Position numbers and translations under genes: made by a program. The notes under the pieces are model-generated. The model did not search any database and was not told the DNA's origin. It worked only from the letters and a program-made list of their open reading frames with translations. This document shows positions 1 through 43,204 of a stretch of DNA of 43,204 nt, piece by piece. Source of the stretch: Desulfobulbaceae bacterium (GTDB lineage: Bacteria > Desulfobacterota > Desulfobulbia > Desulfobulbales > Desulfobulbaceae); assembly GCA_030613515.1 (NCBI GenBank), contig JAUWLT010000002.1:1-43204 (forward strand), read 5' to 3'. Positions within the stretch are counted from its first letter, which is position 1. Every line of letters starts with the position of its first letter.

Positions 1-2
1 CT

Positions 3-224
3 GAATCTGCAAAAGATCCATTTTTGATTGTGATGCCATTACAGAAGTTATCAGAAAAATATCTTGCCATGAAGAGAAATGTAAGCGGCGGCAAGATGAT
101 TTTTATTGATGATGAAAAATGGCGCAAAAAGAATCTGCCAACAAATATCCGGTTGCCTTTATTTGTCCGGGTAGATTCTGATAATGTGGTGCGCCGGCTC
201 GAACGGTGTGATGGGCGGCGGTAG
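3..224 (+). CDS. C-terminal part of an unknown protein (truncated by contig start)
   Basis: The reading frame is open from the first bases of the window and ends at TAG 222-224, giving about 73 residues of a C-terminus. It contains FLIVMPLQKLSEKY and a basic, charged stretch around FIDDEKWRKKNLPTNI, and ends in RRLERCDGRR. I do not recognise the family. The last 13 or so codons overlap, in another frame, a decayed FGE-fold fragment (184-299), so the native end of this protein may have been altered by that junction. Because it lies next to a candidate retroelement target gene it could be an accessory gene of such an element, but nothing in the sequence shows that. Confidence 0.45.
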   Translation, partial: ESAKDPFLIVMPLQKLSEKYLAMKRNVSGGKMIFIDDEKWRKKNLPTNIRLPLFVRVDSDNVVRRLERCDGRR

Positions 225-299
225 CTGGAACAACTTCGCCTGGTTCGCGCGGAGTCGTACCAGAGCAATGATACTACTACTCCGAGTGGTAAATGTTGA
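184..299 (+). pseudogene. Decayed FGE-sulfatase-fold C-terminal fragment
   Basis: Starting at 184 one frame reads MWCAGSNGVMGGGSWNNFAW followed by FARS. This is the GGSW..NFAW.ARS signature of the last strands of formylglycine-generating-enzyme (SUMF1) fold proteins. After about position 252 the similarity continues only after a one-base shift, as SYQSNDTTTPSGK before a TGA at 297-299. No upstream part of the domain is present. It is best read as a broken 3' end of a gene related to, but not identical with, the gene at 499. It differs from that gene at many non-adenine positions, so it is not its template repeat. Confidence 0.5.
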
Positions 300-306
300 A
301 CAACTT

Positions 307-341
307 ATAGGGTGCGTGTAGCGGAGCAAAACGCACCCTAT
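307..341. repeat. Perfect 11-bp inverted repeat (hairpin)
   Basis: ATAGGGTGCGT (307-317) pairs perfectly with ACGCACCCTAT (331-341) around a 13-base loop. It follows the decayed FGE fragment. GGGTGCGT...ACGCACCC palindromes of this kind occur as dispersed repeats in several phyla (general knowledge). It may act as a terminator, or be a mobile palindrome; it is followed by only a short T run. Confidence 0.6.
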
Positions 342-498
342 TTCTACTCAAAAGCACCACGTGAGAGGAAAGGCCCATGTTCCGTTTCCACACAACTTGG
401 ATTCTGGTTTGACTCAACACGAGAACAAGATCAACTCTAACAGGTATTGGTGTGTGCGTGGACCATATTTATACAAACCATAAGGTGAGGAGGGGGGT
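342..498. other. Leader region of the FGE-fold gene
   Basis: About 160 bases with no gene. The only clear signal is the purine-rich ribosome-binding site (GGTGAGGAGGGGGG, about 484-497) just before the ATG at 499. No convincing promoter was identified. Confidence 0.4.
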
Positions 499-1515
499 AT
501 GAAAAAGATGTTTCCTATTGGCTGGTTACTGACTGGAATGGCTGGCACATTTTTTATGATGTCCTCACTTGCTACGGCAGCAGACAAGGTGGTGGTCATA
601 CCCCTTGGCGGGAAAAAGTGTACCAGCCCTGTTGAAAACAGTTTCACCAACAGTATCGGCATGACCTTTAACCTCATTCCCTCCGGTACCTTTACCATGG
701 GTAGCCCCGACGGTAGCAGTATATGGCAACCAGCAGAACCGGGCCGTTATGACAATGAAACTCAGCACAGGGTAACGCTAACCAAGTCATTCTATATGCA
801 GATCACGGAGGTAACCAACGAGCAATGGAATACCCTGATCGTTGATACCGGTCTTGGCGCCAAACCATCAACGAGTCACACGGAAGATGAATACCCCGTG
901 GAAACCGTGACCTGGTATGAGGCGGCCTATTTTGCCAACAGGTTGTCAGTGGTGGAGGGATTGTATCCCTGCTATACCCTGCTTGCTTGTAATGGTAAAG
1001 TACCCGGAGCTGGTATGGAATGTACTTCAGTGGCTATCAGCAACACCTGTAGCGGCTATCGTCTGCCTACCGAGGCCCAGTGGGAGTACGCTGCCCGTGC
1101 CAGCAACATCGTCGCCTATGCCAACCCAGTTTATTTTGACTGGAGCAACAAGGAAACCGGGTCAGGTTTTAATTCCAACCTCGCTGCCATGGGTTGGTAT
1201 GTATGGAATCGCTTCAATAGTGGTTATGGAGACGGAACCAAGCCGATGGCCCAAAAGCAACCCAACCGTTGGGGCCTGTACGATATGCATGGCAATGTCA
1301 GTGAATGGTGCCTGGACTGGTGGGATGGCAGTGATTATTCCTCCGCTCCAGTGACAGATCCAACAGGTGATGTCACCGGCTCATACCACGTGATTCGCGG
1401 CGGCGGCTGGGGCCACAGCGCCAGGGACGCGCGCTCGGCAAACCGAGGCATGAACTCGCCGGGTGACCGCGACGACGACCTGGGGTTCCGGCTTTCCCTG
1501 CCTTTAGGTCAATGA
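499..1515 (+). CDS. Secreted FGE-sulfatase (SUMF1)-fold protein, probable DGR variable protein
   Basis: 338 residues. Residues 1-28 form a Sec signal peptide (cleavage near ATA|ADK). From about residue 45 to 334 the FGE-sulfatase/C-type-lectin fold is recognisable: IGMTFNLIPSGTFTMGS, ITEVTNEQWN, YPVETVTWYEAAYFANRL, GYRLPTEAQWEYAARA, GLYDMHGNVSEWCLDWW and the terminal RGGGW...LGFRL. A strong ribosome-binding site precedes the ATG. The protein probably works outside the cytoplasm as a binding or display protein rather than as a sulfatase-activating enzyme. The last 35 residues alternate fixed framework residues with positions that can derive from Asn/Lys (AAY/AAR) codons, the hallmark of variable regions of diversity-generating retroelements. 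No accessory gene, template repeat or reverse transcriptase follows it in this window. Confidence 0.9.
   Translation: MKKMFPIGWLLTGMAGTFFMMSSLATAADKVVVIPLGGKKCTSPVENSFTNSIGMTFNLIPSGTFTMGSPDGSSIWQPAEPGRYDNETQHRVTLTKSFYMQITEVTNEQWNTLIVDTGLGAKPSTSHTEDEYPVETVTWYEAAYFANRLSVVEGLYPCYTLLACNGKVPGAGMECTSVAISNTCSGYRLPTEAQWEYAARASNIVAYANPVYFDWSNKETGSGFNSNLAAMGWYVWNRFNSGYGDGTKPMAQKQPNRWGLYDMHGNVSEWCLDWWDGSDYSSAPVTDPTGDVTGSYHVIRGGGWGHSARDARSANRGMNSPGDRDDDLGFRLSLPLGQ
1390..1500 (+). other. Candidate DGR variable region (VR)
   Basis: Codons 298-334 of the FGE-fold gene. Framework residues (W304, A308, A311-R316, S320-P321, R324, L328-F330) match those usually encoded without adenine-rich codons. Residues 305-307, 309-310, 317-319, 322-323 and 325-327 are G, H, S, R, D, M, N, G and D, nearly all reachable from AAC/AAT/AAG by changing only A. 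DGR variable proteins with this fold typically have templates reading GGSWNNNANNARSANRNNNN. The segment is also markedly GC-rich compared with its flanks. The assignment is inferred from the pattern; the template is not in view. Confidence 0.55.
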
Positions 1516-1945
1516 GTCAGGTCAAGTAGGAGCTGCGCGTGAGAACAGGCAGGTGCAGACTGATACATCCCGGAGGGACGGAGGGTGTCCAGGCTGTGCA
1601 GGTCTGGTTTCATGTGGAGCATTCGCGATTTTTTTTACACAAATCAGTTGAAGTGTCACGGTTGAGCTTCGACCTGCCAGTCTCAACATTTTACCTGTCT
1701 GACCAAACAAAAGGTTGCTACTGTATCTATGTAGCAACCAGTCACTCTGCCAACTATCACTGCGTGGCGTTTCTGTCCGTTTTGTAAGACTTGAGATTAT
1801 ATGAGGTAAGTGTAAGGTTAACTGGTGGTAGGCAAACGCTCGTTCGGGATGCTACATGAATCTGTCAGACTTAATCAAAACTGATTTCAAGAGCTGTCAG
1901 ATCAAATATGAGCCACTATAAATTACACTCACGAACGACTTTTCC
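1516..1945. other. Intergenic region between FGE-fold gene and era (convergent)
   Basis: About 430 bases without a supportable gene. Short open frames on both strands show no family resemblance. It holds the hairpin at 1713-1739 and a repeated CTGTCAGA word near 1864 and 1893. Confidence 0.5.
1713..1739 (-). terminator. Hairpin, likely terminator for era
   Basis: GGTTGCTAC (1713-1721) and GTAGCAACC (1731-1739) form a perfect 9-bp stem with a 9-base loop. Read on the minus strand the stem is followed by TTTTG. It lies about 205 bases after the era stop codon. Confidence 0.5.
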
Positions 1946-2851
1946 CTATAACCCCAGTTCACGTAAAATCTGCTCATTACTCGTCCACTTCTTTTTTACC
2001 TTGACCCAGAGCTTGAGCTGTGTCTTGCAACCCAGTAATTTTTCAATGTCCTTTGTTGCTGCCCTGCGGATATCGCCGAGCATTTTACCCTGCTTGCCGA
2101 TAATGATCCCCTTCTGTGAACCACGCTCTACCAGGATAGTGGCATGAATGACCACCGGGCCTCCCTGTTCATTTTCCTTGAATGAATCAATGAGCACTGC
2201 CGTTGAATAGGGAATCTCCTGGTGTGTGCGCAGGAAAATCTTTTCCCGAATAAGCTCTGCCACAATAAACCTTTCCGTGGAGTCTGTCGGGATGTCATCG
2301 GGATAATACTGCGGCCCTCTGGGCAGGCGGCTGACCAGTTCTTTTAACAAGATCTCGGTGCCTTCTCCTTTCAGGGCCGACACCGGCACTACTGCTGTAA
2401 AGGGGTGCAGAGAACTGTACCAGTCAATAATGGGCAGTAACTGCTCTTTATCCAGCAGGTCCACCTTGTTCAAAGCCAGGATGGCCGGACATTGGATTTT
2501 CTTGAGATAACCGCTGTACTCTGAGCGTCGTTTTTCCAGTTTTTTTCCTGCCATGGCCGAGGCATCAGCTAAAAAAAGCACAATATCCGCCTCGGTCAGG
2601 GTCTCCATGGCAATGCGAACCATCTCTTTATTCAGCAGTTCCCTGGCCTTGTGCAGACCCGGGGTATCCAGCATGATCATCTGGTAATCCGGCCCGGTGA
2701 CAATGCCAAGAATCCGGTTGCGGGTGGTCTGGGGCAGTGGTGTGACAATGGCGATCTTTTGCTGTAAATACCTGTTGAGCAGGGTGGATTTGCCGGCATT
2801 GGGCGGTCCAACGACTGCGACTACACCGGAATGATATTGGGCAGGCTTCAT
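1946..2851 (-). CDS. era: GTPase Era
   Basis: 301 residues, the usual Era length. Era is a membrane-associated GTPase that binds the 3' end of 16S rRNA and helps mature the 30S subunit. G motifs are visible: GPPNAGKST (15-23), the switch-I region TPLPQTTRNRI, DTPG, NKVD and SALKG. The C-terminal KH domain contains IIIGKQGKML, where most homologues have GKGG. I placed the start at the ATG 18 codons inside the longest open frame, because the Era N-terminus begins there and AAAGGAAA lies just upstream. The gene is divergent from the exonuclease gene at 3083. Confidence 0.96.
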   Translation of the reverse strand: MKPAQYHSGVVAVVGPPNAGKSTLLNRYLQQKIAIVTPLPQTTRNRILGIVTGPDYQMIMLDTPGLHKARELLNKEMVRIAMETLTEADIVLFLADASAMAGKKLEKRRSEYSGYLKKIQCPAILALNKVDLLDKEQLLPIIDWYSSLHPFTAVVPVSALKGEGTEILLKELVSRLPRGPQYYPDDIPTDSTERFIVAELIREKIFLRTHQEIPYSTAVLIDSFKENEQGGPVVIHATILVERGSQKGIIIGKQGKMLGDIRRAATKDIEKLLGCKTQLKLWVKVKKKWTSNEQILRELGL

Positions 2852-3082
2852 TTGTTTTCCTTTAAATAAGCTAACAGTTGCAGAAAGGGGCCACAAAATA
2901 CACAAAAATATTTTGGCGTATTATGCGTAGCTCATGACCCTTTTTCCACCTCAGCTTACCATGAGATCCCGCTGATGCAACATTTTCCCCTGTCTGCCGG
3001 ATGGAGAGTTAAAACCTTTGTGCCTTTGTTTCTTTGCGGGTATACTCGTCCAACATTTTCTAATTCCTGATACCAGTAACAA

Positions 3083-5086
3083 ATGACAACTCCCGGAAGC
3101 ATAATTGAATACCTGGATGGCGGGCGATTTATCTGCGGCCTTGCTCTGCAGAGTGTCGGCAACCGGTTGCGACTGCTCAACCAGAATGGTCGCGAAATGA
3201 ACCTGCCCGCCTCACGTGTGGTCACAATCTCCAGGACTAAATACCCGGTTGATATCAGCCGTGACGACTGTATTACCATGCTTAAGGATGCGGCAGGCAA
3301 ACGCGCAGCCCTGACGCAAAATATTCCGTTACTGGAAATATGGGAACTGGCAAGTGTTGAGGAGCAGACATCTTTTCCTCCTGATTTTCTTGCTGAACTG
3401 TATTTTGGCGGCGACCTGACCGATGACCAGTCAGCTGCCTTCCTGCGCGGTGTGTTTACGGATCGTTTTTTCTTTAAATATAGAAACGAGATGGTCAACG
3501 TCCATACTCCTGAGCAGGTAGAACAACTGCGTCACCAGCGGCAGAAGGAAAAAGAAAAAGAGGAAATCCTGACAACCGGGGCCGGGAATCTACAGACCAT
3601 CATGGACGGCGGCAGTGTTTCTGTAGAACAGTGGCCGGATCGTGACCGGATTCTTTCCTGGATAGCAGATTTTGTTCTGTTTGGCAGTGATGCACCCGAA
3701 AGCGACATGGTGCGCCAACTGCTAAAAAAAGCGGATTTAAACCGCCCTAATGACGGTTGCAAGCTCCTGATCCAGGCCGGTGTCTGGCAACGGGATGAAA
3801 ACATTCCCCTGCTCAAGGCGGAACAGCCGGTGAACTTTAATCCGGACCTGATGGCCCATGCAACATCAATTGCAGAGCCCACTGCTGACGAGTTGCTTGC
3901 TGATCCAAGGCGCAAGGACTTTCGCCATCTGGACATTTTCACCATTGATGGCGCATCAACCCGTGACTATGACGATGCCCTGCATGTGGAGCGTCTTGAT
4001 AACGGCGAAACACTGGTGGGCATTCACATCTCGGATGTCAGCTCTTTTATTACACCCAAAGATCCCCTGTTCAGCGAGGCCATGGAACGGTCCACATCGC
4101 TCTACTTCCCTGAAGGACAGATTCCCATGCTGCCCAGGGAACTTTCCCAGGGTGTCTTCAGCCTGATCAAGGATCGGGTGCGACCGGCTATCAGTTTTCT
4201 GTTAAAACTCTCCGCTGACGGGGAAATCCTCAGCAGCAGAATCGTGCCCAGTGTTATCCAGGTGAAACGGCAACTCAGTTATACTGAGGTGGACCGAATC
4301 ATGGACCAGGACAAGGAACTGAGTCTGCTCAATACAGTCCGGCAACAGCTGAGATTACAACGTGCTGAGCGGGGCGCACTGCTCCTTTCCTTTCCTGATA
4401 TCAACATTTACGTGAATAATCAGGGTGTGGTCACTATCCACCTCTCTCAGTCTGACAGCGCGTCCAGGAACCTGGTATCGGAACTGATGATACTGGCAAA
4501 CGGAGTGGCAGCGGATTATCTCACCGCCCAGGAGGCACCAGGCCTGTTCCGCTCCCAGCCGCCGCCGCGGAAGCGATTGATTTCCGGAGTCCGGAACAGC
4601 CTGCAGGATATTGCCTGTCAGCGTCGGTTTCTATCCCGGGGTGAACTGACCGTTCATCCCAAGCCCCATTCCGGTCTCGGCCTGAACAGTTACACCACTG
4701 TTACCTCACCCATCCGTCGTTTCCTGGACATGGTCATCCAGATGCAGATCTCCAACATGATCCATGGCAAGGGGATTCTATTTTCAGCAGATGAGTGTAA
4801 AAACTTTGCCGGCACTATCCAGCAAAAGCTTGGTCGGGCCAACACGGTGCGCCAGCAGCGTCACCGTTACTGGATCCTGCGCTATCTGGAAGGACAGGTA
4901 GGGAATATGGTCAGTGCACTGGTAGTCAGCCATGGCCCGAAACGTATCAACCTGATTCTGCTGGACTGTCTGTTTGATATTGATCTGCCCCCCAATCCCG
5001 CCTTTCCGGTGGAACCGGGAGATACCGTCAAAGTTCGCATTGCCAGGGCCAACGCCCTGGACAATACCCTGCGGGTGGAGTGGTAG
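3083..5086 (+). CDS. RNase II/RNB-family 3'-5' exoribonuclease
   Basis: 667 residues. The N-terminal 270 residues are divergent (cold-shock-like and linker regions, with an HTH-like stretch around 185-250). The RNB catalytic domain begins near residue 272 and has the metal-binding cluster D289-GASTR-D295-Y-D297-D298. The second conserved block, [20 protein letters not shown], is also present, and the C-terminal 60-70 residues resemble an S1 domain. Members hydrolyse single-stranded RNA to nucleoside monophosphates. It is neither classic RNase R nor RNase II in layout but a 'ribonuclease catalytic domain' protein common in Desulfobacterota. No strong ribosome-binding site is seen before the ATG. 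The stop codon TAG lies on the first bases of the long inverted repeat 5084-5310. Confidence 0.88.
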
Positions 5087-5310
5087 GGGCCTGTGCAAAA
5101 ATAAGTGTCACACACCTTACTTGTCTTTTCGGAGTCTCGCAAGCTCACTTACCTGCCCATTTCCCGCGTTGCGAAAATAGTTACATAGCAAACACCGCTA
5201 CGCTGTTACTATGCGCCCATTTTTGCGCCTTGGAAATGAACAAAAATCCTGCGCAGGTAAGCGAGGCACGAGACTCCGATCTTGTAACCCTTATTTCCTT
5301 ACAGGCCCTA
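5084..5310. repeat. 227-bp imperfect palindromic element overlapping a stop codon
   Basis: The outer ends are TAGGGGCCTGT (5084-5094) and ACAGGCCCTA (5301-5310), inverted copies of each other. Inner matching blocks include AAATAAG, CGGAGTCTCG, CTTACCTGC and CATTTCC, and the centre near 5185-5215 folds back as CATAG...CTATG. It fills the whole space between the convergent exonuclease and ppk genes, so it may serve as a bidirectional terminator. The core CGGAGTCT...CTTACCTG (about 5130-5155, and inverted at 5254-5278) recurs in the elements at 40068 and 41852. Confidence 0.8.
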
Positions 5311-5316
5311 AGAAAG

Positions 5317-7527
5317 CTATTTCCTTTTTCGTTTTACTATCTTCTTCTTATTTTTCTTTTTAGACATTCGCTGGGCATCGGCCAATCGCTTGCCGGCCTG
5401 CTGGATAAGGATTTCCTGTGATCCGGCCTGTTCAGCACGCCCTGAAGCCTTACGCTGGATATAGGTTCCATCGGCTTGCATGTCCCAACCACTGCGCTGG
5501 TTAGAGAGCTGGACATCAAGTATTTCCCGCAATTTTGTCCTCAAATCTTCCGGCTCAACCGGGGTGATAACCTCCACCCGTTCTTCCAAATTTCGTTTCA
5601 TAATATCGGCAGAACCGATAAAGTATTCTTCCCGGCCACCATTATAAAAATAATAAATACGGCTGTGCTCCAGAAACCTGCCGACGATGGAAACAACCCG
5701 TACATTATCAGACAACCCCCGGATGCCCGGCCTGAGACGACAGGTATCACGCACAATAAGATCCACCTTGACTCCTGCCATTGAGGCCCTGTACAGGGCA
5801 GCGGTAATATCCTTATCTTCAAGGGCGTTGGTCTTTAACTGGATATGTCCCGGTATCTTTGCGGTCTGGTTTCGTATTTCACGATCGATTTTTTCAAGCA
5901 GAGCCTTTTTCAATACCCTGGGAGACGGAAGCAGCTTCTGGTAATTTCGATCCGGAGCATAGCCGGTAGTCAGGTAATTAAACAACTCGGTCAGATCTTC
6001 TCCGATAATCGGGTCACAGGTCAGCAATCCCAGGTCTGAGTAAAGACGGGCGGTACCGGCATGGTAATTACCGGTTCCGATATGGGCATAACGACGTAGC
6101 CCGTCATAATCCCTGCGAATTACAAAAATCACCTTGGAATGAGTCTTGAGACCGACAACGCCATAGGTTACATGCACTCCGGCCTGCTCAAGGTATCCGG
6201 CCCAGTGGATATTGGCGGACTCATCAAAACGTGCCTGGAGTTCCACCACCACGGCCACCTGTTTGCCATTATGAGCAGCATCCAACAGATACTGGATAAC
6301 ACGAGAATCTGAGGAGGTGCGGTACAGGGTCATCTTGATGGCCAATACCTTGGGGTCCTCACTGGCCTCGCGCAGGAACCGCTCTACGGAACTGTTAAAA
6401 GACTCGTAGGGATGCTGCAGGAGAAGAGCCCCCTCTTCCCGGATGACATGAAAAATGTTTGGCGAATCACCCGAGAGCCTTGCATGGTCAAGGGGCTGGT
6501 GGAGCGGAAAATGAAGTTCCGGTTTATCAATTGCTGCAATTTCAAACAGATCACTTTTTCCAATTATTCCCTCAACCGTAAAAACATCCTTGTCTTCATC
6601 AATACCAAGTTCTGCAGCCAACATCCCCCGATGACTCGCAATCATACAGGATTCGACCTCCAGCCGGACAATCTCGGCAAATTTACGGTCTCGCAGTGCT
6701 GATTCAATGTCGGACAGGAGATCGTTGGCCTTGTCTCCGGCATTTTCCGTAATCGCATTGCGGGTGACCCTGAACAGCTCACAGGATTCAATCAACAACC
6801 CGGGAAAAACAGAAGCCAGGTTATTGGCAATCAGGTCTTCAAAACGAAGATAGAGATGTTGGTCACCAACCCTGATAAATCTCGGAATCCCAACCCCGGT
6901 CGGCACCTTGATCCGATTTAAAAAGGTATGCTCATCATGCTTATACCGGGTCACGACAAGTAGGTTAAGGGAAAGGTTGGATATAAAGGGAAAGGGATGG
7001 GCCGGATCCATTCCCTGGGGTGTCAGCAGGGGATAAATATTTTCATGAAAATAACGATCTACTTCCTTTTTATCCTCTTTATTCAACCCCCGATAGCGAA
7101 CAATCCTGATTTTCTGTCGGGACAGCAGCCTGAGCAGAGCCTCTTCAAGTTCTTCCTGCTGTGTCAGGAGATCACGGACCACCTCACAGCACTGCTCGAT
7201 CTGCTCTCCGGGAGTGCGTCCGTCCACGGTCAACTTGCGTACTCCGGCCCCAACCTGCTGTTTCAGGCCGCCAATACGTTTCATGAAAAATTCATCAAGA
7301 TTGGAGCCGACAATGGCCAGAAACATGATACGTTCCAGCAGCGGCGTACGGTTATCCTGCCCCTCATGCAGAACCCGGCGATTGAATTCCAGCCAGGTCA
7401 GCTCACGATTCAGGTACCATTGGGGAGAGGAGAGATCAAAACTCGTCCCCTGCCCCTTGTTGCCGGCAGTCTTTTTTTCCTTTTTTTCCTTTACCGCAGC
7501 AGTTACAACTTCAGCTCTTTGATTCAT
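5317..7527 (-). CDS. ppk1: Polyphosphate kinase 1
   Basis: 736 residues, slightly longer than the usual ~690 because of a Lys-rich N-terminal tail and a basic C-terminal tail ending KRKRK. PPK1 reversibly transfers the gamma phosphate of ATP onto polyphosphate. Recognisable blocks are YLNRELTWLEFNRRVL, SNLDEFFMKRIGGL, GLKTHSKV with the autophosphorylated histidine H463, RRYAHIGTGNYHAGTARLYS, and FLEHSRIYYF with the second active-site histidine H621. It starts 31 bases after the DUF4136 lipoprotein gene and is probably co-transcribed with it. The gene is convergent with the exonuclease gene across the 5084-5310 element. Confidence 0.97.
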   Translation of the reverse strand: MNQRAEVVTAAVKEKKEKKTAGNKGQGTSFDLSSPQWYLNRELTWLEFNRRVLHEGQDNRTPLLERIMFLAIVGSNLDEFFMKRIGGLKQQVGAGVRKLTVDGRTPGEQIEQCCEVVRDLLTQQEELEEALLRLLSRQKIRIVRYRGLNKEDKKEVDRYFHENIYPLLTPQGMDPAHPFPFISNLSLNLLVVTRYKHDEHTFLNRIKVPTGVGIPRFIRVGDQHLYLRFEDLIANNLASVFPGLLIESCELFRVTRNAITENAGDKANDLLSDIESALRDRKFAEIVRLEVESCMIASHRGMLAAELGIDEDKDVFTVEGIIGKSDLFEIAAIDKPELHFPLHQPLDHARLSGDSPNIFHVIREEGALLLQHPYESFNSSVERFLREASEDPKVLAIKMTLYRTSSDSRVIQYLLDAAHNGKQVAVVVELQARFDESANIHWAGYLEQAGVHVTYGVVGLKTHSKVIFVIRRDYDGLRRYAHIGTGNYHAGTARLYSDLGLLTCDPIIGEDLTELFNYLTTGYAPDRNYQKLLPSPRVLKKALLEKIDREIRNQTAKIPGHIQLKTNALEDKDITAALYRASMAGVKVDLIVRDTCRLRPGIRGLSDNVRVVSIVGRFLEHSRIYYFYNGGREEYFIGSADIMKRNLEERVEVITPVEPEDLRTKLREILDVQLSNQRSGWDMQADGTYIQRKASGRAEQAGSQEILIQQAGKRLADAQRMSKKKNKKKIVKRKRK

Positions 7528-7558
7528 ACCCGTCTCTCATTGATTACCAGGCAACCAC

Positions 7559-8137
7559 TTATTTTGATTTCTTTTCATTACCAGGCGGAAAATGATTCAA
7601 AATCTCTTGCACATATTCATCAATCGCCGCTCGCTGTTTCTCCTGATCGGATTGGCGGGAAACAATGCCGGTACCGAGTCCACGCCAGATCAATTCCTTC
7701 TTCGCATTATCAACAATGTCGATCACCAGCGTTCCCTCCTGGTAATAACCGACATCAACCCTGCCTCCATAAGCACTGCCCCCCCACCAGGGATCATACC
7801 AGGGATCTCGGTAATAGCCGCCGGGCCCACCCCAGTTGGTTACCCGCATTTTTTCTTTTACTACTGCCTGGGTAACGACAAGGACATCAGCCTGCGCAGA
7901 ATCAACCATGCGATAGCCCCTGGACTGCAGATACCTGTCAATGGAGTCTACGATACGGTTTTTCAGTAACTGATTTTTGGCAAGTTCATCATCAGCGCCA
8001 TTGGCCTGCCCCCAGTTATAGGTGTGGATTGCCGAAAAATCAGCCTTATTGTCGTAGTCATAATTAACACTGACGGTGCTGCAACCGCTTAAAAAATAAA
8101 CTACCAGCAGTGGTATGAGAAGTGAAAAACGATTCAT
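7559..8137 (-). CDS. DUF4136-family lipoprotein
   Basis: 192 residues with a lipoprotein signal peptide (MNRFSLLIPLLVVYFLSGC, lipid-modified C19). The mature part begins VSVNYDYDNKADFSAIHTYNW, typical of DUF4136, and has a Gly/Tyr/Trp-rich middle (GGPGGYYRDPWYDPWWGG) and the late motif LVIDIVDNAKKELIWRGLG. Function is unknown; members sit at the envelope. It lies directly upstream of ppk1 with a 31-base gap, so the two probably form an operon. Confidence 0.85.
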   Translation of the reverse strand: MNRFSLLIPLLVVYFLSGCSTVSVNYDYDNKADFSAIHTYNWGQANGADDELAKNQLLKNRIVDSIDRYLQSRGYRMVDSAQADVLVVTQAVVKEKMRVTNWGGPGGYYRDPWYDPWWGGSAYGGRVDVGYYQEGTLVIDIVDNAKKELIWRGLGTGIVSRQSDQEKQRAAIDEYVQEILNHFPPGNEKKSK

Positions 8138-8279
8138 AAAACCTCCTGAAAATGTCTATCTGATCGATTTGTAGCACAAATTACTACCCGCAACTACTCA
8201 TGGCCATGCCCCAAAAAACAAGATCAAACATAAGAACTAATACTATAATATCAAAGAGGTGCCTATTTGTACAGTGTTA

Positions 8280-8359
8280 CCGGGAGACAGATTAAATTTT
8301 CCCACCAGGCTGAGGGACTGAATTTTTTTGGTGTTTTTTGCAAAAATCATTCTGTCCCA
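8280..8359. repeat. REP-like element, copy 1
   Basis: The ends are CCGGGAGACAGATTAAATTTT on one side and AAAAATCATTCTGTCCCAG on the other, so the GGGACAGA boxes face inward as an imperfect inverted repeat. The same end sequences flank the element at 38436-38523. GGGGACAGATTTATTTT-type repeats are known as REP sequences around IS200-like (RAYT) transposases in Proteobacteria. No transposase gene is present here. Confidence 0.55.
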
Positions 8360-8416
8360 GATTGTGCTAGATAAAGGCTGCTCCATAAGTTCATCATTAT
8401 CTTCCAGGGGAAGAGG

Positions 8417-9271
8417 TTATTCTTTTTTCTTTAAATGACAGGCTGCATTGGAGTACTCCACCAGTTCCGCAACCAGGGAACCGATCAGGATTTTGGATTC
8501 AATTTCAACCGGTATCCGGCAGGCATCTTCGGACAACCAGAAAACGGTGTCGCCATCCTTGTCATATAAACCCTTAAAGCTCATCTTCGGCATCACCTTG
8601 ATGGTGTTAATGACACCAAAAATGGTTTTCCGGGGTTCAACACCAAAAACCTTAACCGCCACCTTATGCCGCTTTTTATCCACAAAGGTAGGAACAATCT
8701 CCTGACGCCCAGGGTCAAGCTGCAGGGCACGGGTAATAAAAAAGGAAGAAAATTCATTATATGCTGCTCCATCCATGGAGTAGACAACTTGGGGATTGTT
8801 ATTTTTCCGGTACAGTACTGAAAACTTCTGCTGGTCATACAGGGTAAGCCGTCGGACATCCATCTTCCTGCCCTCTTTCTGGTGCACCTCGTAGCGGTAT
8901 GGCAGTTTCAGGGGACCGCGTACGTAAGTGATAAAGGTGTCATCGACCGGATAAAAAAATTTAAACAGACCATAATCAGTAACCCGGGCAGTAATAACAA
9001 AGCCGTCTCCCGAATCTTCTGGAGCAACGGTCATGTACAAATCACCGATCTTGATACCGCCGGACCAGGAGATGGAAAAATGCATTTTTTCCCGGCCGGA
9101 ATAGATAGTGACAAAGGCCTCCTGGTCAATGAGGAGGGATGCTTCCTCTGTCAGGGCCACAACGGGAAAAAAGAAAAAGAAAAAAAGAAGAAACAAGAAA
9201 AAATCGTACTTATCCTGAGTTATCAGCAATTGTTTAAACCCGTATCCGAAGTTTCCAGTGTTCACCCTCAC
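8417..9271 (-). CDS. DUF3108-family envelope protein
   Basis: 284 residues from a GTG start. After a 20-residue leader comes an unusually Phe-rich hydrophobic segment (FFLFLLFFFFFFPVVAL), probably a signal peptide. The rest matches the DUF3108 pattern: FSISWSGGIKIGDLYMTV, a DGFVITARVTDYGLFKFFYPVDD region, RRLTLY, and late IPVEIESKILIGSLVAELVEY. DUF3108 proteins are periplasmic with no established biochemical role. The start is uncertain because no clear ribosome-binding site is seen and internal starts before the hydrophobic segment are possible. Confidence 0.75.
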   Translation of the reverse strand: MRVNTGNFGYGFKQLLITQDKYDFFLFLLFFFFFFPVVALTEEASLLIDQEAFVTIYSGREKMHFSISWSGGIKIGDLYMTVAPEDSGDGFVITARVTDYGLFKFFYPVDDTFITYVRGPLKLPYRYEVHQKEGRKMDVRRLTLYDQQKFSVLYRKNNNPQVVYSMDGAAYNEFSSFFITRALQLDPGRQEIVPTFVDKKRHKVAVKVFGVEPRKTIFGVINTIKVMPKMSFKGLYDKDGDTVFWLSEDACRIPVEIESKILIGSLVAELVEYSNAACHLKKKE

Positions 9272-9297
9272 CCGTTCAGTCTACACATTGTGAATTA

Positions 9298-9769
9298 GTT
9301 TGATAAACAGGACAGTGCTCTAACTGTTTTGGTGGTTAGGTAAGGTACTATTGCATCTGGACAGAAGCAAGGTACTAATACACTCGGTACCAAAATGGAT
9401 AAGATTAAATTTTTCAATCTTATTGGTGTACCCTGAACCGGAGTCTCAAGTGTTTTTGGAAATATGTTGACTTAAGAATGACGAAATTAAAATGTGATGT
9501 TTCAAGACCTGATAATCATCTAAAAGGCCTCATACCGAGAGAGTCCGATAAAGGCTCCTTGCTGTTTTGAGTCGGCAACTTTTCGTCTTATTGCCGTAAA
9601 GTGACATGGGGCCTTTTAATGGGTGACTCCATTCCTTAATCACATCGAGGAGAAATCGATCATGAATGCAGGACAGCCGCTCAAAGAGAACATCAGCTCT
9701 CTGGCTCGGATAGGGCATTAAAAAGATATGGTCGGCAATTTAATCCCCTTGTACCTAAACGACTTTATC
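9298..9769. other. Long intergenic region, no supportable gene
   Basis: It contains an 8-bp hairpin (ATAAGATT 9399-9406 with AATCTTAT 9416-9423) flanked by GGTACC-like words. An inverted AAAAGGCC/GGCCTTTT pair lies near 9521 and 9611. A 62-codon open frame on the minus strand (9530-9718) has no recognisable family and no clear ribosome-binding site, so it is not called. Confidence 0.4.
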
Positions 9770-9808
9770 AAAAAAAATGTCCCGGAAGGGATCTGACCCA
9801 ACCGGGAC
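9770..9808 (-). terminator. Rho-independent terminator of the zinc-ribbon membrane protein gene
   Basis: On the minus strand GTCCCGG and CCGGGAC pair around an inner GGG/CCC stem, followed after one base by eight T (A run at 9770-9777 on the plus strand). It lies about 220 bases after the stop codon at 10026. Confidence 0.75.
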
Positions 9809-10025
9809 TAAGGTGAGAAGAAGAAAGGAGGTACTCACATTAATAAATTACCAAATCGTAACAGGAGAAGTCAAGTAAATAATATCTCAGCGTGGTTCAG
9901 GTCATGTCAGAGGGCAGTACTCGTCTCGAAGTGCTCAGAGATGGATACGACTACTGTGTTTCATACTATATCAGCTCCTGGATGTGGTAATCTTAACGTC
10001 CAGCATCACCAACCCGGGACAGAAA

Positions 10026-10457
10026 TTATTTTTTCCAGTAAGGATACCGGTCGAGAGTCATCTGTGTTTTTTTCTTCTGTATAATCAATTTTCTTTTGCC
10101 AATGATGGTCAGAAGAATTCCTGAGCCAGAGCTCCAAAGAGCAGCGTCGCTCCCGATTTTTCCCAACCATAAAAAAGAAATGGTTAAAATCAGAATCAAA
10201 ATACCTAATACAACCATTGCCCGGCCGGAATAGAGTTCCGAGCTACGTACAGAAAAGCTCATCATCCAGCCATTATTTTCTTTTATGGTACTGCCGCCGG
10301 ACTTCAGCAGCTCTCCGGCAGGCATGTACCTCATTTCTGTTCCACAATTTTGGCAGAGATGGGACGTTTCACCCTTTGAATAACTTTTACTCCCGGACTC
10401 GCCGCAAGTTGCACAAATTGGTGTTGGTATTTCGCTTTTTGTCATTTCTTTTTTCAA
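10026..10457 (-). CDS. Small membrane protein with N-terminal zinc ribbon
   Basis: 143 residues, family not recognised. Two CxxC pairs (C15/C18 and C35/C38) within the first 40 residues form a probable zinc ribbon. Two hydrophobic segments (about 80-97 and 107-125) would place it in the membrane, with a short basic tail (GKRKLIIQKKK) on the cytoplasmic side. The gene is AT-rich compared with era or recA and stands alone between long non-coding stretches, so it may be an accessory gene. A terminator follows at 9770-9808. Confidence 0.65.
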   Translation of the reverse strand: MKKEMTKSEIPTPICATCGESGSKSYSKGETSHLCQNCGTEMRYMPAGELLKSGGSTIKENNGWMMSFSVRSSELYSGRAMVVLGILILILTISFLWLGKIGSDAALWSSGSGILLTIIGKRKLIIQKKKTQMTLDRYPYWKK

Positions 10458-10768
10458 CAGTACATCAAGTATTCTTTCACCGTAAAACTATGGCGTGCCA
10501 TCAACTGATAATGAAAATATCGTAAGTCTGACATCCACCTTAATTCGTGACGGTTAATTCTACTTTGTCACATTAAAGACATGAGCTATCCAGTTGTAAT
10601 TATACATAGTTATCGTATAGATACATGTATATATACAGCAAGAAAATTGAATAATTTTCACATTCAATCATAAGAAATATTATTATTGAAAGGATCCCCC
10701 GGCAATCTGAACTATTTAAGCACAATTGCAAGTTAAGATAGTTCCATAAAATACGTCAGATTTATAGT
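10458..10768. other. AT-rich intergenic region
   Basis: About 310 bases with no gene. The only structure noticed is a short perfect palindrome, ATACATGTAT, near 10621. It probably carries the promoter of the zinc-ribbon gene. Confidence 0.4.
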
Positions 10769-11500
10769 CTATTGGTTCTGTTGCATATTTTTCATCATTT
10801 CCTGCATTTGCTCCATCATTTTTTCCATGTTTTCCGGGGATGGCATTTGATTGCCTGCAGGAGAATTATTATCCTCTGTGCCAAAACCTTTCATCAATGA
10901 TCCCATATCGGGTATACCCATGGCTTCCTGCATGGTTTCAGCTTCAACGTATCCGACAGGAATTGAAAATAATGATTTGGGCTGTTTATCAATTACTATA
11001 TTGTCAAGAGATGTGGTTATTTTTCCCATAGGAGCAGGAAGTGTTACTTCTGATTTAATCGGGTAATTCAGTTTTTTTGAAAGCCATAACTTCATATGAG
11101 GCGAGAACTGTGCGTTTTGTGACTTGATATTTCCTTCATATATTATACATTTATAACCTGCAATGGTCTCTTTACCGACTTTCTTCATTTTGTTTTTCTT
11201 AATCCATGATTTAAAATCACCTGCACCAGCCATGGCGTTCTTTTTTTCCAGATCGGATATATTGGATACGTAATATTTTTTCGTAACAGGAAAAATTTGA
11301 TACATTAATGGTCGTTTCATAATGGAAATCATGTCCATTATTTCGTTACGGGATATGTCTTCATTTTTATAGTATAATTTTCCCGTATCTTTTCCTGTGG
11401 GTAATTGTGATATCACATCTGCGGAAAACTCAACGGCAAACGTACTTGTAGCCAGTGAAATGATTGATAGGATCAGTAAAGTCAAAATTGTTTTTTTCAT
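10769..11500 (-). CDS. Periplasmic protein resembling DUF4412 / outer-membrane lipoprotein carriers
   Basis: 243 residues. The signal peptide MKKTILTLLILSIISLATS ends near TFA|VEF. The mature part starts EFSADVI, has GKLYYKNEDISRNE and a late TVAGYKC-like block (ETIAGYKCIIYEG) followed by KLWLSKKLNYPIKSEV. This layout of beta strands is shared by DUF4412 and LolA/LppX-like carriers. The tail from about residue 205 is rich in Met, Gln and Asn and ends in a helical MEKMMEQMQEMMKNMQ segment. I chose the inner ATG because GAGAAGG lies just before it; the longer frame starts five codons earlier. The gene is AT-rich like its neighbour. Confidence 0.65.
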   Translation of the reverse strand: MKKTILTLLILSIISLATSTFAVEFSADVISQLPTGKDTGKLYYKNEDISRNEIMDMISIMKRPLMYQIFPVTKKYYVSNISDLEKKNAMAGAGDFKSWIKKNKMKKVGKETIAGYKCIIYEGNIKSQNAQFSPHMKLWLSKKLNYPIKSEVTLPAPMGKITTSLDNIVIDKQPKSLFSIPVGYVEAETMQEAMGIPDMGSLMKGFGTEDNNSPAGNQMPSPENMEKMMEQMQEMMKNMQQNQ

Positions 11501-11515
11501 TTTCCTTCTCTCCAT

Positions 11516-11764
11516 TTTTTTAAAAAAAGCTGAAGTTTCCCATTTATAAAAAGATCAAATTGAGACCGACGTGGAGCTATACATACACATATTACCTTCA
11601 TTGCTCACTGAACTCAAACGAGAATTCACATCGCTTGAAAAAGATGAGGGATGGAAGCCGGAAAGTACGAGATACCAGGCTTGACAAGTGGGTGTTGAGT
11701 TTTGCCCGTGTGAACTGTTGCTGCTCATAGGTCTGGCAGCTATGGACAGGTAACCCCGTTTTGT
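11516..11764. other. Intergenic region
   Basis: About 250 bases between the DUF4412-like gene and the broken regulator. No gene, hairpin with T run, or repeat was recognised. Confidence 0.4.
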
Positions 11765-12815
11765 TCACAACTTATATTCGTTAATTTTATTAAGTAAGGT
11801 TTGAAGGGCAATGCCAAGAAGCTTGGCTGTTTTACTTTTGTTGCCTCCAGTCTGTGCCAGGGTTGTACGGATAAACTTTCGTTCCATGTCGCGCAGAGTG
11901 GGACCTGAATCCATTGCCGGGGTAACCGGTGCCGCTACTCCTTCCGGCAGTAGATGGACGGGTATTTCATGCGGAGTAATCTGTTCACCAACAGAGGATG
12001 ACCACCCGTTCAATAGTGTTTTCCAACTCGCGTATATTACCGGGCCAATTATAGCGCATGAAAATATTCAAAACCTCTGGGTGAAACCTCTTGATGTCCT
12101 TGCGGTTCTTGATGGCATGTTTTTGAAAAAAATGACGGCTTAAATCCGGAATGTCGGTGCTCCGTTCCCTCAATGGCGGCAGGTGGACCGGCACTACGGA
12201 GAGACGAAAAAAGAGGTCTTGGCGAAAGGTGCTTTCTTGAATCATAGCCTGCAGGTCCTTGTGCGTGGCAGCCACCAACCGTACGTCAACCGAGATAGTC
12301 TGATTGCCGCCGAGTCTTTCCAGTTCTCCCTCCTGCAAGACCCGGAGAATCTTGGCCTGAGTGGTTAGGCTCAGGTCACCTATTTCGTCCAGAAAAAGGG
12401 TCCCTTGATGAGCCGGCTCGAAACGACCTTTGCGCTGTGAGGTGGCACCGGTAAAGGCCCCCTGTTCATGACCGAACAGTTCGCTTTCCAGCAGATTTTC
12501 ATGGAGTGCGGCGCAGTTGATCTTGATGAAGGGAAAGTCATGTCTCTTGCTGTTTTCATGCAGGGCATTAGCGATCAGTTCTTTACCGGTGCCCGACTCA
12601 CCGGTGACAAGAACAGTGGCATCGCTGGGAGCCACCAGGGCCAGGGTGTTAAACATCTCCTGCATTACTGGGCTGTTGCCGATTATCTTGTCAAAAGAAA
12701 AACGCTCCTGTAAACGGTTCCTGAGTTGTTCGTTTTCCTCACGCAGTTGACGAAGATCCAGCGCCTTGTCTATAATCAGTTTGAGTTCTTCAATATCGAC
12801 AGGTTTGGTGATGTA
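11765..12815 (-). pseudogene. Sigma-54 response regulator, N-terminally truncated and frameshifted
   Basis: The remaining sequence matches the intact regulator at 24633 almost throughout: the last strand of the receiver domain (DYITKPVDIEELK), the AAA+ domain with GESGTGKE, ELFGHEQGAFTGA, FLDEIGD and the arginine-finger region, and a Fis-type HTH (GNKSKTAKLLGIALQTLLNK). Two lesions are visible. The receiver domain, including the phosphorylated Asp, is missing: the sequence switches to a DUF1566 remnant near 12816. A one-base frameshift near 12003 turns the expected VILC.GEQIT into VILCW-stop, with the rest continuing in the next frame. It is probably the former partner of the kinase at 13542. 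Confidence 0.9.
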
Positions 12816-13203
12816 GTCGATGACCAATACCAACCGAGAAAGACATTGACAAAGGGATGGTCGTCCGGCAGCGCGGGCTTCCTGGCTTGGTAGCTCATCA
12901 GACTGCGCAACTCGTTGCGATTGGGCAAGCGCCAGTCACTGTAGCCTCCGAAATGTTTCCGGTTTAACTTTGCAATCTGTTGAAAGGATTCCTGCCAGGT
13001 ACATGGAAATGTATTGATATTGGCATCCCGGGTCCAGACAAGCTTGGTTAAACGGTCGAGAATCGTTTTTTCCTGCTCAAAACGGTCAATCAGCCAGGAG
13101 TACCTGTCTGCAAGTCACCATCATGACCACTGCCGGGACAATAATTTTCCTGGCCCGTGCTATTATAACAACGGGTTTGTCCAGTGTGCAGTACGTATTG
13201 CAT
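12816..13203 (-). pseudogene. DUF1566 (Lcl-type) protein remnant, frameshifted and fused to the regulator
   Basis: From ATG 13203 one frame reads TGQTRCYNSTGQENYCPGSG and HDGDLQTGTPG, then meets a stop at 13090. After a one-base shift it continues RFEQEKTILDRLTKLVWTRD, LNRKHFGGYSDWRLPNRNEL and RSLMSYQ..PALPDDHPFVNV to GWYWSST. This is the classic DUF1566 succession. The C-terminal end is lost: right after WYWSST the DNA becomes the regulator's DYITKP coding sequence, with GACTACA shared by both at the junction. No signal peptide remains. Confidence 0.85.
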
Positions 13204-13220
13204 ATCATCTCACCTGCCGA

Positions 13221-13399
13221 TCAAAAACGCAGCCGCAACACCACACCTGCATCATAATCGGAATCATGCTTGGCACCTGGGAGATCTGTTTGGTGACGAC
13301 CCATTCCAGACTGTACAACCACTCTTCATCAGTGTTGACATACCACTCAAAAAAACCGAGAAATAAGCTGATAGCGGCAAAGAATACGAGCATGACCAA
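13221..13399 (-). pseudogene. C-terminal remnant of an outer-membrane beta-barrel-like gene
   Basis: One frame reads FFEWYVNTDEEWLYSLEW. Around 13300 the plausible continuation lies in another frame as GRHQTDLPGAKHDSDYDAG followed by VVLRLRF and a stop at 13221. The alternating polar/apolar pattern and the terminal phenylalanine resemble the last strands and beta-signal of an outer-membrane barrel. The N-terminus is absent. The call rests on pattern only. Confidence 0.35.
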
Positions 13400-13541
13400 A
13401 ACAATAGAAATTTAGCCAACTGACATTAAAAAAAAGATTGACCTGATTTTCATACTGTCCTCATTCCTGTTCTTGTTTGGTGATAATGTACGGGTTTTTG
13501 TCAATATGTTTCAAGGAATAAAGGGCAACTTAACGCGTCCC

Positions 13542-14570
13542 TCATTTGCTCATGGTCACTGCTGGAAGAATAATCCTGAATACCATACCTTTTTCATCCC
13601 GCTGCTCATATTGTAGGATTCCACCATGTGCTTCCGCTATTTTTTTTACAATCGGCAGACCGAGACCAGTACCTTCTTTTTTGCTGGAGACAAATGGTTG
13701 TAGAATTTCATCCATTTTATCGGTAGAGATTCCTTCACCATAATCTTCTACTTCTATAAATAAATTATTTGTGTCCATTTTACTGCGAATAATTACCTCT
13801 CCTCCAGCAGGAGATGCCTCCACGGCATTATTGATTAAATTAAGCAAGGCCTGTTGTAAACGATGGGAATCGTAGGAACAGACCGGCAGATCATCTTGCA
13901 ATTGCAAGGAAAGTTGTACATGATGTTTCCTGGCTTTTTCTTCGGCAATAAGTATTGTTTCCTGCAAGAGCTTATTGAAATCATCATCCTGACAATTCAG
14001 ATCAAGGGGTTTGGCAAAGCCCAACATATCTTTTACCATTAGTTCAAGTCGTTCCGTTTGCTGCAATACGATATCCAGTTTCTTACCGGTCCTGTCCTCT
14101 TCCGGTAGTTTTCGCCGGATCTGCTGGGCAAAGCCTCCAATTGCTATTAATGGCGTTTTCATATCGTGGGCAACGCAGGCAACAGCCTTTCCCATAGCAG
14201 CCAGCCCTTCCTCTTTTCTTCTCATCTGCTGGTGAATAATCTCCCGATCCTGCAACCAACCGACCAGAATCCCAATAATATTGAACAGCAGGATTTCCAA
14301 TAAATTTCCTAGATCGTGACCAGTAAGACCCCTTGGCTTTCCGATGACTATTGGCACATACAAAACTGTAATCACAAGGGCTGTAGCCAATCCACCGTGC
14401 AGACCGAACCAAAAACCTGCTAAGATGATGGGCAGGAAGTAAAGCTCACGATATATTACATGTAAAATTGTTTCTTCCTGCCTGGTTAGAAAATGGAGCA
14501 TGGTTACAAAAAAAACCAAAACAAAAATAACTACAATCTGGAAAGATGTTTTCTTGTTTATTTGCATCAT
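13542..14570 (-). CDS. Membrane sensor histidine kinase (copper island)
   Basis: 342 residues. The first 107 residues form four membrane segments of a DUF4118-like module (YRELYFLPIILAGFWFGLHG; LLEILLFNIIGILVGWLQDRE). A short coiled segment leads to the dimerisation helix with the phospho-acceptor H135 (CVAHDMKTPL). The ATPase domain has LINNAVEAS, DYGEGIS and GTGLGLPIVKKIAEAHGG. It is the last intact gene of the Cu-ATPase unit on the minus strand. The regulator expected to follow is broken (11765-12815), so this kinase may be orphaned or may signal to the regulator at 24633. Confidence 0.9.
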   Translation of the reverse strand: MMQINKKTSFQIVVIFVLVFFVTMLHFLTRQEETILHVIYRELYFLPIILAGFWFGLHGGLATALVITVLYVPIVIGKPRGLTGHDLGNLLEILLFNIIGILVGWLQDREIIHQQMRRKEEGLAAMGKAVACVAHDMKTPLIAIGGFAQQIRRKLPEEDRTGKKLDIVLQQTERLELMVKDMLGFAKPLDLNCQDDDFNKLLQETILIAEEKARKHHVQLSLQLQDDLPVCSYDSHRLQQALLNLINNAVEASPAGGEVIIRSKMDTNNLFIEVEDYGEGISTDKMDEILQPFVSSKKEGTGLGLPIVKKIAEAHGGILQYEQRDEKGMVFRIILPAVTMSK

Positions 14571-14647
14571 GTAACCAATATTTTCAAATTAGCGTCGAAG
14601 CATAATCGACTGGTGTTCTCTCCTGCTTACATAATTTTTGACCACGG

Positions 14648-15181
14648 CTAATTTTCAAGTATCTGGAAAATTGTATCAAGAGAGGGGCGATCCGCCGGAC
14701 CATCACCAACATAGTGAAAACGCACAATGCCATCCGGATCGATTAATACATCGCCACCCCGTTGATAGATATCACCCGTTGCCTTTTTTGGTTTATGTCC
14801 TTGCAAGATTTCCTTAAAATAGGCCCACCATGTCTTCGGCCCCCAGATGTCCCAAAAGGAGGCGGAAAACATACCATACCCTTGGTATACCTCTTTTGAC
14901 TCGTCGATCAAAAATGGCCGGCTGATGCCGGTTTCTTTACAGTATTCATGAGCAATTTCTTGAGACGCAAAGGTGATGACGACAATCTTTACATTATATG
15001 TGTTGAATTTTTCTTCATTCTCCCGCAACTGCGAAAGATGCGCACGGCAAGGCAGTCAGCCAAGGTGACGGAGAAAAACCATGAGCAGCCAATTCCCTGT
15101 ATAATCGGAAAGCCTATGAACTTTACTTTCACTATCTGAAAGATTGAAAGAAATTGCAGAATGTCCGGTTAGATTTACCAT
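14648..15181 (-). CDS. Peroxiredoxin-like selenoprotein (UxxC), in-frame UGA
   Basis: 177 residues if UGA at 15056-15058 is read as selenocysteine, U42. The ATG at 15181 follows a good ribosome-binding site (GGGGGGAC). Upstream of the UGA the frame encodes VNLTGHSAISFNLSDSESKV and WLLMVFLRHLG. Downstream come LPCRAHLSQLRENEEKF, VKIVVITFA and FLIDESKEVYQGYG, then WGPKTWWAYFKEIL and a C-terminal GGDVLIDPDGIVRFHYVG block. This is a complete AhpC/TSA (PRXL2-like) thioredoxin fold, and the UGA falls exactly on the first Cys of the FLRHLG-C-xPC motif, giving U42-L-P-C45. The alternative TTG at 15028 would give a protein without its active site. The gene lies between the Usp and histidine kinase genes and probably reduces peroxides or disulfides. 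Confidence 0.88.
15023..15047 (-). promoter_or_regulatory. Candidate bacterial SECIS element of the Prx-like gene
   Basis: Starting 9 bases after the UGA, CCG-TGCG pairs with CGCA-(GTTG)-CGG, leaving a CATCTTT apical loop 16-22 bases from the UGA. That is the position expected for a bacterial selenocysteine insertion element. The stem is short and bulged, so the structure is tentative. Confidence 0.45.
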
Positions 15182-15236
15182 TGTCGTCCCCCCAGATTAT
15201 TTGTGAAAAGAAACAGGCGCTTGACGATCATACTGT

Positions 15237-16082
15237 CTAAGACGGGCTACTCGATTCCTCCGGGGTACCTTTCACAGACAAGACAGGTATGGAAGCTTCT
15301 CGAAGCAATCGAATAGGTACATCTCCGAACAGAAATTCCTGGGCCTTGGTCTGCTGGTGTTTGGAAAGAAGGAGCAAATCATAGTTGCCATCTTTCAACT
15401 CCTCGAGAATTTTATCCGATACTGGAACTTTGCCCGTTACAGCAACATTTTTAATCAAAACACTTTCCCGGGGAATGCCTGAATCTATCAGCATATCACG
15501 TAGTTCATCCAGGAATGCTGCTGTCTCATTCCCCTGTTGCGATACATACTCATCTGCCGGTTCTTGGGAGGCAAACTTCTCGCTCTCATCCTCATTGTAA
15601 ACCCATAAAAGGGTAACCGCTATATCTCTGCCACCAAAATATGCACCAAACCATTCAGCTGAAGCAATACTTAATGGGGAGTTGTCTATGTAAAATAAAA
15701 TGTTACATCCCTCTCCCGTAGAGGGAACAACGACATGCTGCTGTTGTTGATTGATGACAACGCGTTCCGATGAATCACGGAAAGAGCCGACAAAAAAGCC
15801 TGTTATATGGAATAAGATCACAGCCGCTATATTTCCTGCTGTAAAATCCTGCGTCGTTCTGTCCATGAAAAAATGTGGTAGAAAAATAATTGTCATGGTT
15901 ATCGCAGCTAAAACTCCTCCTTTTCGCCCCGAGTAGAGAGCAATATAAGCAATGGGTACTAAGTAAAGCAGGCGAAAGAGTATGTGCAGACTCAAAAAGT
16001 CGCGAGGAATAAAAAAATGAAAAACAGCGACGCCAAACATCATTATTATTGCTATGCTAATTTGTTTTCTGTTCATCTTCAT
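15237..16082 (-). CDS. Membrane-anchored universal stress (Usp) protein
   Basis: 281 residues. Residues 1-105 are a four-segment membrane module related to the sensor part of the neighbouring kinases (LFRLLYLVPIAYIALYSGRKGG; GNIAAVILFHITGFFVGSFRD). From about residue 127 a UspA domain follows: ILFYIDNSPLSIASAEWFGA, LLWVYNEDE, then GKVPVSDKILEELKDGNYDLLLLSKH and the final RLLREASIPVLSV. Usp domains bind ATP or respond to stress, but the usual G-x2-G-x9-GS nucleotide motif is not obvious. It begins 6 bases after the kinase-like gene with a good AAAGGAGC ribosome-binding site, so the two are coupled. The fusion puts a stress domain on the same membrane sensor used by the histidine kinases. Confidence 0.82.
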   Translation of the reverse strand: MKMNRKQISIAIIMMFGVAVFHFFIPRDFLSLHILFRLLYLVPIAYIALYSGRKGGVLAAITMTIIFLPHFFMDRTTQDFTAGNIAAVILFHITGFFVGSFRDSSERVVINQQQQHVVVPSTGEGCNILFYIDNSPLSIASAEWFGAYFGGRDIAVTLLWVYNEDESEKFASQEPADEYVSQQGNETAAFLDELRDMLIDSGIPRESVLIKNVAVTGKVPVSDKILEELKDGNYDLLLLSKHQQTKAQEFLFGDVPIRLLREASIPVLSVKGTPEESSSPS

Positions 16083-16088
16083 GCTCCT

Positions 16089-17066
16089 TTAGTTAGTGTT
16101 AGAAACACCTTCAAGATCCCCCAAAGCGTCACGGAGGTCATTGAGAACTTCATCCACAGACTCGTAAAATACGGTGGCGTATCCTGAAAAATGAAGGAGA
16201 ACGTTGTTTAGGCGCTCAGGAATGTATGGGTATATTTTTCTTAAATTCATAAGGCGGTTTTGTTCCAGGATAGAAAAATCTTCCGGTTGTAACTGATCCA
16301 CTACACCTTTGAACATTGGATTTGCCTTGACATCAGAATAAAAACACCCTCCCATTCCAACAATACAGGTTATGATTTCTCCCAAGCCAATAAGATCCAT
16401 GCCAAATGGGTTTTCAGGGAAATCGTAGTTATAGTCAAAATCGATCCAACGATATCTTTTTTGATCTCGGTCATACAGGATGTGGTCCCATCGAACGTCA
16501 CCATGAACGAGACCATTTTCATGGAGATAGGATAGAGATTGCAGGCAATCGCAAACACCTGTTAAAATTTCCAGAAGCCGGCTGTGAAAGTAGTGCTCAT
16601 GGGACATGTTACAGTTGCCCACCAGTTTGTTGAGAGAAGGTCCCCGAATAAAATCAATAATTCGGACATTATTGCCAACGTTATCATTTACATCAAATCC
16701 GTGCATAAAGAGAGAATGTCCTCGGACAGCTTCAAGTACTCGTGCTTCTTTGATAGGACTTCTGTAAAAATGAATCTTATACCCACCAACTTCCTGAACA
16801 AACTCCTCGAAGAAAACAAGCTTGACAATCTTGATCTCCCCGGTCAGCAGACTGATGGTTCGTTTCACCCAAAATTTGGGATCATCATCCTGACCAAATC
16901 CTGACTCTTTCTCGTTTCGGGTAATCAGGTAAGGATTGTCGTTCAGAACCATTACATCGCCGGGGTTAAGGGCCATAAAGTCAGAGGTATCATCAACAAT
17001 ACGCATACGAGCTGAGGATTTCCTGCCCCGCTCCGTAATCAGTGCCTCTACTTCATTTTTGTTCAT
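16089..17066 (-). CDS. Protein-kinase-like (Hanks-fold) protein in the Cu-ATPase operon
   Basis: 325 residues, soluble. A kinase fold is supported by KIVKLVFFEEF (possible ATP-binding Lys about 79-82), E107 in IKEARVLEAV, the hinge-like IIDFIRGPSLNKLV, the catalytic loop LVHGDVRWDHIL (D190) and IDFDYN in place of the DFG motif. The catalytic-loop Asn is replaced by His (HGDxxxDH), and the glycine-rich loop is not obvious, so activity is uncertain; it may be a small-molecule kinase or a pseudokinase. It starts 30 bases after copA and ends 6 bases before the Usp gene, so it belongs to the metal-stress operon. Confidence 0.75.
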   Translation of the reverse strand: MNKNEVEALITERGRKSSARMRIVDDTSDFMALNPGDVMVLNDNPYLITRNEKESGFGQDDDPKFWVKRTISLLTGEIKIVKLVFFEEFVQEVGGYKIHFYRSPIKEARVLEAVRGHSLFMHGFDVNDNVGNNVRIIDFIRGPSLNKLVGNCNMSHEHYFHSRLLEILTGVCDCLQSLSYLHENGLVHGDVRWDHILYDRDQKRYRWIDFDYNYDFPENPFGMDLIGLGEIITCIVGMGGCFYSDVKANPMFKGVVDQLQPEDFSILEQNRLMNLRKIYPYIPERLNNVLLHFSGYATVFYESVDEVLNDLRDALGDLEGVSNTN

Positions 17067-17096
17067 GTGACCTCCCCCTCCACAAATAAATGCCCT

Positions 17097-19565
17097 TTAC
17101 TGGATGTGTACGGTCTTGAGCCTCAACGCATTGCTCACAACCGAAACGGAACTTAAACTCATGGCCGCTGCAGCAATTATCGGGCTGAGCAGAATACCGA
17201 AGGCCGGATACAGAATACCGGCAGCCACCGGTACTCCAAGGGAGTTATAAACAAAAGCAAAAAAGAGATTCTGCTTGATATTGGCCATGGTGGCCCGTGA
17301 CAGTTTCCTGGCCCGGACTATGCCGGTGAGATCACCTTTCACCAGAGTGACTCCGGCGCTTTCCATGGCCACATCAGTACCGGTGCCCATGGCAATACCA
17401 ACCTGGGCTTGAGCCAGGGCAGGGGCATCATTTATGCCGTCACCAGCCATGGCAACGACTTTTCCTTCGTCCTGAAAGCGTTTGACTGCAGCAGCTTTCT
17501 CCTCGGGAAGCACCTCGGCCACCACCTCGTCAATATCAAGTTTTGCTGCCACTGCTTCGGCAGTCGCCTGGTTGTCACCGGTGAGCATCACGACCCGTAA
17601 TCCTTCATCATGCAGTTCTTTGATAGCAGCCGGGGTAGATTCCTTGATTGGGTCAGAGACAGCAACAATACCGGCCAATTTGTCCCGGGCAGCGACAAAC
17701 ATAACGGTCTGTCCCTCTTTTCGCATTGCTTCAGCCTTTTCTGCCAGCTCATCGGTGTTGATACCTCCATCTTCCATCAGCTTACTGTTGCCGAGAAGAG
17801 TAACCACACCATCAACAATTCCCCTTACTCCCTTGCCGGTAACGGAATCAAATTCATCCACGGTGACGGTGCTGATCTCCTTGTCTTCCGCCCCGGACAC
17901 AATTGCAGCAGCCAGAGGATGTTCGCTTGTTTTTTCAAGACTTGCAGCAAGCTTAAGCAGAGTGTCTTTATTCGTACCCTGCGCTGCAACCAGGCCGGTA
18001 AGTTTAGGTTTCCCCAAAGTCAGGGTGCCCGTCTTATCCACCACCAGGGTATCAACCTTGCGCATGGTCTCAATGGTCTCAGCATTTTTAAACAGCACAC
18101 CCATTGTCGCCCCCTTGCCGGTGGCAACCATGATGGACATGGGGGTAGCCAGCCCAAGAGCGCATGGGCAGGCGATAATCAAAACAGACACTGCTGCAAT
18201 AAGGGCATAGGCAAGCCTTGGATCGGGGCCGAAGAAATACCAGATAGCAAAGGCCAGCAAAGCGATAGCTATAACCACCGGGACAAAATAGCCGGCCACA
18301 AGATCTGCCAGTTTTTGAATAGGAGCGCGGCTGCGCTGGGCATCGACCACCATTTGAACGATTTGGGCCAGCAAAGTATCACTGCCGACCTTTTCAGCAC
18401 GCATGGAAAGTGAACCGGTTGTGTTGACTGTGGCCCCGATCACCTTATCTCCTGCATTTTTTTGTACAGGAATAGGTTCCCCGGAAATCATCGACTCATC
18501 CACCGAGCTTGAGCCGTCAAGGACTTCACCGTCTACGGGCACCTTCTCGCCCGGCCTGATCCGCAACACATCTCCTGTCTGGACATGTTCCAGGGGAATA
18601 TCTTCTTCTGAACCGTCACTATTAATTTTTCTGGCCGTTTTGGGTGCCAGACCCAGTAATGCCTTAATAGCCGCACCTGTCTGACTTCGAGCCCGCAGTT
18701 CCATGACTTGCCCAAGAAGAATCAGGGTGACAATGACGGCCGCCGCCTCAAAATACACACTCACAGCACCTTCAGGTCCGCGCATGCTTGCCGGAAAAAG
18801 ACCAGGAAGCAGCACCGCAATAAGGCTGTAGATATACGCCACAGAAACCCCCAGGCTGATGAGTGTGAACATGTTCAGGCTTTTATTGATTACAGATTGG
18901 ACGCCTCGAACATAAAATGGCCAGCCGGCCCAGAGTACGACAGGGGTTGCCAGAATCAGTTCAAGCCGGCCCAGGGTCCTGTCGGATGCCAGTTGTTCCA
19001 GCAGCTGTCCTCCCGGCAACATGTCGCGCATGGCAATGATCACCAGCGGCACGGTCAGGATTGCACCGAAAATAAACCGCTTGCGCATGTAGTCGTATTC
19101 AGGATTCTGCTCATCTTCCTCAAGTATAATGGTCCGAGCTTCCAGGGCCATGCCGCATTTTGGACAGTTTCCCGGCTCATCCTGAACTATTTCCGGGTGC
19201 ATGGGACAGGTATATTCAGTCTTGACCGAACCAACTGGAACAAGTGGTTCCAAAGCCATACCGCACTTGGGACAACTACCCGGCCCATCCTGCTCCACCT
19301 CCGGGTGCATGGGGCAGGTGTAGAGCGTGCCGGTTTGCTGGTGCTCCTCCACCACAGGTTTCGGGGTTGTGTCGGTTTTGATGAACGCGGCAGGATTTTT
19401 GCTAAACGCAGTCAGGCAATGGTCACTGCAAAAATAGTAGGTTTCGCCCTCATGAACATGGGGCGTAAATCCATTCTTATCGTCAGTGCTCATACCGCAG
19501 ACCGGGTCAACATAGCTCACTGTTGCCTGGTGATGACCGCGTTGATGTGGTGTTGGAGTTGTCAT
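17097..19565 (-). CDS. copA: Copper-translocating P1B-type ATPase with YHS and heavy-metal-binding domains
   Basis: 822 residues. The N-terminus has a YHS domain (DPVCGM at 20-25, YYFCSDHC 43-50) and two heavy-metal-binding repeats (TCPMHPEV...[10 protein letters not shown] and TCPMHPEI...[10 protein letters not shown]). The P-type ATPase core follows with the transmembrane metal site CPC (466-468), the phosphorylated D510 in DKTGTLT, the SEHP histidine-proline pair (547-550), TGDN and GDGINDAP (708-715), and the eighth-helix [15 protein letters not shown] typical of Cu(I) exporters. It would export Cu(I) from the cytoplasm. It is the first gene of a minus-strand operon, with a candidate sigma-54 promoter at 19643-19659 and a ribosome-binding site AGGAGGTG. 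Confidence 0.95.
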
Positions 19566-19642
19566 GGGATCACCTCCTGTGCAGCAGGAAAGAGTAAGTG
19601 GATGCCTCTGACTTAATCCAGACGCTTTCTCTACTATATGTC

Positions 19643-19659
19643 ATGCATAGAGTGAGCCG
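19643..19659 (-). promoter_or_regulatory. Candidate sigma-54 promoter of the copA operon
   Basis: On the minus strand CGGCTCACTCTATGCAT has GG and GC separated by ten bases, as required for -24/-12 elements (consensus TGGCACG-N4-TTGCA). The -12 part TGCAT is good and the -24 part is weaker. It lies about 80 bases before the copA start. Confidence 0.5.
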
Positions 19660-19754
19660 GAATTATTTCATTTTGTTATGCTATTGATAACTAAGTGAAA
19701 TAGTAGCTGAAAAAAAAGTTTGACAAAGTGGTTCTAAAAAATAAGGTAGGATAG

Positions 19755-19790
19755 TGTCTCAAAATCAGGCAGTTTAAGCTTTCTGAGACA
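19755..19790. promoter_or_regulatory. TGTCTCA...TGAGACA dyad, candidate enhancer site
   Basis: TGTCTCA (19755-19761) and TGAGACA (19784-19790) are perfect inverted copies. The dyad sits about 100-130 bases upstream of the copA -24 element, the usual place for a bacterial enhancer-binding protein. The same half-site occurs at 22187. Confidence 0.45.
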
Positions 19791-19837
19791 TGAAGAGTGT
19801 CTACAAACAAGACACCATTGTTCAAGATGGTAGTGCA

Positions 19838-21031
19838 TTATTCTGATAGTGGGAGGGTTTGCTGGAACACCGGATAAGAGATGGGTGCAGTGTTCCGGTA
19901 TCCGATTCTTTGACGACGTGCTTCATCCAGGAGATGATAGCGCACGGTTACGGTAAGTGTACTGCCACCGAGTAAGTTATCATGTTTCCAGCTGAAGGAA
20001 AATGTTTCAGGCATATTCTTTTTCAGTCTTGTGTCCCACAGATCGACAATAAAGGGCCGCCACATGATGGTCCGTTTAAGCGTGTAAGTTTTCTCTTTGA
20101 AAACCTTACCCGAAGGCTCGCTCAGGGAAAAGAGGATGGTCAGGTGGCGGTCCGGAGTACCGGTGGGCAGGAAATGATCTGCTCCGATGTTGGTTAAGCT
20201 AAGATTTGCCTTCCTGCTTTTTCCTTTTTTGATAATTTCAAGATCGGCCTGGAGCGCTTTTTGTACTGTTTTTCTATCGTGTCCGCCTTGCCAGAGATGA
20301 CGACTGGACTGCCTGTTTTCCCCGTCATCTGCTGCCGGCCTGTTGATTTTTGGCATATGACAACCGTTGCAGTCAATAGTTGCAGCTTGTCCTTTTCTGA
20401 TCTCACTGACTGTTCCGCAGGGCGGTATACGAAAAAAGGTGTCCCAGCGTTTACCGGAAACCACGTGACACTGGCGGCAAACCCCAATCCCGGCGGTCAT
20501 CAGCGGATCAAAACGGGTGGGATGAGGGGCCTCGACGTCTGCATACGGGCCGATAATTACACCGTCCCGGAGATGGCAGACCACGCAGGTTACGCCTTCC
20601 TGCTGAAGCTCCTGGTCAAAATCCGGGTTTTTCTCAAGAATCGGCTTGAAACGTTCCTTGTCCTTGAATCCGAGAACAAGGTTTTCCTGCTGATTCTGCA
20701 AGGGAATATGGCAGTTGAGGCAGATCTGCTGGTTACCGTCAAAGACCAGGTCTACCTGATAATATGGATCTGTCCAGGCTTTGGCATGCATACTGGTTGA
20801 CCATTCCCGGTAGATCTGTTGGTGACATTCACCGCAGGATGCGGCTTTCAGGGATTCTATCCCCTCCGGGGGAATGGTGATGAGCATGGGCACGGCAAAA
20901 TCATCGCTGACCACGAAGATATTCATGGGCCGAACCATTCTCCAGGTCAGGAATACTGTGCCGGCCAGGATTATGATTGACCAGATAATCTTTTTTGGTG
21001 TTGCTCTTCCCATCATAGGGTTCAGCACCAT
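19838..21031 (-). CDS. Membrane-anchored five-heme cytochrome c
   Basis: 397 residues. One N-terminal membrane helix (residues 15-33) anchors it, with the rest periplasmic. Five CxxCH heme sites are visible at 66-70 (CGECH), 104-108 (CLNCH), 149-153 (CVVCH), 185-189 (CRQCH) and 221-225 (CNGCH). After the heme domain, residues 250-397 form a beta-rich domain (LTNIGADHFLPTGTPDRHL). The layout resembles cytochrome c554-type multiheme proteins. The electron partner is unknown. Its ATG is 7 bases behind the end of the DsrE-like selenoprotein gene, so the two are translationally linked; a redox pair is a reasonable inference. Confidence 0.88.
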   Translation of the reverse strand: MVLNPMMGRATPKKIIWSIIILAGTVFLTWRMVRPMNIFVVSDDFAVPMLITIPPEGIESLKAASCGECHQQIYREWSTSMHAKAWTDPYYQVDLVFDGNQQICLNCHIPLQNQQENLVLGFKDKERFKPILEKNPDFDQELQQEGVTCVVCHLRDGVIIGPYADVEAPHPTRFDPLMTAGIGVCRQCHVVSGKRWDTFFRIPPCGTVSEIRKGQAATIDCNGCHMPKINRPAADDGENRQSSRHLWQGGHDRKTVQKALQADLEIIKKGKSRKANLSLTNIGADHFLPTGTPDRHLTILFSLSEPSGKVFKEKTYTLKRTIMWRPFIVDLWDTRLKKNMPETFSFSWKHDNLLGGSTLTVTVRYHLLDEARRQRIGYRNTAPISYPVFQQTLPLSE

Positions 21032-21038
21032 CCCGCTG

Positions 21039-21356
21039 TTAAAAACTGATTACCTTGTCACTCGTTTTAATCAGTTGATAGAGATCAATCTGTTTAGCAC
21101 GGCTGTGATATCCATCCTCCACTCCATGGAGGTCAAGAAGTTTACCTCAGGCCTGCAGCACTCCTTCGGACAGGGTAAAGAGTTTAGCCTGATCCAGAAC
21201 GGGGTATTTCTCTGATGACAGGGCAGCATAGTTGACGCACGGACCATCCAAAAAAATAGTCACCTCGTCCATTTGTTCCAGCATGAGGTTTCCCAGCCTG
21301 AAACAGTTCCAGAGGATTTCAGGATTGTCGCTACAGGCGACCAGGGCGATGTTCAC
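21039..21356 (-). CDS. DsrE-like selenoprotein, in-frame UGA
   Basis: 105 residues if UGA at 21147-21149 is read as selenocysteine, U70. The first part, NIALVACSDNPEILWNCFRL and EVTIFLDGPCVNY, is a DsrE/DsrF-like fold. After the UGA the frame stays open for 35 codons and encodes GKLLDLHGVED and IDLYQLIKTSDKVISF, the standard end of this family, whose redox motif is ACGxCL. Selenocysteine replaces the first Cys; the second is Leu (A-U-G-K-L), so no resolving Cys is present. I chose GTG 21356 because AAGGAG lies 7 bases before it; a TTG two codons earlier is too close. The end is 7 bases before the cytochrome ATG, which supports readthrough. Confidence 0.9.
21116..21132 (-). promoter_or_regulatory. 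Candidate bacterial SECIS element of the DsrE-like gene
   Basis: CCTCCA and TGGAGG form a perfect 6-bp stem with a TGGAG loop. The loop lies 21-25 bases after the UGA, within the window used by bacterial SelB. It is a stronger hairpin than that of the Prx-like gene. Confidence 0.65.
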
Positions 21357-21358
21357 GA

Positions 21359-22021
21359 TCAATCTCCTTGTGTCTGTTTTGAAAAATGTGGTGCAGTTCC
21401 GGAATGTACATCGACGGAGTCAAGGTCAACAATTTTTGAAGTACCATAGTAGTCCTTGATTACCACATCTTCAAGCTGTGAAATTTTCTGTATCAGTATT
21501 TTCAACTCATTCAGGTTGTTCTTGATACCATCCATCTCCCGGTACGGTTCGGAATTCCGGTCAAAATCGTCCTGGAGGAGTTCCAGGTTACCCATGGCCA
21601 CAAATAGAGGACTGTTCATCTCATGGGCCACGGTTCCGGCCAGCGCCTTTATCGATTCCAACCTTTCCCTTGCACGGGCCTTTTGCCTGTCCTGCAAGAA
21701 ACCCGTAGTGACTGCCACGATGTTAAACAGGCCGATCTCCAGCAACCGATCCAGATCACCAGGGGTAAACCCTCGCCAGTGAAAAGTTGCATAGGTAAGA
21801 TAAAACGCTGTGATGGACAGGGCGGTGATAACTGCCCCGCGAAGACCAAACCAGAACCCACTGAGAATGATCGGCAGAAAGTAGAGTTCCCTGGCAACAA
21901 TGTGCCCTTTTTCAAAAACATGAGGAACCACCAGGTGCAGTGCACTGATGCCGATGACCATACAAACAATGGCCAGCAACTTCTGTTTGCCTAAGGATTG
22001 CTGAATTTCAGTAGAAGCCAT
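21359..22021 (-). CDS. Membrane histidine-kinase-like protein lacking the ATPase domain
   Basis: 220 residues. Residues 1-112 are the same DUF4118-like membrane module found in the kinase at 13542 (ARELYFLPIILSGFWFGLRG; LLEIGLFNIVAVTTGFLQDRQ). A dimerisation helix follows with H133 in TVAHEMNSPLF. After the second helix (to about residue 185) there is only a short tail; the N, G1 and G2 ATP-binding boxes are absent. The frame ends at a clean stop overlapping the start region of the DsrE gene, so this looks like an intended form, not a frameshift. It may receive phosphate from, or form heterodimers with, the full kinases nearby. It is the first gene of the unit containing the DsrE selenoprotein and cytochrome. 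Confidence 0.82.
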   Translation of the reverse strand: MASTEIQQSLGKQKLLAIVCMVIGISALHLVVPHVFEKGHIVARELYFLPIILSGFWFGLRGAVITALSITAFYLTYATFHWRGFTPGDLDRLLEIGLFNIVAVTTGFLQDRQKARARERLESIKALAGTVAHEMNSPLFVAMGNLELLQDDFDRNSEPYREMDGIKNNLNELKILIQKISQLEDVVIKDYYGTSKIVDLDSVDVHSGTAPHFSKQTQGD

Positions 22022-22082
22022 TATGCATCTCCTTTGATGTATTCTACGGTAACGATTTTTTTTAGTCTCTTATTGGATAGAT

Positions 22083-22098
22083 TCCATAAATCGTGCCA
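22083..22098 (-). promoter_or_regulatory. Candidate sigma-54 promoter of the kinase-DsrE-cytochrome operon
   Basis: TGGCACGATTTATGGA on the minus strand matches the -24 element perfectly (TGGCACG). The -12 element is imperfect (ATGGA, with GG where GC is expected). It lies about 62 bases before the ATG at 22021. Confidence 0.4.
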
Positions 22099-22186
22099 GT
22101 ACTAAGATCATCTGCGTTAAATCAATAAATATATATCATATCGAACTGTTATCATGACAGATCCTTGGCTGGGCCTTGCCTAAAAA

Positions 22187-22224
22187 TGAGACACCTGAAC
22201 CTTTTTTCAAAGCATAGGTGTCTT
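22187..22224. promoter_or_regulatory. Dyad between divergent sigma-54 promoters, candidate enhancer site
   Basis: TGAGACACCT (22187-22196) and AGGTGTCTT (22216-22224) form an 8-bp perfect inverted repeat (AGACACCT/AGGTGTCT). The left arm carries the same TGAGACA half-site as 19784-19790. It is about 90 bases from the minus-strand promoter at 22083 and 110-145 bases from the plus-strand promoter at 22332. The T run after it could also make it a terminator, but no plus-strand gene lies upstream. Confidence 0.45.
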
Positions 22225-22331
22225 GTTTTTAGACAGAAGAGAAAATTTTTTGCTCCGGGTTATTTGTCCGTTGCCTGGTTATCCCACTGGAATCTATTAC
22301 ATTGTAAAAAATATGGTTGTTCTCATGAAAC

Positions 22332-22347
22332 GGGCACGATGTCTGCT
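22332..22347 (+). promoter_or_regulatory. Sigma-54 promoter of the Met/Gly-rich protein gene
   Basis: GGGCACGATGTCTGCT has GGCACG and TGCT with GG and GC separated by exactly ten bases. It lies 59 bases before the ATG at 22406. It is one of the better sigma-54 matches in the window. Confidence 0.65.
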
Positions 22348-22405
22348 TAATAAGAGGCAAGTCAGAACCACAAGGCAACATAAACAAACACCCAGGAGAA
22401 AAACA

Positions 22406-22711
22406 ATGAAACGAATCGCTCTTATCACTTTCGCAGGTCTGGCCCTTTTTGCAACCGCTGCTGCTGCTCATCAGAATGGCTGGGGCAACAACTATAAGCG
22501 CGGCAATGGTCACATGCAGCAGGCAGGATATACTGGTGGCGGCTGTGCCATGAATACGAATATGATGGGTCGGGGTATCATGAACAGCAATCAGGGTTTG
22601 ATGGGACCGGGAATGCGTGGCAATGCTACTCCAGGAGCTCAAACGAATACCTGGGGAACGCATCCTGCTTACCAGGGTCAGGTCGGTGATGCGACCACTA
22701 CCGGCAAGTAA
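22406..22711 (+). CDS. Small secreted Met/Gly/Asn-rich protein, probable metal-stress protein
   Basis: 101 residues with a clear signal peptide (MKRIALITFAGLALFATAAAA) and a low-complexity mature part rich in Gly, Asn and Met (MNTNMMGRGIMNSNQG, MGPGMRG). A His near the mature start, one Cys and several Met could bind Cu(I). A ribosome-binding site AGGAGAA precedes it, and a longer upstream reading frame is not supported. It lies directly before a ZraS/ZraR-like pair, the position usually held by the periplasmic chaperone ZraP, but ZraP's helical repeat is not seen. Short hairpins follow the stop (about 22713-22755). A sigma-54 promoter precedes it. Confidence 0.75.
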   Translation: MKRIALITFAGLALFATAAAAHQNGWGNNYKRGNGHMQQAGYTGGGCAMNTNMMGRGIMNSNQGLMGPGMRGNATPGAQTNTWGTHPAYQGQVGDATTTGK

Positions 22712-22857
22712 TCTCGAAAAAAAATCGAGGAGGCGGGCTGATTGTTCGTCTCCTCAGAAGTTCTTTAACTGTACCTTTCTTTTTCTTCTGCAGATACTAT
22801 ACTGAGCTAAAAACGATGTTTTTTTCTCAGTAAATTTAGCTCACCACCATTGATTTC

Positions 22858-24585
22858 ATGTTTGCACTTCCTGACAAGACCGCATTTCAGGTTTCCAAGC
22901 CTCTCCTTGCCATCCTGTTGACCACCCTCCTGCTGACTGGTCTGCTTGTGACTAATACAATGCGTAATCTGAGCAGGGAACAAAAAATCATGGAAAGTTT
23001 TCTCCTTGATGAAGGGCTGACCCTGATCCGCAGCTTTGAGGCCGGCGCCCGCACCACCATGATGCATGAGATGATGGGCGGCAGCCTGCCCATCGAAACG
23101 CTGGTTCAGGAGACTGCCAAGGCTGAGCGCATAGCCTATATTGCCATTATCACTGAAGATGGAACAGTGGTGGCCAGTACAGGGAAACACGATATGACCG
23201 CCGATATCGCCCTCACCCGCAAGGTGCTTGAAAGCCGGGAACCTGCAACCACCATTGTCAACGAGAAAGGTCATGAGCCCATTTTCGAGGTGGCTGCAAT
23301 TTTTCAGATCCTGCCGGCTGTTCAGCCTCCCGGGATGGGGATGATGGGAATGCGTCGCCGGCCAAGTAAATCCCCGGAAACAGCGATGCTGGAGAAAGGG
23401 CAGGCGGTTATTCATCTCGGCCTGAACACCGAAGAGTTGGTCCAGGTCAGACAACAGGACATCAACCACTCGTTATTTATGGGGGGACTTCTTTTACTTC
23501 TGGGAACTGCCGGTTTTTATTTTCTCTTTTTATATCAAGGGATGCGTGTCACCCGGACAACGCTGGCCAACATGAAACTGTATACCAGAAACATCATCGA
23601 GTCCATGCCTGATGGTATGATCACTCTGGACTCGAGGGGACAGATTGTTGCCTGTAATCCCAGGGCTCTTGATTTCATGGAAAAAGATATGGACTCCCTT
23701 AAGGGGAATCGACAGGATGAACTGTTCCGTGGCTGGCCTGCTGATGTGTTGAAAAAAGACGGTAGTGTCTCCTCCTTTGCCTATACCTTTGTTCATGACA
23801 ATGGGGCTGAGATACCGGTGGAGATCAGTGGTTCTCCTTTGCTCGATGATCAGGGCCATGACCTTGGCGCAGTCCTCCTTCTGCGTGATTTGCGGGAAAT
23901 CAGGTCCATGGAAGAACAGTTGGCCCGCTCCCAGCGTCTTGCTGCCCTTGGCCGGATGGCTGCCGGTATAGCACATGAGATCAGAAATCCCCTGGGAACT
24001 CTGCGCGGCTTTGCTCAGTATTTCAGTACCAGGGCGGAAGATGAGGCATCAAAGGAGTACAGCAACCTGATGGTTGGTGAAGTTGACCGTCTAAATGAAA
24101 TTATTTCTTCCCTCTTACAGTTTTCACGCCCTCGGGATCCTGAGTTTAAGCAGGTAAACATCGGTGAACTACTGGAGAAAACAAACAAATTGCTGGAGCA
24201 TGATTTCAAGGAAGGCAATATTACCCTGCACCTGTCTAATAGCTGTGCAACCAGTATTGAAGCTGACAGCGATTTTTTGTTGCAGGTGCTTCTGAACCTG
24301 CTGAAAAATTCACTCAATGCCTGCAGGAAAGGAGATAGTGTTTCTATGTCATGCGAGGATGGTGAACACAATATATATATTACAATCACTGATAATGGTA
24401 TCGGCATGACCAAGGAGGAAAGGGAGCAGATGTTTGATCCGTTTTTCACAACCAGAAAGGTGGGTACCGGCCTTGGTCTTGCAGTCAGTCACCAGATTGT
24501 GGAGCAACACAATGGCTCCTTTGAAGTCAGGTCCAGTATCGGCAAGGGAACCACAATCATCCTGACGTTACCCAAGCAGCAATAA
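22858..24585 (+). CDS. ZraS/AtoS-like sensor histidine kinase
   Basis: 575 residues. Two membrane helices (about 14-34 and 205-226) enclose a periplasmic sensor domain with Met-rich patches (TTMMHEMMGG; PPGMGMMGMRRRP), which could bind copper or another soft metal. A PAS domain covers 245-350 (IIESMPDGMITLDSRGQIVACN). The phospho-acceptor is H373 in GIAHEIRNPLG, and the ATPase domain has NLLKNSLNAC, DNGIGM and GTGLGLAV. The regulator gene follows after 47 bases. No strong ribosome-binding site is seen before the ATG. Confidence 0.92.
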   Translation: MFALPDKTAFQVSKPLLAILLTTLLLTGLLVTNTMRNLSREQKIMESFLLDEGLTLIRSFEAGARTTMMHEMMGGSLPIETLVQETAKAERIAYIAIITEDGTVVASTGKHDMTADIALTRKVLESREPATTIVNEKGHEPIFEVAAIFQILPAVQPPGMGMMGMRRRPSKSPETAMLEKGQAVIHLGLNTEELVQVRQQDINHSLFMGGLLLLLGTAGFYFLFLYQGMRVTRTTLANMKLYTRNIIESMPDGMITLDSRGQIVACNPRALDFMEKDMDSLKGNRQDELFRGWPADVLKKDGSVSSFAYTFVHDNGAEIPVEISGSPLLDDQGHDLGAVLLLRDLREIRSMEEQLARSQRLAALGRMAAGIAHEIRNPLGTLRGFAQYFSTRAEDEASKEYSNLMVGEVDRLNEIISSLLQFSRPRDPEFKQVNIGELLEKTNKLLEHDFKEGNITLHLSNSCATSIEADSDFLLQVLLNLLKNSLNACRKGDSVSMSCEDGEHNIYITITDNGIGMTKEEREQMFDPFFTTRKVGTGLGLAVSHQIVEQHNGSFEVRSSIGKGTTIILTLPKQQ

Positions 24586-24632
24586 ACGATTACTGGGTAG
24601 TTAACTATGTCAGGCAACCAGCGAGATAAAAC

Positions 24633-25988
24633 ATGAAAAAAATATTGATAGTTGATGATGATACAGCTCACCGTACCATGCTCAAGGTCAATCTCATGGC
24701 TGCGGGATACGATATTATAGAGGCTGACGATGGTGACCAGGTGCTGCCCACTCTCGCAGACCATGAAGTGGACCTTATTTTGATGGATTTGAAGATGCAG
24801 CGCATGGACGGCATGGAGGCGATTAAGCAGCTGCGGGAAAAAGGAAGAGTTGAACCGGTAGTGGTGATCACCGCATTTTCTTCGGTAGAATCAGCGGTTG
24901 AGGCCATGAAACACGGAGCCATGGATTATGTTACAAAGCCGGTGGACATAGAGGCTTTAAAACACACCGTGGCCAAAGCGATTGATTTTGAGGCCCTGCG
25001 TGAGGAAAACCAGGAACTGAAGAAAAGACTCGGCGAGCAGTTTGATTTTGGCAATATTATCGGCCGCAGTCCTGCCATGCAGAAAGTTTTTGAGACCCTG
25101 TACCTGGTGGCCCCCTCTGATGCCACTGTCTTGATTACCGGGGAATCCGGTACAGGCAAGGAGTTGATTGCCGGTGCCCTGCACCATAACAGCAACCGTA
25201 AAGAGGGGCCGTTTATCAAGGTCAACTGTGCAGCCCTGCATGAGAACCTTCTGGAATCCGAATTATTCGGCCATGAGAAAGGAGCGTTCACCGGGGCTGA
25301 CAGCCAACGGTTGGGGCGTTTTGAACTGGCAAGCAAGGGCACTCTTTTTTTAGATGAGATCGGTGATATGTCTCTGCAAACCCAGGCTAAAATCCTGCGT
25401 GTTCTCCAGGAAGGTGAACTGGAACGGCTGGGCGGCAACACAACTATAAAGGTAGATGTACGGCTGGTGGTTGCCACCCATAAAAATCTGACTGCCATGA
25501 TTGAAGAGGGCAGCTTTCGTCAGGATCTTTTTTTCAGGCTTTCCGTGGTTCCCATCGAGTTGCCGCCCCTGCGCGAACGTACCGAGGATATACCGGTTCT
25601 GGCTGATTTCTTCCTCAAACGCTATGCCATGAAAAACAAAAAAGATATCAGAGGATTTCATCCACAGTCCCTGATTCTGCTTGCCCGTTACGTCTGGCCG
25701 GGGAATATCCGGGAACTGGAAAACACCATTGAGCGGGCCGTGATTCTCTGCCTTGGCGAGCAGATCACCCCTAAAGAACTGCCGCCGCAGATGCTGCCCG
25801 ATGACTTTAAGATGATTGATAAAGAGCCAAATGCAAATACACCCAGGGGCCTGACCTTAAAAGACGTGGAACGGGAAGCTATCAAGGCAATTCTTGACCA
25901 GACCAACGGCAACAGGTCACAGAGTGCAAAACGGCTGGGTATAGCCCGTCAAACTCTGCTCAACAAAATCAAAGAGTATGGACTGTGA
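24633..25988 (+). CDS. Sigma-54-dependent response regulator (NtrC/ZraR type)
   Basis: 451 residues. The receiver domain has D8-D10 and the phosphorylated D52 (LILMDLKM), the conserved Lys in YVTKPVD, and a linker helix. The AAA+ domain has GESGTGKE, ELFGHEKGAFTGA (the sigma-54 contact loop), FLDEIGDM and FRQDLFFRLSVVPIELPPLRER. The C-terminal Fis-type HTH reads NRSQSAKRLGIARQTLLNKI. It forms a pair with the kinase at 22858. It is the only intact sigma-54 activator in view, so it is the likely driver of the promoters at 22332, 22083, 19643 and perhaps 34480. Confidence 0.95.
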   Translation: MKKILIVDDDTAHRTMLKVNLMAAGYDIIEADDGDQVLPTLADHEVDLILMDLKMQRMDGMEAIKQLREKGRVEPVVVITAFSSVESAVEAMKHGAMDYVTKPVDIEALKHTVAKAIDFEALREENQELKKRLGEQFDFGNIIGRSPAMQKVFETLYLVAPSDATVLITGESGTGKELIAGALHHNSNRKEGPFIKVNCAALHENLLESELFGHEKGAFTGADSQRLGRFELASKGTLFLDEIGDMSLQTQAKILRVLQEGELERLGGNTTIKVDVRLVVATHKNLTAMIEEGSFRQDLFFRLSVVPIELPPLRERTEDIPVLADFFLKRYAMKNKKDIRGFHPQSLILLARYVWPGNIRELENTIERAVILCLGEQITPKELPPQMLPDDFKMIDKEPNANTPRGLTLKDVEREAIKAILDQTNGNRSQSAKRLGIARQTLLNKIKEYGL

Positions 25989-26002
25989 TTGTTTTTATCA
26001 CA
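25984..26002. terminator. Short hairpin between convergent genes
   Basis: TGTGAT (25984-25989) pairs with ATCACA (25997-26002) around a T-rich loop. It overlaps the stop codon of the response regulator and separates it from the convergent STAS gene. Stem length is only 6 bp. Confidence 0.3.
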
Positions 26003-26014
26003 CAACATAGTCGC

Positions 26015-26341
26015 TTACGCTAAATAATCATCTACTGATCTGTAGAGAGGAATAAATGTATCAAAACCTGAAATTTCCAGCACCTCTTTCACATGAGCCT
26101 GAGCGCTGCATATGGAAAATTTCCAGGAGTTTTTTTTCATTAATTTTGACAGATTTAATATTGTCCTGAGTCCGGCGCTGGAAATATAATCTAACCGGGA
26201 AAAATCCATTATCACATCGCACTTTGGAGGATCAAAATTTTTATTCGACCAATCCTCTAATTCACTTGATCCTATAGTATCAAGCCTGCCTTGGACAGCA
26301 ACGATCATCACATCGTTTTTTTGAGATACAGTAATGTTCAT
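26015..26341 (-). CDS. STAS-domain anti-sigma factor antagonist
   Basis: 108 residues, a single STAS domain: MNITVSQKNDVMIVAVQGRL, DVIMDFSRLDYISSAGLRTI and late FDTFIPLYRSVDDYLA. The serine pair in DYISSAGLR is the usual phosphorylation site of SpoIIAA/RsbV-type proteins. I start at the ATG five codons inside the longest frame because GGGGAAAG precedes it. It is the last gene of a cluster with an RsbW-like kinase and a SpoIIE-type phosphatase, completing a partner-switching circuit. No cognate sigma factor lies nearby. Confidence 0.88.
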   Translation of the reverse strand: MNITVSQKNDVMIVAVQGRLDTIGSSELEDWSNKNFDPPKCDVIMDFSRLDYISSAGLRTILNLSKLMKKNSWKFSICSAQAHVKEVLEISGFDTFIPLYRSVDDYLA

Positions 26342-26357
26342 TTCTTTCCCCATCCGG

Positions 26358-26771
26358 TTAGGTTAGCTTTTTCTCAATATGCAGTATGTTGGTATTATCT
26401 GTTCTGGTGTATGAAATAGTGTCTGCGTAATGCTTTACAAGGTACAATCCAAGCCCACCTGCCTTTCTTTGGTCAATTGGCAGGTGAACATCCGGATCCG
26501 GTATTTTTGTAGGATCAAATTCCGGTCCCTGATCGGTAATTGTGATGACAAGTTTATCTTTTTCCCGGCATAATTTGATTTCAACAGGGTGTATTGTGTT
26601 GTTTTCAACGTGCTCTGTATAGTTTGCATAAATTTCTTCAACAATCAGGTTTATTTCAAATAATTGTTTTTTTGATAAACTCCAGGAAGATGCTATCCTC
26701 CCCAGGTTTACCCTCAACTCATCCAGCCCCTTGCTGAAGTTCTGTATTTGAAATTCCTCAACTGTCTTCAT
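26358..26771 (-). CDS. RsbW/SpoIIAB-like anti-sigma serine kinase
   Basis: 137 residues, a GHKL ATPase of the HATPase_c_2 type. The N box is INLIVEEIYANYTEH, followed by LVITITDQGPEFDPTKIPDP and GGLGLYLVKHYAD (G boxes). Such proteins phosphorylate a STAS antagonist and bind a sigma factor or another output protein. It starts 22 bases after the ABC transporter gene and is followed by the STAS gene. The output partner is not identifiable; it could be a distant sigma factor or the transporter itself. Confidence 0.88.
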   Translation of the reverse strand: MKTVEEFQIQNFSKGLDELRVNLGRIASSWSLSKKQLFEINLIVEEIYANYTEHVENNTIHPVEIKLCREKDKLVITITDQGPEFDPTKIPDPDVHLPIDQRKAGGLGLYLVKHYADTISYTRTDNTNILHIEKKLT

Positions 26772-26793
26772 ATCTTAGAATGCAGAATTTATC

Positions 26794-29313
26794 CTAATTA
26801 TCTCCATGAATAAGTTCATAGAGTAATCCTTTTTGTTCGATCAGATCCTGGTATGTTCCTAATTCTACAAGTTTACCGGCTTTCATAACTCCGATTTTAC
26901 TAAAACCTTCAATGCTGTCCAGACGATGAACAACAGCTATAACTGTTCGCCTGCCCCGCCAGTTCTGTTCAATGAGTCCCTGAATTCGGGCCTGTGATTT
27001 GTTATCGAGAGCTGAGGTCGATTCATCCATGAGAATAATTTTCGGCTCTTTCAGCAACACTCTGGCAATGGCCAGTTTTTGTTTTTGTCCACCGGAAAGC
27101 CTGTTCCCCATGCTCCCCAAATGATAGTCCATGCCAGCTTCTGCAATGGACTCAAGGCAATCCTCCACTATCAGCAGGCGAATAATTCCCTGGCTTATTC
27201 TTTCCTGAACAACACTCTGTTCGGTTTTTATTCTGCCGAAGAGGATGTTATTCAGAATGGATTGTTCAGGAATGTAGGATGCTTCCTGAAAAGGATTAAA
27301 TTTGCCGGGAAAAGCCTTTTCACTCCATTGTGGCCATTCTTTTCTGCAGAACAGGATTAATTCTTCAAGTTCAGGCTGAAGGGGACCCCGCTTATGAATC
27401 CCTGGTATATATTGCAGGGCAAGTTCAAGAAGAAAATGTTGCTCTTTTGCGGAAAGATTGTCCGGTGTTTTCTCTCCAAGATGGTTGAGTATGATTTGAC
27501 AGGTATCCAACTGGTCAGCCGGAATCAGAATTTTGTCGGTAGATTGATCAATCCCTTCCGGCTTTGAAAGGATATCCAGGCATTGCCTCACCAGATCAAC
27601 ACCCAGGAAGAGCAGACTGCCGGTCAACCCCATTTTGTCCAGAAACATTCTGAACTGTGCGTCTGCAGCAAAGGAGGAAAATGAAAATGAATCCGTGGCC
27701 GGTGTACTGAAAATGATGTTTTCTATGACACTGGCACGGTGCAGGTAGTGGTCCTTTCGGTAGAACTCTATATGTTTTCCCAGTAATTGTTCAGCATCTT
27801 CTCTGAATTGTTTCCGCATCCGAATAACCTTGGCAATCATTCCCTTTTCCTCCGGGTCAAGAAAACTATCGAGGCCAAAGCGTATAACATCCACGAATAA
27901 TCCGGCTTGCTGCAGGGCAAGAATGAGTTGGTCCAGACTTGGCGGCTGGTATTTTTCTCCAGAGGATACGGTGCTGCCTGCGGCGCGATGGGCGTACAGC
28001 AGATTTTCACGAATGGTACCTGAAAAGATGAATGGATGTTGTGAGATGTAGCCGACATGCCGAATAATATCTTTTTTGCCCATCTCTTTTACTTCATGCC
28101 CATCCAGCAGAATTGAACCGCTGCTATAGTCAAACATCTTGGCAATGCAATGCACCAGGGTACTCTTGCCGCTCCCTGAAAAACCAACCAGTGCCATGTG
28201 CTCCCCGGCTTGCAGGGAAAAGGAGACATTTTTAAGTAAAGTGACCCCGTTAGTCGTTGTATAGCACAGGTTGGACACCTGTAAATGGCCGGCAAGTTTT
28301 TCCACCGGTTGCATGCTGATGGCCGGAGGATATCCGGCAGGAAGATCAAAATACTGCATGACCCGATGATAGCGAACTTTGGCATCCTGGTAGACCTGGT
28401 AGTATTCAATAAGTTCTTTCCAGGGATCATAGAGCTTTTCCTGTGCGGACAGGAATGCAACCATGGAGCCAAGTTCGAGTTGGCCGTTCATAACCAGATA
28501 GCCGCCAAAGAGAAACACCACAAAGGGTCCGAGGCTTACAAAGTAGTTATTGACGGTTTTGATGCTGAAACGCAAAAGAGACCACTTAATCCTGATAGCC
28601 TGTAACCCCTTTACCAGCCCATTGAATTTCTTTTCTTCCTGGGCATAAGCACCATGGACATTTATTTCCATCACCCCGGTAATGGATTCAGCAATCTGGC
28701 TGGCCACCAGTCGTGACTGATCCACCCGCTGCTTGTTTAAACGATTTGTTTTTTTCTGAAGATAGGGGATGAGAAAGACAGCAACAGGGTATATGCCAAG
28801 AGTGGCCAAGGCTAATTTGGGATTTAACCAGAGCAGATACCCGGCAAAGGCGAGCAGAGTGAGAATGTTTGACAGTGGAACTGCCAGTGCCATGCCGGCA
28901 AAGGTTCCTGCAGTATTTAACTCCGTCATCAGTGAGGAGACGACCATTCCCGGCTGGGTATTGCGGAAGAAATGGAGGGGCAGGGTGATGATGTGGTCAT
29001 AAAGCTCCTTTCGCATGGAAAGTATGGCCTGTTCACCGATACGTGCCTGCAGGTAGTTAATGGCAAGTTTTATGACGCCGGTGGCGGTAACCGCCAGCAG
29101 ATAAATAGCACAATAGAGCAGCAGACTGTTAAATTTGCCAAGGACTATAGCGTCATTGATAATTCTCTTCTGCATTTCCAGAGGAATAACTCTGGCAAAC
29201 ACAATACCCACAATCAGCAGCAAGAGCAGAAACTGGATTTTCAGGTTTCCTTTGAACGCCCAGGAAAATAACGATTTCCGGGTGACAGGGATGGGGGAGT
29301 GAGGAGTGCTCAT
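26794..29313 (-). CDS. ABC exporter (membrane and ATPase fused) with a very large insertion in the ATPase domain
   Basis: 839 residues against about 580-600 for a standard half-exporter. Residues 25-320 are the six-helix membrane domain. The ATPase domain has Walker A GFSGSGKST (377-385), Q-loop Q425 (YISQHPFIFSGTIRENLLY), signature LSGGQ (739-743), Walker B IILMDE (759-764) and H-loop H797. The Q-loop to signature distance is about 314 residues, where 60-80 is usual. The insertion contains two further Q-loop-like sites (SVIENIIFS at 528-536; EQSILNNILFG at 683-693), as if the helical subdomain had been repeated. Substrate unknown. The start overlaps the stop of the SpoIIE-type phosphatase gene, so expression is coupled. 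Confidence 0.88.
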   Translation of the reverse strand: MSTPHSPIPVTRKSLFSWAFKGNLKIQFLLLLLIVGIVFARVIPLEMQKRIINDAIVLGKFNSLLLYCAIYLLAVTATGVIKLAINYLQARIGEQAILSMRKELYDHIITLPLHFFRNTQPGMVVSSLMTELNTAGTFAGMALAVPLSNILTLLAFAGYLLWLNPKLALATLGIYPVAVFLIPYLQKKTNRLNKQRVDQSRLVASQIAESITGVMEINVHGAYAQEEKKFNGLVKGLQAIRIKWSLLRFSIKTVNNYFVSLGPFVVFLFGGYLVMNGQLELGSMVAFLSAQEKLYDPWKELIEYYQVYQDAKVRYHRVMQYFDLPAGYPPAISMQPVEKLAGHLQVSNLCYTTTNGVTLLKNVSFSLQAGEHMALVGFSGSGKSTLVHCIAKMFDYSSGSILLDGHEVKEMGKKDIIRHVGYISQHPFIFSGTIRENLLYAHRAAGSTVSSGEKYQPPSLDQLILALQQAGLFVDVIRFGLDSFLDPEEKGMIAKVIRMRKQFREDAEQLLGKHIEFYRKDHYLHRASVIENIIFSTPATDSFSFSSFAADAQFRMFLDKMGLTGSLLFLGVDLVRQCLDILSKPEGIDQSTDKILIPADQLDTCQIILNHLGEKTPDNLSAKEQHFLLELALQYIPGIHKRGPLQPELEELILFCRKEWPQWSEKAFPGKFNPFQEASYIPEQSILNNILFGRIKTEQSVVQERISQGIIRLLIVEDCLESIAEAGMDYHLGSMGNRLSGGQKQKLAIARVLLKEPKIILMDESTSALDNKSQARIQGLIEQNWRGRRTVIAVVHRLDSIEGFSKIGVMKAGKLVELGTYQDLIEQKGLLYELIHGDN

Positions 29314-31154
29314 TATGAGGTTTGTCGGGTTTCCGAATGGGTGGATGTCGCACCGTCAATGGTGATCGCTACCAGAGTGATATCATCATGCAAGGCCATA
29401 CTTCCCCTGAATTCATCAATGGCTGCTGTTATGCATTCCAGAAGGGCAGACGGCGACAGATGGTGATTTTCCGCAATAATATCTTTCAACCGTTGCCTGC
29501 CAAACTGTTCTCTTGTCTCATTTTCAGCTTCCCAGGCCCCGTCGCTGCTGATAAGGACGACAGCTTTTTCTCCGGCAAGGGCAAGAGTATTTGTTTGAAA
29601 TTGATAATCGGCGTCAAGGCCAAGGACCAGACCTTTGCCCTTTATGTCTATAAATTCTCCGCGTGCCGGGACAAAAAGGATTCCGGGATCATGGCCGGCC
29701 CGGACCCATTGCAATTCCTGCCGTGCGGCATCAATAGTAAGATAGAACAGGGACGCAAAATTACCTGACTGAGAAGTGTCCCGGCACAGCTGCAGATTGA
29801 CATCAGCAATCAATTGATGCGGGCTCCCCGGCTGGTCGATTCTGGACCGCACTAAAGCACGCAACGTGGCCATCAGCAATGCCGCACCGATACCGTGGCC
29901 AACCACATCACCAACCACAACGTGCAGCCTGCCTGGCTGGGAATCAGATTCAATGAAATCAAAATAGTCTCCGCCGGTTTCGTCGCAGTACACGCTCAAA
30001 CCGCTCACTTCCAGTCCGTTCTTAGAATAGTCGCTTTGCGGCAAAAGCGTCAACTGAACCTCTCTGGCTATATTCATTGCTTCCTGCAATTGAAGGCCTT
30101 TCTCAAGTTGATTGCTCATTGTATTAAAGTTTCTGGTCAGCTCTCCAACTTCGTCCCTGCTGGTTACCGGGAGTGGCTCACCAAAGATTCCCTGAGCCAG
30201 ATTGCTTGCGGTTTGAGAAACTTTTTTGATGGCCCGGGTCGTCTGAGTAATCATTAATCGAATAAAGAGGAGAATGATACCGATGCAGGCAACAGCTGTC
30301 AGAAAATACACCAGGCGAAAGTGAATAATTGGTCGCAGAACTTTTTTTCCCGGTGCAATGACGACCATGGTCCAGGGGACTTCTTTAAGCCGATAAAAAC
30401 CACTGATTTCTTTTGGTGGCCGTCCCGGGCCGAAAACAGTACCGGATTTATTGTCCTTCAGGGCAGCCATGGTTTTTTGTTCAAGAAGATCTGTTGTGCC
30501 AAATAATTGTGTGTCTTTTCCCGGAATTTTATTCTGCTCATTGATGGTGCTGGTCAGAACATGACCATCAAGATCAACGATGTAGGCTTTATAGACATTC
30601 CACCATGGAGTTTGAACGGTCTTGGAAATAAGTGATTCGAAATCGATAATAACCTCTATCCTTCCAGTCGTATCGCCCTTATCATCAACAAAGTTGCTCA
30701 CCAGAGTGAATGTTTTACTATTGTGTTCGACATTGTAGGCTGGTGCTGTTACGTCAAACAGGCCCCTGAAAGTATGCCGGTTTCCATTGCCTGTCATTTT
30801 TCGGCGCATGCCCCATCGTCCCTGATTACTCATATTTTCCGGCCAGTCCACTTTTACATCGACCACACCATCAATTTTGTTCAGTTGATCAATGATAAAT
30901 TTCTGAATAGTGTCAGTTGAATTTATTTTTCTCAGATCTTCGAGAAGAAAGACTATTTTTTTTGGTTGGTTAAGCCGCATGTCGATATTGTGGGCCGCCC
31001 GTTCAAGGTTGGCTAAAGCAGCCTGACCCCACTGGTCAAGCAGCACTTTTCTAACAGCACGAAAGCCGAACAGACCTGCAAGGGTAAGAAACAGAAAGAT
31101 TGGTACCAGTATAAAAATAATGGTTCGCTGATGAAGAGTTTTGGGGTGATACAT
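29313..31154 (-). CDS. Membrane SpoIIE-type (PP2C) serine phosphatase with Cache-like sensor and HAMP
   Basis: 613 residues. Two membrane helices (about 11-31 and 280-302) enclose a Cache-like extracytoplasmic domain. HAMP follows at about 303-355 (GELTRNFNTMSNQLEKG), then a PP2C/SpoIIE phosphatase domain: AREVQLTLLPQ, ETGGDYFDFIE, VVVGDVVGHGIGAALLMATL, and the terminal ALHDDITLVAITI. The metal-binding Asp residues in GGDYFD, GDVVGHG and HDD are present. It would dephosphorylate the STAS antagonist in response to an external signal. It begins 51 bases after hgcB with its own ribosome-binding site (AAAGG), so it may be transcribed with the hgcAB operon. Confidence 0.9.
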   Translation of the reverse strand: MYHPKTLHQRTIIFILVPIFLFLTLAGLFGFRAVRKVLLDQWGQAALANLERAAHNIDMRLNQPKKIVFLLEDLRKINSTDTIQKFIIDQLNKIDGVVDVKVDWPENMSNQGRWGMRRKMTGNGNRHTFRGLFDVTAPAYNVEHNSKTFTLVSNFVDDKGDTTGRIEVIIDFESLISKTVQTPWWNVYKAYIVDLDGHVLTSTINEQNKIPGKDTQLFGTTDLLEQKTMAALKDNKSGTVFGPGRPPKEISGFYRLKEVPWTMVVIAPGKKVLRPIIHFRLVYFLTAVACIGIILLFIRLMITQTTRAIKKVSQTASNLAQGIFGEPLPVTSRDEVGELTRNFNTMSNQLEKGLQLQEAMNIAREVQLTLLPQSDYSKNGLEVSGLSVYCDETGGDYFDFIESDSQPGRLHVVVGDVVGHGIGAALLMATLRALVRSRIDQPGSPHQLIADVNLQLCRDTSQSGNFASLFYLTIDAARQELQWVRAGHDPGILFVPARGEFIDIKGKGLVLGLDADYQFQTNTLALAGEKAVVLISSDGAWEAENETREQFGRQRLKDIIAENHHLSPSALLECITAAIDEFRGSMALHDDITLVAITIDGATSTHSETRQTS

Positions 31155-31205
31155 ATCAACCTTTCACAGTAATATCTTCAGTACAGGTATCGAAAAACAC
31201 TTCGA

Positions 31206-31475
31206 TTAGCAGCATGGCCCTTCAATACCCAGTAGTTCGTTAATGATCCCGCGTACGCATCCTTCACCAGCTTCCACTGTGATTGCTCCTGTGGGACAGT
31301 TGCGCATGCAGGCGCCGCATTCCATGCACAGGTTGCGGGCAGCCATGACTGCTTTTTTATCTTTGATGATAAAAACGCCGTGCGGGCAGACCACGGTACA
31401 CATGGAACATCCTATGCATTTGTTCTGGTCACATTCAAGGGTGACCACATCTTCGAGATAGTGAAATTCAGTCAT
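31206..31475 (-). CDS. hgcB: HgcB, two-[4Fe-4S] ferredoxin of mercury methylation
   Basis: 89 residues. Two CxxCxxCxxxC clusters (C20/23/26/30 and C50/53/56/60) bind [4Fe-4S] centres. The HgcB features are present: C73 and a C-terminal vicinal pair C88-C89, proposed to bind and pass on Hg or its methylated form. HgcB reduces the corrinoid of HgcA after each methyl transfer. I start at MTEFHYLED, where ribosome-binding site AAGGAG lies 7-8 bases upstream; the longer frame would read back through hgcA. It begins 11 bases after the hgcA stop. Confidence 0.96.
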   Translation of the reverse strand: MTEFHYLEDVVTLECDQNKCIGCSMCTVVCPHGVFIIKDKKAVMAARNLCMECGACMRNCPTGAITVEAGEGCVRGIINELLGIEGPCC

Positions 31476-31486
31476 TGTTTTTCTCC

Positions 31487-32602
31487 TTATGCCAGCCACA
31501 ACGAAGCAGCCCACAATCCTGTTCCGCTGACAATGAAAATGAACTGAACCGGCATTGCCCGAAGCATCTCTTTTTTGACACCATTGAGTGAGGTGTAGGT
31601 CGAAGCGCCGGTAAAGGCCATGCCGAACCAGGAGGAAACGGCCAGAGTGATGAGCAGCCAGGAGCTTTTTGCGAGCAAAGAATAGTCCATACCAAAAACT
31701 GTTGATGTGAACAGCAAAGCAAAGAGAACCAGACCGCACAAGCCTCCCTTGACGCTGAAAGCCCTGCCTGGAATCCAGGGCAGCAGCAGCGGAACAGCAA
31801 TGGTACCGGCCGCAATTCCGGTCAGGAGGGCCAGAGACGGCGGCAGGCCATGGCTGACTGCGGCCTGCAGAAATGGTCCGTCTCCGACAAAACCGGCCAG
31901 CAGGAGAAAAAACAGGATAATAGGGAGCCCCTGCTGCAAGGCCTGCATGATCTCAACAGGGATCAGCACCAATCGCTCATGCAAAGGAAACTCTTTGATC
32001 CGCATCTTAGTCGTCGCTTTGCAGTCATTATCCAGAAACGCAGGCAGATCCTGCAACATCACCGGTCCATAGGTAACGGAAAAGCCGCTGAATTTTTTTA
32101 TTTCAAAGGCGGCTACCCCGGTTGCACCCAGCTGCGGGACAATCAGCTTTCGGTGACTGACCACGTCCTGCAACCGTGAAGCCTTGATGCGGTCTATCAG
32201 TTCCTCGGTACCAAAGGTTCCTTTACCGGCAGCACACCAGACATTGATCCCTTTTGTATCCAGCACCAGTATCCAGCATGACTTGTCGCCCATGGTCCGG
32301 CGGAGCAGATCAAAGCTTAATTTGTAGTTGGCTGTTACCAGGACGGGGCTGTCGTTTATCGGCTCACCCATCCCATAGAGACCGGGATCTACGGTAAAAT
32401 GATCACGGCCGATATTCCAGCGCACCAGGTAATGGCCGCGTTTGTCTGCCCAATGAAGATCTGAGCCAATCCTTGGAACTTCGCCTACCTTAGTCATCAC
32501 TGTGCCAAGGACAACGGGCTGGTCTTTAGAGGGAAGTCGAAACTCTCCTGCCCCCTCCGGCACAGGCTGGGCCATGGGCAGGATCATCAAGGGTGCATTC
32601 AT
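31487..32602 (-). CDS. hgcA: HgcA, corrinoid mercury methyltransferase
   Basis: 371 residues. The diagnostic cap-helix motif NVWCAAGK lies at 120-127, with C123 the lower-axial cobalt ligand that allows methyl-carbanion transfer to Hg(II). The cytoplasmic corrinoid-binding domain (about 20-215) is followed by five membrane helices in the C-terminal 150 residues. With HgcB it makes methylmercury from Hg(II), using a methyl group from the one-carbon pathway. The ATG overlaps the permease stop codon (ATGA), indicating translational coupling with the metal-transport gene. CFeSP (CdhD) shares the corrinoid domain but lacks this motif and the membrane part, so the call is firm. Confidence 0.97.
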   Translation of the reverse strand: MNAPLMILPMAQPVPEGAGEFRLPSKDQPVVLGTVMTKVGEVPRIGSDLHWADKRGHYLVRWNIGRDHFTVDPGLYGMGEPINDSPVLVTANYKLSFDLLRRTMGDKSCWILVLDTKGINVWCAAGKGTFGTEELIDRIKASRLQDVVSHRKLIVPQLGATGVAAFEIKKFSGFSVTYGPVMLQDLPAFLDNDCKATTKMRIKEFPLHERLVLIPVEIMQALQQGLPIILFFLLLAGFVGDGPFLQAAVSHGLPPSLALLTGIAAGTIAVPLLLPWIPGRAFSVKGGLCGLVLFALLFTSTVFGMDYSLLAKSSWLLITLAVSSWFGMAFTGASTYTSLNGVKKEMLRAMPVQFIFIVSGTGLWAASLWLA

Positions 32603-33843
32603 TTTGTACTGTCCTCGTGAAGTGGTGATAAGGGCTGGAGTGATATCGGTTCATCTGTCCGGCACGAACCTCCAAAGCCGCAATCTGCAGCCTCCATGTG
32701 TACGTGATCATGACTGTGAGCGTGATCATGACCGGTGGAACAGGTCCCGGATGAGCAGCCACAGCCGTCTCCCTTGCCAAACCAGCCCCGTAAAATGGCA
32801 TACAAAGGGTGGATGGAAAGGGCTAACAGCAAAAGAGTGGCAGATGTCATCAGCCAGCCCGGCAGGACATCTGCAACCTGACCGACAGCCGCAACGGCAG
32901 AGACGCCAAGGGAGAGGTAAACGGCATCAACGGCAAGCCCGCAAAGGACACTGACGATTGCAATGGATGATAAATATAAAATGGTGGCCCGTTTGCCAAG
33001 CATACCCACCAGGACGGAAAGTGAGGTGACATTGGTTGCCGGTCCGACCAGCAGAAAGACCAGGGCCGTTCCGGGGCTGACGCCCTTCATGATAAAGGCT
33101 GCTGCAATGGGAGTTGATGCCGTAGCGCAGATATAGAGGGGAATACCAAAGGTCAGCATGAGCAGCATGGACCCGAGCCCACCGCCCAGGTATCTGGCGA
33201 TCACTGCATCGGGAACCAAGACGCTGATGAGTCCTGCCAGAAGTATACCGACAAAAAACCAGCCGGCAAGATCTGCCCAGAGATCGGTAGCAGCATATTT
33301 TACACCTATCCGCAGCTTTTCAAGCAGGGGATGATGGTGTTTATGTTCATCCGGCGGGCAATCAATCCCGTCACAGCAGTTATCTATGGGACAGCTCAGG
33401 TCAGGAGTTGCCTGTTTGCTCTCGTCCGGAGGGTTAAAAAAGTTTTCAGCACAGCCGGCTACAAAGGCGGAAATAAAGGCAGAGATCGGCCGGGCAATGG
33501 TCATGATGGGATCAAGCAGAGCCCAGGTGATGGAAATGGAGTCCACACCGGATTCCGGAGTGGAAATAAGAAATGCCGTGGTAGCCCCGTTATTTGCCCC
33601 CTGTTTTTTCAACGAGGCCGCCGCCGGCAGGACACCGCAGGAACAGAGCGGAATGGGGATACCGAGCAAGGCTGCCTTGAAAACTGAGCTGAAACGCCCA
33701 CTGCCCAGATGGGCCGCCACATAGGCCGGGGACAGGAACATTTTGAGCAGTCCGCCTATCAAAAGACCAAACAGGATATAGATCGAGGCCTGCTGGAGCA
33801 TGTCCCAAGAGGCTAGAAGGACGTTATTGATAAAGGTGAGCAT
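32599..33843 (-). CDS. SO_0444-type Cu/Zn permease (DUF318 fold)
   Basis: 414 residues with about 8-10 membrane helices. Paired conserved motifs are IPIPLCSCGVLPAAASLKKQ and ISTPESGVDSISITWALLDP in the first half, and GIPLYICATASTPIAAAF with LLVGPATNVTSL in the second half, as in the SO_0444 family of Cu/Zn efflux permeases related to ArsP. The cytoplasmic or periplasmic loop (about 148-175) holds CPIDNCCDGIDCPPDEHKHHH. The tail is rich in Cys and His (GCGCSSGTC; HDHAHSHDHVH), a probable metal-binding region. It starts 2 bases after the regulator gene and overlaps hgcA by 4 bases. Arsenical transport is the main alternative. Confidence 0.85.
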   Translation of the reverse strand: MLTFINNVLLASWDMLQQASIYILFGLLIGGLLKMFLSPAYVAAHLGSGRFSSVFKAALLGIPIPLCSCGVLPAAASLKKQGANNGATTAFLISTPESGVDSISITWALLDPIMTIARPISAFISAFVAGCAENFFNPPDESKQATPDLSCPIDNCCDGIDCPPDEHKHHHPLLEKLRIGVKYAATDLWADLAGWFFVGILLAGLISVLVPDAVIARYLGGGLGSMLLMLTFGIPLYICATASTPIAAAFIMKGVSPGTALVFLLVGPATNVTSLSVLVGMLGKRATILYLSSIAIVSVLCGLAVDAVYLSLGVSAVAAVGQVADVLPGWLMTSATLLLLALSIHPLYAILRGWFGKGDGCGCSSGTCSTGHDHAHSHDHVHMEAADCGFGGSCRTDEPISLQPLSPLHEDSTK

Positions 33844-33845
33844 GA

Positions 33846-34226
33846 TTATTTGTCCTCACGGAGATGTTCAAGGGCCAGATGAATAAGTGAGCTGACATGA
33901 CTGTCATTGAGTCGGTAATAAAGAACAGGCCCCTCGCGCCGATTAGACACTAATTGTAATTGTCTCAGTTGACGCAGCTGATGACTAACCGCTGATTCGC
34001 TGACCCCGACAAACAGGGCCAGGTCGCAGACACACATTTCCTCACGATCCAGGGCCCACAGAATTCGCAACCGATTGGGATCGCCCATAGCTTTGAACAG
34101 GGCTGCCAGCTGTTCATTTTCTCTTGGGGGCAAAGCATGTTCTTTTGCTGTCCGCACTCTATCCTGATGGATACAACGGCATTCACACTGTTCACTTTGT
34201 GCAGGTAGATTTTTTTTCATTTTCAT
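33846..34226 (-). CDS. ArsR/SmtB-family (CadC-like) metal-sensing repressor
   Basis: 126 residues. A winged HTH is formed by MGDPNRLRILWALDREEMC, VCDLALFVGVSESAVSHQL and RREGPVLYYRLND. The metal-site motif is CVCD at the third helix, as in CadC and ArsR. Extra N-terminal cysteines and a His (CECRCIH) match the CadC arrangement for Cd/Pb/Zn binding, and the C-terminal helix has HVSSLIHLALEH, similar to the SmtB zinc site. It is the first gene of the operon ending in hgcB and should repress its own promoter, where a dyad operator covers the -10. Two starts (34226 and 34220) are possible. Confidence 0.93.
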   Translation of the reverse strand: MKMKKNLPAQSEQCECRCIHQDRVRTAKEHALPPRENEQLAALFKAMGDPNRLRILWALDREEMCVCDLALFVGVSESAVSHQLRQLRQLQLVSNRREGPVLYYRLNDSHVSSLIHLALEHLREDK

Positions 34227-34243
34227 TATTCGCAGTTTTTTTA

Positions 34244-34267
34244 ATATATGATCATTTGTTCATATAT
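34244..34267. promoter_or_regulatory. ArsR/SmtB-type operator (12-2-12-like dyad)
   Basis: ATATATGATCA and TGTTCATATAT flank a TT centre; 10 of 11 positions are complementary. This is the usual form of SmtB/CadC/ArsR operators (ATATATGAACA-like half-sites). It begins 17 bases before the regulator ATG and covers the -10 element. Confidence 0.85.
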
Positions 34268-34291
34268 AGAGTTGTCTATGGGGGTTGTCAA
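34263..34291 (-). promoter_or_regulatory. Sigma-70-type promoter of the regulator-permease-hgcAB operon
   Basis: On the minus strand a perfect -35 TTGACA (34286-34291) is followed by a 17-base spacer and -10 TATATA (34263-34268). The operator at 34244-34267 overlaps the -10, so a bound repressor would block polymerase. Confidence 0.85.
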
Positions 34292-34333
34292 GTGTGATAC
34301 TTGCAAAAAAAGCATATAGCGTAATAATCTCCA

Positions 34334-34352
34334 CTGTCTGAAAACAAGACAG
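34334..34352. promoter_or_regulatory. CTGTCT...AGACAG dyad, possible enhancer site
   Basis: CTGTCT (34334-34339) and AGACAG (34347-34352) are inverted copies, about 130 bases upstream of the sigma-54 promoter at 34480. The half-site is related to, but shorter than, TGTCTCA/TGAGACA near the copper operons. Confidence 0.3.
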
Positions 34353-34479
34353 ATCACCCCCATCCCTCACTGCTCCACTGTATAATATTAAGACAGTAGT
34401 CATTTACTCTTTGTCGCCTATGTCCTATTTTTTATTTAAATTTAGATAGTTACGAGGCAAGAGTGCATTGATCTTAAAC

Positions 34480-34495
34480 TGGCACAAACAATGCT
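34480..34495 (+). promoter_or_regulatory. Sigma-54 promoter of the SHOCT gene
   Basis: TGGCACAAACAATGCT matches the -24 (TGGCAC) and -12 (TGCT) elements, with GG and GC separated by exactly ten bases. It lies 53 bases before the ATG at 34548. Confidence 0.7.
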
Positions 34496-34547
34496 TTAAG
34501 GAGGGTGCAATCAGGTAACACACAACTTTCATATACAGGAGCAAACA

Positions 34548-34814
34548 ATGATGCATGATGGATTTGGATCTGGATTTGGACATTTCAGCAACTGGTTATG
34601 CGGACCGGGCGCATTTTTCCCCGGACCCCTGGGCTGGATAATTACCCTTTTCTTCTGGGGGTTGATCATCTACCTGGTGGTCAAACTCTTTCAGGCCCTG
34701 TTTTCAGGTGGAAAAAGAATCTCTACAACTGCTCTTGATACCTTAAAAGAGCGTTTTGCTCGCGGTGAAATTAATGAAGATGAATATCGCCGCATGAAGA
34801 CTGAACTCGGTTAA
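34548..34814 (+). CDS. Small SHOCT-domain membrane protein
   Basis: 88 residues. An aromatic and Gly-rich N-terminus (GFGSGFGHFSNWLCGPGAFF) leads to one membrane helix (about 29-50). The C-terminal 28 residues are a SHOCT motif (LDTLKERFARGEINEDEYRRMKTEL), found at protein ends and thought to mediate oligomerisation or nucleic-acid or peptide contacts. A ribosome-binding site (AGGAGC) is present. It follows a sigma-54 promoter and lies beside the divergent metal operon; a link with metal stress is possible but not shown. Its stop codon is formed by the first bases of a repeat element (34811). Confidence 0.8.
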   Translation: MMHDGFGSGFGHFSNWLCGPGAFFPGPLGWIITLFFWGLIIYLVVKLFQALFSGGKRISTTALDTLKERFARGEINEDEYRRMKTELG

Positions 34815-34860
34815 CCCGCATTTCTCACAAGTATCGTCGCGAAAGGCCGATAAGTGCTGT
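34811..34860. repeat. Palindromic element, truncated copy A
   Basis: TTAACCCGCATTTCTCACAAG followed by TCGCGAAAGGCCGATAAGTG closely matches the left part of the full element at 41852-41956. The right end and the CGGAGTCT core are missing or degenerate. The TAA at 34812-34814 is the stop codon of the SHOCT gene. Confidence 0.8.
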
Positions 34861-34963
34861 GGATACAATGAGACGCTGCAGGAATGACAACAACCGGATA
34901 CAACAGAAAAAAGCAGTGTCGACCGCATTATTGACAACTACACGAATCCCTGATTTCAAAATA

Positions 34964-35440
34964 TTACAACAACCTCTGGTAAGTCTGAATACTGTACGGG
35001 ACAGGGTGGCTGATTTTTTCTGTCCGGACCAGTGTAAAGGGTGGGCAGGAAAAATCCGGGAAAAAGGCATCACCTTCAACTTCCCGGTCCAGCACGGTAA
35101 GGATCAGGGTATCAGCATGCGAAAGTCCTAAGCGGTACAGCTGCTCACCACCGATGAGAAAGACTTTTTTTACTCCTTTGCAGGCGGCAAGCCCCTGCTT
35201 AAGGGAGTGAACCACTTCACAGCCGCCGGCCTCAAAATTTCTGTTTCTGGTCACCACAATATTGCGTCGTCCGGGCAGTGGACGGCCGATGGACTGGTAG
35301 GTCTTCCGCCCCATGATCATGGGATACCCCATGGTTATTTCTTTAAAGCGCACCTGCTCTCCCGGGATATCCCATGGAATGGTGTTGTCACGCCCAATAA
35401 CCCGGTTAGTGGCCATGGCGGCAATGAGGATGATCTCCAT
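34964..35440 (-). CDS. folA: Dihydrofolate reductase
   Basis: 158 residues, normal DHFR length. Recognisable motifs are MEIILIAAMATNRVIGRDN, IPWDIPGEQVRFKEITMG (E in the substrate-binding acidic position), MIMGRKTYQSIGRPLPGR, NIVVTRN and VFLIGGEQLY. It reduces dihydrofolate to tetrahydrofolate with NADPH. I start at the inner ATG, where the DHFR fold begins and a purine stretch (AGAGAGAA) precedes. It is convergent with the SHOCT gene. thyA is not adjacent. Confidence 0.94.
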   Translation of the reverse strand: MEIILIAAMATNRVIGRDNTIPWDIPGEQVRFKEITMGYPMIMGRKTYQSIGRPLPGRRNIVVTRNRNFEAGGCEVVHSLKQGLAACKGVKKVFLIGGEQLYRLGLSHADTLILTVLDREVEGDAFFPDFSCPPFTLVRTEKISHPVPYSIQTYQRLL

Positions 35441-35552
35441 CTGTTCTCTCTTTTGCAGGCAGGTTTTCAAGCTGTAGGCTAAAGGCGGGAAGTTTTCAAG
35501 TCCGAATTCTCTCCTACAGTCAGAATGGTTTCAGCCTATCTACCTGAACTCT

Positions 35553-36614
35553 TTATTCAGCGGGTTTTTCTTTTACAATCCCAGCTAATTCCGGAGCATC
35601 ATCCACAGGCATGCCATAGCCCAGTCGTACCTTGCCATCGATTTCCGCCAACATGTCGGGATGTTCCTTGAGAAAGGTTTTAACGTTTTCCCGGCCCTGG
35701 CCGATACGTTCATCCTGGTAGGAGTACCAGGCCCCGCTCTTGTCGATGATATCCTGCTCCACACCAAGATCCAGCAGGTCGCCGACTTTGGAGATACCTT
35801 CGCCGTAGATCATATCAAATTCAGCTATTTTAAAGGGAGGAGCCACCTTGTTTTTGACCACCTTCACTTTGGTCCGGTTGCCGATCACCTCCTGGCCGTC
35901 CTTGATCTGGGTCATGCGGCGGATATCCAGGCGTATGGAGCTGTAGAATTTGAGTGCATTACCACCGGTGGTGGTCTCGGGGTTGCCGAACATCACCCCG
36001 ATCTTCATTCGGATCTGGTTGATAAAGACCAACACGGTGTTGGTTCGCTGCAGCACCCCGGTGAATTTGCGCATAACATGCGACATGAGCCGGGCTTGCA
36101 GGCCGACATGGTGATCACCCACATTGCCGTCGATCTCAGCCCGCGGCACCAGGGCGGCTACCGAGTCGATGACGATGATGTCAAGACCACCACTGCGCAT
36201 CAGGATTTCCGTGATCTCCAGGGCCTGCTCACCGAAATCAGGTTGGGATATCAGCAGGTTTTCAACGTCCACCCCCAGCTGTTCGGCATAGGAGACGTCC
36301 AGGGCATGCTCGGCATCGATAAAGGCTGCATTACCGCCCTGTCGCTGGGCCTCGGCAATAACGTGCAGGGCCAGGGTGGTTTTACCCGAGGATTCCGGAC
36401 CGTAAATTTCAGTAACCCGGCCCCGCGGCAGGCCGCCCACGCCCAGAACAATATCAATGCCCAGGATACCGGTGGAAATAACCGGGATATTTTGTCGTGC
36501 ATCGGATCCCAACCGCATGATGGAACCTTTGCCGAACTGGCGCTGGATCTGGGTGATGGCGTTATCAACGCTCTTGAGCCTTCCTTCTGCATGTTTCTCC
36601 GGTGAAACGGCCAT
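35553..36614 (-). CDS. recA: Recombinase RecA
   Basis: 353 residues, full length. Walker A GPESSGKT (72-79), the [16 protein letters not shown] Walker B region, the [13 protein letters not shown] loop L1 and [22 protein letters not shown] loop L2 are all present. It performs homologous recombination and triggers the SOS response. The ribosome-binding site AAAGGAGA precedes the ATG. A small dyad at 36707-36721 may be a regulatory site. Confidence 0.98.
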
Positions 36615-36706
36615 GGGTTCTCCTTTGTCAAATGATTCAGAAGCCCGGTTACGGGTTCTGGGTTGTGTCTTTTATTTATTTGTTGAGGTTAATATACCAC
36701 ACCCGG

Positions 36707-36721
36707 TCACTCATGGAGTGA
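36707..36721. promoter_or_regulatory. Short dyad upstream of recA, candidate operator
   Basis: TCACT (36707-36711) and AGTGA (36717-36721) are inverted around a five-base centre, about 95 bases upstream of the recA start. A TATATT -10-like hexamer lies between it and the gene. No canonical CTG-N10-CAG LexA box was seen. Confidence 0.3.
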
Positions 36722-36787
36722 TAGACCCTTCAAAAAATGGTAATTCAGGGATATTAATATAATTGATTTTGTGGAATTTAAACTGCA

Positions 36788-36859
36788 GAATGTCGAACAG
36801 GAAAGGTCGAATATCGAAGTTTTTTACTTCTGCGGTTCAATATTCCCTGTTCGACATTC
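36788..36859. repeat. Long hairpin between cinA and recA
   Basis: GAATGTCGAACAGG (36788-36801) pairs perfectly with CCTGTTCGACATTC (36846-36859). Inside, GAAGT/ACTTC with a T-rich loop forms the apex. It lies downstream of cinA and probably ends its transcript. The repeated TCGA/ATATCGA words are typical of dispersed palindromes in Desulfobacterota. Confidence 0.75.
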
Positions 36860-36931
36860 GATATTTTCTTTACATACTAAAACGTATCGTTAAACGAACT
36901 ATTTTGAATTCATAACCATGAATTCGAAAAA

Positions 36932-38167
36932 TTACTCCGCAAGCAATGCCCGGCGCACGGTATCAAGAGCGGTCTGGGCAGCCATTTCCTGGATATCTTT
37001 CCTGCCGCCGTTGAAATGGTGAAGAGTCTCCTTGACTTGGTTATTATAAAAAAGACCGATGTAAACCGTGCCCACCGGCTTTTCCTCGGTTCCGCCGTCC
37101 GGTCCGGCAATGCCGGTGACGGACAGGGAAATTCCGGTGCCGACCCGGTCAGCAAGCCGGGCAGCCATGGCCCTGGCCACCTGTGCGCTGACTGCACCAT
37201 AGTTGGTGAGTAGTTGGTGGTCCACATGAAGCAGCACTTCTTTGAGAAGGTTGGAATAGGCAATCACACCACCGGCAAACCAGTCGGAGCTGCCCGGAAC
37301 CCGGGTGATTTTGGAGCCTATCAGACCGCCGGTACACGATTCAGCAACTGAGAGCTGGAGGCTTTTTTTAAGCAGCAGCTTTCCCACCACCTGGGCAAGG
37401 GTTTCGCGGTCAGTACCATAGATGTGTCCACCCAGTGCCTGCCGGATGCAGTGGTCCATATCTGTAAACAGTTGATCGGACTGTCGGCCATCACTTCCTG
37501 AAACGGTCAGGCTGACATGCACCTCGCAGTCAACCGGATAGTAGCCGATATCTACATGCTCCTGTTGTTCAAGCGCGGCCAACCGCTGGTTGATTTCATA
37601 CTCGGGCAGTCCCACGGTTCGGTACAGTCGCAACCGTACATGATTGCGACTGTTGTCGCTCCAGCCTGAAAGCCTGGGCAGGACGTAATCGACAAGTAAT
37701 TTCCTGGCCTGGGCCGGAACACCGGGCAGGAAAAAGATGGGGGTGGATTCATGCACCAGCATGTATCCTGCAATCCGTTCGTTACTGTTGAGTACCTCCG
37801 CTCCTTCGGGCAGCCAGGCCAGCTTTTCCAGTGCGCTTTGTGTATTATCCAATTCCTGCAGCTGAGAGCGAATTTTTTCCAGGATCTTTTCATTTAAGGT
37901 AGGGGGACGGTCCAGGGCCTCGGCAACGGCTTCGTTAGTCAGGTCATCGGTAGTGGTCCCCAGGCCGCCGGTGACAATGACGAAATCCACCCGCCTGATA
38001 GCTCGTTTCAGTGCTTCTCCGATCAGATTCGGTGTATCGCCGATGGTGTGCATGGCATAGATTTCATAACCTGTTGCAAACAGCTGTCTGGCCGCAAATG
38101 CGCTGGTGGTGTTGGCTATGCGTCCAGAAGTCAGCTCGTCACCAATGGCTATTATTTCACCGATCAT
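36932..38167 (-). CDS. cinA: CinA-like protein (competence/damage-inducible; PncC domain)
   Basis: 411 residues with the full two-domain layout. The N-terminal MoCF-type domain reads AIGDELTSGRIANTTSAFAA, GDTPNLIGEALKRA and VTGGLGTTTDDLTNEAVAEA. The C-terminal domain (from about 255) reads SVAESCTGGLIGSKITRVPG, SDWFAGGVIAYSN and LSVTGIAGPDGGTEEKPVGTV, matching nicotinamide-mononucleotide deamidase. The protein hydrolyses ADP-ribose and/or NMN. cinA upstream of recA on the same strand is a common pairing; here a 317-base gap with a hairpin separates them. Confidence 0.95.
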   Translation of the reverse strand: MIGEIIAIGDELTSGRIANTTSAFAARQLFATGYEIYAMHTIGDTPNLIGEALKRAIRRVDFVIVTGGLGTTTDDLTNEAVAEALDRPPTLNEKILEKIRSQLQELDNTQSALEKLAWLPEGAEVLNSNERIAGYMLVHESTPIFFLPGVPAQARKLLVDYVLPRLSGWSDNSRNHVRLRLYRTVGLPEYEINQRLAALEQQEHVDIGYYPVDCEVHVSLTVSGSDGRQSDQLFTDMDHCIRQALGGHIYGTDRETLAQVVGKLLLKKSLQLSVAESCTGGLIGSKITRVPGSSDWFAGGVIAYSNLLKEVLLHVDHQLLTNYGAVSAQVARAMAARLADRVGTGISLSVTGIAGPDGGTEEKPVGTVYIGLFYNNQVKETLHHFNGGRKDIQEMAAQTALDTVRRALLAE

Positions 38168-38323
38168 TACAGATTTCCAAGGGGGTGTTTGTTTTGTTCA
38201 ACCAGGAAGGGTGCTGGTTAGAAGTTATGAAGAGTTTACCTTTTTCCGCAGTGAATCTCAAGTGGCATAGTTGAGACCTCATAGTAAATTTAATGCCATA
38301 AACCCAGGGAAAAAACAGGAATA

Positions 38324-38629
38324 ACCACGAAGAGCACGAAGGACACGAAGAAAGACAGCAAAATAGATTCATTACCATCAAAGCTCAGCTAGTCCTGCTC
38401 GGATAGGGGACTGATTTTATTTTTCCTTTTTTACGCCGGGGACAGAATAATTTTCACGACAGATAATTATTGACATAGTTTCTTAATATTTATGTAAAAA
38501 GAAAAATTGAATCTGTCTCCCGGATTGGTCCTGTTATGAATGTCGCATAGGTATTTTTACCTCCAAACTGAGCATTAGTGGTAATCAGAAAATAGATTGT
38601 CGCTTCGTGGCCTTCGTGCTCTTCGTGGT
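38324..38629. repeat. Inverted pair of 27-bp CACGAAG repeats
   Basis: ACCACGAAGAGCACGAAGGA-CACGAAG (38324-38350) and its inverted copy at 38603-38629 match at 26 of 27 positions. Each is followed by an AAAATAGATT word, though not in symmetric orientation. CCACGAAG-type tandem words are a known dispersed element in many bacterial genomes. A degenerate copy lies at 42346-42371. Confidence 0.8.
38436..38523. repeat. REP-like element, copy 2
   Basis: CCGGGGACAGAATAATTTTC at one end and AAAAATTGAATCTGTCTCCCGG (split across 38502-38523) at the other form inverted termini. The same termini occur at 8280-8359. A related GGGGACTGATTTTATTTTT word lies just before it (about 38407). Confidence 0.6.
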
Positions 38630-38678
38630 AAAAAATACTGTCAAAATTTTGTTTAAGTTATGTGGTGAAAAAAAGGTG

Positions 38679-39986
38679 TTACTCTAACAGGGTTGCCTGC
38701 GGTTCGCCGTCTTCAATCCTGTCGATACGGACTCGGACCACGGTCCTGATACAGCCGGCAGGTCCTCTGAAGTGGACAGGGATATAGTTTTCGGAAAAGC
38801 CCTGCAGCAGGCCGGTCTTTTTGATTTTTCGTTCCACCAGGATGTTCTGCTCCGTGCCTGTATGGCATTTATAAAATTCCTGTCTTTTCCGCTGACCAAG
38901 CTCGCGCAGCCGGTCTACTCGCTCGCCTTTGACCGGTCCGGGTATCTGGTTTTTAAACTCGGCCGCGAGCGTTCTGGGACGTTTTGAGTAGGGGAACACA
39001 TGCAGGTAGCTGATGGGCAGGCCTTCGATGAGCCGGAAGGTGTTTTCAGCGGCCTGTTCATCCTCGCCGGGAAAGCCGCCCAGGATATCGCAGCCAATGG
39101 CTCCGTGGGGCAGGGCGGTACGGATTTTTTGGATTACCCTGACAAAGGTTTCCGTGGTGTAGCGCCGGTTCATGCCGACCAGCACACCGTCATCACCGCT
39201 CTGCAACGGTATATGCAGGTGGGGCATGAAGTTTTCATGGCCGGTCATCAACTCCAGCAGCTGGTCATCCACCTCGGTGGGCTCCACGGAACTGAGTCGA
39301 ATGCGTATGGAGGGAAAATCTCTGCAGATGGTTTCCAGCAGGGAGTAGATATCCTCACCCTCTTCCAGATCCAGGCCGTACTTTCCGACATTAATACCGG
39401 TGATTACAAGCTCCAGGTAGCCTTCATCTGCAAAGACGCGCACCTGTTCAAGAACCTGGTCTATGGGTAGACTGCGGCTTCGTCCCCGGGTGTAGGGAAC
39501 AATACAGTAGGTGCAGAAGTTGTTACAGCCGTCCTGGATGCGCAGGTAGGCGCGGGTTCTGCCGCTGAACCTGCGCACCGGCAAAGGGCAGATTTCCTTT
39601 TTAGCACTGATCTTGCCGGTGAGCATGACCATATCCGGCTGTTTCTCGGCCAGGGCAGTCTCAACCAGCAGGTGCTTATTGCCGTTACCGACAATGGCAA
39701 GCGGGTTGTCCTGAACAATATCAAGCAGCTCTTCCGCGGCCATCTGGGCATAGCAGCCGGTCACCACCAACCGGGCATCCGGGTTGTTGCGCATAATTTT
39801 ACGGATAAGCTGGCGTGACTGCTGCCCTGCCCGACCGGTGACTGTGCAGGTGTTGATCACAAAGATGTCTGCAGCTTGCGATACCGGGACAATCTCACAC
39901 CCCTGCTCCCTGAAACCAGAGATAAAGGAGGCGGATTCAAACTGGTTAACCTTGCAGCCCAGGGTGGCAACAGCGACTTTTTTCAT
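38679..39986 (-). CDS. mtaB: tRNA t6A37 methylthiotransferase MtaB
   Basis: 435 residues. The N-terminal UPF0004 domain has the three cluster cysteines C11, C47 and C78 (TLGCKVNQFE, NTCTVT, VTGCYAQ). The radical-SAM motif CNNFCTYC gives C154, C158 and C161. A TRAM-like tail closes the protein. It converts t6A37 to ms2t6A37 in tRNA; TLGCKVNQ distinguishes it from MiaB and RimO. I start at MKKVAVATLGC because earlier codons do not belong to the family. It lies downstream of mnmA, another tRNA-modification gene, across the 40068-40133 element. Confidence 0.95.
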   Translation of the reverse strand: MKKVAVATLGCKVNQFESASFISGFREQGCEIVPVSQAADIFVINTCTVTGRAGQQSRQLIRKIMRNNPDARLVVTGCYAQMAAEELLDIVQDNPLAIVGNGNKHLLVETALAEKQPDMVMLTGKISAKKEICPLPVRRFSGRTRAYLRIQDGCNNFCTYCIVPYTRGRSRSLPIDQVLEQVRVFADEGYLELVITGINVGKYGLDLEEGEDIYSLLETICRDFPSIRIRLSSVEPTEVDDQLLELMTGHENFMPHLHIPLQSGDDGVLVGMNRRYTTETFVRVIQKIRTALPHGAIGCDILGGFPGEDEQAAENTFRLIEGLPISYLHVFPYSKRPRTLAAEFKNQIPGPVKGERVDRLRELGQRKRQEFYKCHTGTEQNILVERKIKKTGLLQGFSENYIPVHFRGPAGCIRTVVRVRIDRIEDGEPQATLLE

Positions 39987-40067
39987 ATGCGTCTCGTTTA
40001 ACAAGGTGACTTCAAAGCATCGTAACAGTTCACCGGGGTGACCAATATGCTGAATATACTCCAATCC

Positions 40068-40133
40068 TGTAAGAGTTCAGCAGTGCTCCAGGTAAGCGTA
40101 GACTCCGTATGGGGGTGCTGCTGAACTCTTACA
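40068..40133. repeat. 66-bp palindromic element with perfect 16-bp ends, overlapping the mnmA stop
   Basis: TGTAAGAGTTCAGCAG (40068-40083) and CTGCTGAACTCTTACA (40118-40133) are perfect inverted copies. Inside, CAGGTAAGCGTAGACTCCG (40089-40107) is the reverse complement of the core found at 41910-41928 (17 of 19 bases) and resembles the core of 5084-5310. The TAA stop of mnmA (40129-40131, minus) lies in the right terminal arm. Confidence 0.85.
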
Positions 40134-41175
40134 AAGCATTAATAATACCGGAACCGATTACCCGCCCGTCCTGGTAAAAGACTGCAAACTGGCCGGGAGT
40201 GATGGCTCGTTGCGGTTCGATAAAGCGAACCTGCCAGGTAATGTTATCCCGGGGCAGGATCTGTGCCTCGGCAGCCCGGTGGGTTGAGCGGAGCTGAACC
40301 ATGCCCTGCCATCTTTTCGGTGGCGAGATAGCCCACTGGACATCGTGCAGCAACAGGTCGCGCAGGAAAAGGTCTTCATTTTTGCCGATGATCACCCGGT
40401 TTTCCCTTGCATCCAGGCCGGTCACGTACCAGGGGGTTGTATCGGGGATTCCCAGTCCACGTCGCTGGCCTACTGTGTACTTCCAGATACCGTCGTGGCT
40501 GCCGTGTATCCGGCCGTCACTGGTAACCATCTCTCCTCTACGGCTCTTCACACCCTGTCTTTCAAGAAAAACGGCCAGATCCTGGTCTGCCAGGAAACAG
40601 ACATCCTGGCTTTCATGGCCGTCAAAATGGCTGAAGCCCATTTCCCGTGCCCGTTGAAAGACGTCTGTTTTTTTCCAGTCTCCAAGCGGCAGGACGAGGT
40701 GCTCAAGCTGCTCCGCAGACAGCCGGCAGAGGAAATAGGACTGATCCTTTGCCGGGTCTTCCGCCCTGTGCAGAACAGCTCGACCATCTTCATGGAGTAT
40801 CCGGGCATAATGGCCGGTGGCCATCTTGTCCATGCCCTTTGCAGTCATCATCTGCATCAGTTGGCCGCATTTGATCATCAGATTACAGACCACGCAGGGA
40901 TTAGGTGTCAACCCCTGTCGGTAGGAGTCAACAAAATAGGAGATAATGGTCTGTGAGAATTGCTCACGAAGATCCACAAGGTGCAGGTGAATCTGCAGAC
41001 GTTTTGTTATCTGCTTTACCTTGCTGATCTGTTGCTCAAGCCCTGCCAGTGGCAGCAGCATGAAAAATCCATGCACCGAGTACCCTTGTTCAATGAGCAG
41101 TCCGGCCGTAACCGTGGAATCCACCCCGCCGCTCATGGCGACCCCGATGGTATGCGCGTTCATGGAATGAGCCAT
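40129..41175 (-). CDS. mnmA: tRNA-specific 2-thiouridylase MnmA
   Basis: 348 residues. The PP-loop motif SGGVDS (15-20) binds ATP. The catalytic Cys pair corresponds to C97 (NPCVVCN) and C193 (SQDVCFL). MATGHYARI, DQSYFLCRL and the C-terminal beta-barrel motifs (VGQRRGLGI, APGQ-like TPGQFAVFYQ) are present. The enzyme thiolates U34 of tRNA Lys, Glu and Gln. The annotated ATG and one four codons later are both possible. The last codons and stop are supplied by the repeat element at 40068-40133. Confidence 0.95.
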   Translation of the reverse strand: MAHSMNAHTIGVAMSGGVDSTVTAGLLIEQGYSVHGFFMLLPLAGLEQQISKVKQITKRLQIHLHLVDLREQFSQTIISYFVDSYRQGLTPNPCVVCNLMIKCGQLMQMMTAKGMDKMATGHYARILHEDGRAVLHRAEDPAKDQSYFLCRLSAEQLEHLVLPLGDWKKTDVFQRAREMGFSHFDGHESQDVCFLADQDLAVFLERQGVKSRRGEMVTSDGRIHGSHDGIWKYTVGQRRGLGIPDTTPWYVTGLDARENRVIIGKNEDLFLRDLLLHDVQWAISPPKRWQGMVQLRSTHRAAEAQILPRDNITWQVRFIEPQRAITPGQFAVFYQDGRVIGSGIINAL

Positions 41176-41321
41176 AGGTATACTCTGTCAGAGATTACAT
41201 CTACTGTATCATGATCAGGAGGTCTTGGTAAATAAAGAACGGGAGGAAGGAGGGGAAGAACCGGCTCGCGATGCAGGGATGGGTTTTTGTAAACCCTATG
41301 CTTTACACCGTTTACCGTTTG

Positions 41322-41693
41322 TTACAGCAGAGACATGAGTACCTCACACTTGCGGCATATTTCTATTTTATGCTTTAAGTCCTTGTTTACAGTACATTCG
41401 CACTGGGTACCATTGAGAAACCAGCAGAGGTGACCGGCCTGAAATTCCCAGGCAGGGCAGGTTTTTTTGCACGCACATTTTTTGAGATTCCAGCAGTCTT
41501 TTCGTTTGGCTTGTTTTTTCTTGCGTTTATTGACCAGCAGGAAATAGACCTGCCGTTCAACATGCAGTGGTACGGTCCGCCATCCCTGCTCGTAGCTCTG
41601 GACGGCCTTTAAGGAGACACCTAACAATTCTGCGAGCGACTTCTGGGTTTTTCCAAGTTTTTTGCGTGCTAAAGAAAAATCTTCGCGGGTCAT
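41322..41693 (-). CDS. HTH protein with C-terminal two-CW zinc domain
   Basis: 123 residues. The N-terminal 55 residues are an XRE/Cro-type HTH (LGKTQKSLAELLGVSLKAVQ, SYEQGWRTVP). The C-terminal part has regularly spaced Cys and Trp (CWNLKKCACKKTCPAWE, HLCWFLNGTQCE, CRKCEVL), the two-CW pattern of small zinc- or iron-sulfur-binding domains. It is probably a DNA-binding regulator that senses metal or redox state; its targets are unknown. It is divergent from dgkA. Confidence 0.85.
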   Translation of the reverse strand: MTREDFSLARKKLGKTQKSLAELLGVSLKAVQSYEQGWRTVPLHVERQVYFLLVNKRKKKQAKRKDCWNLKKCACKKTCPAWEFQAGHLCWFLNGTQCECTVNKDLKHKIEICRKCEVLMSLL

Positions 41694-41851
41694 AGTCTCC
41701 TACCGTGTTAAATTGATGAACCTATGGGATAGGTACCACAAAGTGTGTGTTTTGGCAACTGTTTTTGGGGATATTTCGGAATGTTTGGTAACTGGCAGGG
41801 ATTGTGACTATCGAGTATAGTTACCATAAAAAGAAAAAGGCAACAAGTCTA

Positions 41852-41956
41852 CCCCGCATTTTTCACAAGTGTCCTCGCGAAAAGCCGATAAGTGGTGTGT
41901 CAACGGCTTCGGAGTCTGCGTTTACCTGCAGCAGATTCTTGTGAGGAATGCGGGTT
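41852..41956. repeat. 105-bp palindromic element, full copy B
   Basis: CCCGCATTTTTCACAAG (41853-41869) and CTTGTGAGGAATGCGGG (41938-41954) are inverted copies (15 of 17). The interior shares TCGCGAAAAGCCGATAAGTG with the truncated copy at 34811, and holds the core CGGAGTCTGCGTTTACCTG (41910-41928). It lies in the 286-base space between the HTH gene and dgkA and would sit just upstream of the dgkA start. Confidence 0.85.
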
Positions 41957-41979
41957 AAGATAAGATCGGAGTCAGCAGC

Positions 41980-42345
41980 GTGGAAAAGAATAAACCAAAT
42001 GGAAGAGGGCTTAACCGTATCCTCCGGGCCATGTACTGTTCCGGGCTTGGTCTACAGGCGGCCTGGAAACACGAGCAGGCCTTTCGTCAGGAGTTGTTTC
42101 TCTGTGCAATCCTTGTTCCGCTGGGATTGTGGTTAGGCAATAGCGGTGTGGAAAGGGCAATGTTAGTGGGTTGTCTGCTCCTGGTCCTGATTGTTGAGTT
42201 GCTCAATTCAGCTCTGGAGGCGATTGTCGACCGTATAGGACTGGAGCATCATGAGTTATCCGGCAGGGCTAAGGATCTTGGCTCTGCATCGGTCTCGCTG
42301 AGCCTGGTTGCCGTTGTCGTTACCTGGTTGCTGGTGTTGTTGTGA
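41980..42345 (+). CDS. dgkA: Diacylglycerol kinase (DgkA type)
   Basis: 121 residues with three membrane helices. The family signature is complete: AAWKHEQAFRQELFL, VELLNSALEAIVDRI (the catalytic Glu/Asn region) and GRAKDLGSASVSLSL. It phosphorylates diacylglycerol, or undecaprenol in some bacteria. The start is taken as GTG at 41980; no strong ribosome-binding site is visible, and the palindromic element ends 23 bases upstream. Confidence 0.93.
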   Translation: MEKNKPNGRGLNRILRAMYCSGLGLQAAWKHEQAFRQELFLCAILVPLGLWLGNSGVERAMLVGCLLLVLIVELLNSALEAIVDRIGLEHHELSGRAKDLGSASVSLSLVAVVVTWLLVLL

Positions 42346-42371
42346 ACCACGAAATACAGGAAAGACACGAA
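42346..42371. repeat. Degenerate CACGAA repeat after dgkA
   Basis: ACCACGAAATACAGGAAAGA followed by CACGAA resembles the 38324/38603 repeat. It begins immediately behind the dgkA stop codon (TGA 42343-42345). Confidence 0.5.
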
Positions 42372-42374
42372 TAT

Positions 42375-42545
42375 TTAATCCGGGATATGCAGAGTTTCTG
42401 TCATATATAGAGGTGCCTGGCCACGGAGATCAACCTCGGTTGCCGGCGTAAACCAGCGCAGTTCAGAGTCAGAATCGCCGCCTACCGGGAAGGCGGTTTC
42501 ATAAAGCCGGTTTTCTTCTGGAAAGGCCTGAAATAGTGCATCTCC
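42375..42545 (-). pseudogene. Fragment of a PhzF-family isomerase gene
   Basis: The frame reads FQAFPEENRLYETAFPVGG, then SDSELRWFTPATEVDLRGQA. This matches the N-terminal part of PhzF-family proteins (AAENNLSETAF...RWFTPTVEVDLCGHAT), but CGH has become RGQ and the sequence then dissolves and stops. Neither the start region nor the C-terminal two thirds is present. The upstream part of the open frame overlaps the CBM48 gene and is not related. Confidence 0.65.
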
Positions 42546-42561
42546 ATCCTGAGCGTGGACT

Positions 42562-42858
42562 CTAAACGGCAACCACCGAGTTGTCTTCGTCATATTCGTT
42601 GGCGGCATAACTGTCAGCCTCCGGATCGTTTATCCAGATATTACCGTCCAGTACATAGCGGAAACGGTAGGAGCGGCCCGCTTCAAGAGAAACGGTCACG
42701 GAAAAGCTGCCGTTTTTCAGTCGTTTCATGGGAGTGGCTGTCAGGGACCAGTCATTGAACTCACCAGCTAATGCGGCAGTGTCGGCTTGTTCCGGGTTGG
42801 GGTATTTAAAGGTTACCCGGCATTTCTGTTTTGTTTTAGTATAATTCTTTTTCAGCAT
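42562..42858 (-). CDS. CBM48/isoamylase N-terminal-like domain protein
   Basis: 98 residues, a single early-set domain: VTFKYPNPEQADTAALAGEF, NDWSLTATPMKRLKNGSFSV and YRFRYVLDGNIWINDPEADS, as in the glycogen-binding CBM48 domain of branching enzymes and AMPK beta. Stand-alone versions are common in Desulfobacterota and may bind glycogen or serve as regulatory subunits. I start at MLKKNYTK, where AAGGAG lies 7 bases upstream; the longest frame begins 19 codons earlier. Confidence 0.88.
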   Translation of the reverse strand: MLKKNYTKTKQKCRVTFKYPNPEQADTAALAGEFNDWSLTATPMKRLKNGSFSVTVSLEAGRSYRFRYVLDGNIWINDPEADSYAANEYDEDNSVVAV

Positions 42859-43089
42859 GATCTGCTCCTTGGTATTTATGTCGAATAAATTGAAAAGGGA
42901 GTACTTAGTGTACAATGAACATTAAAGCTACAGGAAAATTATTTTTTTCAGGGTGCCTTGAATAATAAGCCGGCTTTACTTCATGTTGTTATTCTAGCGT
43001 ATAGATAAGGCGCAGTCTTTGAGCAGTCAATATTGAATCGGAAAATTTCTGCTGTTAATGAGAAAATAATCATATCCTAACAAAGATAA
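42859..43089. other. Divergent promoter region between CBM48 and U32 genes
   Basis: About 230 AT-rich bases with no gene or repeat recognised. Confidence 0.4.
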
Positions 43090-43204
43090 ATGGTCGTTAC
43101 AGACAGTGAAATAAACCCAATAATTCCTGAACTGCTGGCCCCGGCAGGAAATATGGAAAAGTTGAAAACCGCTATCCATTACGGAGCAGACAGATCGGAA
43201 GAGC
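43090..43204 (+). CDS. U32-family peptidase-like protein, N-terminus (truncated by contig end)
   Basis: The frame from ATG 43090 reads MVVTDSEINPIIPELLAPAG then NMEKLKTAIHYGAD. PELLAPAGN.EKL..A..YGAD is the signature of the U32 family (RlhA/TrhP-type tRNA or rRNA hydroxylation proteins, formerly 'collagenases'). Family members continue GADAVYLG, but here the sequence after GAD becomes RSEE because adapter bases begin at 43192. True coding sequence therefore ends at about 43191. Confidence 0.88.
   Translation, partial: MVVTDSEINPIIPELLAPAGNMEKLKTAIHYGADRSEE
43192..43204 (+). other. Residual Illumina adapter sequence at the contig end
   Basis: The last 13 bases, AGATCGGAAGAGC, are identical to the first 13 bases of the Illumina TruSeq adapter. 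They replace the expected continuation of the U32 coding sequence. They are an artefact, not genomic sequence. Confidence 0.93.

Follow-up and report, generated by a model that had tools for sequence, protein, structure and literature searches.

The window, a stretch of 43,204 nucleotides from a Desulfobulbaceae genome (G000), carries on its minus strand a short DsrE-like gene with an in-frame UGA (Table 1). From the GTG start codon at 21356 there are 69 codons to the TGA and then 35 more to a TAA at 21041-21039, and the next ATG lies 7 nt further on, at 21031; if the UGA is read as a stop, the gap to the next gene becomes about 115 nt. A continuation of 35 codons, ending 7 bp before the next ATG, had been predicted from the letters alone (hereafter the sequence-only reading) and is what the coordinates give. 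The truncation expected of a standard gene caller is likewise seen in the standard ORF list, where the product ends at 71 aa. The predicted 105-aa selenocysteine (Sec) product begins with (M)NIALVACSDNPEILWNCF, and its C-terminal part reads SEGVLQA-U-GKLLDLHGVEDGYHSRAKQIDLYQLIKTSDKVISF. The motif is Q-A-Sec-G-K-L (UGKL), with Leu at the second Cys of CxxC, and Cys residues at positions 8, 18 and 40 mean that the protein is not cysteine-free.

Table 1. Features at the locus and elsewhere in the window (window coordinates)
Feature	Coordinates	Strand	Remarks
DsrE-like gene, predicted to contain Sec	21356-21039	minus	105 aa; homologues in frame through the UGA
Putative ribosome-binding site AAGGAG	21364..21369	minus	7 nt before the GTG; from sequence
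In-frame UGA, predicted Sec70	21149-21147	minus	aligns with first Cys of ACGKC in Cys homologues
Hairpin of bacterial SECIS type	21132-21116	minus	7 bp, 3-nt loop GGA, 14 nt past the UGA
Upstream gene, DUF4118/MASE1-like membrane part plus HisKA	21359..22021	minus	ends 2 nt before the GTG
Downstream c-type cytochrome gene, five CxxCH	21031-19838	minus	Pfam cytochrome c554/c7 matches; 7 nt past the TAA
SelL-related redox protein gene	14648-15181	minus	in-frame UGA at 15058-15056

The cytochrome next door does contain the five heme-binding motifs claimed for it. A second selenoprotein gene of the window encodes a SelL-related redox protein (NF040769, 197.8 bits against a cut-off of 120), and its U-L-P-C motif contains the interrupting UGA.

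Decoding of the in-frame UGA

Ninety-three distinct relatives of the gene were gathered from genomes of the order, a scan of named genomes and a phylum-wide search, and their distribution is to be read as a lower bound. About 41 of the 257 genomes of the order contained a relative, at roughly 53-88% identity and with one in-frame TGA. The named-genome scan, which was pattern-based and gave at least 80 loci, added Desulfosarcina, Desulfobacula, Desulfotignum, Desulfovibrio, Nitratidesulfovibrio, Solidesulfovibrio and others, and the phylum-wide search gave further relatives; the whole-genome searches covered Desulfobacterota-type genomes. A UGA occupies the Sec codon in 91 of the 93 relatives, and the other two, from Desulfovibrio sp. 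OttesenSCG-928-A18 (L182) and genome G399 (L232), have Cys there and read ACGKC. Alignment with these Cys homologues upholds the proposal that the UGA replaces the first Cys of an ACGxC motif, and all full-length homologues conserve the stretch beyond the UGA. Pooled over close relatives, pN/pS is 0.12 before the UGA and 0.17 after it, indicating purifying selection on both sides.

Among the loci collected, L097 (G144:C5:3206-3373) is a decaying Sec-DsrE copy that retains the 3′ part only, with an extra TAG and a broken hairpin; loss of the 5′ part and of the hairpin is expected once selection ends. In L242 (G370:C1:9245-9562), an extra in-frame TAG stands at a conserved Trp, through either a sequencing error or pseudogene formation.

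The hairpin beyond the UGA pairs positions 18-24 with 28-34, numbered from the T of the TGA. Described earlier as a perfect 6-bp hairpin, it proved to be real but slightly longer. Taken by itself it is unremarkable: 33 of 200 shuffles fold equally well, all seven pairs also form in 9.7% of synonymous recodings, and folding energy alone was rejected as proof, its z being only -0.97. A chance origin is excluded only by comparison across relatives, where 98.9% of stem cells are paired in 76 distinct sequences as against 76.0% in 500 synonymous recodings (sd 1.3, maximum 79.9%), and where 70 of the 76 form the complete 7-pair stem as against a mean of 6 (maximum 14) in the recodings. Moreover, 32 cells are changed on both sides of the stem, the covariation score is reached by none of 500 shuffles, and shuffling and register-sliding controls agree. 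These compensatory changes alter the protein, the pairs CTC/GAG (Leu/Glu, 38 sequences), CTT/AAG (Leu/Lys, 17) and ATC/GAT (Ile/Asp, 12) together accounting for 67 of the 76. The loop is GGN in 75 of the 76, so that the apical loop opens with a G. Neither Cys homologue forms the full stem (five of seven pairs in L182, six in L232), a contrast with the Sec forms that is suggestive only.

The genome itself (2.67 Mb in 291 contigs, 85% complete) was searched for the Sec machinery, as the sequence-only reading had advised, and selA, selB, selC and selD are all present. The two outcomes that this reading had named as refuting, missing machinery and an unconserved segment past the UGA, were both looked for and did not occur. 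SelA scores 620 bits; selB (311 bits over its pieces) lies on a contig other than the window's and is adjoined by selC, a tRNA-Sec with anticodon TCA (UCA); and there are two selD genes, each with its own in-frame TGA, which would suffice alone to indicate that this genome uses UGA for Sec. From the UGA/Cys pattern, the purifying selection, the covarying hairpin and the machinery, the UGA of the window gene is almost certainly decoded as selenocysteine. An ordinary stop, whether from truncation of the protein, pseudogene formation or a sequencing error, would sit well with a hairpin that is unexceptional in isolation, but is very improbable and for practical purposes refuted by comparison, given the same-codon UGA in 91 distinct relatives, the conserved 3′ part, the Cys homologues, the covarying hairpin and the complete machinery.

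Subfamily, fold and gene neighbourhoods

By sequence comparison, the window gene is assigned to a distinct subfamily of the DsrE fold, found in Desulfobacterota-type bacteria as searched, with the signature A-Sec-x-K ... LHGV[E/K] or IHGVD. In a tree of 99 proteins, built on few columns and with many unresolved forks, its clade stands apart from the classical UGVC-type DsrE selenoproteins with supports of 100/99. Lys at +2 is invariant (93 of 93, as UxK or, in the Cys forms, CxK). The +3 residue of the 91 Sec forms is Leu in 46, Cys in 38, Ser in 6 and Ile in 1, so that 53 lack the second Cys of UxxC; the Desulfovibrio members carry UGKC, the cultured Desulfosarcina alkanivorans (L150) carries UGKL, and both Cys forms keep the +3 Cys, two cases that prove nothing. 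Within the clade, the tree calls for a minimum of three changes to explain Leu at +3 and for one or two to explain Ser, Cys-bearing lineages lying in between, and judged from the outgroups the +3 Cys was likely lost rather than gained. The position of window Cys8 holds Cys in 53 of 83 members, and 11 Sec proteins contain no Cys whatever. As regards the motif, the claim of a lone Sec that has no resolving Cys is thus correct, but the feature is not individual to the window gene, and a distal Cys8 remains.

The description of the protein as DsrE-like stands by fold and by profile, but the window sequence itself falls below the Pfam cut-off. Against PF02635 (gathering cut-off 22.7 bits) it has no match at E 1, while L086 scores 17.5 bits, below the cut-off, and L171 and L182 score 24.2 and 25.0, above it. 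No Pfam or NCBIfam model matched the window protein, and the subfamily members that were tried likewise retrieved no dedicated NCBIfam model. An AlphaFold2 model from 99 family members (mean pLDDT 98.3, pTM 0.91) has Sec70 closing strand 66-70, the fourth, just before helix 71-77. It matches YchN (Z 16.6), a Sulfolobus DsrE/F protein (15.9), TusD (2d1p_A, 14.4) and DsrE (2hy5_A, 14.1), with unrelated folds from 6.8. The model therefore predicts with confidence a YchN/TusD/DsrE-type fold that places the active chalcogen just past strand four. Origin as a YedF fragment was considered and rejected: the window protein has no match to TIGR03527 (cut-off 110 bits) at E 1, the subfamily members tested reach at most 12.8 bits, and the protein is a single domain, not TusA-like plus DsrE-like. 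A separate YedF is encoded in the window genome.

No operon conserved across the whole subfamily was found, neighbours being common to subgroups only. The upstream HisKA gene is not a conserved neighbour, and the cytochrome recurs only in L053 (G115), at 74% identity. In Desulfobulbus-type genomes, a tandem DsrC-like gene lies directly upstream in nine loci, 24-116 nt away, and 2.3 kb away in a tenth (L077); several of these loci have a rhodanese gene further upstream, and in seven Desulfobulbus-type loci a selB-like gene was seen by inspection about 0.7 kb from the Sec gene. The tandem protein fuses two DsrC domains (for example L078, 6596-7255) and sometimes occurs in two copies (loci L070-L080). 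On inspection of L078, the tandem proteins seem to be without the penultimate acceptor Cys of DsrC; upstream of the tandem gene, the same locus encodes a rhodanese domain fused to a rubrerythrin/ferritin-like domain. A strict partnership with tandem DsrC was rejected, since five loci (in G034, G038, G049, G050 and G056) have no Sec-DsrE after the tandem gene and run straight to an alpha/beta hydrolase gene. Elsewhere, a pyridine nucleotide-disulphide oxidoreductase gene (thioredoxin-reductase-like) adjoins the gene in L144, L147 and L155, lying downstream in L155, where a class-V aminotransferase of the cysteine-desulfurase type is encoded upstream.

Another recurrent neighbour is TsoA, a LULAXC selenoprotein. 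The gene for it lies upstream of Sec-DsrE in L049, L052, L089, L152, L153 and L232, and in L049, L152 and the Cys form L232 the DsrE gene directly follows TsoA, which itself comes after an ArsR-type regulator. TsoA also stands beside DsrE in L091-L093, L098, L101, L105, L106 and L155. Members of all three DsrE clades are adjoined by it, including the classical UGVC and the CGTC clades, often after an ArsR-type regulator, and DsrE seems to recur in the TsoA neighbourhood. At the genome level, TsoA showed no enrichment (about 9 of some 41 window-clade genomes as against 75 of 257 overall), so that the adjacency alone is informative. The window genome has its own ArsR-TsoA-TsoB cluster (L276 3874-6228, G000:C98), with UGA codons in both TsoA and TsoB. 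As TsoB is a rhodanese/DsbD fusion selenoprotein, the common theme would be sulfane sulfur and thiol chemistry.

Candidate roles of the selenocysteine

By analogy with TusD and DsrE, a role as a cytoplasmic sulfane-sulfur carrier has about an even chance of being correct. A donor protein of the rhodanese or cysteine-desulfurase type would supply sulfur, which the selenolate would bind as Se-SH and hand on to an acceptor, one chalcogen acting as in TusD/DsrE; a resolving Cys in the motif would be dispensable under such a mechanism. The invariant Lys at +2 may stabilise the anion, and members that keep UxxC may use a selenenylsulfide. In A. vinosum, sulfur bound for DsrC is carried by DsrE-Cys78 alone, and the sole essential Cys of E. 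coli TusBCD is TusD-Cys78 (PMC3397948). Since one Cys is enough for TusD/DsrE proteins to function, the oddness of a lone Sec had been overstated, and a single active chalcogen, being normal for such proteins, argues for a sulfane-sulfur carrier and not a dithiol oxidoreductase. A single Sec with an expendable neighbouring Cys fits better because a dithiol cycle needs two chalcogens. The sulfur-type context (TsoA, the tandem DsrC-like and rhodanese genes and the aminotransferase of L155) was also counted for the carrier role. Counting against it are the want of neighbours conserved throughout the subfamily, the HisKA protein and five-heme cytochrome beside the window gene, which offer no pointer to a sulfur relay, the tandem DsrC-like proteins seemingly without an acceptor Cys, the five loci in which tandem DsrC and Sec-DsrE are separable, and the 38 Sec members with UxxC, which would suit redox chemistry too.

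Those same members favour a Sec-based thiol oxidoreductase or peroxidase-like reductant, in which the oxidised Sec would be resolved by Cys8, by thioredoxin, by a small thiol or, in members that have it, by the second Cys. The frequent Cys at the Cys8 position and the pyridine nucleotide-disulphide oxidoreductase beside three of the genes point the same way, and published DsrE-like selenoproteins have been entered as UxxC redox proteins (PMC1088965, PMC13188914). In 53 members, nonetheless, Leu, Ile or Ser stands in place of the second Cys, through several changes on the tree, and 11 members are free of Cys; a redox role appears rather unlikely. Less probable again is a selenium-handling protein, a carrier of selenide or selenium or a sensor of selenium supply instead of a sulfur carrier. 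The selB-like gene close to the Sec gene in the seven Desulfobulbus-type loci could be read in its favour, as could YedF, a selenium-metabolism protein with a DsrE-like domain that the window genome encodes, but the YedF matches are weak and far under the cut-off, and selB is on another contig in the window genome and is not a general neighbour.

The sulfane-sulfur carrier is the role preferred here, and the reading as a whole, a Sec-decoded 105-aa protein of a DsrE-fold subfamily that most likely carries sulfane sulfur, appears probable. A more tentative proposal, somewhat short of an even chance, is a Sec-based relay in which this widespread and unannotated one-chalcogen DsrE subfamily would carry sulfane sulfur on Sec instead of Cys, as a selenyl sulfide, together with Tso or DsrC-like proteins. 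To our knowledge, no natural Sec-based sulfur carrier of the DsrE fold has been characterised.

Comparison with known systems

DsrE-like selenoproteins (PF02635) form a known family, as the sequence-only reading had stated, catalogued in the Sargasso Sea in 2005, in D. vulgaris in 2006 and among the GOS families "DsrE 1" and "DsrE 2", always as UxxC. They resemble the present subfamily in belonging to the DsrE family, in having Sec at the first Cys of a CxxC-type motif and in the kind of host; they differ in being UxxC throughout, whereas the subfamily has UxK plus Leu, Ile, Ser or Cys, and the window protein, with UGKL, does not have their motif. The UGVC-type clade found alongside shares about 27-37% identity with the window subfamily. 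The D. vulgaris entry of 2006, WP_014524487.1, may well belong to the subfamily, as its Desulfovibrio members carry UGKC, in which case the new element would be the Leu/Ser form and its spread. No paper on a lone-Sec DsrE came up in the literature searched.

In sulfate-reducing and sulfur-metabolising bacteria, gene callers presumably shorten or miss some 90 genes of this kind. Moreover, one fold offers a natural series of UxxC, UxxL, UxxS and CxxC, which makes it testable whether Sec renders the second Cys dispensable and whether Sec serves as a sulfur carrier or as a redox centre.

The closest structural relative is E. coli YchN, which aligns over all 105 residues at 1.9 A and is the only clear PDB sequence match of the family profile (E 1.6e-5); the first Cys of its CKTC motif aligns with Sec70, YchN having Cys and not Sec. 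TusD and DsrE, of TusBCD and DsrEFH, share the fold and the sufficiency of one active Cys for sulfur transfer (PMC3397948). They differ in sequence, at 16-18% identity, and no TusB/C or DsrF/H partners were seen beside the gene. The TsoA and TsoB families were reportedly defined by Haft and Tolstoy in 2025. These selenoproteins (TsoA NF045695, TsoB NF045694) are akin to the subfamily through the adjacency of TsoA to three DsrE clades, and they differ in that the window gene lies outside the ArsR-TsoA-TsoB operon, which is on contig C98 of the same genome.

Follow-up and report, generated by a model that had tools for sequence, protein, structure and literature searches.

A predicted metal-inducible operon joining a CadC/SmtB-type regulator and an SO_0444-family permease to hgcAB in a Desulfobulbaceae bacterium

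ArsR-family control of the mercury-methylation genes hgcAB and the occurrence of ars genes beside hgcAB are already published (PMC7438021, PMC10349881). In Desulfovibrio and Pseudodesulfovibrio, an ArsR-like gene lies upstream of hgcAB and is reportedly co-transcribed with it (Goni-Urriza 2020, Gionfriddo 2023; cited in PMC7438021 and PMC10349881), and arsenic-responsive control of hgcAB is reported for ND132 in work that these two papers cite. The original prediction for the DNA analyzed here had invoked ArsR-like control of hgcAB in a Pseudodesulfovibrio as known, in agreement with both sources. Going by these descriptions, our locus shares with the Desulfovibrio and Pseudodesulfovibrio loci an ArsR-family gene upstream of hgcAB, but its regulator is of the CadC/SmtB type with both alpha3N and alpha5 ligands (that of ND132 being known by description), and here an SO_0444-family permease stands between the regulator and hgcA.

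The two-gene arsR-SO_0444 cassette of Desulfobacterota has the same regulator, operator, permease and spacing, and our locus differs from it by the addition of hgcAB through a 4-bp overlap. CadC of S. aureus pI258 (1u2w) and SmtB (1r1t) resemble the regulator in ligand residues and fold family; however, their targets are a P-type ATPase or a metallothionein rather than a permease plus hgcAB, and the regulator carries one extra N-terminal cysteine (CxCxC). Sec-assisted organometallic (SAO) systems bring together the PF03773-type transporter SaoE and HgcAB-like proteins in an organometal context. SaoE and the HgcAB-like fusion proteins of these systems were reported by Haft and Gwadz (2023), as cited in PMC13188914. 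A PF03773-type transporter and HgcAB-like proteins are common to both, but our permease falls below the SaoE cut-off (NF040736, 180 bits against 325), and HgcA and HgcB both fall below the NCBIfam cut-off for the HgcAB-like fusion. The methylarsenite exporter ArsP belongs to the same Pfam family as the permease, PF03773 (ArsP_1), whose CxC motif was invariant in the proteins compared, a set without an ArsP of known function; the permease differs in belonging to the SO_0444 equivalog. A literature search, which covered subscription papers thinly, returned no report of a CadC-type regulator, an SO_0444 linkage, a permease-HgcA fusion or deletion scars at hgcAB, weakly suggesting that these four features are new.

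The window, by which we mean the whole analyzed stretch (positions 1 to 43,204 of contig JAUWLT010000002.1), comes from the Desulfobulbaceae bacterium assembly GCA_030613515.1, of a lineage of sediment sulfate-reducers. Its relevant features are as follows, in the direction of transcription.

34286..34291, reverse strand: -35 hexamer TTGACA, from the sequence
34263..34268, reverse strand: -10 hexamer TATATA, from the sequence, overlapping the predicted operator
34244..34267, reverse strand: predicted operator dyad, ATATATGAACA-AA-TGATCATATAT (arm pairing, uniqueness, conservation)
33846..34226, reverse strand: arsR, CadC/SmtB-type metalloregulator, 126 aa (NF033788, conserved ligands)
32599..33843, reverse strand: SO_0444-family permease (PF03773), 414 aa, with a Cys/His-rich C-terminal tail (NF033936)
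32599..32602, reverse strand: ATGA, overlap of the permease stop and the hgcA start, from the sequence
31487..32602, reverse strand: hgcA, mercury-methylation corrinoid protein, 371 aa (NF040863, cap-helix NVWCAAGK)
31206..31475, reverse strand: hgcB, 2x[4Fe-4S] ferredoxin, 89 aa (NF040864, cysteine pattern)

The layout supports a tight operon-like unit of arsR, permease, hgcA and hgcB behind a single predicted promoter and dyad. The original prediction had noted the 2-bp gap between regulator and permease and the ATGA overlap of permease and hgcA at 32599-32602, and both are present; the intergenic distances are 2 bp (arsR-permease), -4 bp (permease-hgcA) and 11 bp (hgcA-hgcB). A promoter and terminator scan found no internal signal above chance within the unit. 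The reading as one unit is thus backed by the spacing, the overlap and a gene order that is kept across genomes. The predicted promoter was also read correctly, with TTGACA at 34291-34286 and TATATA at 34268-34263 separated by 17 bp; it is missing from a simple promoter scan because that scan demands T as the final -10 base.

The dyad over the -10 was rightly called near-perfect. At 34267-34244, 10 of 11 arm positions are paired, with 0.00 such matches expected by chance in the window after shuffling, and the element is a single site in the 2.67-Mb assembly even when up to 3 mismatches are allowed. Of 52 related arsR-permease pairs, 37 have the same element ahead of arsR (10 or more of the 11 core positions matched), against 0.1 expected from single-base shuffling, and TTGAC precedes it by 27-37 bp in most orthologues (about 30 bp). 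Operator and -35 are also kept in cassettes without hgcAB, in a second copy that this genome itself carries, and in G492, a genome of a distant family. The element is a 12-2-12-like inverted repeat within the promoter, as expected for a CadC/SmtB-type operator, and binding of the regulator to it is predicted.

The regulator scored 96.8 bits against the NCBIfam profile NF033788 (cut-off 55), contains the Pfam domain HTH_5, and has SmtB (1r1t, 2e-32) and CadC (1u2w, 1e-21) as its nearest solved structures. In a pairwise alignment, its C14, C18, C65 and C67 fall on CadC positions 7, 11, 58 and 60, the four cysteines of the alpha3N site (C7, C11, C58 and C60; position 11 is Gly in the crystallized 1u2w chain), and its D108, H110, H121 and E124 align with the alpha5 metal site (D-x-H-x10-H-x2-E). 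C14, C16, C18, C65, C67, D108, H110 and H121 are invariant across 11 orthologues, and E124 is kept in most of them. By these ligands, the protein is a predicted two-site CadC/SmtB-type sensor. The thiolate-type metal sensor of the original prediction is therefore borne out by aligned and invariant cysteines, and its "CadC/ArsR-type" label calls only for refinement, as the ligands are those of CadC/SmtB rather than of an arsenic-type ArsR. The inducers that it listed were Cd, Zn, Pb or As. Cd, Pb and Zn appear likelier, and As is the least likely of the four because the ligands are CadC-type; Hg, absent from that list, would belong among the likelier inducers.

Both methylation proteins were recognized by their profiles. 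HgcA scored 416.1 bits against NF040863 (cut-off 275), carries the expected NVWCAAGK with C123, in which N120-G126 are invariant within its clade, and has hydrophobic segments from 216 to 370, consistent with a C-terminal membrane helix region. HgcB scored 103.9 bits against NF040864 (cut-off 99) and has two CX2CX2CX3C clusters; it also has Cys73 and the terminal Cys88-Cys89, as the original prediction had stated. By profile and motif, HgcA and HgcB are members of the mercury-methylation families.

The permease scored 399.7 bits against NF033936, the SO_0444 Cu/Zn efflux transporter profile (cut-off 300). SO_0444 is required for growth under Zn/Cu stress (PMC3219624), and a relative in Nitratiruptor is induced by Cd/Cu (PMC10092412). 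All 50 PF03773 proteins compared keep C67 and C69 (PLCSCG), even at identities as low as about 20%. A sequence search of the PDB found no relative of the permease. A structural model built from 12 close orthologues reached a pLDDT of 36.6 and was discarded, and one from a 50-member alignment reached a pLDDT of 82 and a pTM of 0.80, with a disordered tail. The latter model shows two repeats, whose mutual alignment score is 135 against a shuffled maximum of 68, and their alignment sets C67 opposite C239. Its best structural matches were transporters with re-entrant hairpins, among them the arsenite exporter ArsB (10tp; Z 13.7 at 4.6 A across 279 residues, where helical folds easily score a high Z), and the fold may thus be like that of the IT superfamily (ArsB, AbgT, DASS, TRAP and CNT), which is characterized by two inverted repeats and re-entrant hairpins; a Foldseek search with the model gave no match under E 0.001. 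It is a reasonable inference from the model that a soft-metal site lies at the permease hairpins.

Overall, we provide a putative mechanism in which the locus is a metal-inducible efflux-plus-methylation operon, a reading to which we assign a probability of roughly 0.62. The CadC/SmtB-type repressor would bind the 12-2-12-like operator over the -10 and keep its own transcript off, until a thiophilic metal (Cd, Pb, Zn or Hg) occupies the four-cysteine site and causes the repressor to leave the DNA. The regulator, permease, hgcA and hgcB would then be co-expressed from one message, with translation coupled through the ATGA overlap. The permease may act as an elevator-like carrier that exports a soft metal by way of the CxC at its re-entrant hairpin, and HgcAB would methylate Hg(II) drawn from the same thiolate-bound pool. 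As a prediction from the gene anatomy, co-induction of hgcAB by thiophilic metals is well supported, and it is the best reading because the whole arrangement, the sensor and the operator are conserved across genomes. The co-induction with the permease that was originally proposed is therefore retained, with its single unit, sensor and predicted operator; of its listed inducers, arsenic is the one least favored here. If this reading is true, methylmercury formation in these sediment bacteria would hinge on co-contaminating metals, Cd, Zn or Pb for example, and counting hgcA genes would by itself be misleading.

How far the arrangement extends was determined in an order-wide survey, in which 137 of 258 genomes had a protein above the HgcA cut-off and 98 hgcA loci were read in detail besides the window. 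The compared genomes are mostly fragmented assemblies, and the relatives with names are Desulfobulbaceae MAGs. An SO_0444 permease is joined to hgcA in 13 of the 98 loci, or 14 of 99 with the window, one of them a fusion; because most hgcA loci of the order are without it, the arrangement is not general for methylators. The proposed comparison of gene order across hgcA-bearing genomes thus found arsR-permease-hgcA common to 13 genomes, which belong to two families. The 4-bp overlap of permease and hgcA is repeated in most linked orthologues, and hgcB follows hgcA in 12 of the 13 genomes (it was searched for behind hgcA in G024 and not found). In the HgcA tree, the 13 linked genomes and G108 fall into a single clade with support 99/98, separate from most of the order's remaining HgcA. 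The pairwise distances of the ArsR, permease and HgcA proteins are correlated with one another (r 0.67-0.83), and the three therefore moved as a unit. Against the proposed operon reading stands G108, a close HgcA relative in that clade, where hgcAB follows an operon for amino-acid transport and both arsR and the permease are lacking.

A stronger proposal is that the permease is a dedicated Hg(II)/methylmercury exporter that in this lineage forms a methylation-export complex with HgcA, methylation being the enzymatic step of metal-induced Hg efflux. We regard this as possible and tentative. In G227 (97% complete, 1% contamination), permease, short linker and HgcA constitute a single 758-aa open reading frame on a 35.5-kb contig, followed by hgcB and with no arsR directly upstream. 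Additionally, G492 carries a CadC-type arsR followed by an SO_0444 permease and then hgcA. Points against are the missing arsR of G227 and, for G492, that the linkage rests on a single contig and was seen in none of the 11 further genomes from the same order. The G492 HgcA groups with that of G380 in a different clade, which points to an independent origin of the linkage. Export of Hg(II) or methylmercury is possible because shared regulation by itself hardly accounts for the fusion and this second origin. The conserved operon and the natural fusion offer candidates both for the exporter and for the signal, and they bear on the purpose of hgcAB, the timing of its expression and the route of methylmercury, or of precursor mercury, out of the cell. 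Other fusion candidates were rejected: the 838-aa HgcA of G287 spans an assembly gap with N, the long HgcA frames of G382, G380 and G524 have an N-terminal extension with no recognized partner domain, and the "TGA" of G492 is the normal stop of the permease, leaving two genes.

Alternatively, the permease could be an ordinary Cd/Zn/Cu exporter from which hgcAB borrows a promoter, so that methylation is metal-induced and Hg is no substrate. This explanation is less likely in our judgment, with several observations in its favor. SO_0444 relatives act on Cu/Zn/Cd (PMC3219624, PMC10092412), and the arsR-permease pair is common in Desulfobacterota without hgcAB, which means that its permease does not have to act on mercury; pairs of this kind speak for a wider role with metals. 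In the permease tree, permeases that stand alone fall among the hgcA-linked ones, and the pair also outlives the loss of hgcAB. G030 retains an overlap of the permease with a shortened hgcA start (MNAPAKGVLPAMILPMASGVPSGAGEFHLPSADQPF); G170 and G175 have decayed hgcA starts behind the permease, and in G175 the hgcA remnant joins straight to the final part of hgcB, the junction being an FTVEAGEG-like stretch that both share. These scars sit within contigs, not at contig ends. G170 and G175 each have another hgcA elsewhere, that of G170 belonging to the other clade. From the remnants in these three relatives, hgcAB was therefore lost repeatedly while arsR and permease were retained. The original prediction was right that hgcAB is embedded in a metal-regulated operon; the cassette also occurs without hgcAB, and, as judged from these gene orders and the permease tree, arsR-permease is the ancestral metal-efflux cassette and hgcAB a later-added, repeatedly lost module. 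We suggest that hgcAB became attached behind the older cassette and then moved along with it, undergoing one fusion to the permease and several deletions. The scars show methylation to be dispensable in some lineages that retain the metal cassette, which bears on its native role. However, the G227 fusion suggests more than a common promoter, and the independent linkage in G492 and a surplus of PF03773 permeases around hgcAB loci elsewhere also speak against a borrowed promoter as the whole explanation. A full-length PF03773 gene lies within 5 kb of 6 of 183 other hgcA loci, against approximately 0.47 expected from how densely such genes occur in 59 genomes from the phylum, and 4 of these 6 genes are on the strand opposite to the hgcA locus. 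In G556 the order is arsR-hgcA-hgcB-thioredoxin-PF03773 permease, and in G380 it is hgcA-hgcB-thioredoxin-PF03773 permease.

It is improbable that the locus is an arsenic operon in which HgcAB acts on arsenic or aids tolerance and the permease exports an organoarsenical like ArsP. PF03773 includes ArsP, ars genes are often beside hgcAB (PMC7438021), and PMC10349881 cites reports of ArsR-family control and an arsenic response of hgcAB in P. mercurii ND132. However, no CadC ligand is missing from the regulator, and the permease exceeds the cut-off of SO_0444 itself. A different ArsR type, with RCICG (alpha3) and TCYC (wing) motifs that are absent from the window regulator and without its Cys-bearing N-terminus, is instead found immediately before hgcA in the other hgcA clade of the order; these motifs occur in 18 other hgcA loci.

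That the genes are neighbors only, with hgcAB transcribed from its own constitutive promoter, is very improbable: hgcA lies behind an unrelated gene in another HgcA relative, G096, but the overlapping genes, a gene order that 13 genomes from two families have in common, the lack of internal promoter or terminator signals above chance and the G227 fusion all oppose it.

Two features flank the window's arsR-permease-hgcAB unit:

26015-31154, same strand as hgcB, beginning 51 bp after it: genes for a SpoIIE phosphatase, an ABC transporter, a kinase-like protein and a STAS protein
34548-34814, plus strand, divergent from arsR: a small SHOCT-domain membrane protein

The same SpoIIE/ABC/kinase-like/STAS block, in inverted orientation, adjoins an arsR-permease pair without hgcAB in another genome (G103, locus L244), and a SpoIIE relative adjoins the cassette of G359 (L252). 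The window's own assembly carries a second copy of the arsR-permease pair (L243, contig C40, about 7018-8491), which is 87% identical to the window permease across part of that protein. This copy appears broken, with a fragmented permease and a split regulator; it has an operator-like site of its own and no hgcA nearby.

G556, which belongs to a different family, carries an hgcAB-permease operon of a second type:

1111-4508 (L313): arsR-hgcA-hgcB-thioredoxin-PF03773 permease

Near hgcAB at three other loci (L191 from Smithella, L156 and L177), a PF03773 permease with its own ArsR lies on the opposite strand. The permease is absent from two members or neighbours of the window's HgcA clade, where hgcA is preceded by a large sugar-phosphate synthase-like gene (L078, G096) or, directly, by a liv-type amino-acid ABC operon (L083, G108).

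The hgcA at L005/L065 (G001, contig C111) contains a single in-frame TGA, for which selenocysteine, a frameshift or an error are candidates. Stand-alone SO_0444 permeases at L225, L230, L233, L234 and L237 also contain one in-frame TGA each. Selenoprotein forms of this family have been reported, and the position of the codon in L225, L233 and L234, about at the CxC motif, agrees with them.
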